Both the position numbers and the translations under genes were made by a program. Under the pieces are notes generated by a model. That model saw only the letters and a list, made by a program, of their open reading frames with translations, had not been told where the DNA came from and did no database searches. Below, one piece after another: positions 1 through 50,059 of a stretch of 50,059 nucleotides of DNA; within the stretch, counting starts at the first letter, position 1; the number at the start of each line of letters is the position of its first letter. Source of the stretch: a virus. The stretch covers positions 1 through 50,059 of IMG/VR virus record IMGVR_UViG_3300011416_000002; one strand, given 5' to 3'.

Positions 1-109
1 CGAGGGTGCCATGCTTCGACCCAGATGAGTGTCCCCTTGCATACTTGAAGTAGCTCTTGGTCTTCATACCGATGTGGAAGCCAATCGATAGGGTCTTGAT
101 CTTCTTCAT
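1..109 (-). CDS. 5' end of the 207-aa unknown protein, duplicate copy
   Basis: This is the first 36 codons of the gene annotated in full at 49422-50045. It is cut by the contig end and present only because of the terminal repeat. In the circular genome this start codon (ATG, bases 109-107) overlaps the TGA of the upstream 84-residue gene (bases 108-106). It is not a separate gene. Confidence 0.9.
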   Translation of the reverse strand, partial: MKKIKTLSIGFHIGMKTKSYFKYARGHSSGSKHGTL

Positions 110-123
110 ATGCGCACCATGAA
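1..123. repeat. Terminal direct repeat, left copy
   Basis: These 123 bases are identical to 49937-50059. A contig whose two ends are the same short sequence is what an assembler makes from a circular or circularly permuted genome, so this copy should be counted once and the unique genome is 49,936 bp. It lies inside the coding sequence of the 207-residue gene at the right end, which crosses the artificial break. It is too short and too badly placed, within a gene, to be convincing as a true packaging end. Confidence 0.95.
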
Positions 124-360
124 ATAAACCCACCGTGATGGGCCTTCCCGTTTCTGTACCAGGGTTACCTGGCCCGCTTCATACGCCCTATAGGCGAGCG
201 CAGCGCGCCGCTCTATGTCCGCGCTACCTGTGCGATCCTGTGCGAGGTAGCCGTTCCAATAGGCCAGCCACTCTCCGAAACGCGCATTCCGTAGCCACTC
301 GGTCAACTGTGGGGTAGAGAGCGCCATTGCAGGCGCTCCCATTGTTGTACGCTTCTCCAT
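106..360 (-). CDS. Small conserved phage protein (84 aa), unknown function
   Basis: The start at 360 is chosen because an AGGAAAG ribosome site lies just upstream and the longer reading would run deep into the preceding gene. The protein has a short N-terminal tail, then a segment with GEWLAYWNGYLAQDR and a conserved-looking end (AGQVTLVQKRE followed by YFMVRI). Small proteins with this GE-x-Y-x-G-x-LA-x-DR pattern are common in phages of GC-rich Proteobacteria but have no assigned role. The TGA overlaps the ATG of the next leftward gene, so the two are translationally coupled. No membrane segment or metal site is visible. Confidence 0.7.
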   Translation of the reverse strand: MEKRTTMGAPAMALSTPQLTEWLRNARFGEWLAYWNGYLAQDRTGSADIERRAALAYRAYEAGQVTLVQKREGPSRWVYFMVRI

Positions 361-361
361 G

Positions 362-1672
362 TTACTTTCCTGCACTGTCAGCCTCCGGAGGCGTTTCCGT
401 AGAGGCTTCATCTTCAAGGTTGACTGCCATATCGTAGAAGTAGAAGCGGTTGTCAGCATCGTCCCAACCAAAGACGTAGCCTTCCACCGTCACAAGGGTC
501 ATGTCCTTTAGCATCCCTATGTGGGGAAACTCATTGGAGCCGAAGAGCCCCATAGCCTTTGCATAGGCTTTGTACTTGTTGTTGGACAGGATTGGGGTTC
601 CTTTGCTGTCCTCCACATAGAAGGGGTGGCCATCCAGCTCCTCAAGGAGTTCGGCCTCCCCTGGTTGTAGATCGGGGCATTCATCGCTCTTTGTCGATGT
701 GACCTTTCGTCCCCCATTGAAGTAGTGCTTCACGAAGGAGCCTTCTTTGGTGCGCTGCCACCATCCAGTGCGCCCCTCTTTGACGGGCTTCTCTGTCTTG
801 GCGTACCTGGTATTCGTATATCCGCCGTATGTGTTCTTGGAGCCACCAGCACTGACCTTTCGACCGGTCATGTCCTCTACATACTTCAACTGGTCATGGC
901 ATTCGACAGCTTCCTTACAGTAGAAGGACCGAAGCCATGTAACGGGGCACATATCGTCTGGAACGAGGCCCCCAACGGAAGCGACGATAGAAGCGGCTGT
1001 TCCGGTGCGACCATGACCTCCCATACAGAACATTACAATGTTGCTCCCTTCTTCAAGGGACGCGATCTTATCAACGAAAACCCGCCACCATTCCATAGGA
1101 AGTTGTGATGGAATACCATAGTCGGGCCAGTTGATGTGCATGTAGGGGACAGTTGGGGTCTTCCATACGAGGGAGCCGAAGGTTTCTTCCGCGCTCTCAT
1201 TACATGCGAGGATACGATCACCAGCCCCACCAGCTATCTTCGACCATGTCCCCTTGATGAGGCACACCACGAGGTCCCACGCTTTGTCTACATCAAGGGG
1301 AACCTTGAAGGTGACCTCACTCTCTTTGCCGATCCATACGGTGCAACCACCGATCTTCCCAAGGACATGGAGGCCCTTATGGCAATCGCGGCTCCACACT
1401 TCAGTGTGGCTATAGGATGTGGCTGTGGATGTGGTGGCCTTTGGAGGGCCATTCGTGATGACCTCAATCACGTCTGAGGCATCCATGAGGCATATCATCT
1501 TCTCGCGGCATGACCACATAGAGCAGGTTTGCTTGTGGCGATTGCACCATACGGTGTCCGGTAGCTTCTTCATTGGGGTAGTCTCCGTCTTCGGCTTGTT
1601 CATTTTCTGACACACAAGCATACAATGTGCATTGTGGCATTCATCACGATAGATGGGGCACTTACGAAACAT
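362..1672 (-). CDS. Protein phosphatase of the cysteine (PTP/dual-specificity) type with duplicated Cys4 clusters
   Basis: This 436-residue protein carries the two hallmarks of cysteine-based protein phosphatases. There is a WPD loop at residues 182-184 (general acid Asp184) and, about 32 residues later, a P-loop CMGGHGRTGT with Cys216 and Arg222 in the CX5R(T/S) arrangement. The spacing fits the family. Ahead of it lie two cysteine clusters of similar spacing, C5-C12-C17-C21 and C43-C50-C55-C61, which look like two zinc-binding knuckles. The remaining C-terminal ~200 residues are not recognised. The ATG at 1672 overlaps the TGA of the upstream 770-residue gene. An active enzyme would remove phosphate from protein or another phosphoester. 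The substrate cannot be read from sequence; a host kinase cascade or the product of the coupled upstream gene are possibilities. Confidence 0.75.
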   Translation of the reverse strand: MFRKCPIYRDECHNAHCMLVCQKMNKPKTETTPMKKLPDTVWCNRHKQTCSMWSCREKMICLMDASDVIEVITNGPPKATTSTATSYSHTEVWSRDCHKGLHVLGKIGGCTVWIGKESEVTFKVPLDVDKAWDLVVCLIKGTWSKIAGGAGDRILACNESAEETFGSLVWKTPTVPYMHINWPDYGIPSQLPMEWWRVFVDKIASLEEGSNIVMFCMGGHGRTGTAASIVASVGGLVPDDMCPVTWLRSFYCKEAVECHDQLKYVEDMTGRKVSAGGSKNTYGGYTNTRYAKTEKPVKEGRTGWWQRTKEGSFVKHYFNGGRKVTSTKSDECPDLQPGEAELLEELDGHPFYVEDSKGTPILSNNKYKAYAKAMGLFGSNEFPHIGMLKDMTLVTVEGYVFGWDDADNRFYFYDMAVNLEDEASTETPPEADSAGK

Positions 1673-3984
1673 CACTCCAATCCCCCATCTTGGTCTTCGT
1701 TGTAGAGCGGCTCCCACTTAGGATAGTGCGGGTCCTCTGGGTTATCCGTGGGTGCTGGAAGGTTGTTCGCATACATGTCCTTTTGCAGCTTCACCTTCAT
1801 ACAGTCGATACATGTGCATTCAGGCAAGTAGTTATTGTATTGCACAAGGCTTTGAGGGGTGACCTCATTGATAGTTACAGGGAGCACCTTCTTGAGTTCC
1901 TTGTAGGTCTCCTTGGTAGGCGGCTCACCCTTCTTGGTGTAGAGCGGCGATATCCCATAAGGGGTCGCCCACTTGCCAACGCCATATAAGGCCGACAGCT
2001 CGCTGGATGTCATACAGTTTGTAGGAATACTCTTGTCGGTGTCATCGCATGCATTAGCGATGGGGTGCCACCTTGAGTAGCCGTCCTTCTTGGTGCAGAG
2101 GCCGCACTTGTAGAGACGGGGTTTCTCTGGTGGCGCTGTGACAACGAACCACTTGTTGTGAACGCTATTGAGAAAGCTATAGGTGTAGTTGGGCACATAG
2201 GCGTGATCGGTATCAGGGTGGTTCATGCACATCTGGTCCTTTGGATGGTAGACAGTTGTGGTGAACGATGCACCCGGCTTCTGACAGTAATTGCATGGGT
2301 AGTAGGAGACTGAGTTGATCTCCTCTTGAAGGGCCGCTTCATGCATATCCTTTATGCGTTGAGCCCGCCGCTCCTCTGCTTTAAGGCGCCTATCAGCACT
2401 CTCATTCCAGCCTTGGTTGATGTGCTTCTCGGCTTCCTTCTGGACCTTGATCTTCGCATCTTGGATAGGCCCGCAGAGGATTTCCATCACCTGAGGGGTG
2501 GCTAGCCCGAACTGAGGAACGGTCACTGAGAGGTCCACATAAGCATCGGCTATGAACTTGGATGTGAGCTTTCCACCATTGTGGACGGAATTGACCGCCT
2601 TATTGTAATAGACCACAACCTTATTCCAATTGATTTCAGTAGGCTCATCCTTGAACACGAATATGGCATCGATCATATTGCGAGTATCCCGCGCTGCATC
2701 TCGCCACTTGGGACCGCCATATGAGCAGCTTCCTACATAATCCCCGTTCTTATCCTTGGCATCAGCCGCGCCCCTCCATGGACCTTCAAAATCCTGGACC
2801 GCTTGATCTATAAGGGATCGCAGTATCTCCATGTTATTGATCGATAACAGACGGGTGAATACCATATCGCGTGAGCCATGGGTTTGTGAGCCCTTCATTA
2901 ATGGCACACGGCTTTTGTCCAGCATTATCCAATCTATTGCTGGAGCGCTCCCATTAATAGAGCCGGGGCCACTGGCATAGAAATGCCTTGCTTCCCCTAT
3001 GCATGCAGCGGTTAGGATGCGCGCCATCAACGATACTCCGGCCACTCGGAGCTTCAATAGGTATGGTTCGTAGCCCCATTCGTTCATGACATGGAGGATC
3101 GACACTGATGCTTGGATAGCGCTTTTTCTATCGCAAAACATGGGCTTTCCAAACATCTTGCTCATGGCCCTGTAATGAACGCGCCGTAGCTTAGGAGGCT
3201 GCTCACTGTCAGGCTCTAAGGCATCTCCTGCGACAGGCTTAGGTGCCTCAGGATCAGTAATCACTGCGAAACCCTTCGCTATTCCATGCACTGTTATATG
3301 CGATGACAATGATACTCCTGGGCAATAGATTGCGGTCCCCTCTTCCATGGTGTTGACGCGGCGTTCCCATAATAGGAGGTCATTCACCTCTTCCTCAGTT
3401 GGGATAACAACGCTGGATACTATGTAGCGTTGTGTGGGCACATAGTTATAGCGCACACGGCCTACCTTAGGGCCATCCCTAAGCTGTACTATGGTAACCG
3501 CTCCACTATTCTCTACGATTTCCATGTATGGGCTGTCCTTTATACCGGCAGCTCCATAAGCGGACATTCTATCAAGATAACTTGTGAGCTTTCCAGGGGT
3601 GCATGGGATTATATATTGCTGTCCCTTACCAGCCGTGGCACCATCATTTTTGTAGGCCCATGTCACAGAACTATCTGTGAGAACACCACTAGCGTTCCCT
3701 GATAGTGTGGGCATGATTAGGACTTCTGCCTTGGGATCGGCCATCTTGGCTTCCATGTACACATCCAAGAGGTCTTTCAATCCTTTGATGGGGCGGCTTT
3801 CTACAAAGCCATGGCGCGGCCTTTCTGGGCATGGACGCGCAAACATCCCATCTAGGGAATAGGTCTCGGGCATGTTGTAAGGGAGGCAGTAGGCCGTGAC
3901 TGTTTCGAACCATTGGGGTAGGACGCCCATTGTGCGCAATGTAGGCAACAAGGCGACGCCCTTGGCTTTCTGTGTCACATGCAT
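1672..3984 (-). CDS. Large unknown protein with a PEP-utiliser-like swivelling-histidine segment
   Basis: The start at 3984 is preferred over 3996 because GGAG lies six bases ahead of it (770 residues). Residues 153-172 read as an E-V-x8-VTIVQLRDGP pattern. Residues 221-244 (CPGVSLSSHITVHG, then GFAVITD) resemble the mobile phosphohistidine domain of PEP-utilising enzymes, with His229 at the place of the catalytic histidine. Both segments follow the order seen in the PEP synthase/PPDK superfamily, but the match is by eye and weak. The middle has YGGPKW (422-427) and SVHNGGKL (466-473). A charged helical stretch runs from about 528 to 556. The C-terminus is cysteine-rich (CNYC 564-567, CGLC 627-630, and a CTCIDC near 735), probably zinc-binding. 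It is the first gene of its transcript and is coupled to the phosphatase gene behind it. Confidence 0.6.
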   Translation of the reverse strand: MHVTQKAKGVALLPTLRTMGVLPQWFETVTAYCLPYNMPETYSLDGMFARPCPERPRHGFVESRPIKGLKDLLDVYMEAKMADPKAEVLIMPTLSGNASGVLTDSSVTWAYKNDGATAGKGQQYIIPCTPGKLTSYLDRMSAYGAAGIKDSPYMEIVENSGAVTIVQLRDGPKVGRVRYNYVPTQRYIVSSVVIPTEEEVNDLLLWERRVNTMEEGTAIYCPGVSLSSHITVHGIAKGFAVITDPEAPKPVAGDALEPDSEQPPKLRRVHYRAMSKMFGKPMFCDRKSAIQASVSILHVMNEWGYEPYLLKLRVAGVSLMARILTAACIGEARHFYASGPGSINGSAPAIDWIMLDKSRVPLMKGSQTHGSRDMVFTRLLSINNMEILRSLIDQAVQDFEGPWRGAADAKDKNGDYVGSCSYGGPKWRDAARDTRNMIDAIFVFKDEPTEINWNKVVVYYNKAVNSVHNGGKLTSKFIADAYVDLSVTVPQFGLATPQVMEILCGPIQDAKIKVQKEAEKHINQGWNESADRRLKAEERRAQRIKDMHEAALQEEINSVSYYPCNYCQKPGASFTTTVYHPKDQMCMNHPDTDHAYVPNYTYSFLNSVHNKWFVVTAPPEKPRLYKCGLCTKKDGYSRWHPIANACDDTDKSIPTNCMTSSELSALYGVGKWATPYGISPLYTKKGEPPTKETYKELKKVLPVTINEVTPQSLVQYNNYLPECTCIDCMKVKLQKDMYANNLPAPTDNPEDPHYPKWEPLYNEDQDGGLE

Positions 3985-4001
3985 TGGGAACTCCATTGGG
4001 T

Positions 4002-4022
4002 TTTGGCACGGGTTTGGCACGG
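4002..4022. promoter_or_regulatory. Tandem 10-bp repeat next to the start of the 770-aa gene
   Basis: TTTGGCACGG occurs twice (4002-4011 and 4013-4022), 11 bases apart, that is one helical turn. On the transcribed strand it reads CCGTGCCAAA twice and ends within 20 bases of the start codon. This looks like an operator or activator half-site pair. No cognate protein is identified. Confidence 0.4.
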
Positions 4023-4105
4023 CCCAAGTGTGGCAGATTTGCCGCACTTTTGGCCATGTGGCGCGCTGCCGCGTGCCATTTTGTCGCACGCGCCGGCCGG
4101 CGGCG

Positions 4106-4120
4106 TTAACCTTTCGTTAA
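4106..4120. promoter_or_regulatory. CtrA-type box upstream of the 770-aa gene
   Basis: TTAA at 4106-4109 and TTAA at 4117-4120 are separated by exactly seven bases, the consensus of the alphaproteobacterial response regulator CtrA. The box sits about 120 bases ahead of the start codon at 3984, inside a gene-free stretch of about 300 bases (3985-4287). That stretch also holds the tandem repeat at 4002 and the terminator at 4214. A second box with identical geometry is at 5173-5187. Confidence 0.6.
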
Positions 4121-4213
4121 CTTTCCTCGCACGCGCTGGCGCGGCACCAGGGATCGCAGGCTCGCATGGCGATTGCGGCGCCAAATTTGGCCGCTAGCTG
4201 GCCAGGAATGAGA

Positions 4214-4239
4214 AAGGGGAGGCTAGATAGCCTCCCCTT
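4214..4239 (-). terminator. Intrinsic terminator after the leftmost early genes
   Basis: AAGGGGAGGC and GCCTCCCCTT form a perfect 10-bp stem around a six-base loop. In the leftward direction the stem ends in CCCCTTTCTC, a short U-rich tail. It follows the stop codon of the 75-residue gene at 4288 and separates that small operon from the transcript of the 770-residue gene. Confidence 0.7.
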
Positions 4240-4287
4240 GTCGATTGCGTCTGGCGGTCCGCTTTGGGCCGCTGGCTGTGTTGAGCG

Positions 4288-4515
4288 TTACAACCAATCG
4301 TTTTCTTGCGCCATGTCTAGCATGTAGCCAAGCCAGAAGTGTCGGAGGCCACGGGCCCATGCCTCGCGATAGGCGTGCTCACTTTCGGCGGTCTCACGCA
4401 CCCATGCAGGAGGATTGCAGGCATCGTCCTCCTGCATCTCGTTTCCATCCCTATAGCCAGCTTTGCCAGCGCGCTGCACTAGCAAGCTGTTCGATGTTGC
4501 TATGGCCAAGCTCAT
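4288..4515 (-). CDS. Small charged protein (75 aa), unknown; faint RMF-like pattern
   Basis: The start at 4515 is used because its ATG overlaps the TGA of the 30-residue gene upstream (TCATGA). The sequence has GYRDGNEM, then a CNPPAW segment, and ends in an aromatic and acidic stretch (AYREAWARGLRHFWLGYMLD). The G-x-x-A/D-G ... NP ... W-x-x-G layout recalls ribosome modulation factor-like small proteins, but the resemblance is weak. It is the last gene before the terminator at 4214. No membrane segment or signal peptide is visible. Confidence 0.55.
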   Translation of the reverse strand: MSLAIATSNSLLVQRAGKAGYRDGNEMQEDDACNPPAWVRETAESEHAYREAWARGLRHFWLGYMLDMAQENDWL

Positions 4516-4604
4516 GACAGCACCAAATGCAAGAGAGCTCCTGAGACCATGCCGAGCACAAACATGGCGGCCATTAACCATGCGATTTCATCGTTCGGGC
4601 TCAT
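4512..4604 (-). CDS. 30-aa single-span membrane peptide
   Basis: ATG at 4604 and TGA at 4512 enclose 30 codons beginning MSPNDEIAWLMAAMF. Residues 8-28 are almost wholly hydrophobic, so one membrane span with a short acidic N-terminus is predicted. Both ends overlap neighbouring genes by the palindrome TCATGA, which gives simultaneous stop and start. This coupling is the main reason to believe such a short gene. Confidence 0.5.
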   Translation of the reverse strand: MSPNDEIAWLMAAMFVLGMVSGALLHLVLS

Positions 4605-4693
4605 GACGTCACCAATAGCAGGAGGGACAGGATTATGATGGTTGCACATAGAACGATTTCTATGAGCATGCGCTCATCGTTTGAGTGTTTCAT
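4601..4693 (-). CDS. 30-aa single-span membrane peptide, first of a coupled trio
   Basis: It begins MKHSNDERMLIEIV and ends in a run of Ile, Leu and Val. There is a strong AAGGAG ribosome site seven bases before the ATG at 4693. The ribosome site lies directly beside the alternative hairpins at 4704-4738, so translation of this peptide and of the two genes coupled behind it could be gated by RNA structure. No family is recognised. Small phage membrane peptides may affect superinfection, lysis timing or host membrane enzymes; nothing here selects between these. Confidence 0.5.
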   Translation of the reverse strand: MKHSNDERMLIEIVLCATIIILSLLLLVTS

Positions 4694-4703
4694 ATGCATC
4701 TCC

Positions 4704-4738
4704 TTGAACGCGAAAAGGCCACGCGTTCAAGCGTGGCC
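4704..4738 (-). terminator. Terminator with an overlapping alternative hairpin
   Basis: Read leftward, GGCCACGC and GCGTGGCC (4738-4731 and 4724-4717) form an 8-bp stem followed by TTTT: an intrinsic terminator. TTGAACGCG and CGCGTTCAA (4730-4722 and 4712-4704) form a competing 9-bp stem that shares bases with the first. The two cannot form together, and the second ends against the AAGGAG ribosome site of the next gene. This is the architecture of a terminator/antiterminator switch. Confidence 0.6.
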
Positions 4739-4756
4739 GCTTCACGATGCTAGGGT

Positions 4757-5098
4757 TTATTCGTCGCTCTCATCCGAACCATGGCCTTGCGCGGCCAAGT
4801 AGGCCCGCATGGTCGCCGCAAACTTCGGATCGGCCATCTTGCGCTCGATTTCCAGCGCGGTCCTGTCATGCGCAGGATTGGGGATGCCAGCCGACACGTT
4901 GATGCGCAGGTTGCCACCGAGCGCCTTTAGAGCGCGCCACTGGGTAGAGGCGAAGATGCAGAGCGCGCCAGACTTGGACGGCTTGGCGCGGGCCAATGCA
5001 TCGGCCGACACGTCAATGCGGATGACAAGATAGTCGCCATCCATCTGTGCCGTTACGCCATTGGAGACCTTAACGATGGGGTTTGAGATCATGTTCAT
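4757..5098 (-). CDS. Conserved-looking early protein (113 aa), unknown
   Basis: This is the first leftward gene beside the control region. It has an AAAGG ribosome site and a CtrA-type box 75 bases ahead of its start. The N-terminal half alternates hydrophobic and charged residues (PIVKVSNGVTAQ, DGDYLVIRIDVSADAL), which suggests a small beta-rich fold. The end is helical and acidic (GHGSDESDE). Its promoter-proximal place suggests an early role such as host or transcription control. No family is recognised. Confidence 0.65.
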   Translation of the reverse strand: MNMISNPIVKVSNGVTAQMDGDYLVIRIDVSADALARAKPSKSGALCIFASTQWRALKALGGNLRINVSAGIPNPAHDRTALEIERKMADPKFAATMRAYLAAQGHGSDESDE

Positions 5099-5172
5099 TG
5101 TAAGAGCCTTTCAGGTTGTAGCGGCACCGACCACCATTGGCGGGTGCCAAGGCCGAAGATGCGACGCAAAGG

Positions 5173-5187
5173 TTAAGGAAGAGTTAA
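5173..5187. promoter_or_regulatory. CtrA-type box upstream of the first leftward gene
   Basis: TTAA (5173-5176), seven bases, TTAA (5184-5187), followed by C. Read leftward it is GTTAACTCTTCCTTAACC, close to the CtrA full site. It lies 75 bases from the start codon at 5098, where an activator or repressor of that promoter would bind. With the box at 4106 it gives both leftward promoter regions the same site. Confidence 0.6.
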
Positions 5188-5312
5188 CGGCACCACATAA
5201 ACGCTGTTCAATAGCGCGGTGTGGCGTTTTGTCGCGGGGCGAGGGAGCGTGCGAGAAAAGCGGTTTTTCTGCGGAATATGAAGAGGTTCTTTTGTGTGTC
5301 TTATATGCAATC

Positions 5313-5361
5313 TGAACGCTGTGTTGTGCGGGTCTCGCCCAATTGAACGCCGTAATGTGCG
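5313..5361. repeat. Pair of imperfect 18-bp direct repeats
   Basis: TGAACGCTGTGTTGTGCG (5313-5330) and TGAACGCCGTAATGTGCG (5344-5361) match at 15 of 18 positions with a 31-base period. The core TGAACGCTGT occurs again inverted as ACAGCGTTCA at 5622-5631. These could be iteron-like binding sites for an initiator or a regulator. Confidence 0.4.
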
Positions 5362-5844
5362 CCGGGCCGAGATGTACCGGCACCCGTTCCCCCCGCCCCA
5401 CCCCCGGCCGCCGGGCGGCAGAAAACGGGGCCCCGCCGGACACGCCGTGTACATGCAACTGAAAATAAATAAGAAAAACCCTGCACGCTGCATATACAGT
5501 ACACAGATCATAGGATGCAGCGGCCACCTTTCCGCGCCATGTCGCATAAGCATCTTACAAAGGATGAGGCTCGCTCGCTTCGCTCGCTCGCTGGGTGCGG
5601 CATATCGTCGCATCTGGGTGAACAGCGTTCAGCCCCTGCGGGAGGGTGGAACCGGGGACGGGGAGCGGCTATCGGATAGAGGACTGGGACGGGAGCGGGG
5701 GGCCGGAGAAGGGGCAGTGATACGCTAGTGAGAGGCCACATGGTTCTAGCATGTGGCTCCCTAGCTACTGGTAGGTAAATAGGCGAGCGGGAGCGAACGT
5801 AGAGGGGTTCAAAGTCCAGATTACCCTTATAGAGGAAGATGAAC

Positions 5845-6046
5845 TGACCCTCCGAGGTCCTCCGACGAGACCGAGGAAACCATTTCTCGCGAGCGTTAGC
5901 GAGAGCGGTCAGCTCCAAGTGGTCTTATAGGCGATCTGACCTTTTGACCTGTCGCCCCTGCGGCGTTCGGCCACATTGAGTTGACCTGCTGACCCGTATA
6001 GTAGGAGTTCCAGCAGGGGTCAGAAGGCCAATTCCCGGTCCTGACC
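5845..6046. repeat. Cluster of eight TGACC boxes before the replicative ATPase gene
   Basis: TGACC occurs at 5845, 5937, 5945, 5982, 5990 and 6042, and as GGTCA at 5907 and 6018. Two pairs (5937/5945 and 5982/5990) have the same 8-base spacing, TGACCT-NN-TGACC. CTGACCC and GGGTCAG also form an inverted repeat around 5989-6023. Clustering in about 200 bases directly upstream of the RepA-like gene suggests iterons or an autoregulatory operator. Confidence 0.45.
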
Positions 6047-6067
6047 CCCTGATCTGGTCCCCCAAAC

Positions 6068-7132
6068 ATGCCCCAAGAGGCAAAAGCCCCCTACTTAACC
6101 GTCCGGCGTTCCGACATGATCGAGAAAAAGCAGATCGAATGGCTCTGGAAGCCCTATATCCCCGCAGGAAGCCTCTCCATGCTGACCGGAGACCCCGGTA
6201 TCGGTAAATCGACCCTGGTTTGCGAGATCATAGCCTGTCTGACGACCGGCCGACCGCTCCCTGGCATGGTTCCGGGGTCCATCCCGCCGTCCGAGTGCTG
6301 GATTTTGAACGCTGAAGACGCAGCCGACGACACGATTGTCTGGCGTCTCGACAACCAAGGCGCCGACCGCTCAAGGGTTCAGGTCACAGATCAGGCCAGA
6401 CCGCTGGATGAGCGGGCTATGAAGCAGATTGACCAGGTTCTAGGCGACCTGAAGATCAAATTCATGGTGGTTGACCCGGTTCAAGCCTGGACCGGCAGCA
6501 AGATCGACATTCACCGGTCAAATGAGGTCCGTGAATGGACCGAGCCGCTCCGTAACTTGGCAGTCTTCCATAAGACTGCCATCATGTTCATCCGCCACCG
6601 CCGCAAGGGAGCGGCCGGGGACAACCGCATCCAGTCAGGGTATGGCTCCATTGACTTCACAGGGGCCGTCCGGAGCGAGAACAGCGCCATCGAGGCGAAG
6701 GATGGCACCAAGTTCATCGCCCGCATCAAGGGTAACGTCGGCGTTGTGAAGGGCACCGGCCTTGCCTACATCTTGGAGACGCACCCTGATCCTGAGAACG
6801 ACCACGGCATCCTCCGCTGGCAAGGTGCCTACAATGAAGAAGCCATCAAAGAGAAGAAGACCGCTTCCCGTGTTCCTAAGGCGATGGGACGGGCTATTCT
6901 GTTCCTACAGGGTTTCCTGAACCAGGGACCGAGAACCGCGAAAGAATGCTTTACCGAGGGACTGAAGTCCGGTATCAGTGAGAGCACACTGAAGCGAGCC
7001 GCCCACGATATGGTGGACCGCAGCCGTGACGGGGACAAGATGCTATGGGCACTGAAGACATCTTCCCCTTTTGAAGATATGCCCCTGGTACAGATGAATG
7101 GCGCCGCTACCGAAACGCACATGGACACTTGA
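6068..7132 (+). CDS. RepA-like (AAA_25) replicative helicase ATPase
   Basis: This 354-residue protein belongs to the hexameric RecA-fold ATPases typified by RSF1010 RepA, which unwind DNA at the fork. Walker A is GDPGIGKST (41-49). Walker B is FMVVDPVQ (132-139, Asp136). The family's RHRRKG segment (176-181) is followed by GSIDFTGA (193-200). The C-terminal ~80 residues look like a small winged-helix module. It starts the rightward block right after the TGACC cluster, consistent with binding near its own origin. No separate primase gene is recognisable, so priming is likely host-supplied or by an unrecognised protein. The terminase small-subunit gene starts 35 bases inside its 3' end. Confidence 0.8.
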   Translation: MPQEAKAPYLTVRRSDMIEKKQIEWLWKPYIPAGSLSMLTGDPGIGKSTLVCEIIACLTTGRPLPGMVPGSIPPSECWILNAEDAADDTIVWRLDNQGADRSRVQVTDQARPLDERAMKQIDQVLGDLKIKFMVVDPVQAWTGSKIDIHRSNEVREWTEPLRNLAVFHKTAIMFIRHRRKGAAGDNRIQSGYGSIDFTGAVRSENSAIEAKDGTKFIARIKGNVGVVKGTGLAYILETHPDPENDHGILRWQGAYNEEAIKEKKTASRVPKAMGRAILFLQGFLNQGPRTAKECFTEGLKSGISESTLKRAAHDMVDRSRDGDKMLWALKTSSPFEDMPLVQMNGAATETHMDT

Positions 7133-7883
7133 TGACCCGCTCGACGAGAGTGCGGCTCTCGCATTCTGCGAGGCCATAGCGTTCGGCCGCTCCTTCGGAG
7201 ACATTGAGAACGACCAGGGGTTGCCGCCCCGCACCCTGTTCATGGTGTGGGTCATGCGGCACCCCGAGGTCGCCCAAGCCTTCCACGCTGCTCGCGAGGT
7301 CTCCTCCTACATTATGGAGGACGAGGCCATCGACAAGCTCCGCAACATGATGCGGAAGCCCGGCTCCCAAGCTGAAATCCGGCTCCTGGACCTCTTCCTG
7401 AACTGGGTGAAGTGGTCCACCTCCAAGCGCAACCCCAAGGTGTTCAGCGATAAGGCCGCCATCGACATCACCGTTCCGATCCAGATCAACACCTCCCTTG
7501 ATATGGCCAATACCGCTTCCGGCACCAAGGACCATCCGAACATCTACGAGCTGAAGGCCCAGCAGGTCCAGGAACTGGAACCGCCGCCCGACCCTGAGAA
7601 CGTCGTCGATCCCGTCCGTGAAGAAGCGACGAAGGAGTTCAAGAAGGAGAAGCCCAAGCTGCCTCGCCGTCAGAAGCGGCTTCTGGCCCCTCGCGTCGCT
7701 GTCACCGAGCTGGACCGCGCCGTCATCGCAGAGAAGGTCGCCGCTCGCCGCGAGAAGATGAATGCATACCACCGCGAACGGAACCGCCGACTGAAGGGCC
7801 TCCTCCAGTCAAAAGAGCGAAGCGAAAAATTGAGTGAGGACCAGGGAGGCCCATCGAATGGCCCAGACAGTCCACAGAACTGA
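7098..7883 (+). CDS. terS: Terminase small subunit (TerS)
   Basis: The 261-residue protein sits immediately before the large terminase gene and overlaps it by 26 bases. The N-terminal ~100 residues are helical with a helix-turn-helix-like stretch (FGDIENDQGLPPRTLFMVW) and a HPEVAQAFHAAREV segment typical of TerS proteins, which recognise the packaging site. The C-terminal third is very basic and low in complexity (KKEKPKLPRRQKR and later a run of Lys and Arg), which is long for the family and may bind DNA or the large subunit. It overlaps the RepA-like gene by 35 bases, so packaging genes are coupled to the replication gene upstream. Confidence 0.75.
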   Translation: MAPLPKRTWTLDDPLDESAALAFCEAIAFGRSFGDIENDQGLPPRTLFMVWVMRHPEVAQAFHAAREVSSYIMEDEAIDKLRNMMRKPGSQAEIRLLDLFLNWVKWSTSKRNPKVFSDKAAIDITVPIQINTSLDMANTASGTKDHPNIYELKAQQVQELEPPPDPENVVDPVREEATKEFKKEKPKLPRRQKRLLAPRVAVTELDRAVIAEKVAARREKMNAYHRERNRRLKGLLQSKERSEKLSEDQGGPSNGPDSPQN

Positions 7884-9318
7884 GTTCAACCCGAACCCCG
7901 TCCAAAGAAACTTCATAGAAAGCCGCGCCCGAGCGGACCTCTTCTCCAGCCGCATGGGAGAAGGAAAGTCCACCGCCATCGCATGGGCCTCCCTCTACCA
8001 CACGCGCCACAACCCCGGCGCGACCTGGGCGATCATCCGCGATACCTTTGAGAACATCGTTGGCACAACCCAGAAAACTTTCTTCCAGTGGTTCCCCCCT
8101 GGTGTCTATGGTTCCTACAACGCTTCCAAGAAGACCTTCACCTGGGCAGAGGGTGTCGCCAAGGGCGACGTGGTCTTCATGGGAATGGACGACCAGAATG
8201 ACGCCACCAAGCTCATGTCCCGCGAACTGGCTGGCTTTGCGATAGACGAACCCGCTCCCGCCGTCGGATCGGCCGGTGTCGATGAGATGATCTTCGATAT
8301 CGCCCTCTCCCGCTTGAGGCAGCCCGGCATGAACTGGTACTGCGCCAAGCTCGCGGAGAACAACCCAGACGAAGCCCACTGGACCTACACGCGGTTCGTC
8401 CGCGATCCCGACCCCGACTTCCGGGTGTGGCAACCGGCCATGCCTGAGAACATCATGCACCTCCCGAAGGAATACTACGCCGGCCTCCGGAAGACATGGC
8501 GCCACCGCCCCGACCTGATCCGGCGTTTCGTCGATGGTGAGTTCGGCTTCCAGATCGAAGGTAAGGCGGTGACCCCGCAGTGGTCCGAGAAAATCCATCT
8601 GACCCTTGGCCTAACCCCGATCCCTCGGCTGGAAGCAATCATGCTCTGGGACTTCGGCCATAACCCGACATGCATAATCACGCAGCGCACGCCAATGGGC
8701 CAGTGGTACATCCTCGACAGCTTTGTTGGCGAAGGGATCGGTGTTGCGGAACTCATTAACGACGTGGTGAAGCCGGTCATCATTGAGCGCTACAAGCCCG
8801 AGCACATTACCTTCCGGCACATCGGTGACCCCGCTGGTCTCACCGGTGAGCAGACCTCCGTTCATCGGAGCGCTGTCCGTGAGTTGCGGAAGGAACTCGG
8901 CGGTGCCTGGAGGTCTGGCCCCGTCAAGGTCCTGGAACGCATCGAGCCGCTTCGTGCCGTCCTTGCGAAGACTGTCGGAGGCAGGGGCCTCGTCCAGGTA
9001 GACCGCGACCGGGCTCCCCATGTCTGGCACGCTCTCCGTGGAGGATGGCACTTCAATATCGCTCATACCGGCCTCGTCTCGACTGTGCCTAAGAAGAACA
9101 TCCACTCCCATCCCGGAGATGCGATGGGCTACGGAGCCGCTGTCCTTTTCCCGCTGGGTAAGGTACAAGGAAGGATCGCATCGAACGCAGCTATCGACAA
9201 CCGGGCCAAGGGCGGATACTTTAGCCGAGGATCGAATAACGCAGCCGATGCCCTATTCAGGATCGGCAAGCCCGTCCCACCTGGGACGGTGAAACACGGA
9301 TCGAAGTTGGGAGCCTAA
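7858..9318 (+). CDS. terL: Terminase large subunit (TerL)
   Basis: The start at 7858 follows a GGGAGG ribosome site and gives 486 residues. The N-terminal ATPase has a Walker A variant SRMGEGKS (31-38) and Walker B with catalytic Glu at FAIDE (127-131). The C-terminal RNase H-like nuclease has acidic residues at LWDFGH (Asp265), IGDPAG (Asp324) and HPGDAMGYG (Asp421). It drives DNA into the prohead and cuts concatemers. It is preceded by TerS and followed one base later by a small head protein gene. Confidence 0.92.
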   Translation: MAQTVHRTEFNPNPVQRNFIESRARADLFSSRMGEGKSTAIAWASLYHTRHNPGATWAIIRDTFENIVGTTQKTFFQWFPPGVYGSYNASKKTFTWAEGVAKGDVVFMGMDDQNDATKLMSRELAGFAIDEPAPAVGSAGVDEMIFDIALSRLRQPGMNWYCAKLAENNPDEAHWTYTRFVRDPDPDFRVWQPAMPENIMHLPKEYYAGLRKTWRHRPDLIRRFVDGEFGFQIEGKAVTPQWSEKIHLTLGLTPIPRLEAIMLWDFGHNPTCIITQRTPMGQWYILDSFVGEGIGVAELINDVVKPVIIERYKPEHITFRHIGDPAGLTGEQTSVHRSAVRELRKELGGAWRSGPVKVLERIEPLRAVLAKTVGGRGLVQVDRDRAPHVWHALRGGWHFNIAHTGLVSTVPKKNIHSHPGDAMGYGAAVLFPLGKVQGRIASNAAIDNRAKGGYFSRGSNNAADALFRIGKPVPPGTVKHGSKLGA

Positions 9319-9319
9319 G

Positions 9320-9700
9320 ATGGCAGACGGCGCAACTACACCAGCAGTTACCCTCGTGAAGACCGATGACGGTTATGCCGTCGCCACTTGGTCCGGCGCC
9401 CTGAACGGCCTCGCGACCGGAGTGAAGGCTTCGATGGGCAGCGTGAGAGGATTGTCTGTCCAGGTGGACGGCACCTTCGGCTCCGCCACGGCGGTCCTCC
9501 AGGGCTCCAACGATGGCACCAACTTCGTCACCTGTCGCCTCGCTCGACAGGTTGCCGCAGCCGGGGTCAACGATGCCGCGTCCTTTACCGCTGCCGGGGC
9601 TGGCCGCGTCCTCGATGACATGTTCCGCTACTACCGCCTTTCGACCTCTGGGGGCACCAGCACCGCAGTTGTGATGACCCTGGTGGGCCTCCGCGCCTAA
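9320..9700 (+). CDS. Small beta-rich virion protein (126 aa)
   Basis: The sequence is Gly, Ala, Thr and Val rich and contains SVQVDGTFGSATAVLQGSND, a segment seen in small phage structural proteins with a carbohydrate-binding-like or jelly-roll fold. It lies between terminase and portal. A decoration or head-completion role is inferred from position and composition only. No cysteine, membrane segment or catalytic motif is visible. Confidence 0.6.
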   Translation: MADGATTPAVTLVKTDDGYAVATWSGALNGLATGVKASMGSVRGLSVQVDGTFGSATAVLQGSNDGTNFVTCRLARQVAAAGVNDAASFTAAGAGRVLDDMFRYYRLSTSGGTSTAVVMTLVGLRA

Positions 9701-9712
9701 CAGGAGTGAACC

Positions 9713-11554
9713 GTGGCCTACAGTGCACCGGAACCAGCCTCTACAATCGTAACTGGCGGCCCGACCGACGATAACGCTCGTCAGATCGTTCCTGTCCTCC
9801 AAGGCTACCTCCAGGAGGCCCAGTCCGCCCGCCGTGGTGGATTGAACAACCGCGACGACAAGTGGGAGGAGAACCTCCACCTCTACTGGAACCGCTACGA
9901 CATGGCCGGCAAAGCCGGCTGGCAGGCCCAGGAAACCCTCCCCGAAATCCCCGCCTTCGTAGACCGCTTCGCAGCCGCTTTGAAGGAAGCGCTCGTCACC
10001 GGCCCAACCGGTTTCTATACGGTGGTCGATCCCGCCGACCGCGAGGGGGACGTTACATCCGCCGTGAAGCGCATGACCGACGTATGGCTGTCGGTCGCTG
10101 GAAGGAACCAAACGGGTACCTGCCTGGGGTTCCCCGCCGTCTTCGAGGAACAGTGCAAGATGGGAGCCATCATGGCGATGTGCTCCTCGGTCTGCTGGAG
10201 GGACGATCACGGCTACGGGAGGGTCGCTATCGAGACAGTGGACCCGCGTAAGGTGTGGCTCGATCCAACCTACCGCAATCTCTACCGGGTCCGGCGCACG
10301 GAACTCGATAAGCATGAGCTGCGTGATATGGCGCTCATGAAGGACAAGAAGGGCTCGTCGATTTACAACCTGGATGCCGTCGATCAGATGGTGTCGCATA
10401 TCGACGGAGAAGCCCGCCGCCGACAGGAAGAAGCTTCGGGCCATGGAGCCGACCTCTCCTCTACCCGCCAGCCCATCGTGATGGATGAATACATTGCGAC
10501 CGTCGTGGCTCCCAACGGAGATGTCCTCGCCAAGGACGCCCTTATGGTCGTGGGGAACGAGCAGTTCCTCATCCGAGGCCCGGAGGCAAATCCCTACTGG
10601 CACAAGAAGGACTGGATGGTCTATGCGCCCCTGGTGAGCGCACCCTTCTCCGTCTACGGCCGCACTTACATGGAAGACTTCGGCTCCGTGGCCAAGGTCT
10701 TCAACAATCTGACGAACCTGATCCTGGACGCGGTCCAGATGTCCTCGATGAAGGCGTTCGTCGTCGTTCCGAGTTACCTTCTGAACCCGGAACAGATTGC
10801 CGGTGGGATTACTCCCAACATGCTCCTCCAAGCAGAGGACGGTGTCCCGGCTTCCGACGTGCTCCAAGCGGTGGACCTCGGCCAGCTTCCTCCGGAGAGC
10901 ATGCAAATCTGGTCCGCCATGAAGAACGAACTGCGTGAAGCGGCGGACATCAATGAGGTAGGGCTTGGCCAATTCGCGCCAAAGGCCCGCACATCTGCGA
11001 CCGAAGTCTCTCAGACGCAAGAGAGTTCCAGCGCCCTCATCCGTTCGATTGCGCAGACCATCGAGAGCCGTTGGCTCAATCCGACGCTCGATCTGGTGTG
11101 GAAGTGCGGCCTCCAGCATGTGAAACCCACCGACACGATGGTCGCTAACGCCTGCGGACAGGAACTGTTCAGCGCTCTGATGAAGCGCCGACGCGAGCTG
11201 ATTGCGCGGCCCATCACGTTCCAGGCGCAGGGCATCTCTACTCTGATCCAGAAGAACCGCATGCTGAAAGCTTTGCTTCAGCTTATGCAATACTTGGCCC
11301 AATCTAAGGAACTCCTCGCCGCTTTCATGCAAACCGCTGACATGAACAAGCTGGTCAAGCTGCTTTTCCAGCTCTCTGACGTAGATATGGAAAAGATTTC
11401 GATCTCGGAACGTGACAAAGTGATGCAGTCGGTGATGGGTCAGTTCCAGCAGGCCCAGCAAATGCAGCAGGGAGCTGGCCCGGTCCAGCCCGGTGCCGGC
11501 TCGATCCGCGAGATGGCCGACATCGCCAAGACGATGGGAATAAATCGCCAATGA
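9713..11554 (+). CDS. Portal protein
   Basis: A GTG start at 9713 follows AGGAGTGA. The 613-residue size, mixed alpha/beta sequence and place between TerL and the scaffold/capsid genes identify the dodecameric portal through which DNA enters and leaves. The central region (residues ~180-330) carries the acidic and aromatic blocks usual in podovirus portals (VDPRKVWLDPTYRN; GPEANPYWHKKDWMVYAPL). The C-terminal ~100 residues are helical, ending in a Gln-rich barrel-like tail (QFQQAQQMQQG). The stop overlaps the next start as ATGA. Confidence 0.8.
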   Translation: MAYSAPEPASTIVTGGPTDDNARQIVPVLQGYLQEAQSARRGGLNNRDDKWEENLHLYWNRYDMAGKAGWQAQETLPEIPAFVDRFAAALKEALVTGPTGFYTVVDPADREGDVTSAVKRMTDVWLSVAGRNQTGTCLGFPAVFEEQCKMGAIMAMCSSVCWRDDHGYGRVAIETVDPRKVWLDPTYRNLYRVRRTELDKHELRDMALMKDKKGSSIYNLDAVDQMVSHIDGEARRRQEEASGHGADLSSTRQPIVMDEYIATVVAPNGDVLAKDALMVVGNEQFLIRGPEANPYWHKKDWMVYAPLVSAPFSVYGRTYMEDFGSVAKVFNNLTNLILDAVQMSSMKAFVVVPSYLLNPEQIAGGITPNMLLQAEDGVPASDVLQAVDLGQLPPESMQIWSAMKNELREAADINEVGLGQFAPKARTSATEVSQTQESSSALIRSIAQTIESRWLNPTLDLVWKCGLQHVKPTDTMVANACGQELFSALMKRRRELIARPITFQAQGISTLIQKNRMLKALLQLMQYLAQSKELLAAFMQTADMNKLVKLLFQLSDVDMEKISISERDKVMQSVMGQFQQAQQMQQGAGPVQPGAGSIREMADIAKTMGINRQ

Positions 11555-11808
11555 AAATGGTCCAAGTAGAGAGCGCAGTGATGGAACTGCCGGTCCTCGG
11601 AGCGGCTGAGCCTTACCTGATCGCGGAACTCGACAAAGGAAAGCACCGGATCGTTCAACGGGCACTCAATTCCTCCACCGATGGCATCCTTACACCCGAC
11701 CTGGCACTCCAACTGTGGGCCGAGTACATCGCCGTGGAACGATTGCATAGGGGAATGGTGACCCGGCGCAAGCTGGCAGCCGCAGAAGCCACTAGATTTC
11801 CTGGTTGA
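11551..11808 (+). CDS. Small head-region protein (85 aa), unknown
   Basis: The ATG overlaps the portal gene's TGA, so it is translated with the portal. The protein is helical, with a hydrophobic N-terminus (VESAVMELPVLGAAEPYLIAE) and a basic end (RRKLAAAEATRF). The place between portal and scaffold suggests an assembly factor. No family is recognised. Confidence 0.6.
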   Translation: MKMVQVESAVMELPVLGAAEPYLIAELDKGKHRIVQRALNSSTDGILTPDLALQLWAEYIAVERLHRGMVTRRKLAAAEATRFPG

Positions 11809-11867
11809 CGCCCCCACACGGAACCGCCTATCCTTCGCCTTTCGCAACCTAACGACGGGAACACCCT

Positions 11868-12656
11868 ATGGCACGTAAGAAAGCCCCTGTAGAGCCTGCC
11901 GCCGACGACATCTTCGCCCATTTCGAGCGCCACGGCCGCTCTTTGAATGGCCCCGATGAGGCCCCAGTGAAGCAAGATAACGCTCAAACCGAGCTTCTGG
12001 CCCGCTTAGCGGCTCTGGAACAGCAGAACACGACGCTCCAGGACCAAATCCGCCGCTCCACCCTGTATGGAACGCCTACTCAGACCCCCGATCCTCGGGG
12101 ACAGGTGACCTACAAGGACATCAAGCCGGACTTCAGCGGCATTCCGAGCCAGATTGAAGACCCCGAGGGCTTCTCCCGCGCCCTTGCAGAGCGCACCACC
12201 ACCGCATTCGAGGCCCGAGAGGCAGCCCGCGAGCAGCACCAGCGGGAACAGGCCGAAAGGTCGGCCGCCGCGACCGGCATGTGGGAAGCCTTCTCCAACG
12301 CCTACCCCGATTGGAAGCCCCACGAGGATGTGGTTGAGACCGTCTCTGGGAAGGTAGCCGAGCGCGCCAAGGCCGCTGGCATGGATATGCAGAAATACTT
12401 CGGCGCTTCCCGCGACCTCTTCTTCGCAGATGTAGCCGCCGAACTTCAGAAGAAGTATGGCAAGCTCATCGAGGCGGATGATGGAACTCCCGCTCCCGCT
12501 GCTAAGCGCCGCGACGAGAATGAGGATGAAGGCCGCACTGCCGGCATCTTCGGAGGAAACGAGACAGGTGGAAAGCCAACGGCGGCTTCCGGCCAGGCAC
12601 GTCCTGGGATGCTGGAAGACCTTCAGGCTCTCCAAAAGAAGATGGGGCTTTTCTAA
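11868..12656 (+). CDS. Capsid scaffolding protein (probable)
   Basis: This 262-residue protein lies directly before the major capsid gene and has the usual scaffold character. It is highly charged, with long helices (a coiled coil at ~38-60, ALEQQNTTLQDQIRR; a Glu/Arg-rich helix at ~105-130), a flexible acidic stretch (KRRDENEDEGR) and a helical C-terminus (MLEDLQALQKKMGLF) of the kind that contacts capsid subunits. There is no protease motif. The identification rests on position and composition. Confidence 0.7.
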   Translation: MARKKAPVEPAADDIFAHFERHGRSLNGPDEAPVKQDNAQTELLARLAALEQQNTTLQDQIRRSTLYGTPTQTPDPRGQVTYKDIKPDFSGIPSQIEDPEGFSRALAERTTTAFEAREAAREQHQREQAERSAAATGMWEAFSNAYPDWKPHEDVVETVSGKVAERAKAAGMDMQKYFGASRDLFFADVAAELQKKYGKLIEADDGTPAPAAKRRDENEDEGRTAGIFGGNETGGKPTAASGQARPGMLEDLQALQKKMGLF

Positions 12657-12699
12657 ACGAGCTGCGCCTGCCGGTGTCCCTTTCCACCGTGCGGCCAGA

Positions 12700-12732
12700 G
12701 GAGGGGTCCCGCTCCCCGTCCGGGACCCCTCC
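12700..12732 (+). terminator. Strong hairpin between scaffold and capsid genes
   Basis: GGAGGGGTCCCG and CGGGACCCCTCC form a perfect 12-bp stem around a nine-base loop. The following GCCCTTTCG gives only a weak U-tract, so it may be a partial terminator or an RNA-stabilising stem. The gene-free gap from 12657 to 13043 holds this hairpin, a smaller CCCCAT/ATGGGG hairpin (12837-12854), a tRNA-like element and a promoter-like sequence. Confidence 0.6.
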
Positions 12733-12864
12733 GCCCTTTCGATGTAACCTTGAGGCATCTTTATAGGCTCTAATGTTGCTTCAAGACGCCTTTTGGGAGG
12801 ACCTGATCCAATGCTCAGACGCCAGGGATAAAGGCGCCCCATAGCTTAATGGGGCCTCCCGCCC

Positions 12865-12949
12865 GCCAGGGTAGCTCAAAGATAGAGCGCCGGTCTAGTC
12901 TGACGACTAGGAATGCCGGAAGATGGAGGTTCGAACCCTCCCCCTGGCC
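12865..12949 (+). tRNA. tRNA-like element with an expanded anticodon loop
   Basis: The 7-bp acceptor stem is perfect (GCCAGGG 12865-12871 with CCCTGGC 12942-12948). The D-arm is GCTC-AAAGATA-GAGC. The T-arm is GGAGG-TTCGAAC-CCTCC with the canonical TTCGAAC loop (12925-12941). The anticodon stem CCGGT pairs with GCCGG using one T-G wobble, but the loop has 20 bases instead of 7 and contains a 6-bp hairpin CTAGTC-TGAC-GACTAG. Removing 13 bases would leave a normal loop, with GGA, AGA or AGT as anticodon depending on the cut. CCA is not encoded. A T-run follows (TTATTTTTTT). It may be an intron-bearing or degenerate tRNA, or a tRNA mimic with a regulatory or processing role. Confidence 0.55.
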
Positions 12950-12962
12950 CCTTATTTTTTTA

Positions 12963-12991
12963 TTGACACCCCCTATTGAACAATGTACAGA
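12963..12991 (+). promoter_or_regulatory. Candidate sigma-70 promoter for the major capsid gene
   Basis: TTGACA at 12963-12968 is a perfect -35 box. After a 17-base spacer, TACAGA (12986-12991) is a poor -10 box. It lies between the tRNA-like element and the capsid start at 13044, where a separate strong promoter for the most abundant virion protein would be useful. The weak -10 keeps confidence low; an activator might be needed. Confidence 0.4.
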
Positions 12992-13043
12992 AGCCCGTAA
13001 GTCGGACGGGGAAACGAAATCCGGCACCCAAGGGGGAACCGCA

Positions 13044-13970
13044 ATGTCTTGGACATTTGACGCGCCGACCGGCACCTATCGGAACCACGCTCTGTCGAGC
13101 GACATCCGCCGCGAGGCTATCGCAGACACCCAGTTTATGAAGTTCTTCCGTGCCGAGCCCGGCTTCGGTAAGAAGAAGGGTGACACTGTCACGATCACTC
13201 GCATCATGAAGCTCCCGCTGGCAAGCCGCGTGAGTGAGACTGATGCATCGCTCCCGAGCGGCCGTCCGGCCATCGAGACCAAGTCGGTCTCTGTGAGCCA
13301 GTGGGGATACAAAATTCCCATCACGGAGTTCGAGCAGCACTTGACGCACTTCAACATCATGGACCCGTTCCAGCAGGCCCTTCGGGACCAGATTTCGCTG
13401 ACCATGGACAAGATGTGCGCCGACGCTCTCCAGCTCACGCCGTACAAGTACACCCCACTCTCGACTGGTGGTGAGTTCGTCACGGACGGCTCCGCTGACA
13501 GCCTCTCCGACCGCAACCTGGAAATCCAGGACCTCCGGCGCCTTCATGATCGCCTCCACGGCACGCTCAAGTGCCCCAAGTTCAAGAACGGCCGTTACAT
13601 CGGCATCCTGAGCACCAGGGCGGCCCGAGGCATCAAGAACGACCCGGAGTTCAAGGATTGGATGGCTCCTTCTACGAAGGACCCGCTGATCAGTGGCAAG
13701 CTCTACGATGTGGAGGGCTTCACCCTCTACGAGACCAACCACACCGACGCGCTGTCGGACCTGATCGGCAACTCCACCACGACTGGTGAGGCCATCTTCT
13801 TCGGCGCCGACGCTGGTGGCCTTGTGAAGATTATGGACCCCGAGCTGCGGGCTGGTATGCCCGAGGAGCTGGGTACCCGCCGCGAGATCGGCTGGGTCGG
13901 GACTGTCGAGGCGTTCCTCGTCTGGGAGCGTCCCACGCAGGCCCGCGTGATCCACCTGGCGTCAACGTAA
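13044..13970 (+). CDS. Major capsid protein
   Basis: The ATG at 13044 follows AGGGGGAA and gives 308 residues, a normal size for an HK97-fold capsid subunit. The pattern at residues 15-60 (HALSSDIRREAIADTQFMKFF, then KKGDTVTITRI) and the C-terminal REIGWVGTVEAF segment resemble the N4 gp56-like capsid group of podoviruses; the group assignment is tentative. Position after scaffold, high codon regularity and an own upstream promoter candidate support the call. No protease domain or delta region is seen, so maturation cleavage is unlikely. Confidence 0.8.
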   Translation: MSWTFDAPTGTYRNHALSSDIRREAIADTQFMKFFRAEPGFGKKKGDTVTITRIMKLPLASRVSETDASLPSGRPAIETKSVSVSQWGYKIPITEFEQHLTHFNIMDPFQQALRDQISLTMDKMCADALQLTPYKYTPLSTGGEFVTDGSADSLSDRNLEIQDLRRLHDRLHGTLKCPKFKNGRYIGILSTRAARGIKNDPEFKDWMAPSTKDPLISGKLYDVEGFTLYETNHTDALSDLIGNSTTTGEAIFFGADAGGLVKIMDPELRAGMPEELGTRREIGWVGTVEAFLVWERPTQARVIHLAST

Positions 13971-14002
13971 TCGGTGACCGGAACCCATAGGGAGTAACGC
14001 AA

Positions 14003-14575
14003 ATGCATGTCGATATGAGGAAGGTCGTTATCGTCTCGGCAGCCGACACGCCGAACATCGATAGCGCCGGTGCAGTAGCCGAGTTCATCCCGGTCCTGCC
14101 CTTCGTAGTCACGCGGGTCGGTATCCTGGTCACCACAGCGGTTGACCCGGACAACTCGGTCGCGCTGACTGCTGAGATGGAGCGCCGGATCACGGTCGGC
14201 TCCGCCACCAATGCCGTCACGCTGGGCACCTTCAAGATCATGGCCGCAGCGGCCACCAACCTCGCGGTTGGCCAGATCGTGTACAAGGACCTGCACATCG
14301 ATGACGAGGACGGCGAGGAGCCCGAGGACTACGATGCGGATACCTCTCGTGCGAACCGCAACGAGGCCCCGTCTTCGAACATCACGCTTCACGCAACGGG
14401 CCTCCACCCGTTCCTGATCCCGGCTGGTCAGAGCTTCGCACTGACCCTGGACACGAACGCCGAGGCAGACAGCGGTGCGGTCATGAGCTTCATCGAGGGC
14501 TACTACCTGCCCCTGATGGATCACCTGGCCGATGTTGATCCGCTGATGCGCGACACGACGAACGACATAAGCTAA
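14003..14575 (+). CDS. Capsid-associated structural protein (190 aa), unknown
   Basis: It starts after GGGAGT, 32 bases behind the capsid stop. The sequence is beta-rich with hydrophobic strands (FVVTRVGILVTTAV, SFALTLDTNAEADS) and a strongly acidic loop at residues ~96-112 (HIDDEDGEEPEDYDAD). Its place right after the capsid gene suggests a decoration or cement protein on the head surface. The palindrome at 14584 ends this small unit. Confidence 0.6.
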   Translation: MHVDMRKVVIVSAADTPNIDSAGAVAEFIPVLPFVVTRVGILVTTAVDPDNSVALTAEMERRITVGSATNAVTLGTFKIMAAAATNLAVGQIVYKDLHIDDEDGEEPEDYDADTSRANRNEAPSSNITLHATGLHPFLIPAGQSFALTLDTNAEADSGAVMSFIEGYYLPLMDHLADVDPLMRDTTNDIS

Positions 14576-14583
14576 CCGAGAGT

Positions 14584-14603
14584 GGGGTCCTCTAGAGGAC
14601 CCC
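14584..14603 (+). terminator. Perfect 20-bp palindrome after the capsid-associated gene
   Basis: GGGGTCCTCTAGAGGACCCC folds into an 8-bp stem with a CTAG loop, followed by CCTTCTCCCAT. It lies 8 bases past the stop at 14575. The U-tract is poor, so it may act as a partial terminator or protect the capsid mRNA 3' end. Confidence 0.55.
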
Positions 14604-14637
14604 CTTCTCCCATAATTCTAACAAGGGAAGCTCGACC

Positions 14638-15417
14638 ATGGCACTCTACGGCGCATTCTCCAGGCACAAGCACCTCGACGAGCTTGATGATCCCATCGAT
14701 GTAGGTGGCGACATCAAGACCCCGGCCGAGCGCGCTGCCCTCTGCCTTTCCAATCTCGCTCGTACCGCGATGACCGCTGCACAGCTCGCCGCTGTAGCTG
14801 CCGTTACGCCGGGTACGGTCACCGCCTCCAAGGCAGTGGTTGTGGACGCCAACGGCGACGTGGACACTCTCGGTGTTAACGTCCTGAAGTCCCCGGCCGC
14901 CACGGTTGGTACTCCGGGCGCCCTGTGTACCGCAGTCGAGCACGGCGACGGCACCTTCCACACCACCGTCCTGACCCTGACCGACTTCGCGGTCGGCACC
15001 GGCGACGACGATGTGGACCTCGCAATCGGTGCGGTCTGCTACACCTTCCCGGCCGGCGCTATCGCCATCCTTGGTGGCGCTGTCGAAGGCATCTTCTCGC
15101 AGGCTTCCGCTGGCGTCTCTACGGATGGTGAGGTCGGCCTCGGAACCGCAGTCGCAGCGGGCGCTACCTCGGTCCTGTCCGGAACCCCCGCTTTCGAAGA
15201 TGTCATGAACGGCATCCCCTACACCAACATCACGCTGGGGACCACCCGCTTCACTGGCGCCGCTTCTCCGACTGCTCCGGTTTGGACCGTCATCCCGGCA
15301 GCTACGGCAACCCGCGATGTCTACCTGAACCTGGCCGCTGACTGGCCCAACATCGCAGCGGCCGAAGCGGTGACCTTCACTGGCACCGTCACGATCCGCT
15401 GGATGCTGATTGACTAA
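14638..15417 (+). CDS. Capsid-region structural protein (259 aa), Ala/Thr/Val rich
   Basis: The protein begins with a short basic head (ALYGAFSRHKHLDEL), then a segment TPGTVTASKAVVVDANGDVD that recurs in phage head decoration and fibre proteins, followed by long runs of short beta strands rich in Ala, Gly, Thr and Val. Three cysteines are scattered and do not form a metal site. By position and composition it is probably a head decoration or head fibre protein. It lies between two hairpins (14584 and 15443). Confidence 0.6.
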   Translation: MALYGAFSRHKHLDELDDPIDVGGDIKTPAERAALCLSNLARTAMTAAQLAAVAAVTPGTVTASKAVVVDANGDVDTLGVNVLKSPAATVGTPGALCTAVEHGDGTFHTTVLTLTDFAVGTGDDDVDLAIGAVCYTFPAGAIAILGGAVEGIFSQASAGVSTDGEVGLGTAVAAGATSVLSGTPAFEDVMNGIPYTNITLGTTRFTGAASPTAPVWTVIPAATATRDVYLNLAADWPNIAAAEAVTFTGTVTIRWMLID

Positions 15418-15442
15418 GACTGACGATTTCTACTGGACTGCC

Positions 15443-15471
15443 GAAGGGGCTGCCGTTATGGTGGCCCCTTC
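15443..15471 (+). terminator. Hairpin between head protein genes
   Basis: GAAGGGGC and GCCCCTTC form an 8-bp stem around a 13-base loop, 25 bases past the stop at 15417. No U-tract follows. It is one of three hairpins placed between genes of the capsid cluster and is more likely an RNA-processing or stability element than a full terminator. Confidence 0.45.
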
Positions 15472-15491
15472 ACCATTAACGGGGAACCCCA

Positions 15492-16007
15492 ATGGCCAAA
15501 TCTAACATCGATGAAAACCGCCCGACGATCATCCGCTTCGTGCCGGACCTCGGCATGGAAATCTACATGTACAAGGATGATCCCGGCGTCTTCCTGAATG
15601 CCTACGGAACACCAGTACATCCGGACCTCGCCCGGAAGGCTGGCTACGATGTTGACAAGTATCTCAAGGTGAAACAGCGCCGCGACCTAATGTCGCAGGC
15701 CGCCTCTGAGATCGAGAGACGCCTCGCCCTTGAAGCCTCCCAACCAGGGTCCAGGAATGTTATAAAGGAGAGAGACGGGTTCCGTTTGGTGCAGATCGGC
15801 AATGGCCGCTGCGTCGTGGAGGACCCCGATGGCACAGTTCTCACCGGGAATGCGGTCATCAATCTGGATGCCGCTTCCAGCCTCTTCGAGGTCCTGGTGC
15901 CACAGAAAGTCGTTCCGGATGAGGTCCCCATTCAGGAAGCTGTTCCTGCCGGAGACCTACCCGGAGGAGGAGACGTGGGTAGACCTTCCGGGTCCCGGAA
16001 AAAGTGA
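15492..16007 (+). CDS. Virion-region protein (171 aa), unknown
   Basis: The N-terminal half has an RFVPDLGMEIYMYKDDPGVF segment and a helix of alternating charge (YLKVKQRRDLMSQAASEIERR). The C-terminal half is beta-like (GRCVVEDPDGTVLTG), ending in a Gly/Pro-rich basic tail. It lies between the head decoration and adaptor genes and starts after GGGGAA. The role is probably head completion; no family is recognised. Confidence 0.55.
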   Translation: MAKSNIDENRPTIIRFVPDLGMEIYMYKDDPGVFLNAYGTPVHPDLARKAGYDVDKYLKVKQRRDLMSQAASEIERRLALEASQPGSRNVIKERDGFRLVQIGNGRCVVEDPDGTVLTGNAVINLDAASSLFEVLVPQKVVPDEVPIQEAVPAGDLPGGGDVGRPSGSRKK

Positions 16008-16020
16008 GACGGAGTGACCG

Positions 16021-16752
16021 ATGGCAACCTACGGCGAACTGCAAACCCGCGTACAGCAGATCATCATAGACCTGCCATCCTCCGTGACGGCCCAGGTTCC
16101 GACCCTCGTGAAAGAGGCGGTCCGCGAGCTTCAGAAGAAGCACAACTTCAAAGTCATGGAAGCCCTCTCCAGCTTCACGACCGTCGCTGAGACCCGTGAG
16201 CTGGGCGACGTGCCTTCCAACTTCAAGGAGTTCCGGAACCGCCCCTACGAGCTGCTCTCGACCGGCTTCCACCGGGAACTCCAGATCGCGACCGACCGCA
16301 AGGTGGCCGAGGAGACCTGGGGTTCCGCCGATGCCGAAGCTGAGGCCGAGACCCTCATGGGGCAGCCCGAGATGATCCTCATGGGGGAACCATCGGATGA
16401 CGATGGCACCATGGTCTATGAGGTCTTCCCCTACTCAGATAGCGCCTCCCTGTGGGAGGACAGCGACGCCGGTGAGTACCGCGTTCGCATCCCCTACTGG
16501 AAGTACCTGACCGTCCTCTCCGCCAGCGATGACACCAACTGGTTCACCGTCAACGCGGACACCTATATCGTCTACAAGGCCGCTTCCGAGGGCTTCTTCG
16601 ATAACTGGGACGAGGAACGGGGAACCCTCTGGCTACAGAAAGCCCAGGCCCAGTGGACCGAGGTCCTGAACGCCGATAAGCGGCTCCGCCTCTCCGGCGT
16701 GACGCACCTGGTTCCGAACCCCGATGCAAGGCGGCCCCGGCCTATTCGCTGA
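16021..16752 (+). CDS. Head-to-tail adaptor protein (gp4/gp11-like, probable)
   Basis: The 243-residue protein opens with a helix pattern typical of podovirus adaptors (ATYGELQTRVQQIIIDLP, then LVKEAVRELQKKHNF) and has a beta-rich centre with a PYWKYLTVLS segment and a helical end. Proteins of this type form the ring under the portal and connect the head to the short tail. The order portal, capsid, adaptor, tail hub supports the call. Confidence 0.65.
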   Translation: MATYGELQTRVQQIIIDLPSSVTAQVPTLVKEAVRELQKKHNFKVMEALSSFTTVAETRELGDVPSNFKEFRNRPYELLSTGFHRELQIATDRKVAEETWGSADAEAEAETLMGQPEMILMGEPSDDDGTMVYEVFPYSDSASLWEDSDAGEYRVRIPYWKYLTVLSASDDTNWFTVNADTYIVYKAASEGFFDNWDEERGTLWLQKAQAQWTEVLNADKRLRLSGVTHLVPNPDARRPRPIR

Positions 16753-16808
16753 TTTCTTTCTGACATGGTAATCTCCATGGACGTACTATACCTCCATGGG
16801 AGTTCCCG

Positions 16809-17576
16809 ATGGCTAGCCCGCCGTTTTCAATCGCTGAAACCGTACCGGCCGACGATGACGTAGCTGCCAACTTCCCGGCAGCCGAACGCACGTTCCGCGA
16901 TATCGTGGAGAGCTGGCTCCTGATTGAGCACAACACCTACGGCCTCCATGAGTTCGGTTTCTACACAACCGCCCAACGTGATGCCGAGACCAACTGGGCT
17001 CGCGGCTCCGTCTGCTACAACGCGACCCTGGACCAGTTCCAGATTGCCACGGCGGCGGACCCTGAGACCTGGCTCTCCATCGGACCGGAGTTCCGCACGG
17101 GAGGCCACATCAGGATGGCCTTCCAGCACACCAATGCGCCCACTGGTTGGACCAAGGTAACCGACATTGGATACAACGATGTCGTGATGCGCCTGGTGAC
17201 CGGGGTTCCTTCTGGGCAGACCACCGCTGCGAAGAACTTCTCGGACCTTCTCACGGCTCGCACCATCACCCAGGCGAACCTGCCGGCCGTCAACCTGGTG
17301 TCGTCCTCGCTGTCCGCCGCGTCGGTGTCGGTATCGTCGTCCTCGACCTCGATCAGCCACAACGCCGGCACGGTAACCGGTTCGAACGTGGCTGAGCAGA
17401 ACCCGAATGACGTTACGGTCGCCACTCCAAACGGGGCCGCATCCATCTCTGCTACTACGACCACCACCACGACAACTACAACCACGATCTCAGGGACCGT
17501 TCCCCTCGGTGGAAGTGGAACCGCCATGGACTTCGCGGTGAACTACCGCGACTTCATCCTAGCCGTTAAGGACTAA
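16809..17576 (+). CDS. Tail or appendage structural protein with an 11-Thr tract
   Basis: The N-terminal ~90 residues resemble attachment domains of phage appendage proteins (FPAAERTFRDIVESWLL, YNATLDQFQ). Residues ~95-130 (RMAFQHTNAPTGWTKVTD) recall tail-collar modules. The rest is low in complexity: a Ser/Val-rich block (~157-180), then eleven threonines near residue 220. The threonine codons are mixed (ACT, ACG, ACC, ACA), so the tract is not a simple slippage product. It is probably a minor fibre or receptor-contact protein. Confidence 0.55.
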   Translation: MASPPFSIAETVPADDDVAANFPAAERTFRDIVESWLLIEHNTYGLHEFGFYTTAQRDAETNWARGSVCYNATLDQFQIATAADPETWLSIGPEFRTGGHIRMAFQHTNAPTGWTKVTDIGYNDVVMRLVTGVPSGQTTAAKNFSDLLTARTITQANLPAVNLVSSSLSAASVSVSSSSTSISHNAGTVTGSNVAEQNPNDVTVATPNGAASISATTTTTTTTTTTISGTVPLGGSGTAMDFAVNYRDFILAVKD

Positions 17577-17580
17577 CTCA

Positions 17581-17796
17581 ATGAGATGGTCTCCTAAAGA
17601 GGCTCCGGTCGCCCGGTTCGCGCTGAAGCTCCTTGCCCGTGAGCGACCCGAGGTCGCCAAGGTTGTTGAGGAGTGGGCCATGGAACAAGGATTGTCCTTG
17701 GTGCCGGGGTCGGCCCCCGTCGCTAAGGGGAAGAAGCGCCGGACCCGTGTGTTCGGCGTAGGAAAGGAAAAGAAGAATGTTCAACCCGTTCGGTAA
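17581..17796 (+). CDS. Small basic protein (71 aa), unknown
   Basis: It starts five bases behind the preceding stop. The helical N-terminal half (ARFALKLLARERPEVAKVVEE) is followed by a basic tail (KGKKRRTRVFGVGKEKK). It overlaps the next gene by 20 bases in another frame. No family is recognised. It may bind nucleic acid or a structural partner. Confidence 0.5.
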   Translation: MRWSPKEAPVARFALKLLARERPEVAKVVEEWAMEQGLSLVPGSAPVAKGKKRRTRVFGVGKEKKNVQPVR

Positions 17797-18184
17797 CCCG
17801 CCCGATACCAGCATCCCTGACAAGATGTGCCCGCACTGGAGGGGACCGTGCCGGAAGCACTGCCCCACCTGCATGTTCTGGCGCCCAGTGGAACAGAAGG
17901 ACAAGAAGAGGCCGCCCCTCGAACCCGGCAACATGGTCTATGATTGCGCTCTCGGCTGGCACACCACCCTTGGTGTCGCTCAGCTTGGCCGCCTCGATGG
18001 GGTACAAGCCGCCATGGAGCAGACCCGGAACATGCTGGCCAACTCCATAAAGCGGACCAGTGCCCTTATTGGAGCTGTTGCTGGGGTCCGGGAACAGCTA
18101 GACGCAGCCAAACCGCCCCAGCGTCTGACCGCCGATGAGGGTCCGGCGCTTCTGGAGCATGACGATGAAAGCCAGCAGCGCTAG
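17777..18184 (+). CDS. Small Cys-rich protein (135 aa), probable zinc binder
   Basis: It starts after a clear AGGAAAAGAAG site. Residues 18-32 hold CPHWRGPCRKHCPTC, that is C-X6-C-X3-C-X2-C, the shape of a zinc-binding cluster, with W-rich flanks (CMFWRPVEQ; DCALGWHTT). The C-terminal half is helical (MEQTRNMLANSIKR, VAGVREQLDAA). It is coupled to genes of the tail cluster and may be a tail assembly factor. It overlaps the tail hub gene by 20 bases. Confidence 0.6.
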   Translation: MFNPFGNPPDTSIPDKMCPHWRGPCRKHCPTCMFWRPVEQKDKKRPPLEPGNMVYDCALGWHTTLGVAQLGRLDGVQAAMEQTRNMLANSIKRTSALIGAVAGVREQLDAAKPPQRLTADEGPALLEHDDESQQR

Positions 18185-20678
18185 TACCGCCATTCTCAAC
18201 CCTAATCTGGGCCTCTATCTGGGGATCGACCCCCTGATGGTGCCGGCTACCGGCCTGCTTGCGGGCGAGAACTTCCGTGTGAAGAACGGCAAGCTCTCGA
18301 ACATCAACCTCGGCTGGGTCGCCTACAGCGCTATCGCCTTTGTGGACCCCATCACGCTGATCGACACCTTCTTCATCCGGGGTGTTGCTGAGAAGAACAT
18401 CGTCGCCACCACCCGTAACCTCTATGAGTGGGACGCTGAAGCCGATACCGCGCTCTATCTGAATGCCCGCTACGCCACAGGCACCGTCCAAGCAGGTGGC
18501 GGCAACGATGCGTTCACTAAGGTGTTGCTCACTTGCGATGGCAGCGACCTTGGTACGACCTTCACCGACAGTAACGCTGGTGGTTCCGCTCACACATGGA
18601 CCGCTGCCGGCAATGCGCACACCGATACCGCCGAGAAGAAGTTCGGAACCGCTTCCGCTCTGCTTGATGGTACCGGCGACTATGTATCGACGCCGGATCA
18701 CGCGGATTTCTCCCTAGGCAGCGGTGCATGGACAATCGATCTATGGTTCAACTGCACTGCGCCGACTGGAACTAATCGGGCTCTCGGCGGCCAGGGCGAT
18801 GTTGCGGTCACAGCGGCCACCACGGCGTGGTCATTGTTCCGCACCACGGCCGATAAAATCCGCGTCAATGTCTACGTTGGCGGTGTGGCATCGCAGATCG
18901 ACAGCACGTCTACGTTTACTGACGCGGTCAACACCGGCTGGCACCATGTCGCCGTTGTGCGCACAGGCGACATCCTTCGGATGTTCATCGACGGCGTCCA
19001 GGAGGGTGGCGACGTTGCTATCACAGGCACCGTCAACAACGCGACAGACGTTCTGGCTATCGGCGCTCTCGGCGCCTACGTCGCAGAGGTGTGGTTGGGC
19101 TGGATAGACGAGTTCCGCATCTCCGTCGGCATCGCCCGCTGGACCGCCGCTTTTGAGCCGCCTGGTTTCGCGGCCACCACCGCCGCTCTCGATATCGTCC
19201 TCGCCAACAGCGGCACTCCCGCTTGGCAAACCAATGATATCGCCGCAGGGGACTTCATCAACTTCACGTCCGCCACTCAGCGGTCCCTCTCTGCCACCTG
19301 GTACGAGATTGAGAGCGTCGATAGTGAGAGCCAGCTCACTCTGACCAGCGCTGTTCCCACTCCTATCGCTGGAACCGTCTACACCATCCGCCGCGCCTTC
19401 ACCGGGAACCTCTACGACATCTGGGACAGCGAAGTCTTCGTGAACCCGGATGACGGCACTGGGGACGACCTATGGTTCGCCACGAACGGCGTCGATTACG
19501 TGGTCTCTTGGGACGGCTCTGCCACCCAGGTGACGATCCAGAGTGCCCTTGACTTCACCTGCAAGCGGCTCTCGGTCTACAAGAACATGATGATCTACGC
19601 CAACATCACCCAAGCTGGTGAAGTGTTGCCGTCCTCGATCATCAATAGCGATGTGGGTCAGCCGCTCGATGTCTCGCTGGGGCTCGCCTCACAGTTCCGC
19701 ATCCATGATGGTGTCGATCACATCCATGAGATTGAGGACCTAGGCGATAACCTCATCATCTACAGCGAGCGCCATGTGACCGTTGCGCAGTTCGTCGGAG
19801 ACCCCCTGGTGTTCGTCTTCAGGGATGCCGCTTCCGGCATCGGCACTCTTGCAACCCGTGTCGTAGCCGACTTCGGGGACTACCATGAGTTCCTCGGCTG
19901 GGACAGCCAGTATCTATTCGACGGCGTCTCGGTCACAGAGGTCGGCAAGCAAGTATGGCGCGAGGTACTTCGCACTCGTGACGCCACCCGCCAACAGATG
20001 TGCTTCAACCACTTCAACGAGGAACAGGGCGAACTCATGTGGGGAGTGGCGCTCTCTTCCGACACCGGCGCCGGCTCCGACCTGGAGAGCCCGGTCGAGA
20101 CCGCCTACGTGGAACACTACCTGGAAGAGGTCGGGGACCGCACCCCCTCTCCTTTCAGCAAGCGGGACTTCCCCTTCACCTGCGAAGGCTACAGCGCGAC
20201 CACCTCGCTTACCACCTGGGACGAGCTTCTGGATGCGTGGGAGGACACCTTCCTCCGCTGGAACGACAGCTTCCTCTCCGCCGCGTTCCCGCTCTCCCTC
20301 ATGGGAACCTTCGGCGGTACCATCATGGTTATCAACACGGTGCAGACCGGCGCGGGAGCTGCTTTGCCCTCCTACGTGAGAACCGCTCGACGCGCCCTAG
20401 GAGACGGCCGCATGAGGGGCCTCCTTGCCCGCGTGTACCCGTTCGCGAGCCAGATTTCGCCTGGGACGCTAGACATAACGGTCCGCCTTTCCGACCATGC
20501 GTCCGGCCCGATCACAGACAGTGAGACCTTTGAGTTCGACACGGCGCTCTCCGAAGGCGCCCACTTCATCTCACCATTCCGTGCCGCCCGCTACTTCGAA
20601 CTCCAGCTAGGAACCGACGGTTCTGCCTGGGAGATCACCGGCTACGATATCGATACCCGCCCCGGAGGCCGTAGATGA
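18165..20678 (+). CDS. Tail hub/stabilisation protein with a nested LamG domain
   Basis: The start at 18165 is chosen because GGAG lies seven bases upstream (837 residues). The C-terminal ~480 residues resemble podovirus tail stabilisation/hub proteins, with repeated short blocks such as DLGDNLIIYSERHVTVAQF and EFLGWDSQYLFDG suggesting propeller-like blades. Residues ~118-334 are a separate module: an ADFSLGSGAWTIDLWF motif, a TGWHHVAVVRTGDILRMFIDG segment and a closing GWIDEFRISVGIARWT are the hallmarks of a LamG/concanavalin A-like carbohydrate-binding domain. It splits a stretch reading ATGTVQAGGGND ... SGTPAWQTNDIAAGDFI that would be continuous without it, so it looks inserted. Confidence 0.75.
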   Translation: MKASSASTAILNPNLGLYLGIDPLMVPATGLLAGENFRVKNGKLSNINLGWVAYSAIAFVDPITLIDTFFIRGVAEKNIVATTRNLYEWDAEADTALYLNARYATGTVQAGGGNDAFTKVLLTCDGSDLGTTFTDSNAGGSAHTWTAAGNAHTDTAEKKFGTASALLDGTGDYVSTPDHADFSLGSGAWTIDLWFNCTAPTGTNRALGGQGDVAVTAATTAWSLFRTTADKIRVNVYVGGVASQIDSTSTFTDAVNTGWHHVAVVRTGDILRMFIDGVQEGGDVAITGTVNNATDVLAIGALGAYVAEVWLGWIDEFRISVGIARWTAAFEPPGFAATTAALDIVLANSGTPAWQTNDIAAGDFINFTSATQRSLSATWYEIESVDSESQLTLTSAVPTPIAGTVYTIRRAFTGNLYDIWDSEVFVNPDDGTGDDLWFATNGVDYVVSWDGSATQVTIQSALDFTCKRLSVYKNMMIYANITQAGEVLPSSIINSDVGQPLDVSLGLASQFRIHDGVDHIHEIEDLGDNLIIYSERHVTVAQFVGDPLVFVFRDAASGIGTLATRVVADFGDYHEFLGWDSQYLFDGVSVTEVGKQVWREVLRTRDATRQQMCFNHFNEEQGELMWGVALSSDTGAGSDLESPVETAYVEHYLEEVGDRTPSPFSKRDFPFTCEGYSATTSLTTWDELLDAWEDTFLRWNDSFLSAAFPLSLMGTFGGTIMVINTVQTGAGAALPSYVRTARRALGDGRMRGLLARVYPFASQISPGTLDITVRLSDHASGPITDSETFEFDTALSEGAHFISPFRAARYFELQLGTDGSAWEITGYDIDTRPGGRR

Positions 20679-20875
20679 GCCTCCGCGAAATGTCGCCTTC
20701 AGCCCGCCTTAAGGCCGCTAAAGCTGCCTTCGGCCGACGCCATGGAGCCTCCCCCGAAACGCGGGAGAAGATCGCGGCTGCCGAAAGTAAGATGGAATGG
20801 CGGGGCCAATGCCGGAAGTGCAAGACCCCCTTGAAAGGGCTCCTCAGCGAACTGAAGGAGCACCGCTGTGGTTGA
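20675..20875 (+). CDS. Small Cys-containing basic protein (66 aa)
   Basis: The ATG overlaps the TGA of the hub gene. It has a basic helix (SARLKAAKAAFGRRHG) and a possible zinc ribbon fragment, CRKC (46-49), with HRC near the end. It overlaps the tailspike gene by 8 bases. A small assembly factor is possible. No family is recognised. Confidence 0.55.
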   Translation: MSLREMSPSARLKAAKAAFGRRHGASPETREKIAAAESKMEWRGQCRKCKTPLKGLLSELKEHRCG

Positions 20876-22556
20876 TAAAATCCAGGAGACCCCATCCTTC
20901 GGACAACGCGCCACCAACTGGGAGGACACCCATGATGGGCTGATCCGGACCCTCTACTACATGCTTACCAGCGCGTTCCACCGGCTTAACAACGTCCTCC
21001 CGGAGGACGGCTCCGAGGATATGGCGGCCCCGCTCCCCCTCCAGGAAGTCGCCACCGCCGACCTGCCATCTGCTGCCCTTTGGGAAGGTGGCCTCGTCTA
21101 TGATACGACCCGCAATCGGGTTCTCTACAGCGACGGCTCCACCTGGCTCAGCCCCGGCTCCCAACCGTGGCTCTATGCCGCTGACTACGGTGTGGACGCT
21201 TCTAACAGCGCCGCCACCAACACCACCGCTATGAATGCTTGCCTAACCGCTGCCGCCGCCCTCGGTGGAGCCCGGATTTACATGCCCCGTGGCCAGCTAA
21301 ACTTCAATGCGTGGGACACGATCACCACGAATGCTATCGAAATACATGGCATGGGGGACTACTCCGGTGGCACCGAACTCCGCTTCGCCCACGCCACAGG
21401 GGACAGCATAACCCTATCGACGAGCGGTCATCAGTGCTTGAAGGACCTCTTCATCTCATCTTCGGTCTACAAAACCTCTGGATACGCCATCAAGATTACC
21501 GGTGGCGCATTCTCACCCCGCATTGAGAACGTCCGCATTGACTACCACCACAACGGCATCTGGGTTCACGACACCGCTGAGCCTTACATCCGGCGTATCA
21601 GGATGCGATACATGCACGGTACGCAGGGCATCTATGTCGGTGGAACCAGCTCTTCGGACGCCGTTTTCGGCTGCACAATCGACTACTTCAACGCCGATAA
21701 TCCCTACCCGCTGACCTATGGCACCTTCAAGACGTGGGCCATTTCCACCGCTTTCTCTCTGAATGACATCATCCAGAACAACGGGAACATCTATCAGTGC
21801 TCCACAGCCGGCACCTCCTCCGGCGCTGGAACAGGCCCCTCCGGCATCCCTGGCAGCGGAACCCCCGACGCGGCTTTCACGACCACCATCACCGATGGAA
21901 CCGCTGTGTGGAAGTTCGTCGCGTCCGGTTCCCTCGCTTGGTACATCCAGGACAATTACGCATATTCTTGCGCATGCAACGATAGCGCCCTCCTGAACGG
22001 CGGCTACGGCGTCCGGATGATCGATACCGCCGCTACCGGCACCTCCTACCCCACCTGGCTCAATAGCACCAACCTGGAGCTGGACCACAACCTCAACATG
22101 GGAGCTGACCTCGCAGCCGGTGAAGGCTTCTTCGCACAGGGCTTCTGGCAGGGCTCTTGCATCGCTGGCTCCGGGGTTACCATCGGAGCCTCTTTCCGGG
22201 GTGAAACCACCATCGGTATGGGGTCCCGCATCCTCGGTAACTACACCCACGGCGTCCTGGTACAGGCTGGCCCCGTCGCAACCAATATCTCCGACAGCGT
22301 CATTGCCCTCAATGGGCAGGCCGCTGCTGCCACCTACAACAACATCTCACTGGCCGATAACGCCGCTCGTGTCTGCATCTCGGATAACTTCATCGGATAT
22401 GCCGCTTCCGGCTCCGGACAGGCAGCCTATGGGGTCTACGGTGGGGCTGGTGTCGCCCGCATCATCGTCACAGGGAACGACCTCGGGGGGAACGCCACCG
22501 GTGGGACCAACCTTGCTACCGGTGGCACTCTCATCATCGAGCACAACAATGTCTAG
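20868..22556 (+). CDS. Tailspike with pectate-lyase-like beta-helix
   Basis: A GTG start gives 562 residues. The N-terminal ~100 residues form a virion-attachment part (NRVLYSDGSTWL). From about 105 (AADYGVDASNSAATNTTAMNACLTAA) the sequence has the opening of a right-handed beta-helix of the pectate-lyase type, followed by repeating coils to the end (DNFIGY, VTGNDLGGN, IIEHNNV). Residues ~285-360 are a different module (W-x-x-NDIIQNNGNIYQC, then GTGPSGIPG, DGTAVWKF), like small carbohydrate-binding inserts in other tailspikes. It should bind and perhaps cleave host surface polysaccharide; catalytic residues cannot be assigned by eye. Confidence 0.75.
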   Translation: MVDKIQETPSFGQRATNWEDTHDGLIRTLYYMLTSAFHRLNNVLPEDGSEDMAAPLPLQEVATADLPSAALWEGGLVYDTTRNRVLYSDGSTWLSPGSQPWLYAADYGVDASNSAATNTTAMNACLTAAAALGGARIYMPRGQLNFNAWDTITTNAIEIHGMGDYSGGTELRFAHATGDSITLSTSGHQCLKDLFISSSVYKTSGYAIKITGGAFSPRIENVRIDYHHNGIWVHDTAEPYIRRIRMRYMHGTQGIYVGGTSSSDAVFGCTIDYFNADNPYPLTYGTFKTWAISTAFSLNDIIQNNGNIYQCSTAGTSSGAGTGPSGIPGSGTPDAAFTTTITDGTAVWKFVASGSLAWYIQDNYAYSCACNDSALLNGGYGVRMIDTAATGTSYPTWLNSTNLELDHNLNMGADLAAGEGFFAQGFWQGSCIAGSGVTIGASFRGETTIGMGSRILGNYTHGVLVQAGPVATNISDSVIALNGQAAAATYNNISLADNAARVCISDNFIGYAASGSGQAAYGVYGGAGVARIIVTGNDLGGNATGGTNLATGGTLIIEHNNV

Positions 22557-22932
22557 GCTCCGTAGCCGTTACAACTCCAAGATGTGGCCAGTCCTGATCG
22601 GCTTAACCGACCGGGACGATGGCACCGTTTGGTATCTGTCCACCGAGACCGTGGATGACGAAATCTATATCTCCATCGACACGGAGCGGCCGTTCAGCAA
22701 CCCCACCAAGCATGTCATATACGAGGCCCATGCCGGTCCCATTGTGAACGGCCTTCGCCCCCTGAGGCTCCTCGTCCGTGGAGGATACCTTGGCTTTGAG
22801 ATTGTGGACCGGCCCATCGACATCGACACCCCCCGTATTTACGCTCATATTGGTCCTCCTGCGGGCCGCTCTGAGATCATCCCGGCCGGCTGGTCTATGC
22901 CCGAAGACACCATAGGGTACAGGACGCCATGA
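22549..22932 (+). CDS. Small protein between tailspike and fibre (127 aa)
   Basis: The ATG at 22549 lies eight bases before the end of the tailspike gene. The sequence is beta-rich and acidic (DDEIYISIDTERPF, LGFEIVDRPIDIDTP). Its end overlaps the fibre gene start as ATGA. Being locked between tailspike and fibre genes suggests a fibre-attachment or assembly partner. It has no recognisable family. Confidence 0.55.
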   Translation: MSRLRSRYNSKMWPVLIGLTDRDDGTVWYLSTETVDDEIYISIDTERPFSNPTKHVIYEAHAGPIVNGLRPLRLLVRGGYLGFEIVDRPIDIDTPRIYAHIGPPAGRSEIIPAGWSMPEDTIGYRTP

Positions 22933-25900
22933 CCGAATATCTGTTTGCCCGGATCGGGGACATCGACGCTTTCGAAGCTAGCCTCGCGGATCACATCGCT
23001 GATCCGACCGCCGCGCATGCCGCCTCCGCTATATCGGTCACCCCCTCTGGAACTCTGGCCGCTACCGATGTAGCCGCCGCCCTCACTGAAATCCTAGGCG
23101 ATATCGAGACCCACGTTGCCGATGCCTCAGCCGCTCATGCGGCCTCCGCTATCTCCTTCGCGGCTACCGGTTCTATTGCCGCCACCGACGTGCAGACCGC
23201 TATCGCTGAAGTCGCGACCGATTACCTGGCTGCGATATCGGCACTTTCTACCGTTTACCAACCCCTGGACGCGGACCTCACGTCCTGGGCCGCCATCACC
23301 CGAGCTGCCGGCTTCGACACCTTCGTGGCGACCCCGTCCCTGGCGAACCTCGGCTCCCTGCTGACGGACGAAGCGGCCGGCCTTATCACCTTCATGACCA
23401 CCCCGTCCAGCGCCAACCTAGCTACGCTGGTCACCGACGAGACCGGCTCCGGCTTGCTGGTCTTCGCAACCGCGCCGACCCTCACGTCCGTTGTTATCAC
23501 ATCGAACGCCGCCAACTTCCCCAATGGCTGGGGGAACACCCTCAAGCTCACCGCCGCCGACTACCCAGCTATCTGGTTCAACGGTGTCGATCAGGATATC
23601 GGTGTCGTCTATGCCTTCGACAGCTCCACCAACATTTTCTGGCTAGAGGAAGTCACAGCCGGCGCCACCGTCGGGAACGAGTTATTCTGGGACTTCAACA
23701 ACGAGACCTTCTTCACCGGCGACAGCACATGGGACCTCGGCAAGGACATCAAGCCGTGGGATCGGCTCTATGTAAACTCTATTGAGCTTGGCCATGCCAC
23801 CGCGAATACTCTCACCGCTTCCGGCGGAACGCTTTCGATTGAGGGTGTCGCACTTGCCACCGCCGCCTCCGTCTCTGACCACCTTGCCGACGCGACGGAT
23901 GCCCACGATGCATCTGCCATCTCGGTTGCTCCCTCAGGAACTCTAGCCGCTGACGATGTCCAGGAAGCGCTCCTGGAAATCCTCGGGGACATCGAGACCC
24001 ACGTCGCAGATGGAACCGCCGCTCATGCCGCCTCTGCCATCTCGTTCGCCCCTAACGGCTCCATCGCGGCAACCGATGTCCAGTCTGCTATCGTCGAAGT
24101 CCGTGACGAGGCACAGCCGCTCGATGCCGACCTCACCGCTATCGCCGCTCTTACCACCACCGCCTATGGCCGCTCCCTGCTGGAGCTGGCTGATGAGACA
24201 GCTCTTGAGGCGCTTCTCGACACGCTGCCGAACCTCGTCTCAGTCCAGGGACGCACCGTCACCCTTGCTGATGCAGGCGCCAATGCGTTCTTCGGATGGG
24301 ATGACGTTGCAGGGGCATACGAGAACCTAACCGCCGCTGAAGCCCTCGCGATCATCCTGACCGTTGATGGGGCTGGCTCTGGCCTAGACGCTGATCTCCT
24401 CGACGGACAATCGAGCGCCTTCTATGCCACCGCCACGTCGGTATCGGATCACCTTGCCGACGCCGTGGACGCCCATGACGCTTCCGCCATCTCCTCGGTG
24501 GCAGCCGGTAATCTATCGTCTACCGATGTCCAATCGGCGCTGAACGAACTCGACACTGAGAAGCAGCCCCTTGATGCGGACCTCACCGCCATCGCTGCCC
24601 TAACCACCACTGCTTACGGCCGCAGCCTCCTGGAACTGGCGGATGAAACCGCCCTTGAAGCCCTTCTGGATACGCTCCCCAACCTCGTCTCGATCCAGGG
24701 CCTCACCGTAACCTTGGCTGATGCCGGAGCCGACGCTTTCTTCGGTTGGGACGATAGTGCCGGTGCCTATGAGAACCTAACCGCTTCCGAGGCCCTGGAG
24801 ATCATCAAGACTGTCGATGGCGCCGGTAGTGGGCTGGATGCCGACCTGCTCGACGGCAAAACGACGGGCACCTCTGGGAACACGGTCCCTCTCCTCGATG
24901 GCGCCAACACCTGGAGCGCCCTACAGACCTTCACAGCCGGCATCGTGATGACCGGTACGCTGGGTCTCAACATCGCGGTCACCGCCGCTTCTATCGCCTC
25001 GGACCCGGCCTCTGGCTACTTCGGCACCTTTGAAGCCTTCTCTGGGACGAAAATCCAGCTCACCCAGTCCGAGGTCCAGGCAGCCGACGAAAGCGGCGGC
25101 TGGCGCTCCGCCCTCTCCCTGTATCATCAGGATAGCGACGCCACCGACTACGAAGCGATTGCTTACCGCACCATCTCCGATGGCATGAGGGTCGGCGTCT
25201 TCGGCCCCAACGATGGGCTCGGCACCTACTCGACCTCCTCTAAGGATTTCCACGGCGTTACCAGCCAGGTTATCGCTCGCACCGATTGGACCACCCGTGG
25301 TGTCGCCTCCTTCGCCGGTGACAGCGTCCAGTTCGGAGAGGGTGTCTGCCTCAACGAAGTGACGATGTCGAACCCGTCCGGTAGCAGTGCCCAAGCCTCC
25401 CAGATCGCTGGCTGGCTAATCACACTGAGCGGTAAACAGGCCGCCGCCGATGCATCGCACACGGTCCACGGTCTTACGATCATCAACGTCGGCAAGAAGG
25501 CTACCACCGTCCTTGAAGCTTATTCGGCTGGCACTGACGGCGACAATGGCCAGTTCGGCTACGTCCTCAAGCTCGACAATGCCACCGTCGATACCGGCGC
25601 GATCCTTATGCCGGCTTCCGCCGCCACCGACGTTGGAACCCGGATCATCTATGAGACCGGCTCATGGTCTGCCTATGACCGCACCGGGAACGCCTTCACC
25701 TGGGCGCTCGGCTCCGCCAACGTCATAGCGCTGGACGGCGCGACGTTCTTCCCCGCTGGAGATGGTGGCGCTTCGCTCGGCTATGCAACGCTCGCCTGGC
25801 AGAACCTCCATCTGAACACTGGCGGCACCATCAACTGGGAGAACGGTGATGTCGTCATTACCCACTCCTCGAATACCCTTGCCTTCTCAGGCGCCTCCTC

Positions 25901-28139
25901 AGGCTACACCTTCACCCACGCGATCCTCCCGTCCGCTTCAGATGGAGCCGCCATCGGTTCCGCGACCCTCATGTGGTCGGACGCCTTCCTCGCCTCTGGC
26001 GCGGTTATCAACTTCAACAATGGGAACGTCACCCTTACGCACTCGGCGGCCCGGCTCGACTTCACCGGCGCCTCGGTTATGTCCCAAGCTACCAGCGGGA
26101 CTTTCCCGATCTTCATCCTGGAGCGGACCGACACCCATGGCGATGCCGCTGTAGTCGGCTCCCTCCAATTCTACGGCCGTGACAGCGCCGCCGCATCGCA
26201 GTTCTACGCCAGCTTCTATGCCTCCGCAGTCCTCGATAACGCTACCGCAGAAGAGGCGTCGTTCAGTTGGTTCGCCGTAAAGGCAGGTTCCGGCATCGCT
26301 TACATGGACCTCACGGGGACCGCCCTGTCCCCCGGCAGTTCCGACCTATTGGCGCTCGGCACTACGTCCCTGATGTGGTCCGATGCGTTCTTCGCCAGCG
26401 GCGCCGTGTTGAACTTCAATAACGGCAACTCCGTCATCACCCACTCCGCCGCAGTGCTCACCGTCTCCACGGGCGACCTCCGGGTCACCACCGCTGGCAC
26501 CAATGCCGCTTCCGTCGTCACTGTGGGTGGAACTCAGACCCTTACCGCGAAGACCCTCACCTCTCCGACGATCATCACCTCGCCCACGGCTGCCGGCGCT
26601 ACTTGGACCGATCTCGGCACCGTCACAACCGCTGATATCAACGGCGGCACCATCGATGGGACCGTTATCGGAGGCGCCTCTGCCGCCGCCATCACCGGCA
26701 CCACGATTACGGTCAACACCAACCTTGTACCGGACGCTAACGACGGTGCCGGTCTCGGTCTCGCCGCAACCGCGTTCTCAGACCTGTTCCTAGCGTCTGG
26801 AGCGGTCATCGGGTTCAACAACGGGGATGTTACCCTCACGCATGCCGCTAACCTGCTCATCTTCGACGGTGGCACGATCATCACCACCCATACGGCCGCT
26901 TCTTCGGCCTACCATGCGGCCGGCATCACCCCGATTGTCCAGATCAGTGGCACGGACATCAACAACTCGTCTCTCGGCCTAGCCCGCTACAGTGCCGACG
27001 CCAATGGCACCTACATCGCCTTCGGCAAATCGCGCCATGCTACGAACGGCTCCCACACCATCGTCCAGAGCGGCGATGTCATCGCGACCCTGTCGTTCGG
27101 CGGCTCCAACGGGACCGCCTTCGATGCAGCGGCCTATATCATCGCTTCCATCGGGGACACGCCCGGCGCCTCCGCCGATATGCCCGGCCAGCTATCGTTC
27201 TACACAAGCTCCAATGCTTCGGCCACGCCGACTGAGCGCATGCGCATCACGTCGGCCAACCAGATCATGTTGCTCGACACCAGTCTCTACTTCACAGTCT
27301 CGGGCGACGTGCCGCTTCTCAACTTCGACGGCAACGACTATTGGGCGTTTGACCGCTCCGACAATGCTTGGACGTGGATACTCGCCGGCAACAACCTCCT
27401 GGCCCTCTCAGCGACCGGCGTCAACATCAACGCAAGCCAGGTAGCGACGGCCAACAACTGGCTCAAGGTCGATCAGGGAGCGGCTCTCACCGTCGGGACC
27501 AACACCACCTACGCCTTCGCCATCGTGCAAACCGGTACCCACGTCTACACAGTGGGCTCCGGCGGCGGCCACACCTACGAGCAGTCATGGAACGCCCAGC
27601 CCTTCCATATCAACAATCAGGGGAACGACCTGTTCCTTGCAGAGGGCGCGGATGGCGTCCAGTGCGGCGCTCCCACCGGTGGCGACAAGGGCAACGGCAC
27701 TGTGAACGCCAAGGCCGTCTATGACGACAATACGCTTCTGACCTGCATACCGGTTCAGAAAGAGTTCCTGGATAACGGCACCATCGACAAAGCCTACTGG
27801 AACAGTAAGACCCCGGATGCCCCAAAGAAGTTCGATGAGGACAAGAAGGAGCTTCCCGCCGAGCCCATGGAGCATCCTTCCATCGCCATCATGGAGGACC
27901 TCATGGCGGCCGGCTATGACCCCCGGAACCCCACCAAATACTGCGACTACCTCTATGAGCACAACTCCCTGCCAGGCATGCCCACCCGCGCCAACTGGGT
28001 CCACAACGAGCTGTCACAGGGCCAGGTCATGACCCGCCTGTGGCTGGCCGCAGAGCTGCTCGCCGTATCGTACCGGACTTCCCACCAGGAGATGGAAACC
28101 CTGAAAAATGAGGTTGCGCTCCTGAAGGCCAAAGGTTAA
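22929..28139 (+). CDS. Giant repeat-rich tail fibre protein (1736 aa)
   Basis: The longest gene of the window. Residues 21-60, 61-95, 317-356, 357-392 and 507-540 are five copies of a ~35-40-residue module (consensus HxADxxxAHxASAIS followed by G-x-x-x-x-DVQ-x-A). A longer block (QPLDADLTAIAALTTTAYG onward, ~98 residues) occurs twice, at 24114 and 24564. Further on, four or five copies of a beta module (SDAFLASGAVINFNNGN followed by a THSAA block) run to about residue 1320. The last ~130 residues are different: charged, then a coiled coil (ETLKNEVALLKAKG), probably a trimerisation or chaperone-like end. No S74 peptidase catalytic motif is visible. It should form a trimeric receptor-binding fibre. 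Confidence 0.8.
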   Translation: MTEYLFARIGDIDAFEASLADHIADPTAAHAASAISVTPSGTLAATDVAAALTEILGDIETHVADASAAHAASAISFAATGSIAATDVQTAIAEVATDYLAAISALSTVYQPLDADLTSWAAITRAAGFDTFVATPSLANLGSLLTDEAAGLITFMTTPSSANLATLVTDETGSGLLVFATAPTLTSVVITSNAANFPNGWGNTLKLTAADYPAIWFNGVDQDIGVVYAFDSSTNIFWLEEVTAGATVGNELFWDFNNETFFTGDSTWDLGKDIKPWDRLYVNSIELGHATANTLTASGGTLSIEGVALATAASVSDHLADATDAHDASAISVAPSGTLAADDVQEALLEILGDIETHVADGTAAHAASAISFAPNGSIAATDVQSAIVEVRDEAQPLDADLTAIAALTTTAYGRSLLELADETALEALLDTLPNLVSVQGRTVTLADAGANAFFGWDDVAGAYENLTAAEALAIILTVDGAGSGLDADLLDGQSSAFYATATSVSDHLADAVDAHDASAISSVAAGNLSSTDVQSALNELDTEKQPLDADLTAIAALTTTAYGRSLLELADETALEALLDTLPNLVSIQGLTVTLADAGADAFFGWDDSAGAYENLTASEALEIIKTVDGAGSGLDADLLDGKTTGTSGNTVPLLDGANTWSALQTFTAGIVMTGTLGLNIAVTAASIASDPASGYFGTFEAFSGTKIQLTQSEVQAADESGGWRSALSLYHQDSDATDYEAIAYRTISDGMRVGVFGPNDGLGTYSTSSKDFHGVTSQVIARTDWTTRGVASFAGDSVQFGEGVCLNEVTMSNPSGSSAQASQIAGWLITLSGKQAAADASHTVHGLTIINVGKKATTVLEAYSAGTDGDNGQFGYVLKLDNATVDTGAILMPASAATDVGTRIIYETGSWSAYDRTGNAFTWALGSANVIALDGATFFPAGDGGASLGYATLAWQNLHLNTGGTINWENGDVVITHSSNTLAFSGASSGYTFTHAILPSASDGAAIGSATLMWSDAFLASGAVINFNNGNVTLTHSAARLDFTGASVMSQATSGTFPIFILERTDTHGDAAVVGSLQFYGRDSAAASQFYASFYASAVLDNATAEEASFSWFAVKAGSGIAYMDLTGTALSPGSSDLLALGTTSLMWSDAFFASGAVLNFNNGNSVITHSAAVLTVSTGDLRVTTAGTNAASVVTVGGTQTLTAKTLTSPTIITSPTAAGATWTDLGTVTTADINGGTIDGTVIGGASAAAITGTTITVNTNLVPDANDGAGLGLAATAFSDLFLASGAVIGFNNGDVTLTHAANLLIFDGGTIITTHTAASSAYHAAGITPIVQISGTDINNSSLGLARYSADANGTYIAFGKSRHATNGSHTIVQSGDVIATLSFGGSNGTAFDAAAYIIASIGDTPGASADMPGQLSFYTSSNASATPTERMRITSANQIMLLDTSLYFTVSGDVPLLNFDGNDYWAFDRSDNAWTWILAGNNLLALSATGVNINASQVATANNWLKVDQGAALTVGTNTTYAFAIVQTGTHVYTVGSGGGHTYEQSWNAQPFHINNQGNDLFLAEGADGVQCGAPTGGDKGNGTVNAKAVYDDNTLLTCIPVQKEFLDNGTIDKAYWNSKTPDAPKKFDEDKKELPAEPMEHPSIAIMEDLMAAGYDPRNPTKYCDYLYEHNSLPGMPTRANWVHNELSQGQVMTRLWLAAELLAVSYRTSHQEMETLKNEVALLKAKG
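24114..24858 (+). repeat. Duplicated ~295-bp coding block in the fibre gene
   Basis: Two copies, about 24114-24408 and 24564-24858, 450 bases apart, encode nearly the same ~98 residues (LLELADETALEALLDTLPNL is identical in both). Many third codon positions differ, so the copies are old and kept alike at protein level. Confidence 0.75.
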
Positions 28140-28172
28140 GTTCCCCCTCCTCAACCAAGACAGGGAACCAAC

Positions 28173-28565
28173 ATGAACGACACCATCAAGCTGACTATGA
28201 CTGTCCAGCAGGCAAACGAGCTTGCTTCCGGCATCATGGGCCTCGACCAGGATGTTAAGGACCCATCCAAGCACTACAAGTTCTCCGTTTCCTTCCGGGT
28301 ACGCCATGCGCGTAACCTTGGGAAGCTCAGGGAAGTCCTTCAAGCCTTTGAGGTGAACCGTAACCAGGTCGTAATGGACCTGAACGATTTGCCTCAAGGC
28401 GAGAAGGAGAAAGCCGCCCAGAAGGCCATCTGGGCACTCCAGAGCGAGAAGTTCGTTTTCGAGCTGGAGACCTTCAAGGAAGAGGAGCTACAGCTAGAGC
28501 GGAACCCCATCCCGGTGACGTTCCTAGCCGCGCTCCAGCCGCTCCTGGCCACAACGCTGCACTAA
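28173..28565 (+). CDS. Conserved-looking protein before the endolysin (130 aa)
   Basis: It starts after AGGGAA, 33 bases past the fibre gene. The sequence is alpha-helical and charged (TVQQANELASGIMGL, RHARNLGKLREVLQAFEVNR, EEELQLERNPIPV). No membrane span or signal is seen, so it is not an obvious holin or spanin. The gene may belong to either the fibre unit or the lysis unit. No family is recognised. Confidence 0.6.
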   Translation: MNDTIKLTMTVQQANELASGIMGLDQDVKDPSKHYKFSVSFRVRHARNLGKLREVLQAFEVNRNQVVMDLNDLPQGEKEKAAQKAIWALQSEKFVFELETFKEEELQLERNPIPVTFLAALQPLLATTLH

Positions 28566-28584
28566 CGGGGGACTGGAGGATCAG

Positions 28585-29931
28585 GTGTCCGATGCACCAT
28601 GGCTTGACCGGCTTATCCAGCTAGAAGGCCAGGGGTTCAGGGAAGTCCCTGGACCCTCCTCCAACCCGCGCATCCTCGAATGGTCCCGAGGCCCCGGTGC
28701 GTTTCCGGACATGACCGACGACAGCACCACGCCATGGTGCGGCATCGGTCTCGCCGGCATCATGGACGAGGTCGGCCTCTCCTCCCTCATTCCGCCCCTC
28801 CCCTTTCGAGCCGCCTCCTGGATGTCGGTCGGCTTCGACAGCGAGCCGCGCCCCGGCGCCATTGTCGTGTTCCCCCGTCAAGGCGGCAATCACGTCACAG
28901 TGATCCGCTCCGTAGAAGGCCACATTTGGCGCTGCATCGGCTGCAACCAGTCGAACGCCATCACCACCACCACCTTCGACGGAAGACAGGCCAGAGCCTG
29001 CCGCTGGCCCGGTCAAAAGCAGGTCCCAACCTTACCCGCCCTCCCGCCGAACGCCAGCAACCGCTACACGGCGCTCATCCGCTCCATGAAGGTCCGCCAC
29101 ACCTGGGTCACCAGGATCGATGAGGAAGCCCACCGACGCCTCTCCCACAAGGAACGCTATAAGGTCATCGAACGCGCTACCGGCATTCCGTGGGCCTTTG
29201 TCGCCGCCCTCCACTACCGGGAAGACAGCACCGGCCGCTTCGACACCGCGCTCCACAACGGCGACAAGGTCATAGGGAACGGGAAGCTGACCTATCGAGT
29301 TCCGGCCGGCCGAGGCCCCTTCGAGACCTGGGAAGATGCCGCCATTGACGCCCTCCAAATGAAAGGTTTTCACAATGCCGACGATTGGAACATTGAGGCT
29401 ATCTGTGAGCGGGCTGAGCGATATAACGGCCTCGGTTACCGGACGAATAACCTCTGCCCCAGCCCCTATCTCTGGAGCGGCACGACCCACTACGAGCGTG
29501 GTAAGTACGATTTCGATGGCCACTATAATGCCACTCTTACCGATGCCCAGATCGGTGTAATCCCTCTCATTACACGCATCATGGAGCTGGACAATGAGGG
29601 CCGATTTCGGGACGGCTCCCGCAAGCTGAACCTGATCGCTTGGGTTCGCCGCTTCATCAAAGCGATCATGGCCGCCATCGGCTCCATCTTCACCCTTGAT
29701 AACCTCTACTCCACCAAGGAGTTCCTTGCGCCTCTCAAGGATATGTTCACCCTTCAGTCCCTCGTGGTTCTCGCTGTGAGCGGCATCGGTGTCTGGGTCC
29801 TCATCAACACCCTCGACCGCATGATGATGGAAGACGGCAAAGACGGACGCTATGTCCCATCGAAGATAGACGCCGCTGCCGGGGAAGCGGCCGATGTTCT
29901 ACAAGAGGCGACCGATGAGCGAAATTCTTGA
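28585..29931 (+). CDS. Two-domain endolysin with C-terminal membrane anchor
   Basis: GTG start after GGAGGA. Residues 1-145 are a NlpC/P60-CHAP-like amidase/endopeptidase of the TIGR02594 type: TPWCGIG gives catalytic Cys52 and GGNHVTVI gives His103. Residues ~158-340 are a lysozyme-like domain with ALHYREDS (Glu213 as likely acid) and a HNGD motif (224-227). A single hydrophobic span lies at ~392-410, then a cytoplasm- or periplasm-facing tail. Two cutting activities plus an anchor suggest either a signal-anchor endolysin with reversed order or a virion-associated lysin. It overlaps the membrane protein gene behind it by 17 bases. Confidence 0.75.
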   Translation: MSDAPWLDRLIQLEGQGFREVPGPSSNPRILEWSRGPGAFPDMTDDSTTPWCGIGLAGIMDEVGLSSLIPPLPFRAASWMSVGFDSEPRPGAIVVFPRQGGNHVTVIRSVEGHIWRCIGCNQSNAITTTTFDGRQARACRWPGQKQVPTLPALPPNASNRYTALIRSMKVRHTWVTRIDEEAHRRLSHKERYKVIERATGIPWAFVAALHYREDSTGRFDTALHNGDKVIGNGKLTYRVPAGRGPFETWEDAAIDALQMKGFHNADDWNIEAICERAERYNGLGYRTNNLCPSPYLWSGTTHYERGKYDFDGHYNATLTDAQIGVIPLITRIMELDNEGRFRDGSRKLNLIAWVRRFIKAIMAAIGSIFTLDNLYSTKEFLAPLKDMFTLQSLVVLAVSGIGVWVLINTLDRMMMEDGKDGRYVPSKIDAAAGEAADVLQEATDERNS

Positions 29932-30325
29932 GACCGCCTTATCCTGGCTTGGCATCTCACTGGGGGCTTTCGGCCTCACCGTGGGAGCCGCCTGGTTCTT
30001 CGGGCTCATGCCCGTTCTCGGTGCCGTCGCCACGGTGGTCGCAGCGGCCCTCGCCCCTATCATTGGAGCCGTCGTCCAGGGCATCATCTGGCTGTGGCAG
30101 AACGTCATCTGGCCCGGCCTATGGGACATCCTAGAAGACTGGGTCACAGTGCTCACTGTGGCCCTCATGGCATTCATGTTGTGGACCTTCTTGGCCGCCC
30201 GGTTCGAGGTCGCCGAATACCGCCTCAATAAGGAAATTGCCGCTTGTAAGACCACCCTGAAAGCGGTTAGAAAGGCCGCTCCGCCGATACAGCCGCAAGT
30301 TCCGTGGCCCTTCGGCAACTGGTAA
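29915..30325 (+). CDS. Multi-span membrane protein, possible holin or pinholin
   Basis: Starting at 29915 the protein has 136 residues with three hydrophobic stretches: ~8-30 (LGISLGAFGLTVGAAWFFGL), ~31-65 (VLGAVATVVAAALAPIIGAV, with WLWQNVIWPGLW) and ~75-93 (VTVLTVALMAFMLWTFLAA), then a basic tail with a cysteine. The overlap with the endolysin gene points to lysis. A shorter holin candidate exists at 36499, so this one may instead be an antiholin or an inner-membrane partner. Confidence 0.6.
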   Translation: MSEILETALSWLGISLGAFGLTVGAAWFFGLMPVLGAVATVVAAALAPIIGAVVQGIIWLWQNVIWPGLWDILEDWVTVLTVALMAFMLWTFLAARFEVAEYRLNKEIAACKTTLKAVRKAAPPIQPQVPWPFGNW

Positions 30326-30340
30326 CCAACGGGGACGGGG

Positions 30341-31033
30341 ATGAAGATTGCGCCTATCGAGAACTGGGAAGCCTTTATGCTGCCCCCAGTCTGCGCCGCT
30401 CTCGCGACCTGGACCAAGCGCACCCAGGACTGGACCACCCTCGTCCATAAGGTGATCGCGGGGAAGGCCATGTGCCTCGCCGGATCGAATACCCCTGACA
30501 AGGTAGAGGCCCTGTCGATCATCGTCTGGCCCGAGGAAGGTGACCCCTTCTACCCCTTGCCCTTGGTACACCATTTCCACTGTAACGGCGGGGCCAAGCT
30601 CCGGGCCAAGATGGTCCGAGCTACAGTCGCTTTCCTTCACGCACATGGCTATACTGCGTTTACCGCGATAAACGTATCCGGGGCACCGGTTGAAGTCTGG
30701 GCAAGGGCCTTCTCCGACGCCGGGTTCCCGCATCCAATCGCGACCGTATACGAATTCAAGAAGGACCCCTACCGTGGGAACTATCGGAAAAATGCTGTTC
30801 GGCGGAAGCGAGCAGAAACAGCAAAGCACGTCCACGCAGCAGGCGACAAGCCAAAGCACGTCGAAGCCAATCGACACGACGCCCGAAGAGCTTCAGGCGC
30901 TAAGAAACCCGTTCGTCCAGTCGCTGATCCAGTCGTTCAGCCCGTCGAACACAACGTGGCAAGGCCCGTTCGCGGCAAACATGGCACCCGGCGAGGGACA
31001 GGCCCTAAGCGCTCTCGGAAACCAGGCGTATAA
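30341..31033 (+). CDS. GNAT-like internal virion protein (probable), with an overprinted basic tail
   Basis: Residues 1-150 have the outline of a GNAT acetyltransferase fold: a central VEALSIIVWPEEGD strand, an RAKMVRATVAFLHAHGY helix and a final ARAFSDAGF segment, resembling the T7 gp13-like internal virion protein group. From ~residue 151 the sequence is a basic low-complexity tail (RRKRAETAKH, KKPVRPVADPV). These last ~80 codons overlap the next gene in another frame for 242 bases. It opens the cluster of ejection proteins. Enzymatic activity is doubtful. Confidence 0.6.
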   Translation: MKIAPIENWEAFMLPPVCAALATWTKRTQDWTTLVHKVIAGKAMCLAGSNTPDKVEALSIIVWPEEGDPFYPLPLVHHFHCNGGAKLRAKMVRATVAFLHAHGYTAFTAINVSGAPVEVWARAFSDAGFPHPIATVYEFKKDPYRGNYRKNAVRRKRAETAKHVHAAGDKPKHVEANRHDARRASGAKKPVRPVADPVVQPVEHNVARPVRGKHGTRRGTGPKRSRKPGV

Positions 31034-31640
31034 CCCCCTCCGTGGAACTCTTACCGATTTCACCATGGCTGGCGGCTTCCTGCCCGGCCAAGCAGGCGCG
31101 AACCCCTTCCTGGAAGAGGCGATCAAGCAGGCTCAGCGCCCCACCATGCAGGGCCTTGAAGAGACCCTGTCGCGGACCCTTCCCGGCCGCTTCACGCAAG
31201 CCGGTCAGTTCACCCAGCCTAAAGGTAGTTCGGCCTTTGACCGGGCTGCCGCTATAGCGACCCGAGGAGCCGCAGATGCGAGTTCGGGTATCGCGACTAG
31301 CATGGCTTTCCAAGCCTACGAACAGGAACGCCAGCGCCAACAGCAGGCCCAGCAGATCAGCCAGCAGGAAGTCACCACCCTCTCTGAGAACCTGAAGTCC
31401 CAAGCCCTCCCCCGGCTCATCGAAGACCTGGGCATCGAACGCGCCATGACCGCTTTCAGCGACGGCTTCAAGTCCCTGCTACAGGCACTCCAGATCGCTG
31501 CCGGCTCTCCAATCGCCCAGCAAGGTCAGGTCTCTGAAGCCTCCTCCCAGAGCACCGGCTCCTCGCAATCGACCGGCTCAACTGAGAACTTCGGCAAGGG
31601 TATCGTCGGTACTCTTGGCGGCTTCGTGGAACCAAGGTAA
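30792..31640 (+). CDS. Internal virion/DNA-transfer protein (282 aa, probable)
   Basis: The ATG at 30792 has GGAA seven bases upstream. The protein starts with a Gln/Ser/Thr-rich stretch, then helical blocks (NPFLEEAIKQAQRP, GSSAFDRAAAIATRGAADASS, QERQRQQQAQQISQQEVTTL) and a Ser/Gly-rich end. This layout recalls podovirus internal proteins of the gp14 or P22 gp7 type, which leave the head with the DNA and build a channel in the cell envelope. It shares 242 bases with the preceding gene in a different frame. Confidence 0.6.
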   Translation: MLFGGSEQKQQSTSTQQATSQSTSKPIDTTPEELQALRNPFVQSLIQSFSPSNTTWQGPFAANMAPGEGQALSALGNQAYNPLRGTLTDFTMAGGFLPGQAGANPFLEEAIKQAQRPTMQGLEETLSRTLPGRFTQAGQFTQPKGSSAFDRAAAIATRGAADASSGIATSMAFQAYEQERQRQQQAQQISQQEVTTLSENLKSQALPRLIEDLGIERAMTAFSDGFKSLLQALQIAAGSPIAQQGQVSEASSQSTGSSQSTGSTENFGKGIVGTLGGFVEPR

Positions 31641-31645
31641 CTCCC

Positions 31646-33385
31646 ATGGCTGGACCCTTCCAAGGATTAACGGACTTCTTCGGCCTCTCCGGGGACCCCG
31701 ATTATTCCACGCCCACCGAGGAAGACGAGCTTCCCGTAACGAAGATCGGCGGACCGCGCTACGGCGGCGGCCAAGACAACATCTTCGACGCGATCCTCGG
31801 CCCCTCCGGCGCCCGCAAGCGCCAGGCCGACAAGTTCGCCTATGACGAGGCCAAGAGCGCCCGGTCCCGCGCCCAGGCCGGCTCCGTGTCGAAAGCCGAG
31901 AGCGAGCTGGGCCAGCGCGTGATCCAGCTCCAGCAGGAGAACGTCGGCCTACCCCCGCACGAAATCCGCCAGAAGGCCCTCTCCGACCCCGTCTTCCTGA
32001 AGAACATCCTCCAGGTCCCCCAGGCCAAGCAGATCGAAATCCTCAAGCAAATCCAGACCACCATCACGCCTCAAACGCAGTACGGCAAAGACCTCTCCCC
32101 CGGCGGCTTCCGACCGGAACTGGACGAACAAGGCGCCCCCGTCACTGGCCCCGATGGCCAGCCACGCGGTATTCGTAACCAGCCCATGAAGGTCCAGGAG
32201 GACGACGCTTTCGTCCACCGCTCCCAGGAAGAGCGGGACATCATCCTGGGTCTCCGCAAACCCGCTGGCCAAGGCCGCGTTGGCACTTCCCAGCGTGAGC
32301 GTATCGCTGACCTCGCCATGAAGTCCGGCATCCTCAAAACTCCCGAGGAACAGGTGAACTGGCTCATGAAGCGCTGGGACCTCAAGTACGACCAGCAGAA
32401 CGGCGGCTGGATGCTCTTTGACACCGCCACCCAGAAAGAAGTCCGCCGCATCGACCCCGGCGCTATGCCGCCCGACCTCTACGCCCAACTGGAACAGAAC
32501 CCCGGCGTCTCCGGCGAAGCCATGGCACGCCCACAGAAGCCCTCCGACCCGCACAGCCCTAACCAGCTCTCCCCGCAGCCCGGCGAGGCCCCCGGTAAGC
32601 GCCAGTCGCTTCTGACCCGCCCCGGCATGATGATCTACGCCGGAACCCCTACCGACCGCTTGGAACGCGCTCTCGGGAACGGGCTCGGCGGCGTCTTCCC
32701 GAAGTACGCCGACATCGGCACCGAGGAAGAGACCCGCGCCATGGCGATGAAGTCCCTAGGAACCGCCATCGCGGACGCCTATGGAAGGTCGGCCCGCTTC
32801 AAGACCGAGTGGGAGACGGCCAACTCCATGATTAAGAACGCCGACGATTGGATCGGCTCGCCCGGCATCAATGCCAGCCGCCTCAAGTGGCTCCGCGCCC
32901 TCGCTGAGGACAAGCTCGCCTCTATTGATAGCGAGATCAAAGCCCTCGGTGCATCGAAGACCGGCACCCGCAAGCAGCTCGACGAACTTGAGAAAGAGCG
33001 CCGGATGTTCATGAACCTCTACCAGGCCACCCCGGCCATCCACCAGATCGACAAGGAACTGGAACTCTACCGCCAGTATGACCCCTCCACGCCTAACCTG
33101 GAGCGGACGATCACCCGCGCCCCGAAACCTGGGGACCTCATCGATGACGCGACCGAACTCGGTAAAGCCCGCCCCAGCAAGGCACCCCGTCCCCGTGGCG
33201 CATCCCCCGGCCAACCGGATGAGCCGGCCGCCCTCCCGTCCGCTCCGGCTCCCGACCTGAAGTTCCCGGATAGCGACGCCGACCTCGCCAAGATGTACCG
33301 CGAGACGCAAGACGCGACCATGAAACAGCAAATCCAGAATGAGGCCCGGCGTCGTCAACAGCTCCGTCAGAAGGGAGGTAAGTAA
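31646..33385 (+). CDS. Internal virion protein (579 aa, probable)
   Basis: This long, hydrophilic, helix-rich protein is without a recognisable catalytic motif. Coiled-coil-like stretches occur at ~60-150 (KSARSRAQAGSVSKAES, AKQIEILKQIQ) and ~420-480. Proline-rich linkers at ~300-320 and ~520-545 divide it. It lies between two other ejection-protein genes and its TAA overlaps the next ATG (TAATG). A role in the inner core of the head or in DNA ejection is inferred from place and composition. Confidence 0.6.
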   Translation: MAGPFQGLTDFFGLSGDPDYSTPTEEDELPVTKIGGPRYGGGQDNIFDAILGPSGARKRQADKFAYDEAKSARSRAQAGSVSKAESELGQRVIQLQQENVGLPPHEIRQKALSDPVFLKNILQVPQAKQIEILKQIQTTITPQTQYGKDLSPGGFRPELDEQGAPVTGPDGQPRGIRNQPMKVQEDDAFVHRSQEERDIILGLRKPAGQGRVGTSQRERIADLAMKSGILKTPEEQVNWLMKRWDLKYDQQNGGWMLFDTATQKEVRRIDPGAMPPDLYAQLEQNPGVSGEAMARPQKPSDPHSPNQLSPQPGEAPGKRQSLLTRPGMMIYAGTPTDRLERALGNGLGGVFPKYADIGTEEETRAMAMKSLGTAIADAYGRSARFKTEWETANSMIKNADDWIGSPGINASRLKWLRALAEDKLASIDSEIKALGASKTGTRKQLDELEKERRMFMNLYQATPAIHQIDKELELYRQYDPSTPNLERTITRAPKPGDLIDDATELGKARPSKAPRPRGASPGQPDEPAALPSAPAPDLKFPDSDADLAKMYRETQDATMKQQIQNEARRRQQLRQKGGK

Positions 33386-36021
33386 TGGCCGACCCCCTTG
33401 ACGAAATCCTAGCCGGCGCTGATCCGCTGGACAGCATCCTGTCGGATGCTCCTACCGATTTGCACAACGCGAACCCTTCTCGGGCTCCCAAGATAACGGA
33501 CAGCTACGAGAAGAACCCGCTCGACATGACCTTCAGTGAGAAGCTTCGCTCTCGCTACGACAAGGCCATGGCCGACCCCATCGGGGACCTGAAGAAGGCC
33601 CGCTCCGACGCTGCCGGCATCCCCTCCGACATCCTCTCCGGCTTCTACACGGAGGCCGCGAAAGCCGCTTCCCTCCCCTTCGATGCTGCCCTGGACGCTG
33701 CCAAGATCGTCGGCTTCAAGGGCCTCCCGGAGCCCGGCCGCGCCCGTGAGACATTCATGAAGGCGATGGTGGACGCCGGCTTCTCCAACTACATGGGACC
33801 GGCCCAGACCTGGTCCCAGCGCATCGGTGAAGAGGGCATGCGCCAGTTCCTCTTCTACGCCGGCATGAGGGGTGCGGCGCCTACCATGGCCAAAGCCACC
33901 CCAGGCGGCCTTGTAGAGCGGATGGGCACTGAAATCCTAGCGAAGCCCGGCACCACCGCAGCCGCCTCTATCGCTTCCGCCCCCGGCGTTGTCGCGGGTG
34001 AAGCCGTTGGTGAGCCCGTCGGCGGGAAGCTGGGCGAGACCGCTGGCTCCTTCGCGGACCGCATCCTGGGCACTGAGAGTGGCGCTGAAGTCGGCAAGAA
34101 GGTCGGAGAAGTCACCGGCAAGATGGTCGGCGGTATGGTGGGCGGCGTCGCATCCGCCACCCCTGTCCTGGGCGCCAAGCGCGGCTTCGACACCCGCCGC
34201 AACGCTGGCGGCGAGTTGGGCGGCCCCGTCTACGGCGACACCGCGATCCTCCCTCGCGAAGGGGACGCCATGAAGGCGACCGAGTTCGCCCAGCACTCCA
34301 CGAAGCGCGCCCTCGATACAATCGACCGCCGCGTTGCCAACATCATCGATGACGCCGGCTCCTCTGTCGTCGGGAACCTGGACCCGGAGAGCGCCTGGTC
34401 GATCCTCAACGCCCGCCTCAAGGCGTACTACACCAAGGTCCTGAAGCCCTATGAGAACTCCCTCTACGAGAAGGCCTGGGCTGGTGGAAAGCATACCCAC
34501 ACCATCGACCCGTCCGACATCGTAACCGCTATCAAGGACGACATCGCCCAGAGCGCATCCTCCGACCGTGTTATCCCCCACAAGCAATACCAGGACTTCC
34601 TGAATGACGCCCTCCGCGATGTGAAGGGCATGAAGGGGCTCAAAGAGATTGTCCCGATGTCCCTGAAGAAGCTCCAGGAACACCGGACCGCGATCCGCGA
34701 GGCGACCACTGAAGCCGGCGCCTCCACCGTAACCGGCAAGGAGGTCCAATCCGGCGCCCGGAACCGCCTACGTGAAATCCAGGACCTGCTCATAAAGAAG
34801 CTCGATGAGGGTCTCCTAGAAGCTGGCGGCAATCCCCAGGATATCGGGTTCGCCCGGTCCGTGTCGAAGCGCCTCGGGGACCTGTGGAAGCGCGGCCCCG
34901 TTGGCGAGCTGATGGCGAAGGATGCCCAAGGCCAGCCCCGAGTAGCGCCAGGTGATACCGGGAAGAGCCTCATGGGAGACCCGCGTGGTCTGCCTGCCCT
35001 TCGTGAAGCCACTGAGCCGCTCCCCGGCCAACCAGTCCAAGGAGTGTTTGGAGCGAAGCGCGCCGAATTGGCGGTCGGCTCCGACGTATCGGATGCTCTC
35101 CGCGCCCACTTCCGCCAGATGGTGGATGAGCCCGCCCAGATCGCGGGCCAGACCGGCGAAGACATGGCGAAGGCCGCGACCAAGGGTGCCGCCTCCTTCC
35201 AGAAGAAAATCCTCGACAGGGCCGACGCCTACGCCGACGTGACGGGCCGCCTCACGACCGCAGTCAAGCGGATCAGTTGGCTCTGGAAAGACAAGCAGTC
35301 CTGGCAAGCCTCGGCCCTCGCGGAGTACGGCGTGAAGGACCCCCAAGCGGCGGTCCGGAACGTCATGAACTCATCGAACCCCTCCGCGAAGGCCGCCGAT
35401 CTCATCAGGAGCTTCGCCCGTGATCCCGACGCCATGGACGGCTTCCGACGCGCCGTGGCAGAGGAGTTCTTCCTCAACGCGAAGGGTCAGTCCGCTGAGG
35501 TCATAGCGCGCCACATGTCGAACCCGAAGAACCAGCGCCTCATGACGACCGTCTTCGGCCCCGACGGCGCGGAACGCATCACCAGGATCGTCAATAGTGC
35601 CAAGGCATGGGAAGCCGGCGAGCAGTCGAGCCCACTCCGGTTGGCCCGGAAAGCCACCTCATGGATGGGTCACGTCCTGGGCAACCGCGCCGGCCATCTC
35701 TTCGCCGGTGTCGTCGGTGGCGGCTCCTACAGCTCCCTCACCTATCCCGCCCGCTTCAGCAAGGGCATGCGTGACATGATCGCCAAAGCCATGCGCGACC
35801 AGGACCCGACCCAGCTCCTCGTTGAGGCCGCAGTCAATCCGCAGATGGAGCGGTTCCTCAACAACAAGGTCCCGGAGAACATGACGGAAGCCTTCAAAGC
35901 CATGAAGGTCCTGAAGCGCCTAGGCGCTGGCGTCAACACTGGGTACACCATGGCTTCCGACCGCTATGAGCGGGAGCGGATGAACACCAAGAAGAAGTCA
36001 GCTATCTCAGGGAGCCAGTGA
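33385..36021 (+). CDS. Large internal virion/ejection protein with membrane-active region
   Basis: 878 residues. The N-terminus repeats a short motif (ADPLDEILAG, then ADPLDSILSD). Residues ~155-260 are Gly/Ala/Val-rich (RGAAPTMAKATPGGL, AAASIASAPGVVAGEAVGEP, GKMVGGMVGGVASATPV), the kind of small-residue amphipathic segment found in ejection proteins that insert into the inner membrane. The rest is helical and charged. A second Gly/Ala-rich patch lies near ~765-790. Size and order match the largest ejection protein of podoviruses. No transglycosylase motif is visible; peptidoglycan cutting may be done by the endolysin. Confidence 0.65.
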   Translation: MADPLDEILAGADPLDSILSDAPTDLHNANPSRAPKITDSYEKNPLDMTFSEKLRSRYDKAMADPIGDLKKARSDAAGIPSDILSGFYTEAAKAASLPFDAALDAAKIVGFKGLPEPGRARETFMKAMVDAGFSNYMGPAQTWSQRIGEEGMRQFLFYAGMRGAAPTMAKATPGGLVERMGTEILAKPGTTAAASIASAPGVVAGEAVGEPVGGKLGETAGSFADRILGTESGAEVGKKVGEVTGKMVGGMVGGVASATPVLGAKRGFDTRRNAGGELGGPVYGDTAILPREGDAMKATEFAQHSTKRALDTIDRRVANIIDDAGSSVVGNLDPESAWSILNARLKAYYTKVLKPYENSLYEKAWAGGKHTHTIDPSDIVTAIKDDIAQSASSDRVIPHKQYQDFLNDALRDVKGMKGLKEIVPMSLKKLQEHRTAIREATTEAGASTVTGKEVQSGARNRLREIQDLLIKKLDEGLLEAGGNPQDIGFARSVSKRLGDLWKRGPVGELMAKDAQGQPRVAPGDTGKSLMGDPRGLPALREATEPLPGQPVQGVFGAKRAELAVGSDVSDALRAHFRQMVDEPAQIAGQTGEDMAKAATKGAASFQKKILDRADAYADVTGRLTTAVKRISWLWKDKQSWQASALAEYGVKDPQAAVRNVMNSSNPSAKAADLIRSFARDPDAMDGFRRAVAEEFFLNAKGQSAEVIARHMSNPKNQRLMTTVFGPDGAERITRIVNSAKAWEAGEQSSPLRLARKATSWMGHVLGNRAGHLFAGVVGGGSYSSLTYPARFSKGMRDMIAKAMRDQDPTQLLVEAAVNPQMERFLNNKVPENMTEAFKAMKVLKRLGAGVNTGYTMASDRYERERMNTKKKSAISGSQ

Positions 36022-36518
36022 TGCCACAGAAAACCCCGTTCGACAGCCTCATGGGCGGCCCGGCCTCGCAAAGATCGGGAATGGGTGGTATGGTAATGCC
36101 AAGAGGCGGCCAACCGGTTCCCTCTATGCCTCCCGCTCAGCCAATGCAATCACCGGGGCCACCGGTGCCTGTGCCGGCTCAACGTCCACAAGGTGCAGGA
36201 AAGTTCAGCCGACCCGTCGCGGGAACCGGCTCTCCCGACCTGGACGCGGCGATGGGCGGCGGCCAGCAGCCTGACGACCGGATGCGGGAAACGCTCCGTG
36301 CCCAGTTGGAACAGGCGGCCCAGATGCTACAGCAGGCCCACCGCGACCAGTCGGTGAGCCCGAAGCTCCGTGATGCTACTGTTGAGTACGCCAACGGCCT
36401 CGCGATGGAAGCCGAACGCATGGGGATGGGGGACCTGGTTGAGGAAGTCCTAGCCAAGCATGGATCGGTGTCTACAAATGAGTTCGCCGGAGAAGAAGAT
36501 GCTCAGCCCACAAAGTGA
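36021..36518 (+). CDS. Proline/Met-rich virion protein (165 aa)
   Basis: TGATG couples this start to the preceding stop. Residues 1-70 are a Pro/Gly/Met/Gln linker (PSMPPAQPMQSPGPPVPVP). Residues ~80-150 form an amphipathic helix (RAQLEQAAQMLQQAHRD) and an acidic end. It is probably an accessory internal or assembly protein of the ejection cluster. No family is recognised. Confidence 0.6.
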   Translation: MPQKTPFDSLMGGPASQRSGMGGMVMPRGGQPVPSMPPAQPMQSPGPPVPVPAQRPQGAGKFSRPVAGTGSPDLDAAMGGGQQPDDRMRETLRAQLEQAAQMLQQAHRDQSVSPKLRDATVEYANGLAMEAERMGMGDLVEEVLAKHGSVSTNEFAGEEDAQPTK

Positions 36519-36690
36519 CGAGATGGTTAAGGCGGCGATGGATGTCATCAGCTTCCTTGCGCTTGTCGGCTGGTTTGCCGAAGCACTTCCGGCTGTCGCC
36601 ACTTTGCTGACAGTGTTCTGGACCGCCATCCGTATCTTGGAGACGGAGACGGTCCAGCGCTGGTTGAAGCAGAAGTCCGGCGACAACTAG
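36499..36690 (+). CDS. Small membrane protein, holin candidate (63 aa)
   Basis: The start at 36499 has GGAG six bases upstream. The sequence begins MLSPQSDEMVKAAMDV, then an uninterrupted hydrophobic stretch (~15-44) that can form one long or two short spans around a WFAEALP turn, then a basic amphipathic end (ETETVQRWLKQKS). This form is typical of small holins in podoviruses, although endolysin and this gene are 6.5 kb apart. It is the last rightward gene; its TAG interlocks with the TAG of the facing leftward gene. Confidence 0.65.
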   Translation: MLSPQSDEMVKAAMDVISFLALVGWFAEALPAVATLLTVFWTAIRILETETVQRWLKQKSGDN

Positions 36691-37067
36691 CTCATGGGAA
36701 GAAGCTCGTACTTGTCGCCACCGTTCAAGCTTGGTGGCGGAAGGATCGGCGCTAGCGGAAGTAGCCTGACGTAGAGCTGGGTCCGCCTACCATGGCTAAT
36801 CCGGGTCTTGGTGTGCCCCGTAGTTGGCGCTCTCTCCAGGCGGTTCGCCCTGATGAGGGACATGATGAAGGCGCCCCAGACGTTGTGGTGACGCGGCTTC
36901 CGTAGACCGTTGTTGAGGAGCGCGATCTTTACGTCCTCGCCTGAGAACGGCGATGGTAGTTGGACCGACATCACCAAGTTGGTGGCGTCCGCAATCCAAC
37001 GTTCATGGGTTTCCTGCATGTCGGATAGGATGGCCATTCCTACTTCCTGGCCTTGGGTCAGTGTCAT
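36687..37067 (-). CDS. Winged-helix-like small protein (126 aa)
   Basis: The last gene of the leftward block. Residues ~40-100 read FSGEDVKIALLNNGLRKPRHHNVWGAF, then a helix and a THTKTRISHGRRTQLYVRL end. Many phages and alphaproteobacteria carry small proteins with this PHHxNxWGAxF pattern and a basic beta-wing, probably DNA binding. An AAGGAA ribosome site precedes the start. Its stop codon shares the CTAG palindrome with the facing holin-candidate gene. Confidence 0.6.
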   Translation of the reverse strand: MTLTQGQEVGMAILSDMQETHERWIADATNLVMSVQLPSPFSGEDVKIALLNNGLRKPRHHNVWGAFIMSLIRANRLERAPTTGHTKTRISHGRRTQLYVRLLPLAPILPPPSLNGGDKYELLPMS

Positions 37068-37094
37068 CGTTGGTTCCTTTCATTGCTAAGTTAC

Positions 37095-37529
37095 TCAGTC
37101 CCCGAAGTTTCCGGCCTTCGGCCACTCCGGGGCGTACTTCACGCTGAAGTCGAACTCTGGCTGTTCCTCTGGAACGGTCTCGACCAGCTTCTGCTTCATG
37201 CGCTCATGGAGCCATCCCTGAATGTTAAAGAGGATGGCGCATGCTACGTCTTCGATGTCATCGCCGGCCTTAGGCTCCCATAGATCACGAGGGGCATCCT
37301 CGTAGGCCAGCCACAACTCGAACGAATGCCGGATGAAGCTCTCCATGTAAACTTCAGGGGGCATCCCACGCTTCCAGTTATCGGAGGACCGCATCGAGCC
37401 ATCGGGCTGTTTCCGATGCTTATGCATGTACTCAGCGAACCGCCTCATAGCCAGCGGGCTTATGAAGCCACGATAGTCGAGCTTGTCTGTGTTGGTGTCG
37501 CGGGTTGCACCCGTCTCAAACTTCCTCAT
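37095..37529 (-). CDS. dATP/dGTP diphosphohydrolase-like protein
   Basis: 144 residues with the family signature GATRDTNTDKLDYRGFISPL near the N-terminus, then RRFAEYMHKHRKQPDGSMR, DNWKRGMP, YMESFIRHSFELW, as in the phage dATP/dGTP diphosphohydrolase N-terminal domain (the MazZ-related group). Such enzymes remove dNTPs as dNMP and serve nucleotide-pool control. In Z-genome phages a relative supplies dGMP to PurZ, but no PurZ or DatZ is present here. So a general pool-editing role is more likely. It starts after AAAGGGAA. Confidence 0.7.
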   Translation of the reverse strand: MRKFETGATRDTNTDKLDYRGFISPLAMRRFAEYMHKHRKQPDGSMRSSDNWKRGMPPEVYMESFIRHSFELWLAYEDAPRDLWEPKAGDDIEDVACAILFNIQGWLHERMKQKLVETVPEEQPEFDFSVKYAPEWPKAGNFGD

Positions 37530-37553
37530 GTTGGTTCCCTTTCGAGTTGTAGA

Positions 37554-37790
37554 TCAATCTTGCCAGACGCGCTGCGGGGCCTCCGCAGGTGCTGGAGCTA
37601 CCTTGCCCGCTGCCGGCGCGATCTTTTGCTGTACGGGCTTCTTTGGGGCGTCTGCGGCCGTTGTAGGCTGCGGCGGCGCCTGCCGCTTCAGGACGCGGTA
37701 AGTTGCATCACCAACCACGATGAGCAGCATAACCGCTCCCCATAGGAAGGCTTTCTTATACCGCTTCAGAAAGTCGATTACCCTGCTCAT
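37554..37790 (-). CDS. Small single-span membrane protein with Pro/Ala-rich tail (78 aa)
   Basis: The start at 37790 overlaps the TGA of the upstream membrane protein gene (ATGA). A basic N-terminus (SRVIDFLKRYKK) is followed by one span (~13-30, AFLWGAVMLLIVVGDA) and a ~45-residue tail rich in Pro, Ala, Lys and Gln (periplasmic by the positive-inside rule). The shape would suit an inner-membrane spanin or a small envelope factor, but no outer-membrane partner gene with a lipobox is nested in it. Confidence 0.6.
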   Translation of the reverse strand: MSRVIDFLKRYKKAFLWGAVMLLIVVGDATYRVLKRQAPPQPTTAADAPKKPVQQKIAPAAGKVAPAPAEAPQRVWQD

Positions 37791-38017
37791 TTCCAGTTTC
37801 CTTTGTGGATGCGGATTGCTTCGAACAACCGTCTTAGAAGGAAGGACCGTAGCACACTGATAACGGTGAACACTACCCCGATCCCGAAAGCAGTTGTCAT
37901 CGTAACCGGTAGGCCGAAGACCGGGAGTACGAGTAAGTTGGCCCCAAAGTTGATCCCAAACCCGATTGCCACATTGCCCCATGCTTCCACCCACGACATG
38001 AACCTCGACTGCTTCAC
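37787..38017 (-). CDS. DUF7220-like membrane protein (76 aa)
   Basis: The GTG at 38017 overlaps the TGA of the preceding gene (GTGA), which gives the protein its family-typical beginning KQSRFMSWVEAWGNVAIGF. Two hydrophobic segments (~14-34 and ~38-58) are followed by RSFLLRRLFEAIR, the conserved basic end of this group of small phage and proteobacterial membrane proteins. The function is unknown. It belongs to the coupled chain of small membrane proteins at the operon's end. Confidence 0.65.
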   Translation of the reverse strand: MKQSRFMSWVEAWGNVAIGFGINFGANLLVLPVFGLPVTMTTAFGIGVVFTVISVLRSFLLRRLFEAIRIHKGNWK

Positions 38018-38211
38018 ATGCGGTCCATGAGGATTAGCTTTACCTCCTCCAGAACCTTCGCCTGCCCCTCTGGCTTGAGCCACCCGAGGTCGTTTGCGAT
38101 CCGCCTCGCAAGCTCCGTCATACTCAAACGGCTCGCCTCCTCTCTTGTAATCCACTTGAAACCTCCTTCAGTTGGCCAGTAGATATCGCCCCTCGGCTTC
38201 TCATCAGACAT
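38014..38211 (-). CDS. Small protein (65 aa), unknown
   Basis: The ATG at 38211 overlaps the end of the metallophosphoesterase gene by 8 bases. The sequence begins SDEKPRGDIYWPTEGGF and continues with charged helices (TREEASRLSMTELARRIANDLG; QAKVLEEVKLILMDRM). Translation appears coupled on both sides. No motif is recognised. Confidence 0.6.
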   Translation of the reverse strand: MSDEKPRGDIYWPTEGGFKWITREEASRLSMTELARRIANDLGWLKPEGQAKVLEEVKLILMDRM

Positions 38212-39154
38212 CGAGCACTTCTCCTCTGAACGTGACGAAGCCACCGGCTTCGTCGATGACAGTTACGAGTTCCGGGGGCAGTAGCGCCCCCTTCTTGAAG
38301 GTAAGTATGCAGAACCCTGCGACGTGATTACGTGGGTTGTGCTCCTGGTACTCGAACTGGGGACCCCAGACCGGCGCCAAAGCGCCCGCATCAACCCCCC
38401 ATCGCGTACCATTGTAGTCCGTGAAAGGCGTAACCTTTTGGCTATGGAGATGCCCCGTAACCATGGTGCGGCCAGACCACATCGCATTGTTATGTGTCGC
38501 ATGAATGCCACCCTTGAACCGATGCTTCACAATCGCACTAGGCGCCCTCTTGGGATCGCCCACCTCAGCCGCCCAACACGGTTCCCAATCCGGGAAGTGA
38601 TGCACGAGCCGCGTTCCATACACGTTCCGGAACTCCGGCGCCACCTCCGCCAGCCGCCTATTGAAGCGGGCATCATGGTTGCCTAGCGTCCAAATCTTCT
38701 TAGCCTTCCCCGCCGCCTCAGCGATCTCTCCCAGCCGCTCCTGCACCTCACATAGCTCATCTTCAACCGTCGGCACCTTCTCCCACCCTATCGGAGGATG
38801 CCGACTGATAGATGGGGCATCCAGCGCGTCCCCGTTCATGATGACCACGCGGGGCTTCATCTTCTTGATGAGCTTCACGAAGGCCCGGTGCGCCGTGCTG
38901 TAGATGCCCGGCCAGTAGTGCGCGTCCCCGCCTATGAAGACCATCCCATCGCTGATCTGGGCATTCACCTTCTCATTCTGAACCGGCATCCCCTTAGTGT
39001 ATTGGTTGGCTTGTCCCATCCGTAAGCTCGTCCCTGAACGCTGTTCAATCTTCGCACGGCGCTCATGAACCCGCCGCTCCCCTATGCCGAGCGCCTGTGC
39101 AAGCCTGTTGGGTCCGAGGGCTCTGTACTGCTCAATGAACTCATCGTCGCGCAT
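38204..39154 (-). CDS. Calcineurin-like metallophosphoesterase with N-terminal HTH
   Basis: The ATG at 39154 with AGAGGA eight bases upstream is preferred (316 residues). The frame stays open to a GTG at 39262, which would add a low-complexity basic leader. Residues 1-35 (EFIEQYRALGPNRLAQALGIGERRVHERR) look like a helix-turn-helix. The metal-binding signature follows in order: GDAHY (76-80), NGD (107-109), GNHD (158-161), IHATHNN and GHLHS (234-238). Phage enzymes of this type may act as nucleases, dNMP/RNA phosphatases or cyclic-nucleotide hydrolases; the sequence does not decide. The HTH suggests a DNA-linked task. Confidence 0.75.
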   Translation of the reverse strand: MRDDEFIEQYRALGPNRLAQALGIGERRVHERRAKIEQRSGTSLRMGQANQYTKGMPVQNEKVNAQISDGMVFIGGDAHYWPGIYSTAHRAFVKLIKKMKPRVVIMNGDALDAPSISRHPPIGWEKVPTVEDELCEVQERLGEIAEAAGKAKKIWTLGNHDARFNRRLAEVAPEFRNVYGTRLVHHFPDWEPCWAAEVGDPKRAPSAIVKHRFKGGIHATHNNAMWSGRTMVTGHLHSQKVTPFTDYNGTRWGVDAGALAPVWGPQFEYQEHNPRNHVAGFCILTFKKGALLPPELVTVIDEAGGFVTFRGEVLDV

Positions 39155-39209
39155 GGGGCGGGTCCTCTTAGGGGTGGGACCCCGTCTAGCCGTGAAGGTA
39201 ACCCGCTTT

Positions 39210-39237
39210 CGGGAGGGAGGCGAGCGCCTCCCTCCCG
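39210..39237. repeat. Near-perfect 28-bp palindrome
   Basis: CGGGAGGGAGGCG, two bases, CGCCTCCCTCCCG: a 13-bp stem with a 2-base loop. It lies between the stop at 39264 and the preferred start at 39154 of the phosphoesterase. No U-tract follows on either strand. It may be an RNA-processing stem or a protein-binding site. Confidence 0.6.
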
Positions 39238-39263
39238 CTCTCTTGACATTCCGCTTAGCCACT

Positions 39264-39629
39264 TCACTGCTCCGTTGGGGTTCCGTCCAGAGCGCGCCTC
39301 TCGAACTCTTTGAGGTCGCGCCGGATTTCCACGCCCTTGTTGGTCTCCGTAAAGCCGAAGCCCATCGCCAGAAGCGCCAAGCTCACCAAATTGAAGACAT
39401 GCTCCCGACTCCTGGCATAGCCGTGAACCCAGCCGCTTTCCTTCCACACCTGCCGCTGCATGTTCTCATCAAAGTTCGCAGGGGTCTGCCCTCTAACTAC
39501 ATGGCACCGATAGCTGTAACGTCCTGGACCATGCTGGAAGCTGCCGCCTTCATTCCATATGACGGAACGGGCGATCTCCGTGACTTCCTTGGTGACGGCA
39601 CTGTGCAACTCTACCTTCACGACTAGCAT
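39264..39629 (-). CDS. Conserved phage protein (121 aa), unknown
   Basis: The start at 39629 gives an N-terminus LVVKVELHSAVTKEVTEIAR that matches a widespread group of small phage proteins (pattern: V-E-L-H-S-A-x-T, then a NxGG turn and a GxYxY strand). The C-terminal half is helical with a hydrophobic patch (VFNLVSLALLAMGFGF) and a charged end. No catalytic motif is visible. It follows the small HTH gene after four bases. Confidence 0.6.
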   Translation of the reverse strand: MLVVKVELHSAVTKEVTEIARSVIWNEGGSFQHGPGRYSYRCHVVRGQTPANFDENMQRQVWKESGWVHGYARSREHVFNLVSLALLAMGFGFTETNKGVEIRRDLKEFERRALDGTPTEQ

Positions 39630-39633
39630 TGGC

Positions 39634-39798
39634 TTAGTCCTTCTTCTTGGTGCGGGGCCGGGTTGACCCCAGCGCCTCAGTGATGCGGCCCCTGTTGACG
39701 CCAAGCCGCTCCGCGAGGTCGGTCCTCCTTAGGTCCGGGAACCTCTTGGCGGTCTGTCTGATCTTCTCCTGCGTAATCTGCTCGTTCACCCTTTTCAT
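39634..39798 (-). CDS. Small helix-turn-helix protein (54 aa)
   Basis: The ATG at 39798 overlaps the TGA of the polymerase gene (ATGA). The sequence holds a clear HTH: RTDLAERLGVNRGRITEAL (residues ~24-42) followed by a basic tail (STRPRTKKKD). It is probably a DNA-binding regulator, possibly of the operon it sits in. Its small size hides it from long-frame searches, but the coupling and the motif support it. Confidence 0.7.
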   Translation of the reverse strand: MKRVNEQITQEKIRQTAKRFPDLRRTDLAERLGVNRGRITEALGSTRPRTKKKD

Positions 39799-41414
39799 AG
39801 CTCTATCTCCACTAACCCTTCTGGATTGCTCTTACTCTGCTTGCTCCAGTTGGAGCCGATTGCGGCCTCCACCTGGATGATGCACTCCCGTTCCTTGCCA
39901 TGGATGTCGCGCACCGGGACCTTGACCGACATGCACCCACCCAAGATGTCCAGCACCTCCTTTTCGTGTTCTGTCCTGTATTGGAAAAGCACCGCGTCGT
40001 GAACCTGGGCCAGCACTTCCAGAAGCTCCGGATCATATTGTGAGAGCCTCCACAGCCCAATGTTCAGGATATCCCCCACCCCGCTCTGAGGCCCGAACGC
40101 CAGCGCCTGCTTGTAGGTATGGGTGTCGTTGGGCCGCCCCAGGAGCCGGACTTCCCGATCCAGTGGGTTGTAAATCGGCTTCCGTTCATACACGTCTTGC
40201 AGCCGTTGGTTCTGCCACTCCTTGATGCCAGGGAACGCCTTGAAGAACCTTCCTTGGGCCTCCTCGCACCGGACGATGGGTATCTTGGCGATCATCGCCA
40301 TCCCCCGTGGAGTGAGCCCGTAGTTAGAACCGTGCTGGACCCGCTTCGCCTGGAACCGATAGTCGTGCCCCTCCGTCTTGTCCCAAGGCGGGTAGGTGTT
40401 CTTAGCCAGCGCCTTGTCCTTCTTGAGGTCTCCCGTCCACGGTATTTCTTCACTCCAGACCTCTCGACAGACGTAGGTATGAACGTCCCGCTGATGCGCT
40501 TCGATGTATTTTTCATCCCCCGCGATATACGCAACCAATAGACTTTCAGCGGTCTTCAGGTCCACATAGCACAGCTTCCGACCGCTATCCGGAACGAAGA
40601 TGAACCGATGCTTCTCCGCGATGTTCTGTAGGTTGCCGCCCTCCCCATATGGGTTCTTCGACGAACTCCACCGGCCGGTCCAAGGTGCAGAGACGTTGAA
40701 CCCGCTATGAAAGCGGCCCCTCAGACTAAGCTTAGCGGAGAGGAAACCCCTCTGCTTGTTGAGGTCCCGATGTTCCCGTAGCAGTTCCAGTAGGGAGCTG
40801 TACTTCGGCTTCTCATGGGACAGTTGCTCCAATGCATCATCATCCGTGGTGAGTGAACCGGTTTGCCCGTACTTCTTGGGGAGCTTCATCCTCTCATACA
40901 GAAGGTGGCAGCATTGATCCTTCGACGCGGGCTGGAACCGCATAGGCTTCAAGCGTGGCATCCCGCAGCGCTCACACCGCATCTCGTCCTGGCTCACAGC
41001 CGGCTCACCAACGGCGGTCCTGGGCCACTTATGGCGCTGCTCTTTCCCGGTCTTCGTCAGCTTCTCCGACTTGGGACAAAAGCCCGTTTCGAGTTCGACG
41101 CCATCCCAGAACTTGATGGTCCATTCATTCGCCTGGATAGCATCGGCGGTCTTCTCCAGGCTCTCGGTGACATCCTTCAGGGCAAGCTTCTGGCCCACCG
41201 TATCGACCTTGACCCCGCGAATACCCATGATGAAAGCCGGCGTCTGTTGCGCCAGGTTCCACTTGTAGGTCCGCACTTGGTTTGCGTTGAGCCTGGGTCT
41301 CAGGCGATTGAAGATTTCAAGGGTGCCGGTCGCATCGAGGCACGAATAGGCCGCGAACTTGGCTTCCCCGTGAAGCTCCTGGGCCTTCTCCAGGCCCACC
41401 GTGTTGAATTTCAT
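39795..41414 (-). CDS. Family A DNA polymerase, C-terminal piece (end of exonuclease + polymerase domain)
   Basis: 539 residues. The first 35 residues carry exonuclease motif III (YSCLD, Tyr23 and Asp27), so the protein begins inside the proofreading domain whose first half is encoded at 42885-44000. Then come TGRWSS (246-251), a NLQNI stretch (261-265), motif A with Asp285 and Glu290 (CYVDLKTAE), motif B with Arg353, Lys357 and HGSNYG (361-366), and motif C VHDAV (471-475; Asp473). An insert at ~105-170 has C147-X2-C150 and further cysteines, possibly a zinc site. It should be the replicative polymerase, active together with the N-terminal piece. The start overlaps the preceding gene as ATGA. 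Confidence 0.88.
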   Translation of the reverse strand: MKFNTVGLEKAQELHGEAKFAAYSCLDATGTLEIFNRLRPRLNANQVRTYKWNLAQQTPAFIMGIRGVKVDTVGQKLALKDVTESLEKTADAIQANEWTIKFWDGVELETGFCPKSEKLTKTGKEQRHKWPRTAVGEPAVSQDEMRCERCGMPRLKPMRFQPASKDQCCHLLYERMKLPKKYGQTGSLTTDDDALEQLSHEKPKYSSLLELLREHRDLNKQRGFLSAKLSLRGRFHSGFNVSAPWTGRWSSSKNPYGEGGNLQNIAEKHRFIFVPDSGRKLCYVDLKTAESLLVAYIAGDEKYIEAHQRDVHTYVCREVWSEEIPWTGDLKKDKALAKNTYPPWDKTEGHDYRFQAKRVQHGSNYGLTPRGMAMIAKIPIVRCEEAQGRFFKAFPGIKEWQNQRLQDVYERKPIYNPLDREVRLLGRPNDTHTYKQALAFGPQSGVGDILNIGLWRLSQYDPELLEVLAQVHDAVLFQYRTEHEKEVLDILGGCMSVKVPVRDIHGKERECIIQVEAAIGSNWSKQSKSNPEGLVEIEL

Positions 41415-41641
41415 CCAACCTTACCGCGCACCTTCAGATAAACGTGGCAGTCGTTTATCGTAAGAAGGTACGGCGGATGAGTTTCGCCAGTCCCTATCGC
41501 CCCCATGGCATCGAGTTCCGCCATGAGCTTTTTATAGATCGTATGCCGGTCCGCCTCGGTCTTGAAGAAGATCGATATGGAGGACGGAGCCCCATTCGCC
41601 TCAGACAGTTCCGCATACAAGCCGCAGAATTCCTCAATCAT
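41411..41641 (-). CDS. Small protein inside the polymerase split (76 aa)
   Basis: The ATG at 41641 overlaps the TGA of the upstream gene, and its own TGA overlaps the polymerase ATG. The sequence has a helical start (IEEFCGLYAELSEAN), a beta stretch (SSISIFFKTEADRH) and a FxY-rich end. No endonuclease motif is seen. It is the immediate leader of the polymerase piece, so it may help set its translation level. Confidence 0.6.
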   Translation of the reverse strand: MIEEFCGLYAELSEANGAPSSISIFFKTEADRHTIYKKLMAELDAMGAIGTGETHPPYLLTINDCHVYLKVRGKVG

Positions 41642-42009
41642 CAGTTCCCACCTGGAATGTAGAGACACCTCAGCTTGCCATACCATTCGCAAGAATGAGT
41701 TTCGCCGTCCTTTGACTGCTCAAAGCGGGTGTCAGCGTCCACTGCCACCGCTTTCCCCGTCTTGTTGGTGTAGTACCACTTCCCGTTGCGCTGTTCGGCC
41801 TTCGTGATCGGGCCACAGTCCTGCATGTTGCAGCAATAGGCGCTGTACCATGAGTGAGCCGCCGCTGGCTGGGACCAGCTCACGAAGATGAGGAACGCTA
41901 TAGCCGCGCAAGCACTCGGAAGGGGATCAGTCGGTGGCACGATTGGCATCTTGCACTGGTAGGATTGATGGCCCCACTTGAGGCACCGGAAGCAGAACTT
42001 CTCCTGCAT
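41641..42009 (-). CDS. Zinc-knuckle protein fused to a signal-anchor and Cys-rich exported domain
   Basis: Residues 6-19 are CFRCLKWGHQSYQC, an exact CX2CX4HX4C zinc knuckle. A hydrophobic segment follows (~34-50, CAAIAFLIFVSWSQPAAA), then HSWYSAYCCNMQDCGPI and a paired-cysteine end (THSCEW and LRCLYIPGG). That last domain matches small exported proteins I associate with alphaproteobacteria and their phages (H-x-WY-x-x-x-CC-x-x-x-DC pattern). A cytoplasmic knuckle joined to a periplasmic domain is odd. One alternative is that the knuckle is the true N-terminus of a membrane-tethered RNA-binding protein. It lies within the polymerase split. Confidence 0.6.
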   Translation of the reverse strand: MQEKFCFRCLKWGHQSYQCKMPIVPPTDPLPSACAAIAFLIFVSWSQPAAAHSWYSAYCCNMQDCGPITKAEQRNGKWYYTNKTGKAVAVDADTRFEQSKDGETHSCEWYGKLRCLYIPGGN

Positions 42010-42034
42010 GACACGGCTCCTTGCAATGCGACAC

Positions 42035-42238
42035 TTAGTCGCTGCTTCTAAGGAAGTTCCAGGCTTTCACGCACCCGATGATAGCCGCTGCCAGCCCAAG
42101 GACCGGGTGAACGAACATGGTAAGCGGAATTGCGGCGGCGACCATGATGAGGGTCATGATGACCCGGTAAGCCTGCTTCTCCTCCTGAGGGAGGCTTTCC
42201 CCCTTGAGGTCCTTCACGATGTTCTTCAGTAGGTTCAT
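42035..42238 (-). CDS. Small two-span membrane protein (67 aa)
   Basis: ATG at 42238, one base after the preceding TAA. A charged N-terminus (NLLKNIVKDLKGESLPQEEK) is followed by two spans at ~27-42 and ~44-60 (VIMTLIMVAAAIPLTMF, LGLAAAIIGCVKAW). Function unknown. It is one of six genes between the two polymerase pieces. Confidence 0.6.
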   Translation of the reverse strand: MNLLKNIVKDLKGESLPQEEKQAYRVIMTLIMVAAAIPLTMFVHPVLGLAAAIIGCVKAWNFLRSSD

Positions 42239-42239
42239 G

Positions 42240-42443
42240 TTACCACTCCATGTATGTGCTGAGATAGATGAGGCCGATGCCCCACACGACGAGGACAAGC
42301 CCCGTCAACGATGGGAGTACAGAGTACCATTTCGCGATGAGATCGATAACCGCCAAAGCCAGCAGGATGGTGCCGACCCAGACTAGGAGACAGCCGATCC
42401 CTCGGAGGATGATCCCAAGGAGGTCCTTACCGCTGTCAAGCAC
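42240..42443 (-). CDS. Small two-span membrane protein (67 aa)
   Basis: GTG start at 42443 with AGGGAG eight bases upstream, overlapping the preceding stop by 8 bases. Two hydrophobic stretches (~9-35 and ~43-62: IILRGIGCLLVWVGTILLAL, LTGLVLVVWGIGLIYL). No signal or motif beyond that. It belongs to the coupled cassette within the polymerase split. Confidence 0.6.
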   Translation of the reverse strand: MLDSGKDLLGIILRGIGCLLVWVGTILLALAVIDLIAKWYSVLPSLTGLVLVVWGIGLIYLSTYMEW

Positions 42444-42627
42444 CTCGTATCTCCCTTAGTTCACCGGTAGTCCAGGCGTTCTGGAGGTCCCACAACTCCC
42501 GCTGGATGTCATGGAAGTCGTTAACGAGCTTCCGCTGTAGGAGCGCCGTGTCCTGGATTTGGGTAGTCTTCTCAGTCAGCTTGTCATTCAGCACCTTACG
42601 GGCCGCTTCGTATTCCTCGTCACTCAT
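42436..42627 (-). CDS. Small coiled-coil protein (63 aa)
   Basis: The start at 42627 is favoured because its ATGAGTGA overlaps the upstream TGA. The sequence begins SDEEYEAARKVLNDK and is one long heptad-like helix (TALLQRKLVNDFHDIQRELWDLQ). It could be an oligomeric adaptor. No family is recognised. Confidence 0.55.
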   Translation of the reverse strand: MSDEEYEAARKVLNDKLTEKTTQIQDTALLQRKLVNDFHDIQRELWDLQNAWTTGELREIRGA

Positions 42628-42892
42628 TGGCTTCTTCTTCATCAGTCGCGTCATCTGCTTTGTCCTTCTGTTTGAACACTCTGAAAGCGTAGGCCATTAC
42701 TTCAAGCTCTACCCTGTCCCCGACCTTAACATCTTCCGGCTTTAGCCCCGTTGCATGGAGCGCGGCCTTCGATACCAAGATGTTCCCTAGGTGATGAAAC
42801 AGCCTTGGACTGATAGGCCGGGCCAAGATGGTGACAAGCCCTCGCTGGTTCGTTTCATGATGCTTGATGACACATGGGATGTTGTCACTCAT
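42620..42892 (-). CDS. Small beta-rich protein directly after the exonuclease piece (90 aa)
   Basis: ATG at 42892 overlaps the TGA of the exonuclease gene by 8 bases. A hydrophobic beta stretch (CVIKHHETNQRGLVTILARP), a LKPEDVKVGDRVELEV block typical of small barrel folds, and an acidic tail (DDATDEEEANE). Acidic ends are common on proteins that bind replication partners. It stands exactly at the upstream edge of the polymerase split and might bridge the two pieces. Confidence 0.6.
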   Translation of the reverse strand: MSDNIPCVIKHHETNQRGLVTILARPISPRLFHHLGNILVSKAALHATGLKPEDVKVGDRVELEVMAYAFRVFKQKDKADDATDEEEANE

Positions 42893-44000
42893 CGCGCTTA
42901 TCTCCTCTCTGCTTCTGCCTTAGGCCGCTTTCGCCGGCCCAATGCTTCCATGAGCCTTGCCGGCTGTAGGAATTTCCCATGAACTGTAGGCTCGCCGGTA
43001 GCTCCGGGTAAAGAGCTTTGTGAAGCAACCGCAGATCGTGGCAGTAATTGCGGGGCCTTATGTTCATCTTCTGTAGGAGCCAGGGCACATCATAGGCGCC
43101 GAAGTTCTGTCCCAGCTTCGGGACATCGTTCTCCAGGATCGCCTTGCAGGCCATCCAAGCCCGCTTCTCCTTGGCCGCGCTATACCAGTAGGATGCGTTG
43201 AGGTTGTCCATCGAGATGAAGGGGACATACATCGCCCGCTCCTCTGAGGTCGCGAACGCTATACCCCGTACCATTCTTGGTACGAGCGCATTATCAGGGC
43301 TCCACCATGTCTCGATGTCGGCACTCAGTAGAGGCGCCTTCGCCGCCTCATCCACGAAGGCTTCCACTTCCTCGATGGTCGGCGCAATGCTCAGGAGCCG
43401 CTTCGGAAGCTCTATGTGCTTCCCGATTTCGGCCTCGGCCAGCGCCCTATTGAGGTCCCCGATGAACACATGGAACAGGCTGTACTTACGCCGGACCATG
43501 TCGGGGTCGAAGATGGGGAAGAACTTCACCCCGAAGAACAGCCGCTCTCCCATGAAGGGCTGGCCCCTCAGGTTGCTGATGTTGCCACCGGGCTTGAACG
43601 CGGCCACCGCATTGGTGCCAAGCGGGACGACCACAGTGGGGTTCGCCGCTTCGATTTCGGCCTTCACCCGCGCAAGCGATGCCTCATGATAGGCGGGCCA
43701 CTCGGAGCCCCGGCGCCGCTTCTCCCGCACAATGTCGTCCCCCTCGAACTTCTCATCATAGACATAGGTGAGGAGGCAGTCGTAGCGGTCTATCGAGGCG
43801 GCTCTCATGCCGCTCTCAAGGATGATCCCAGTAGGACCCACGAAGGGCGCGTTCTTCTCGCACTCCCACGCCTGCGGGGCGTCACCGATGAAGGCCAGCT
43901 TACAAGGCGCTCTACGCGGGAAGTCGGCCGGGACCTTCCGACCGTACTCCTCGGAGCGGTTCTCAAAGCGGGGCTTTCTTACTCTTGTGAAGGTAGCCAT
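42885..44000 (-). CDS. UDG-like domain fused to the first half of the 3'-5' exonuclease domain (polymerase N-terminal piece)
   Basis: The ATG at 44000 gives 371 residues. Residues ~30-190 are a uracil-DNA glycosylase family 4/5-like domain: GDAP (39-42), PFVGPTG (52-58), VVVPLGTNA (123-131), and IFDPDMVRR (163-171) where most relatives have His-Pro; the histidine position is Asp165. Residues ~220-371 carry exonuclease motif I (SADIETW, Asp228, Glu230) and motif II (GQNFGAYD, Asp304), then the ALYPELPASL helix and a WKHWAGES end. Motif III is missing here and found in the polymerase piece at 39795-41414. Together they make one UDG-exo-pol chain of the SPO1 type cut in two. Confidence 0.85.
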   Translation of the reverse strand: MATFTRVRKPRFENRSEEYGRKVPADFPRRAPCKLAFIGDAPQAWECEKNAPFVGPTGIILESGMRAASIDRYDCLLTYVYDEKFEGDDIVREKRRRGSEWPAYHEASLARVKAEIEAANPTVVVPLGTNAVAAFKPGGNISNLRGQPFMGERLFFGVKFFPIFDPDMVRRKYSLFHVFIGDLNRALAEAEIGKHIELPKRLLSIAPTIEEVEAFVDEAAKAPLLSADIETWWSPDNALVPRMVRGIAFATSEERAMYVPFISMDNLNASYWYSAAKEKRAWMACKAILENDVPKLGQNFGAYDVPWLLQKMNIRPRNYCHDLRLLHKALYPELPASLQFMGNSYSRQGSWKHWAGESGLRQKQRGDKRDE

Positions 44001-44036
44001 GAAAAAGCCGGGGACCGCCCATGCCAAGCGGTCCCC
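44001..44036 (-). terminator. Intrinsic terminator touching the start codon of the UDG-exo gene
   Basis: GGGGACCGC (44036-44028 read leftward) and GCGGTCCCC (44018-44010) form a perfect 9-bp stem with a nine-base loop, followed by GGCTTTTTC and then the ATG at 44000. This is a good intrinsic terminator, and no Shine-Dalgarno sequence fits between it and the ATG. It can act as an attenuator of the polymerase unit. Confidence 0.7.
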
Positions 44037-44045
44037 GGTCCCCGT

Positions 44046-44240
44046 CTAGTCGGTTTCTATGCCGGACTTCTTCCGGAACTCAACAACATCTTCAAGGACC
44101 GCCAACGGTAGGTAGAGCAGAGCATGCGAAACAGCGGCCCTTAGGAGGGTCGCGAGGGCAGGCTCAGTGGTTGGCGGTAAGAGGACAGCGGCCTCAGCTC
44201 TATCGAGGACGTTTCTTAGGCTTCTCTGTGGGCTTCCCAT
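44046..44240 (-). CDS. Small protein (64 aa), unknown
   Basis: It begins inside the preceding gene (41-base overlap) and ends 46 bases before the UDG-exo start. The sequence is helical with a hydrophobic centre (EPALATLLRAAVSHALLYLPLAVLEDVVEF) and a basic end. It could associate with a membrane or a partner. The call rests on an open frame in the right place only. Confidence 0.4.
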   Translation of the reverse strand: MGSPQRSLRNVLDRAEAAVLLPPTTEPALATLLRAAVSHALLYLPLAVLEDVVEFRKKSGIETD

Positions 44241-44451
44241 ACTCTTTCCCCAGTCTCTTGAGGGTCTTTGCGGAGCCCCCAGACGTCAATCCCACGCGGA
44301 CCGCCTTATTGAAGGCTGGGCTTTGATAGGCCCGTCCCTTCTCAAGCCCTCTCATGTCAGAGAGCTTTTGAGCGACCATAGCGCGAACCCTTGACGACTG
44401 AGGGCTCCTGCGAATACCAGTCCTGATAGACCTAGATGTCTTGAATGCCAC
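44200..44451 (-). CDS. Small very basic protein (83 aa)
   Basis: The ATG at 44451 overlaps the upstream gene by 20 bases. The composition is rich in Arg, Lys and Ser (SRSIRTGIRRSPQSSRVRAM; KPTEKPKKRPR), suggesting nucleic-acid binding. No fold or motif is recognised. Confidence 0.55.
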   Translation of the reverse strand: MAFKTSRSIRTGIRRSPQSSRVRAMVAQKLSDMRGLEKGRAYQSPAFNKAVRVGLTSGGSAKTLKRLGKEYGKPTEKPKKRPR

Positions 44452-44923
44452 TTGGCTTAGGGACCTTCAACCCAGAGATGAGACCTGATACGGGAGGCCC
44501 ATTCTCCAGCTTATTGCTGACCCCGTCAACAACGACCGCGTCCGTGAAGGTTTCCACGGGGTGCCGGGTTTTGCCCGTTTGAACCCAGTAGAGGGCCTTC
44601 CCCATGATGATGTCAGAGGTAGCGGATAGAGCCGCGTACCGCTGACCCTCAGTGGGGAAGTGCGCCAGGAGGTCGCCCAGGCACCGGGACAGGCAATCGA
44701 TGGCATGGCTCATGATGATCTTCCCATCCGCAGCGCCCATCTGCTCATGCTGGTGGGCCATGATGGTCTCGAAAATCTTAGAGGCCATCGTCGGAGGCTC
44801 CTTATCCGGGATGAACCCGTTCTCAGTAGCCATCTTGTTGAACTCCTCGACGGCCTTTCCCTGAGGATCACCCGTGATCCCAAGAAGGCTGTAGAGGCTT
44901 TCCATTCCCTTAGGCGTTGCCAT
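44432..44923 (-). CDS. Conserved-looking protein in the recombination cluster (163 aa)
   Basis: The start at 44923 follows an AGGAACC site. Helical and mixed: ESLYSLLGITGDPQGKAVEEF, then a MSHAIDCLSRCLGDLLAHFP core with paired cysteines, and a C-terminal GLISGLKVPKPSG end. It lies between the Sak4-like unit and the polymerase unit. No family is recognised. Confidence 0.55.
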   Translation of the reverse strand: MATPKGMESLYSLLGITGDPQGKAVEEFNKMATENGFIPDKEPPTMASKIFETIMAHQHEQMGAADGKIIMSHAIDCLSRCLGDLLAHFPTEGQRYAALSATSDIIMGKALYWVQTGKTRHPVETFTDAVVVDGVSNKLENGPPVSGLISGLKVPKPSGIQDI

Positions 44924-44951
44924 TGTAGGTTCCTTTCTTCTGTTAAGTGGT

Positions 44952-44982
44952 GGAGGGGACGGGGTGGGCTCCCATCCCCTCC
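44952..44982. other. Inverted repeat in the gap behind the recombination unit
   Basis: GGAGGGGA and TCCCCTCC form an 8-bp stem around 15 bases, between the stop at 45010 and the start at 44923. No U-tract follows on the transcribed strand, so a terminator role is uncertain. Confidence 0.35.
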
Positions 44983-45009
44983 TCGGCGGAGGATTGAGTT
45001 TGCCCAATC

Positions 45010-45489
45010 CTACTCGGCCGAAACGAAGAACGAGATGCTGTTCTGAGTGGTCACCTTGCCTGTAGTCTTGTTGGTGACCTGCTCCTGGACGACGTGACCC
45101 AGGACCTCAGTGTTCTTGCATGCGTCGATAGCCTCCTCCGGGGAACCGTAGTCCTTCCGGGCATCGATCCCATGGAGGGCCAGGTGAGCCGTGATCTTGG
45201 CCCAATCGTTGGCGCTTCCACCGGCCCAAAGCCGCTCGAAGATGCGGTTCTCGGAGTAGTTGTAGTTCTTTCCGAGCGCCGCAAGAGCCTCATCATCGAC
45301 ATCGTCCATGGGCTCGACCGGCTCATAGGCGAATACGATCTGCGGAGAGACCTTGGGGTTCTTGTTGGGGCTGAACTTAGCCGCCCGACACTTGAGACGC
45401 CATGTCCCAGGAGGCAGGAGCTTCAGGTCCGGGATGTTGTCCCAAGAGCCCTTGAGGATGCTCTCGTAGTCAGTCACTTCATCAGTCAT
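45010..45489 (-). CDS. Conserved phage protein next to the Sak4-like ATPase (159 aa)
   Basis: The start is preceded by AAAGGAA. The N-terminus (LKGSWDNIPDLKLLPPGTW) and centre (FAYEPVEPMDDVDDEALAALG) are of a type often found beside Sak4-like ATPases and Cas4-like nucleases in phages of GC-rich hosts. The rest is beta-rich with an acidic surface. A single-strand DNA-binding or accessory recombination role is plausible from the neighbours; no aromatic/basic OB motif is clear. Confidence 0.6.
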   Translation of the reverse strand: MTDEVTDYESILKGSWDNIPDLKLLPPGTWRLKCRAAKFSPNKNPKVSPQIVFAYEPVEPMDDVDDEALAALGKNYNYSENRIFERLWAGGSANDWAKITAHLALHGIDARKDYGSPEEAIDACKNTEVLGHVVQEQVTNKTTGKVTTQNSISFFVSAE

Positions 45490-45517
45490 GTCATTTCCTT
45501 TCTGGTTGCAACCACTG

Positions 45518-46420
45518 TTAACCGGGGGGTATATGACCCAACGCGATGAACAGTTCCTTGAGGGCCGTTTCCGGACCCAATCCGTTTAGCTTCTCCAGGT
45601 TCCTCGCAGGGACCTTGATATCCATGTCGCTGCGGGGCAGAACCTGCATGCACCTTGTCCCGGTGGAGCCTTTGAACTTGGTCTCAAAGTTCACCACAAT
45701 CGGGAACTCACCGCTGATCGTCTGAGGCAGGGACCAGCCCACCGCCGTCGGATAAAACCGAGTTGGGATCATATCCACCGCCTGCTTCTTGATCTCCTTG
45801 GTGATATCGCCGTCACCGCTCTGGGTATCCTTAGGACCCACCATCTTCAGGTGGCTGATGACGATCACATGATGCTTGTTGGTAGTCGCCGTGAGCCGCC
45901 TCAGGAAGTTAAGCTGATCGGCCGCCGCCATGCCCCACACAGCCTGTGTGGTGTTCAGTGGGGTCTTCCCAGCCAGAGACCGGGCGCGGTTCATGGCTGC
46001 ATTGGCGTTCCCGGTGATCCCGTCGAGCACCACAATGGTGTCGGGACCCCAATCCTTGGATTGGCCAAGATCGATCCAGCAGACCCCCTTATCGTCCGGG
46101 GTTCCAGTGGGGTCCTGATACTTCCATCGATCCAGAAGGCGGACCCCCTTCGCGAAAGCGGTAGGCATATTGGGACCGAGGAACCCCTCCTTGTCCACGA
46201 TGGGGTCCTCCAGGGAGACGATATCGATGTTCTTTAGCCGCTCCTTGTCCGTGAATAGGAGGAGGCTCTCCGGATTGCCATCGAAGTCCAGGATGCGGAG
46301 CTTCCATCCGGCATTGGCTAAAGAAGCCAATGCTCCAGTCTTTGAGGCTCCCGGAAATCCGGTGACCAGGAGGCGAGCGGGGCTTTGTCCGAGGAGGGTG
46401 AGTGCGTTGGCCATTGGCAT
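45518..46420 (-). CDS. Sak4-like RecA-fold ATPase (single-strand annealing/recombination)
   Basis: The start at 46420 follows AGAGG. 300 residues with Walker A GFPGASKTG (21-29), a WKLRILDFDGNPES strand-loop, Walker B DTIVVLDGITG (127-137) and a VIVISHLKMVG sensor-like strand (185-195). Size and pattern fit the phage Sak4/Rad51-like ATPases, which work with a single-strand binding protein in recombination and repair. The nuclease at 46863 and the conserved protein at 45010 complete a likely recombination module. Confidence 0.75.
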   Translation of the reverse strand: MPMANALTLLGQSPARLLVTGFPGASKTGALASLANAGWKLRILDFDGNPESLLLFTDKERLKNIDIVSLEDPIVDKEGFLGPNMPTAFAKGVRLLDRWKYQDPTGTPDDKGVCWIDLGQSKDWGPDTIVVLDGITGNANAAMNRARSLAGKTPLNTTQAVWGMAAADQLNFLRRLTATTNKHHVIVISHLKMVGPKDTQSGDGDITKEIKKQAVDMIPTRFYPTAVGWSLPQTISGEFPIVVNFETKFKGSTGTRCMQVLPRSDMDIKVPARNLEKLNGLGPETALKELFIALGHIPPG

Positions 46421-46463
46421 GGACCTCTTAGAAGGGGTGTGGGTGCCAGGGGTTCGCCTAGCC

Positions 46464-46482
46464 AAAAGAGGGTCGCCCCTCT
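46464..46482 (-). terminator. Intrinsic terminator before the Sak4-like gene
   Basis: Read leftward: AGAGGG-GCGA-CCCTCT followed by TTTTGG. A 6-bp stem with a tetraloop and a short U-run, 44 bases ahead of the ATPase start. It would end transcripts coming from the nuclease gene, so the ATPase probably has its own promoter or depends on readthrough. Confidence 0.6.
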
Positions 46483-46498
46483 ACCCCACCATGGGAGA

Positions 46499-46540
46499 CT
46501 GGCGGAAGGTCACGGGCTCTTAGGACGCGCCTTCCGCCAG
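46499..46540. repeat. 11-bp inverted repeat in the nuclease-ATPase gap
   Basis: CTGGCGGAAGG (46499-46509) and CCTTCCGCCAG (46530-46540) are perfect inverted copies with a 20-base loop, beside the terminator at 46464. It could be a tandem terminator stem or an operator. The gap 46421-46862 otherwise holds only the 45-codon frame at 46585. Confidence 0.5.
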
Positions 46541-46584
46541 CCATTCGGCATCATGAGTGAAGGGCAGGATTGCCCGATGCCGAA

Positions 46585-46722
46585 TTAGTTACCGCTCTGC
46601 CTCTCCAGATGGGAGAAGATCGAACGAGCGGTAGAGAGCGTCATAGCCCGCTCATGGCGGGGCTTACAATGACGCGGCACATCGAAAGTCATCTGGCATG
46701 CTAAGAGCATTGCAATAATCAT
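46585..46722 (-). CDS. Possible 45-aa protein with a lipobox-like N-terminus
   Basis: ATG at 46722 with GGAG 11 bases upstream. It starts MIIAMLLACQMTF, in which LLAC resembles a lipoprotein lipobox, though the signal is unusually short and lacks N-terminal positive charge. The rest is basic and helical (RHERAMTLSTARSIFSH). The ribosome site and hydrophobic start speak for it; the size and isolation against it. Confidence 0.4.
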   Translation of the reverse strand: MIIAMLLACQMTFDVPRHCKPRHERAMTLSTARSIFSHLERQSGN

Positions 46723-46862
46723 AGGTTTTCTCCGTTTTTGTGAGACGAACTTCGTCGCGGCGAGTTGTAGCTCATCTCGCCGTTCCGCGCCATGCGGCAA
46801 GTCGCCGCGCCCTCGCCGCCATGGCCGCCTCATACGTTAGGAAGGGGCCATAGACGCTTCCA

Positions 46863-48068
46863 TCAGTCTCCTCTAACCACCATTGGTTGTGTCTCTTGAA
46901 CAACCGGGGACGCTTCACTTCCGACATTTACTGGTTCCCTTTTCCTTAGGAGGGGGTTCCAACGCGACCTTTCGAACTTCGCGTTGAGCATCGCTTCCCT
47001 GATGGACGGCTCCGCTTTGCAGACTTCTTTGAAGTTACAGAACCGGCACGCGGTGCGGTTACGCGGCCAGAAATTCTGGATGGCGAACTGTTGAGCCATA
47101 GAGAGCCAGATGAGGATTTCCTTGTAGAACTCCTCCTTCCGCTCCTCACTGTGGGGATATACCCGCCAGCCGAATTTGACCCAGCCATTGCCGGCTTGCA
47201 TGGCTTCGATAGCGACACCGCTATAGGGCATATCTGCTGGAAGAGCCCTACCTGCCACGAGACCATAGAGGTCCACCTGGACGTTCGGCGCGAACTGCGA
47301 GAAGTATTGGTCATTGAGTTGGTTCTTCGTTGTCTTGTAGTCAGTGATGAAGACCTCTCCCTCCCCAGGATGGGTCTGAGGTCCATCACCCCACAGTTGC
47401 TTCACACCATCAAACCATCCTGCTACGTGGTACTTGATGCCACCAATCGTTGCAAATGGAATTCGATACTGAACCTCCACCGCCGCCTTGTGGGAACCGT
47501 CGGGATATTTCACACTGATCGGCTTGAGAGCACCGTTCTTCACCTCCTCAGCGTACCAGACGATGGCTCGCACAAGCTGTATGCGGTCCTTCACATCGGT
47601 AGCCGGCAGCCATAGCCGCTCGACGGCGGTCTTCGATCCGCAGCCACAGAAGCCCGGCGATGGCATTGGGAAGTATTTCCCCTTGTGGCTGAAGGGACAC
47701 TTAGCCGGGTTGCCCTTCTCATTCTTGAATTTGGTGAGACCCAGGCACCGCCATCCATCGACGTATTCACCGAGGGTGGGGACATTCCGTTCGGTGTCCC
47801 ATGTGCGCCCGAGGACGAGCCTCACAGCGGCGCGCACCGCCGCGTCATGCGTGTCTCCTTCCTCCATGATCCGCCTATAGAACAGCTCGACGGCCTCGCC
47901 ATAGATGGAGCCGAACTCCAAATCGACCTTCTCCTCCCTCGTTGTGTAGCCGAGGACGTTGTGAAGGTAATACTGGTGTGAGCACTCCATGAGGGACTTC
48001 AAGGAAGTTGCGTCCCACACCTGTTGGATGTGGGGCATGTCAGGATGGAATAGGGTTGGTTCGGTCAT
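46863..48068 (-). CDS. Cas4/RecB-like PD-(D/E)XK nuclease with Fe-S cluster
   Basis: 401 residues. Nuclease core: GWFDG (217-221, Asp220), FITDYKTTK (240-248, Asp243 and Lys245; the usual acid before Lys is Tyr), then QVDLYG (264-269). Four cysteines placed as in AddB/Cas4 Fe-S nucleases: Cys29 at the N-terminus and C341-X2-C344-X5-C350 at the C-terminus. Extra cysteines (124, 141, 143) in a CPFSHKGKY...FCGCG insert may bind zinc. Such enzymes resect DNA ends for recombination. The ATG overlaps the preceding TGA. Confidence 0.78.
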   Translation of the reverse strand: MTEPTLFHPDMPHIQQVWDATSLKSLMECSHQYYLHNVLGYTTREEKVDLEFGSIYGEAVELFYRRIMEEGDTHDAAVRAAVRLVLGRTWDTERNVPTLGEYVDGWRCLGLTKFKNEKGNPAKCPFSHKGKYFPMPSPGFCGCGSKTAVERLWLPATDVKDRIQLVRAIVWYAEEVKNGALKPISVKYPDGSHKAAVEVQYRIPFATIGGIKYHVAGWFDGVKQLWGDGPQTHPGEGEVFITDYKTTKNQLNDQYFSQFAPNVQVDLYGLVAGRALPADMPYSGVAIEAMQAGNGWVKFGWRVYPHSEERKEEFYKEILIWLSMAQQFAIQNFWPRNRTACRFCNFKEVCKAEPSIREAMLNAKFERSRWNPLLRKREPVNVGSEASPVVQETQPMVVRGD

Positions 48069-48625
48069 AGCGCGATCACCTCTTGGGCTTTCGATTTCTC
48101 AGCTTCGATCCTTGCCTTGGCTTCGGCCTTCTTCTTCTCCAAGCGCTCCTTCTGTTCCGGGGTCATGATGCTCCCATAAGAACTGGAGACGCTTGAAGAG
48201 ACTTTCGCTTCCTCAGCCTTGGGCGCCTTCGTCTCCTCAACCTTCGAGACGAGGACTTCCTTGGTAGCAGGCGGCCGCTTCATGATGTCGGTGAAGCCCT
48301 TGGAGAGGCTCACGATGGCCTTCTCAATGACGGCCCCCATCGCATCGCGCTCTTTCTGGCGCTTCTCAGCTTCTTCAATAAGACCTGTCGCCATTTGCCA
48401 TGCATGTTCCATTGCCCCAGGGATGACGGCTTTCTCGGTCTTCTCAGGGGCCATTGCTTCCCATGCCTTCTCTTCATCTTCGTCATCCAGGAGGTTGATG
48501 AGAGCCGCCGCTGCTTGAGCCAGCGTCTCCTTGTTGCACAGGATGGTGGGCTTAGACCGCCACCCACCGGCAGCGGCTAACACTACGTCCCACCCACCGA
48601 CTTCACTTTGCTGGATGCTGTACAC
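48065..48625 (-). CDS. Ala/Glu/Lys-rich protein (186 aa), unknown
   Basis: A GTG at 48625 is chosen because AAGGAG lies seven bases upstream. The N-terminal ~50 residues form a small domain (YSIQQSEVGGWDVVLAAAGGW). The rest is helical and charged with a Ser patch (SSSVSSSYGS) and a final coiled coil (RLEKKKAEAKARIEAEKSK). It is coupled to the nuclease gene, so an accessory role in DNA-end processing is possible. Confidence 0.6.
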   Translation of the reverse strand: MYSIQQSEVGGWDVVLAAAGGWRSKPTILCNKETLAQAAAALINLLDDEDEEKAWEAMAPEKTEKAVIPGAMEHAWQMATGLIEEAEKRQKERDAMGAVIEKAIVSLSKGFTDIMKRPPATKEVLVSKVEETKAPKAEEAKVSSSVSSSYGSIMTPEQKERLEKKKAEAKARIEAEKSKAQEVIAL

Positions 48626-49094
48626 GGTTGCGCTCCTTCTCAAAGAACTTCGTCACGGCTGCCCAATCCTTGGTGATATGGATGCGCTGTGCAAAGCCGC
48701 TCTTCAAGTGGTATCCAAAGAGGAAGAACGCCTTCACATAGGGACAAGACCGTTCAGCAGGCACCACATGGCGCGGCCGGTCGTCGATGAAGTACCGCAT
48801 GTTGAAGCTGTTGATATCGGGCCACTTCAACTCGGAGAAGTTCACATAGAGTTGGCGGCTATGTGGGATTGGGAAGTCATGCTCCTTGAGCCACTTGATG
48901 GTGTCATGCTTCCGGGTCGTGCCACACTGTGAGAGAACCCAGAACTCAAACATGTCCAAATGGGCATATAGGAACTCACGGGAGCCCTCTTGGGGCTCTC
49001 CATCGTGTTGCATGGAGGCGAGGACCCCGCCCACATCTAGGGCAAACCTAGGAAGATGAGCGATCCGTTCACTGCGCGGGTTATTCTTAGCCAT
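48603..49094 (-). CDS. HAD-like hydrolase (163 aa)
   Basis: HAD motif I is FALDVGGVLA with nucleophile Asp20 (the DxGGVL form). Motif II is FWVLSQCG (Ser55). The acidic motif IV is YFIDDRP (Asp104, Asp105). A motif III lysine may be Lys62 or Lys65. Small phage HAD proteins act as nucleotidases or polynucleotide 3'-phosphatases; the substrate is not evident. AAAGGAA precedes the start. Confidence 0.65.
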   Translation of the reverse strand: MAKNNPRSERIAHLPRFALDVGGVLASMQHDGEPQEGSREFLYAHLDMFEFWVLSQCGTTRKHDTIKWLKEHDFPIPHSRQLYVNFSELKWPDINSFNMRYFIDDRPRHVVPAERSCPYVKAFFLFGYHLKSGFAQRIHITKDWAAVTKFFEKERNRVQHPAK

Positions 49095-49106
49095 GGCACG
49101 TTCCTT

Positions 49107-49238
49107 TCAGATTGGTGGAATGCAGAGGAAGACCCATAGGATCAGGATGGAGAGCACCGTCACGGCGCCATAGGCGACGAGCGGCACCCACCACAGCTCA
49201 TAGGGGATCGGGTAACGCTTCTTCGACAACCAACTCAT
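49107..49238 (-). CDS. 43-aa single-span membrane protein
   Basis: ATG at 49238, inside the end of the upstream gene (41-base overlap), and TGA at 49107. A basic N-terminus (SWLSKKRYPIPYELWW) is followed by one long span (VPLVAYGAVTVLSILILWVF) and LCIPPI. It is like the other small membrane proteins of this block. Function unknown. Confidence 0.5.
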   Translation of the reverse strand: MSWLSKKRYPIPYELWWVPLVAYGAVTVLSILILWVFLCIPPI

Positions 49239-49425
49239 CGGATTGCATCCTCGCTTTGCGGCCCCGTGGAGCCTTTTCTTCACGGATAAACTTGGCGCGG
49301 TCCTCTCGTAGCCTCTCTATGAGGCCGTCAATCTCGCTGTCCTCAACGGAGGTCGGCGCTTTCGTGAGAGCCTTGTTGAGCGAGAGGTTCTCAGGTTCGT
49401 TGATGATTTCGTCGATGGGGTTCAT
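49198..49425 (-). CDS. Small acidic/helical protein (75 aa)
   Basis: The ATG at 49425 overlaps the TGA of the 207-residue gene (ATGA). Charged helices (SLNKALTKAP, EIDGLIERLREDRAKFIREEK) and an acidic end. No motif recognised; the coupling supports it. Confidence 0.6.
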   Translation of the reverse strand: MNPIDEIINEPENLSLNKALTKAPTSVEDSEIDGLIERLREDRAKFIREEKAPRGRKARMQSDELVVEEALPDPL

Positions 49426-50045
49426 TGCGGCACCTTTGTCCTAGCTTCCTTGATGAGCTTCGATAGATCAGCGCATGTCAGGTTGTGGCTATAGGAATGA
49501 TCGCCACACTCACATGCAAGGTTAGGCGTCACCGTGGGCTTGTGGACCGTCACATATGTGGCGTTTTTCCCACGTCCAATCTTCTTCTTGCTGTGCGTTC
49601 CTCCTGTTCTGTATTGCCAGAATTGGAACTCATTGAGCCCATCCAATAGGCCCTTCAATGCAAGTTCCAACGATAGGGCGCGGGTCTTCGCATCTATGTC
49701 TCCCTTGTAGGGAGAGACACCACCTATGTTGAACTTCAAGACCTGGAACGGGAGCTTGGCCACCCCATCATCTTGATTGATCTTCCCAATGCCGATCTCG
49801 ATTTCATCCTTGTCGATGCAGATGAAGACGCTATCCAGCGTAGCAGGGTTCCTGAAGATCACATTCATGGTGTCGAAGCGGCCATGCCTAGTGAAGTTCT
49901 TGAAGTGTCCAAAGGAGCGGGTTGAGATTGTTCCCACGAGGGTGCCATGCTTCGACCCAGATGAGTGTCCCCTTGCATACTTGAAGTAGCTCTTGGTCTT
50001 CATACCGATGTGGAAGCCAATCGATAGGGTCTTGATCTTCTTCAT
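49422..50045 (-). CDS. Unknown protein crossing the circular junction (207 aa)
   Basis: It starts at 50045 (equal to base 109 of the left copy) with ATG overlapping the TGA of the 84-residue gene. The sequence is beta-rich and basic (YFKYARGHSSGSKHGTLVG, TRHGRFDTMNVIF, CIDKDEIEIGIGKI). A CxC and a His/Cys-rich stretch lie near residues ~178-192 (ACECGDHSYSHNLTC), a possible zinc site. No family is recognised. The contig break lies within this gene only because of how the circle was opened. Confidence 0.65.
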   Translation of the reverse strand: MKKIKTLSIGFHIGMKTKSYFKYARGHSSGSKHGTLVGTISTRSFGHFKNFTRHGRFDTMNVIFRNPATLDSVFICIDKDEIEIGIGKINQDDGVAKLPFQVLKFNIGGVSPYKGDIDAKTRALSLELALKGLLDGLNEFQFWQYRTGGTHSKKKIGRGKNATYVTVHKPTVTPNLACECGDHSYSHNLTCADLSKLIKEARTKVPQ

Positions 50046-50059
50046 ATGCGCACCATGAA
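49937..50059. repeat. Terminal direct repeat, right copy
   Basis: Identical to bases 1-123; see the left copy. The two copies should be merged to close the circle. Confidence 0.95.

Follow-up and report, generated by a model that had tools for sequence, protein, structure and literature searches.

Two exact CtrA-type boxes ahead of leftward genes in the genome of an uncultured phage

Genome layout and the divergent region

The window, that is the whole stretch of 50,059 bases analysed here, begins and ends with the same 123 bases (1-123 and 49937-50059), which leaves a circular or circularly permuted sequence of about 49,936 bases. These identical ends make it probable that the contig represents the whole, circular genome of a phage. 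The rightward block encodes an AAA ATPase, a terminase, a portal-like connector, a major head protein and structural proteins. The leftward block runs from 5098 through the contig ends down to about 37 kb and comprises two box-headed units, a phosphatase-like ORF, an exonuclease/PD-(D/E)XK nuclease, an AAA protein, polymerase ORFs and a metallo-phosphoesterase. Judging from this gene content, the leftward block would consist of early genes. The features around the boxes are the following:

362..1717, minus strand: leftward ORF with a weak dual-specificity/tyrosine phosphatase match (E 3e-4, under the Pfam cut-off)
1672..3984, minus strand: large leftward gene that follows box 1; its ORF of 805 aa opens at 4089, with 3984 as the likely start
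4068..4087, minus strand: common element GCGACAAAATGGCAC, adjoining box 1
4106..4120, minus strand: CtrA-type box 1, TTAACGAAAGGTTAA in gene direction, ahead of the large leftward gene
4214..4239, minus strand: perfect inverted repeat of 12 bp, followed in the leftward transcript by a tail containing T (repeat search and fold)
4288..4581, minus strand: small 97-aa ORF in the leftward unit of the 113-aa gene
4757..5098, minus strand: first leftward gene, 113 aa
5099..6067, no strand: intergenic gap that separates the divergent leftward and rightward structural blocks
5173..5187, minus strand: CtrA-type box 2, TTAACTCTTCCTTAA in gene direction, ahead of the 113-aa gene
5216..5235, minus strand: common element GCGACAAAACGCCAC, adjoining box 2
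6068..7132, plus strand: first rightward gene, AAA_25 ATPase of the replication type (E 1e-28)

Both boxes are exact TTAA-N7-TTAA matches. Box 1 reads TTAACCTTTCGTTAA and lies past the 4214-4239 repeat, ahead of the large leftward ORF, and box 2 reads TTAAGGAAGAGTTAA and lies inside the divergent gap. The 113-aa protein encoded by the first leftward gene (4757..5098) gave no Pfam or PHROG match. The phosphatase-like ORF contains a CMGGHGRTG stretch; the PHROG label of thymidylate synthase over 362-1717 looks doubtful. A tRNA-Thr (AGT) call at 12865-12951 falls within the major head protein ORF and is probably spurious.

In a stretch of 46 bases, the 4214-4239 repeat gives a fold of -21.8 kcal/mol; it is a probable leftward terminator between the two leftward units, which makes two separate leftward transcription units plausible. 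Inverted repeats around AACGCTGTTCA are also present in the gap, as might be expected if the boxes were parts of a replication origin or hairpin in that gap and not operators. We consider this extremely improbable, since the boxes are single and about 1 kb apart, with the terminator-like repeat between them, and do not form iteron-like arrays.

Frequency of the motif in the window and in shuffled sequences

The initial annotation, made from the sequence alone, had proposed two perfect boxes at 4106-4120 and 5173-5187, and both were found there. It had made its proposal dependent on the motif being infrequent elsewhere in the genome; an exact search of the window returned boxes 1 and 2 only (n = 2) and no third match. 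When a single mismatch was allowed, one more site appeared, at 20698. The window contains 29 TTAA words, 4 of which form the two boxes, and at spacings of 0 to 20 no other TTAA pair was found across the window than these two, both with a spacing of 7. Random placement of the 29 words gave 0.016 pairs expected at the offset of the boxes. In the non-coding parts of 3985-6067, all four TTAA words belong to the boxes.

The comparison with shuffled backgrounds that the annotation had suggested likewise favoured its reading, with two sites observed against 0.04 to 0.07 expected. At least one site arose in 27 of 400 dinucleotide shuffles of the genome (mean 0.07), so that a single site is unremarkable, and the site found in one relative (L009, see below) may be of this kind. 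Two sites, however, were reached in only one of these 400 shuffles and in none of 100 dinucleotide shuffles (mean 0.04), nor in any of 5000 shuffles of the local 3985-6067 stretch, genes included (mean 0.009 sites). These odds leave aside that both boxes are non-coding, lying outside the genes as called in this analysis, and ahead of the leftward units. A chance origin of both boxes is thus very improbable, and the pair represents real, non-random CtrA-type sites.

Phages with concentrated CtrA sites (LPEG-type) were defined in 2022 in PMC9437464, where lytic deferment is proposed, by a normalized positional entropy <0.75 with >5 predicted sites; an alphaproteobacterial host with CtrA and entry by way of pilus or flagellum are further traits of this kind of phage. 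Using a mismatch count as a stand-in for the matrix of that paper, we obtained an entropy H of 0.825 for the 46 sites with ≤2 mismatches (random mean 0.871, with 1.5% as low) and, with the same rough stand-in, an H of 1.0 for the 3 sites with ≤1 mismatch, both values lying above 0.75.

Relatives and probable host

Terminase relatives were fetched as two overlapping sets of 31 and 78 loci. Among the seven long relatives (L009, L018, L020, L046, L054, L078 and L079; terminase identity ≥57%, contigs >30 kb), the exact site was present in one, the record of L009. It lies there 74 bases ahead of a leftward ORF, at the same distance as box 2, and within a hairpin (-18.8 kcal/mol), possibly the terminator of the preceding gene. 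Five of the 27 distinct full viral records searched besides the window contained the exact site: L009 (62% GC), L033 (50%), L074 (47%), L085 (37%) and L088 (40%). The sites in the last four are unsurprising by chance, because these records are AT-rich. Exact boxes are therefore not conserved across the clade, and conservation was set aside as a proof of function, only L009 being left as support and its site being doubtful because of the hairpin. Site gain and loss occurs even between close phages, as described in PMC9437464, so that non-conservation is compatible with function, yet the strongest kind of support is gone.

The nearest terminase relatives, L003 and L004 (79%), do not extend to the homologous place; they end 650 and 545 bases, respectively, upstream of their AAA gene. 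No closer relatives were found when the 805-aa ORF, the 113-aa protein, the first rightward AAA protein and the phosphatase-like ORF served as queries, and the exonuclease search gave two relatives, both without TTAA-N7-TTAA. By eye, the region 3000-9000 of L009 contains several copies of GTTTAAAC, a word absent from the window.

GANTC is the word methylated by CcrM. It occurs once in the window (39407) versus 250 expected (sd 15; 30 dinucleotide shuffles), the strongest depletion among the palindromic words tested. Such avoidance is an independent sign that GANTC is methylated or cut in the host, as it is in Alphaproteobacteria with CcrM, and GANTC methylation or restriction is also found outside this class. 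In named control phages, with expectations computed from base composition, we counted 0 versus 190 in Rhizobium phage RHph_TM3_14A (first 50,000 bases), 45 versus 146 in Caulobacter phage Kuura, a partial depletion, and 24 versus 36 in phiCbK (first 12,000 bases). Cronobacter phage Ss1 (178 versus 163) and Polaromonas phage Tiera (200 versus 176) showed no depletion. GANTC is thus depleted in some, not all, phages of Alphaproteobacteria. Many terminase relatives were strongly depleted (observed/expected, e.g. L018 0/82, L020 0/52 and L054 0/44), and others partially or not at all (e.g. L003 22/44 and L009 42/74). About half of 33 pelagiphages, which have an alphaproteobacterial host, are reported as GANTC-depleted in PMC9516812.

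The closest isolate by DNA polymerase was Caulobacter phage Kuura (OQ067476; 31%), and by terminase the closest were Rhizobium phages (27%). With a single GANTC and with phages of Caulobacter and Rhizobium as nearest isolates, the alphaproteobacterial host to which the initial annotation had pointed is likely. In the GTDB genomes, only 2 of 53 candidate stretches encoded relatives; the MAGs concerned bear the labels Anaerolineales and Rhodospirillales, so that the GTDB scan does not pin down the host. A CRISPR search with positions 1-40000 gave short matches and no clear match among 385 genomes of one class; of the short matches, L115 and L121 were inspected and have no spacer array, the repeat of L121 being a 15-base tandem. 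As to the polymerase, the leftward ORFs at 39795-41414 and 42885-44027 match different parts of one PHROG DNA polymerase family (phrog_17), so that this gene may be split.

Promoter geometry and comparison with CtrA-linked phages

The boxes had been placed 75-125 bases ahead of the first genes of the leftward units, in agreement with our measurements of 74 bases from the end of box 2 to the ATG at 5098, and of 109 or 121 bases from box 1 to the ATGs at 3996 and 3984, the latter with a GGAG six bases upstream. CtrA control of phage promoters has been demonstrated by EMSA and reporter assays for three phages, and the gp005 and gp018 promoters of phiCbK are described as bound and activated by CtrA, with CtrA-dependent expression (PMC9437464). 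The phiCbK genome (JX100813; 215,710 bases) contains just six perfect sites; each terminal repeat has three of them and the remainder has none, so that a small number of well-placed sites is nothing unusual in a proven case. Like phiCbK, the present phage has few perfect TTAA-N7-TTAA sites, in both phages all upstream of genes of unknown function. In phiCbK, the box lies 60 bases from the start of gp005, 72 from that of gp018 and 43 from that of gp020; the 74 bases of box 2 resemble this spacing of 43-72, whereas the 109-121 bases of box 1 do not. The two phages also differ in that the sites lie in terminal repeats in phiCbK and head the leftward block here. Positions 1-25000 had no nucleotide match in the phage collection.

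Eleven bases past the second half-site, box 1 is followed by GGCGCGTGC, with no -10 element, and box 2 by CATCTTCGG, a poor one. At the same distance the three phiCbK promoters, in which we assigned the -10 elements by eye, have CAGGGTCGC, CTAGGGTCG and TATGGTCGG; a stretch like CTAGGGTCG about 11 bases downstream is missing here. No sigma-70-type promoter was detected in 3900-6200. A match to the sigma-73-like consensus GCTANAWC at 5122-5115, 51 bases from box 2, was discarded, there being 8 such matches in the window. Box 2 weakly resembles a classical CtrA-activated promoter, in which the box would overlie the -35 region. Box 1 seems unlike such a promoter, and CtrA may repress there. Repression by CtrA sites is possible according to PMC11264516, and the case of vB_BsubS-Delta is given in PMC9437464.

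The poor -10 elements, together with the lack of conservation in the long relatives, would also suit recent or passive sites that CtrA can bind without consequence, the leftward start lying elsewhere in the 970-base gap. We regard this as quite unlikely, as both sites occupy promoter-like places and none occurs in the other 48 kb.

Other phages offer further comparisons. In Brevundimonas phage vB_BsubS-Delta and Sphingomonas phage vB_StuS_MMDA13, CtrA sites occupy the gap, about 1 kb long, that parts two divergent blocks, as here, but vB_BsubS-Delta has 12 canonical sites in that gap (PMC9437464), whereas the present phage has two boxes, one in the gap and the other about 1 kb further downstream leftward. 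Jorvik, a phage of Rhodobacter capsulatus whose infection requires ctrA, is similar in having one putative, intergenic CtrA site between oppositely facing operons; it differs as an unrelated, membrane-containing and integrating phage (PMC10589892). Kuura shares the rightward structural block and leftward replication block, but has no TTAA-N7-TTAA and a weaker GANTC depletion.

A regulator other than CtrA, coded by phage or host, might use the TTAA-N7-TTAA direct repeat as its operator. Compatible with this, the box flanks differ, so that the TTAA half-sites alone are common to both, and both regions also contain GCGACAAAA, which occurs in the window only at 4068-4087 and 5216-5235. In the direction of transcription it is downstream of box 1 and upstream of box 2. 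Its presence in both regions suggests that the leftward units are probably under common phage control. A regulator of this kind is nevertheless unlikely to be the user of the boxes, since half-sites and spacing are identical to the CtrA consensus, and the ORFs scanned, most of which have no family match, yielded no recognisable regulator gene. GCGACAAAAYGSCAC, likewise at 4068-4087 and 5216-5235 and confined to these two leftward promoter regions, is a possible second control element.

The reading that we consider probable is that the boxes are functional sites for host CtrA, heading two leftward units of a phage of Alphaproteobacteria. We infer CtrA binding from the two perfect sites, spaced by exactly 7, outside genes and ahead of leftward genes; the distance of 74 bases for box 2, close to those of phiCbK gp005 and gp018, also argues for this reading, and the non-conserved sites, the poor -10 elements, the missing sigma-70-type promoter and the lack of a site in Kuura argue against it. 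The host response regulator CtrA, known as the master regulator of the cell cycle in Alphaproteobacteria, would when phosphorylated bind the paired half-sites and set the timing or strength of leftward transcription, and phage expression would then track the CtrA state of the host, that is the cell cycle in some orders and the motility state in others. CtrA drives the cell cycle in only part of the Alphaproteobacteria, as stated in PMC9437464. Box 2 would act with a geometry roughly like that of the phiCbK promoters activated by CtrA, and box 1 may repress.

Since CtrA control of phage promoters is prior art (PMC9437464), the present case is likely a new example and not a new mechanism. It would extend the short list of phages known to have promoter CtrA sites by a distinct uncultured lineage, as would fit repeated, independent acquisition of such sites. 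Two cheap sequence signals occur together here, CtrA boxes and the avoidance of GANTC, and they could serve in assigning hosts to uncultured phages. Should the replication block be gated by CtrA, replication of the phage would be coupled to the state of the host. A more far-reaching and rather doubtful extension is that the phage reads host CtrA for its whole leftward replication block, through an activating box 2 and a repressing box 1, having nearly erased GANTC and so become invisible to the CcrM/GcrA clock. As a minor observation, copies of a further element, TGAACAGCGTT, are located at 5200-5210 and 5619-5629, both in the divergent gap, and at 39036-39047.

Follow-up and report, generated by a model that had tools for sequence, protein, structure and literature searches.

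Phage DNA polymerases encoded by two genes have been described before. In the T4-like Aeromonas phages 25 and 44RR, gene 43 is split, and the products 43A and 43B co-purify with polymerase activity (PMC2988022). MEP401/MEP402 (OM43 phage) divide a family A polymerase between two open reading frames (ORFs) that flank a single small unknown ORF, a split common to many related metagenomic genomes (PMC10580990). In MIJ3, an interrupted PolB has a putative split intein and an HNH endonuclease gene at the joint, and protein splicing was proposed (PMC6892783). Outside the polymerases, the essential NrdA of Aeh1 is cut by mobE in a functionally critical region, yet the enzyme is active (PMC2988022).

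The locus described here lies in a 50,059-nucleotide stretch of viral DNA (IMG/VR record IMGVR_UViG_3300011416_000002), which we refer to as the window. Like 43A/43B, it encodes a two-chain phage replicase with gene material between the halves, which in one T4-like case is a homing endonuclease (seg43); however, the T4-like enzymes belong to family B and have no UDG domain, and their split has been described in a few phages (PMC2988022), whereas here it is fixed across a whole family A clade. The MEP401/MEP402 break falls inside the polymerase domain, in contrast to the break between exonuclease motifs II and III found here (PMC10580990). A MEP401-like break ("site 2", inside the polymerase domain) also occurs in L240-L251 and in Vibrio phage L004. 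Unlike MIJ3, the window has no intein, and unlike Aeh1 NrdA, which is a different enzyme with a homing endonuclease as its insert, the insert in the window has none. Single-chain UDG-exo-pol polymerases with the same domain order and homologous sequence are found in PaBG (PMC7412058), phiLo (9QHS) and the fused relatives L002, L003, L005 and L172-L251, whereas the window and its clade are split. Split phage polymerases are thus already known (T4-like 43A/43B, MEP401 and MIJ3); a family A split that runs through the exonuclease active site and is common to a whole clade is a new form of it.

Two ORFs, both on the minus strand like every feature given below, encode the two parts of the polymerase. 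Chain 1 (42885..44000; 371 aa) comprises a UDG-like domain followed by the N-terminal portion of the 3'-5' exonuclease domain, and chain 2 (39795..41414; 539 aa) comprises the C-terminal part of the exonuclease domain, including motif III, and the complete family A polymerase. Against Pfam, chain 1 matched UDG (6.6e-10) and, under the gathering score of that family, DNA_pol_A_exo1 (6.3e-4), while chain 2 matched DNA_pol_A (2.6e-32). Because a single PHROG profile, phrog_17, matches both in succession (chain 1 at positions 553-782 and chain 2 at 805-1233), the chains tile one protein. Exonuclease motif I was read from the sequence of chain 1 as D228-I-E230 (43311..43319), and both acidic residues are kept in 111/111 of the alignable split pairs in the survey below. 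The motif II aspartate, D304 (43089..43091), aligns to Klenow QNLKYD and is found in 113/113 split pairs, as are the Y and D of motif III, Y23-S-C-L-D27 (41334..41348), which lies on chain 2. Chain 2 also carries the polymerase motif A aspartate D285 (40560..40562; 103/103 alignable), motif B (the O-helix), R353...K357 (40344..40358; 103/103), and motif C, H472-D473 (39996..40001; 101/101), and with these motifs and its Klenow fold it is a family A DNA polymerase (PF00476). All residues of a DnaQ-like 3'-5' exonuclease of the PolA type (DxE, the motif II D and YxxxD) are present, divided between the chains. Two genes that tile one polymerase, the existence of fused homologs and catalytic residues kept on both chains mark the locus as a probable split phage DNA polymerase, whose chains would associate in an active complex. 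An earlier note on this DNA had assigned a UDG-like domain and motifs I and II to the upstream gene, and motif III (YSCLD) followed by a complete polymerase to the downstream gene; both assignments were borne out.

These features are most probably those of a stable two-chain replicase in which the proofreading site is completed in trans and into whose joint genes land repeatedly. One co-directional gene block specifies the family A polymerase of the phage as two polypeptides. These would fold against each other as two parts of a Klenow-like exonuclease domain, in which D228, E230 and D304 from chain 1 would form one proofreading site together with Y23 and D27 from chain 2. As judged from the clade-wide retention of motifs I and II on chain 1 and motif III on chain 2, the exonuclease site would indeed need residues of both chains, as the earlier note had claimed.

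Neither window chain, used on its own as a query against viral contigs, gave a match. A profile built from the window and the cultured Caulobacter phage Kuura opened up a family of split loci: 112 other distinct loci (Kuura and 111 metagenomic loci) have the same break, whose position is identical in the window and Kuura, and fused relatives read through it. Sequencing error, chimera or chance is ruled out as the source of the split by this recurrence, including in a cultured phage. Joints in the 113 distinct split pairs range from -8 to 1,470 nt, 25 of them overlapping, with that of the window the longest. In a tree, all 99 split polymerases fell on one side of a branch, and when 67 fused sequences were included, 29/29 split representatives, the window and Kuura among them, were placed in one starred clade. 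Relatives with a fused UDG-exo-pol gene form the sister group, and no fused member lies inside the split clade among the sampled members. The window is on a long branch (best identity, 37% to L007 over the polymerase), and its exact place within the clade is therefore less certain. A single ancestral break across the clade, with all alignable exonuclease residues kept, agrees with the proposal of a stable split enzyme.

Both chains are under purifying selection, with dN/dS of about 0.03-0.27 on each in close pairs and 0.45 in one distant comparison, which covered codons 1-60 of chain 2. It is accordingly very unlikely that the enzyme is decaying, with proofreading lost, chain 2 acting as a polymerase on its own and chain 1 a UDG-like remnant: the exonuclease residues are unchanged on both chains in every alignable case, both exonuclease parts have a low dN/dS, and no sampled split pair has lost a motif. 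One activity may nevertheless be gone in the window, since its UDG motif-2 histidine is replaced by D, while H is present in 105/108 alignable members and relatives retain it. With this D, and with GDAPQ at the other site, the window does not have the catalytic motifs of UDG family 4/UdgX (GExPG-like; HP in motif 2). The chain 1 model has the fold of this family (1UI0, Z 18.8; UdgX, Z about 18). This model also matches the phiLo single-chain polymerase structure 9QHS. Since the VIA rows for chain 1 are mostly UDG matches, a sequence profile was used to locate its exonuclease portion; by sequence, chain 1 matches the Klenow exonuclease over construct residues 15-126. The chain 2 model matches Klenow over residues 472-928 (Z 30.1), from a start inside the exonuclease domain.

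Six small, mostly coupled genes (41411-42892) occupy the joint between chain 1 and chain 2 in the window. Joint gene 1 (42620..42892; 90 aa, no family) overlaps the chain 1 stop by 8 bases, and joint gene 2 (42436..42627) encodes 63 aa from an 8-base-overlapping ATG or 72 aa from an ATG at 42654. Joint gene 3 (42240..42443; 67 aa, GTG start) is strongly hydrophobic and membrane-protein-like, joint gene 4 (42035..42238; 67 aa) has one hydrophobic segment, and joint gene 5 (41641..42009; 122 aa) has a weak zinc-knuckle match (CX2CX4HX4C) followed by a hydrophobic segment. Joint gene 6 (41411..41641) encodes 76 aa from the ATG of a TGATG overlap and overlaps the start of the polymerase gene at ATGA. 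The junctions, read directly from the DNA, begin with two 8-base ATGAGTGA overlaps (42885-42892 and 42620-42627) and an 8-base overlap with a GTG start (42436-42443; joint genes 2/3). After these come, in order, a gap of 1 base, a gap of 25 bases that contains an AGGAG ribosome-binding site, the 1-base TGATG overlap and the ATGA overlap. This series matches the coupling by ATGA, GTG and 8-base overlaps noticed earlier. The codon-usage score of the window peaks in the annotated frame for 6/6 joint genes, with a slight margin for joint gene 1. Phage records yielded no homolog of joint gene 1 or joint gene 5. Pfam and PHROG scans detected no homing endonuclease among the six, and the window thus does not have the endonuclease gene in the joint that characterizes an interruption of the mobE/nrdA type.

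We considered whether an intron, programmed frameshifting or bypass, or protein splicing through a split intein (as in MIJ3 PolB) might rejoin the ORFs into a single chain. Introns and inteins are well documented in phage polymerases (PMC2988022, PMC6892783), and an intron was a possibility raised by the authors who described the split in MEP401 (PMC10580990). However, Rfam gave no match in positions 37000-47000 of the window at E up to 1, nor in 15 related loci, and no group I or II intron core was identified. Pfam scans of either chain up to E = 1 found no Hint/intein family, and the chain ends leave little room for one. The chain 1 tail and stop are conserved irrespective of what comes next, and the tight joints vary (-8, -4, -1, 0, +1 and +2), so that no single recoding rule fits. 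Rejoining is thus extremely improbable, and the earlier statements that the joint holds no homing endonuclease or intron core and that a simple frameshift or intron cannot explain the split both stand.

Across the clade, the joints hold unrelated small genes, and filling or emptying of the joint accounts for about 26 state changes on the tree. Near-identical pairs exist with and without an insert, as in L044 (joint of -4) and L053 (+225), whose polymerases are nearly identical. Most joint ORFs are orphans, and a homolog elsewhere in the flanks could be detected for only 7/99. The suggestion that operon neighbours have moved into the joint is therefore upheld for frequent gene entry and exit but not for an origin among the neighbours. 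For a stable two-chain replicase, the joint would be an intergenic site like any other, at which small genes, homing endonucleases included, may land without harm to the enzyme because both chain ends are already free; in this phage, six have accumulated there.

The two-chain enzyme seen today could have arisen from a gene split by an inserted mobile gene (a homing endonuclease or a passenger), with the joint later emptied and refilled, or from a stop/re-start mutation, with insertions coming later. We regard the former as possible but somewhat doubtful. Several relatives carry endonuclease genes at exactly the same joint, with matches to HNH_3 (5 proteins), Endonuclease_7 (3), LAGLIDADG_3 (2) and GIY-YIG (1) among their joint ORFs, and the joints of the early-branching window, L007, Kuura/L014, L167, L168 and L169 are all filled. 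In contrast, 34 sampled members have insert-free joints of 35 nt or less, and no endonuclease family was found in the window joint or in the scanned joint ORFs of Kuura, L014 and L007. Moreover, L183, within the fused clade, has broken independently at the same site with no insert, only an in-frame stop, GGAGG and ATG.

The new chain ends carry clade-wide signatures, K-R-[DE]-[EDA] at the chain 1 tail (K-R-D-E and stop in the window, 42885..42899) and M-[KR]-I-I-x-T at the chain 2 head. Chain 1 ends 19 residues past a conserved W-K, and chain 2 begins 22 before motif III. The tail arginine is encoded by both AGR (58) and CGN (28) codons, indicating conservation at the protein level; as a Shine-Dalgarno-like word is also absent from the 18 bases scanned at 73/113 polymerase starts, a ribosome-binding-site effect alone was rejected as the cause. 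The conserved ends probably aid docking, which is a guess given the low pLDDT, in single-chain models, of the 16 C-terminal residues of chain 1 and the 6 N-terminal residues of chain 2. Where the joint is tight, translation of chain 2 probably begins by stop/start re-initiation.

It is unlikely that the split is kept for a function of its own, with the UDG-exonuclease chain as a detachable proofreading subunit and the polymerase chain supplying a residue pair. Such a subunit would be akin in role to the separate epsilon subunit but would differ in having its active site completed by the polymerase chain; the ratio of proofreading to polymerising could then vary through gene order and translational coupling, with the joint genes tuning it. 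Under the favoured reading of a stable two-chain replicase, an active site apparently built from two separately translated chains is fixed in a large clade, mostly metagenomic, with one cultured phage. The clade provides natural replicates of cutting at one site while function is kept, including near-identical pairs from before and after insertion, and makes three questions testable: how split enzymes are born (by insertion or by stop/re-start), how an interface develops from free ends and why the joint attracts small genes and homing endonucleases. The upstream half of the Kuura polymerase is annotated only as a hypothetical protein, which suggests that partial or exonuclease-less virome polymerases may often be halves.

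The two genes that the earlier note had read as a split DNA polymerase are both present on the minus strand of this 50,059-base virus record: chain 1 (42885-44000, 371 aa) and chain 2 (39795-41414, 539 aa). In Pfam searches, chain 1 matched a UDG domain (6.6e-10) and, weakly, DNA_pol_A_exo1, and chain 2 matched DNA_pol_A (2.6e-32). A single phage profile, phrog_17, tiles across the pair in order (positions 553-782 on chain 1 and 805-1233 on chain 2), indicating that the chains are consecutive parts of one protein, as the note had proposed. AlphaFold models built from 26-sequence alignments had mean pLDDT values of 81.3 (chain 1) and 84.5 (chain 2). The chain 2 model matched residues 472-928 of Klenow (1KFS; Z 30.1), which places its start inside the exonuclease domain. 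The chain 1 model matched a family-4 UDG (1UI0; Z 18.8), UdgX, and the Klenow exonuclease (Foldseek 7.9e-8), to which it also aligned by sequence over construct residues 15-126, a stretch that takes in the FDTET and QNLKYD motifs; chain 1 further aligned to 9QHS, the solved single-chain phiLo family-A polymerase. Together, these alignments indicate that the pair adds up to a single Klenow-like enzyme interrupted between motifs II and III, and we infer that the chains meet in space.

The same arrangement occurs in the cultured freshwater Caulobacter phage Kuura, in the order Kuura_029 (annotated as hypothetical), two small genes, and Kuura_026 (annotated as DNA polymerase); a term search of the Kuura paper (PMC9959647) turned up no mention of a split. 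The two small Kuura genes are unrelated to the six in the window. By alignment, both genomes are broken at one place, past a conserved W-K that comes after motif II and ahead of the motif III YxxxD, whereas fused relatives (Desulfofustis phage, Mel-JY34, and ctMlz233), of the kind that the earlier note had suggested searching for, read through it. Kuura is the only phage with this split among the matches listed from 50,697 phage records. A profile made from the two known polymerase halves recovered 12 loci in viral contigs, 11 split and 1 fused. Wider profiles found several hundred relatives, from which the best-scoring 80 per scan, many of them contig fragments, were retained, and also six genome-collection loci, of which five were split. 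Removal of duplicates, by terminal sequence and not by genome identity, left 113 distinct split pairs, with strand and order constant throughout. The genes overlap in 25 pairs, mostly by ATGA, and are separated by 0 to 30 nt in 9, 31 to 150 nt in 7, 151 to 300 nt in 30, 301 to 600 nt in 29, 601 to 1000 nt in 8, and >1000 nt in 5, the longest joint being that of the window (1,470 nt). In one related locus, an apparent frameshift inside chain 2 (L086:706-2266) breaks the polymerase ORF and is likely a sequencing error.

The exo I D and E are kept in 111/111 alignable split pairs, the exo II D and the exo III Y and D in all 113, and the polymerase carboxylates wherever alignable. Close pairs showed dN/dS of about 0.03 to 0.27 for the segments compared (UDG, exo I-II, exo III, and polymerase), and a single distant comparison yielded 0.45 for codons 1-60 of chain 2. 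Intact residues and low dN/dS are predicted by a working two-chain enzyme and not by decay, and the active site, judged from sequence, appears to be divided between the chains yet intact. The UDG-like domain of the window's chain 1 probably lacks glycosylase activity in this phage; its motif 1 reads GDAPQ, and at the motif 2 position that is His in 105 of 108 alignable relatives it has Asp.

In polymerase trees built with quick searches, a branch with SH-aLRT 93 separated all 99 split rows from the five fused ones. An additional scan contributed 63 fused genes, and in a 106-row tree the 29 split representatives, including the window and Kuura, grouped in a single starred clade that contained no fused sequence; the window sits on a long branch, with locus L007 as its nearest row. 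This topology points to one origin of the exonuclease break, which was then kept. Within the fused clade, locus L183, 62% identical to the fused L176, has an in-frame stop followed by ATG at the same joint (3200-3310), with GGAGG just ahead of the stop. It is either a second split that arose here independently, possibly a newborn one, or a lone nonsense change.

The earlier note had held that neither a frameshift nor an intron could explain the break, and the relatives agree. Tight joints occur at offsets of -8, -4, -1, 0, +1, and +2, a spread that no single frameshift rule bridges, which speaks against programmed frameshifting as the joining mechanism. An intron was rejected because Rfam searches of this region of the window and of 15 relatives found no match, and an intein because Pfam searches of both chains turned up no intein family. 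On the simple reading, chain 2 at tight joints would be made by termination followed by re-initiation. The new ends are themselves conserved: chain 1 finishes in K-R-D-E (27 pairs), K-R-D-D (16), K-R-D-A (12), G-R-D-K (12), or close variants, usually preceded by T-I, and chain 2 usually begins M-[KR]-I-I-x-T, ends that the fused relatives lack. The tail arginine is encoded by AGR in 58 cases and CGN in 28, and T and I use all their codons; such mixed codons show that the peptide is what selection acts on. We propose a docking role for the chain 1 tail and chain 2 head.

Joints of at least 90 nt (75 in number) yielded 99 ORFs, most mutually unrelated. Among 32 scanned with Pfam, we found HNH_3 in 5, Endonuclease_7 in 3, LAGLIDADG_3 in 2, GIY-YIG in 1, and one match each to dNMP-kinase, RNase H, and HD-domain families. 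Two loci with close polymerases, L044 (-4) and L053 (+225), differ by an insert lying exactly between stop and start, as do the close pairs L069/L070 and L021/L022. Empty and filled states require 26 changes on the tree, and all early branches carry filled joints. Entry of genes into the joint, as the note had envisaged, is thus borne out, together with their loss, whereas an origin from operon neighbours is not demonstrated, since the flanking regions held a homolog for only 7 of the 99 ORFs. Two joint ORFs (L053:2187-2441 and L093:4373-4567) carry the chain 1 tail again at their own end (VKRDE and TIKRDE, respectively); these short junction repeats flanking the insert appear to be a trace of how inserts enter.

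In the window, direct reading of overlaps and gaps confirmed that six small minus-strand ORFs fill 41411-42892. Their couplings comprise two occurrences of the 8-base overlap ATGAGTGA, another 8-base overlap with GTG, gaps of 1 base and of 25 bases (the latter containing AGGAG), and a TGATG overlap, and the last ORF overlaps the polymerase gene through ATGA. Codon scores of all six peak in the annotated frame, gene 1 only marginally. Joint gene 5 (41641-42009), for which a search found no phage match, encodes a zinc-knuckle-like CX2CX4HX4C and a hydrophobic segment, then a cysteine-rich part (HSWYSAYCCNMQDC).

A second break, between the NLQN motif and polymerase motif A, divides nine loci of the sister, otherwise fused, clade (L240, L242, L243, L244, L246, L247, L249, L250, and L251) and likewise Vibrio phage vB_VspS_VS-ABTNL-3 (L004). 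Its gap reaches about 775 nt, with HNH-like or HTH-like genes inside, and explaining it on the tree takes three changes or more. Splitting thus recurs in these polymerases; fixation in a large clade is seen in this sample for the exonuclease break only. The MEP401 split, described in PMC10580990 as exonuclease plus N-terminal polymerase and C-terminal polymerase, looks like the second kind. T4-like 43A/43B, which co-purify and are active according to PMC2988022, Aeh1 NrdA, MIJ3 PolB, and MEP401 PolA show that phages tolerate split replication enzymes. Relative to the open-library literature, the novelty lies in a family-A replicase whose break runs through the exonuclease active site and has become fixed throughout a clade, in its conserved chain ends, and in a joint serving as a busy intergenic site.

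Elsewhere in the window, a Kuura_025-type gene, which lies downstream of the polymerase in relatives, was not found in 36687-39800. An ARAGORN tRNA-Thr (agt) call at 12865-12951, with an unusual anticodon, overlaps a long ORF (12849-13970) and is likely false. A 451-aa ORF at 362-1717 has a weak dual-specificity phosphatase match (3e-4).
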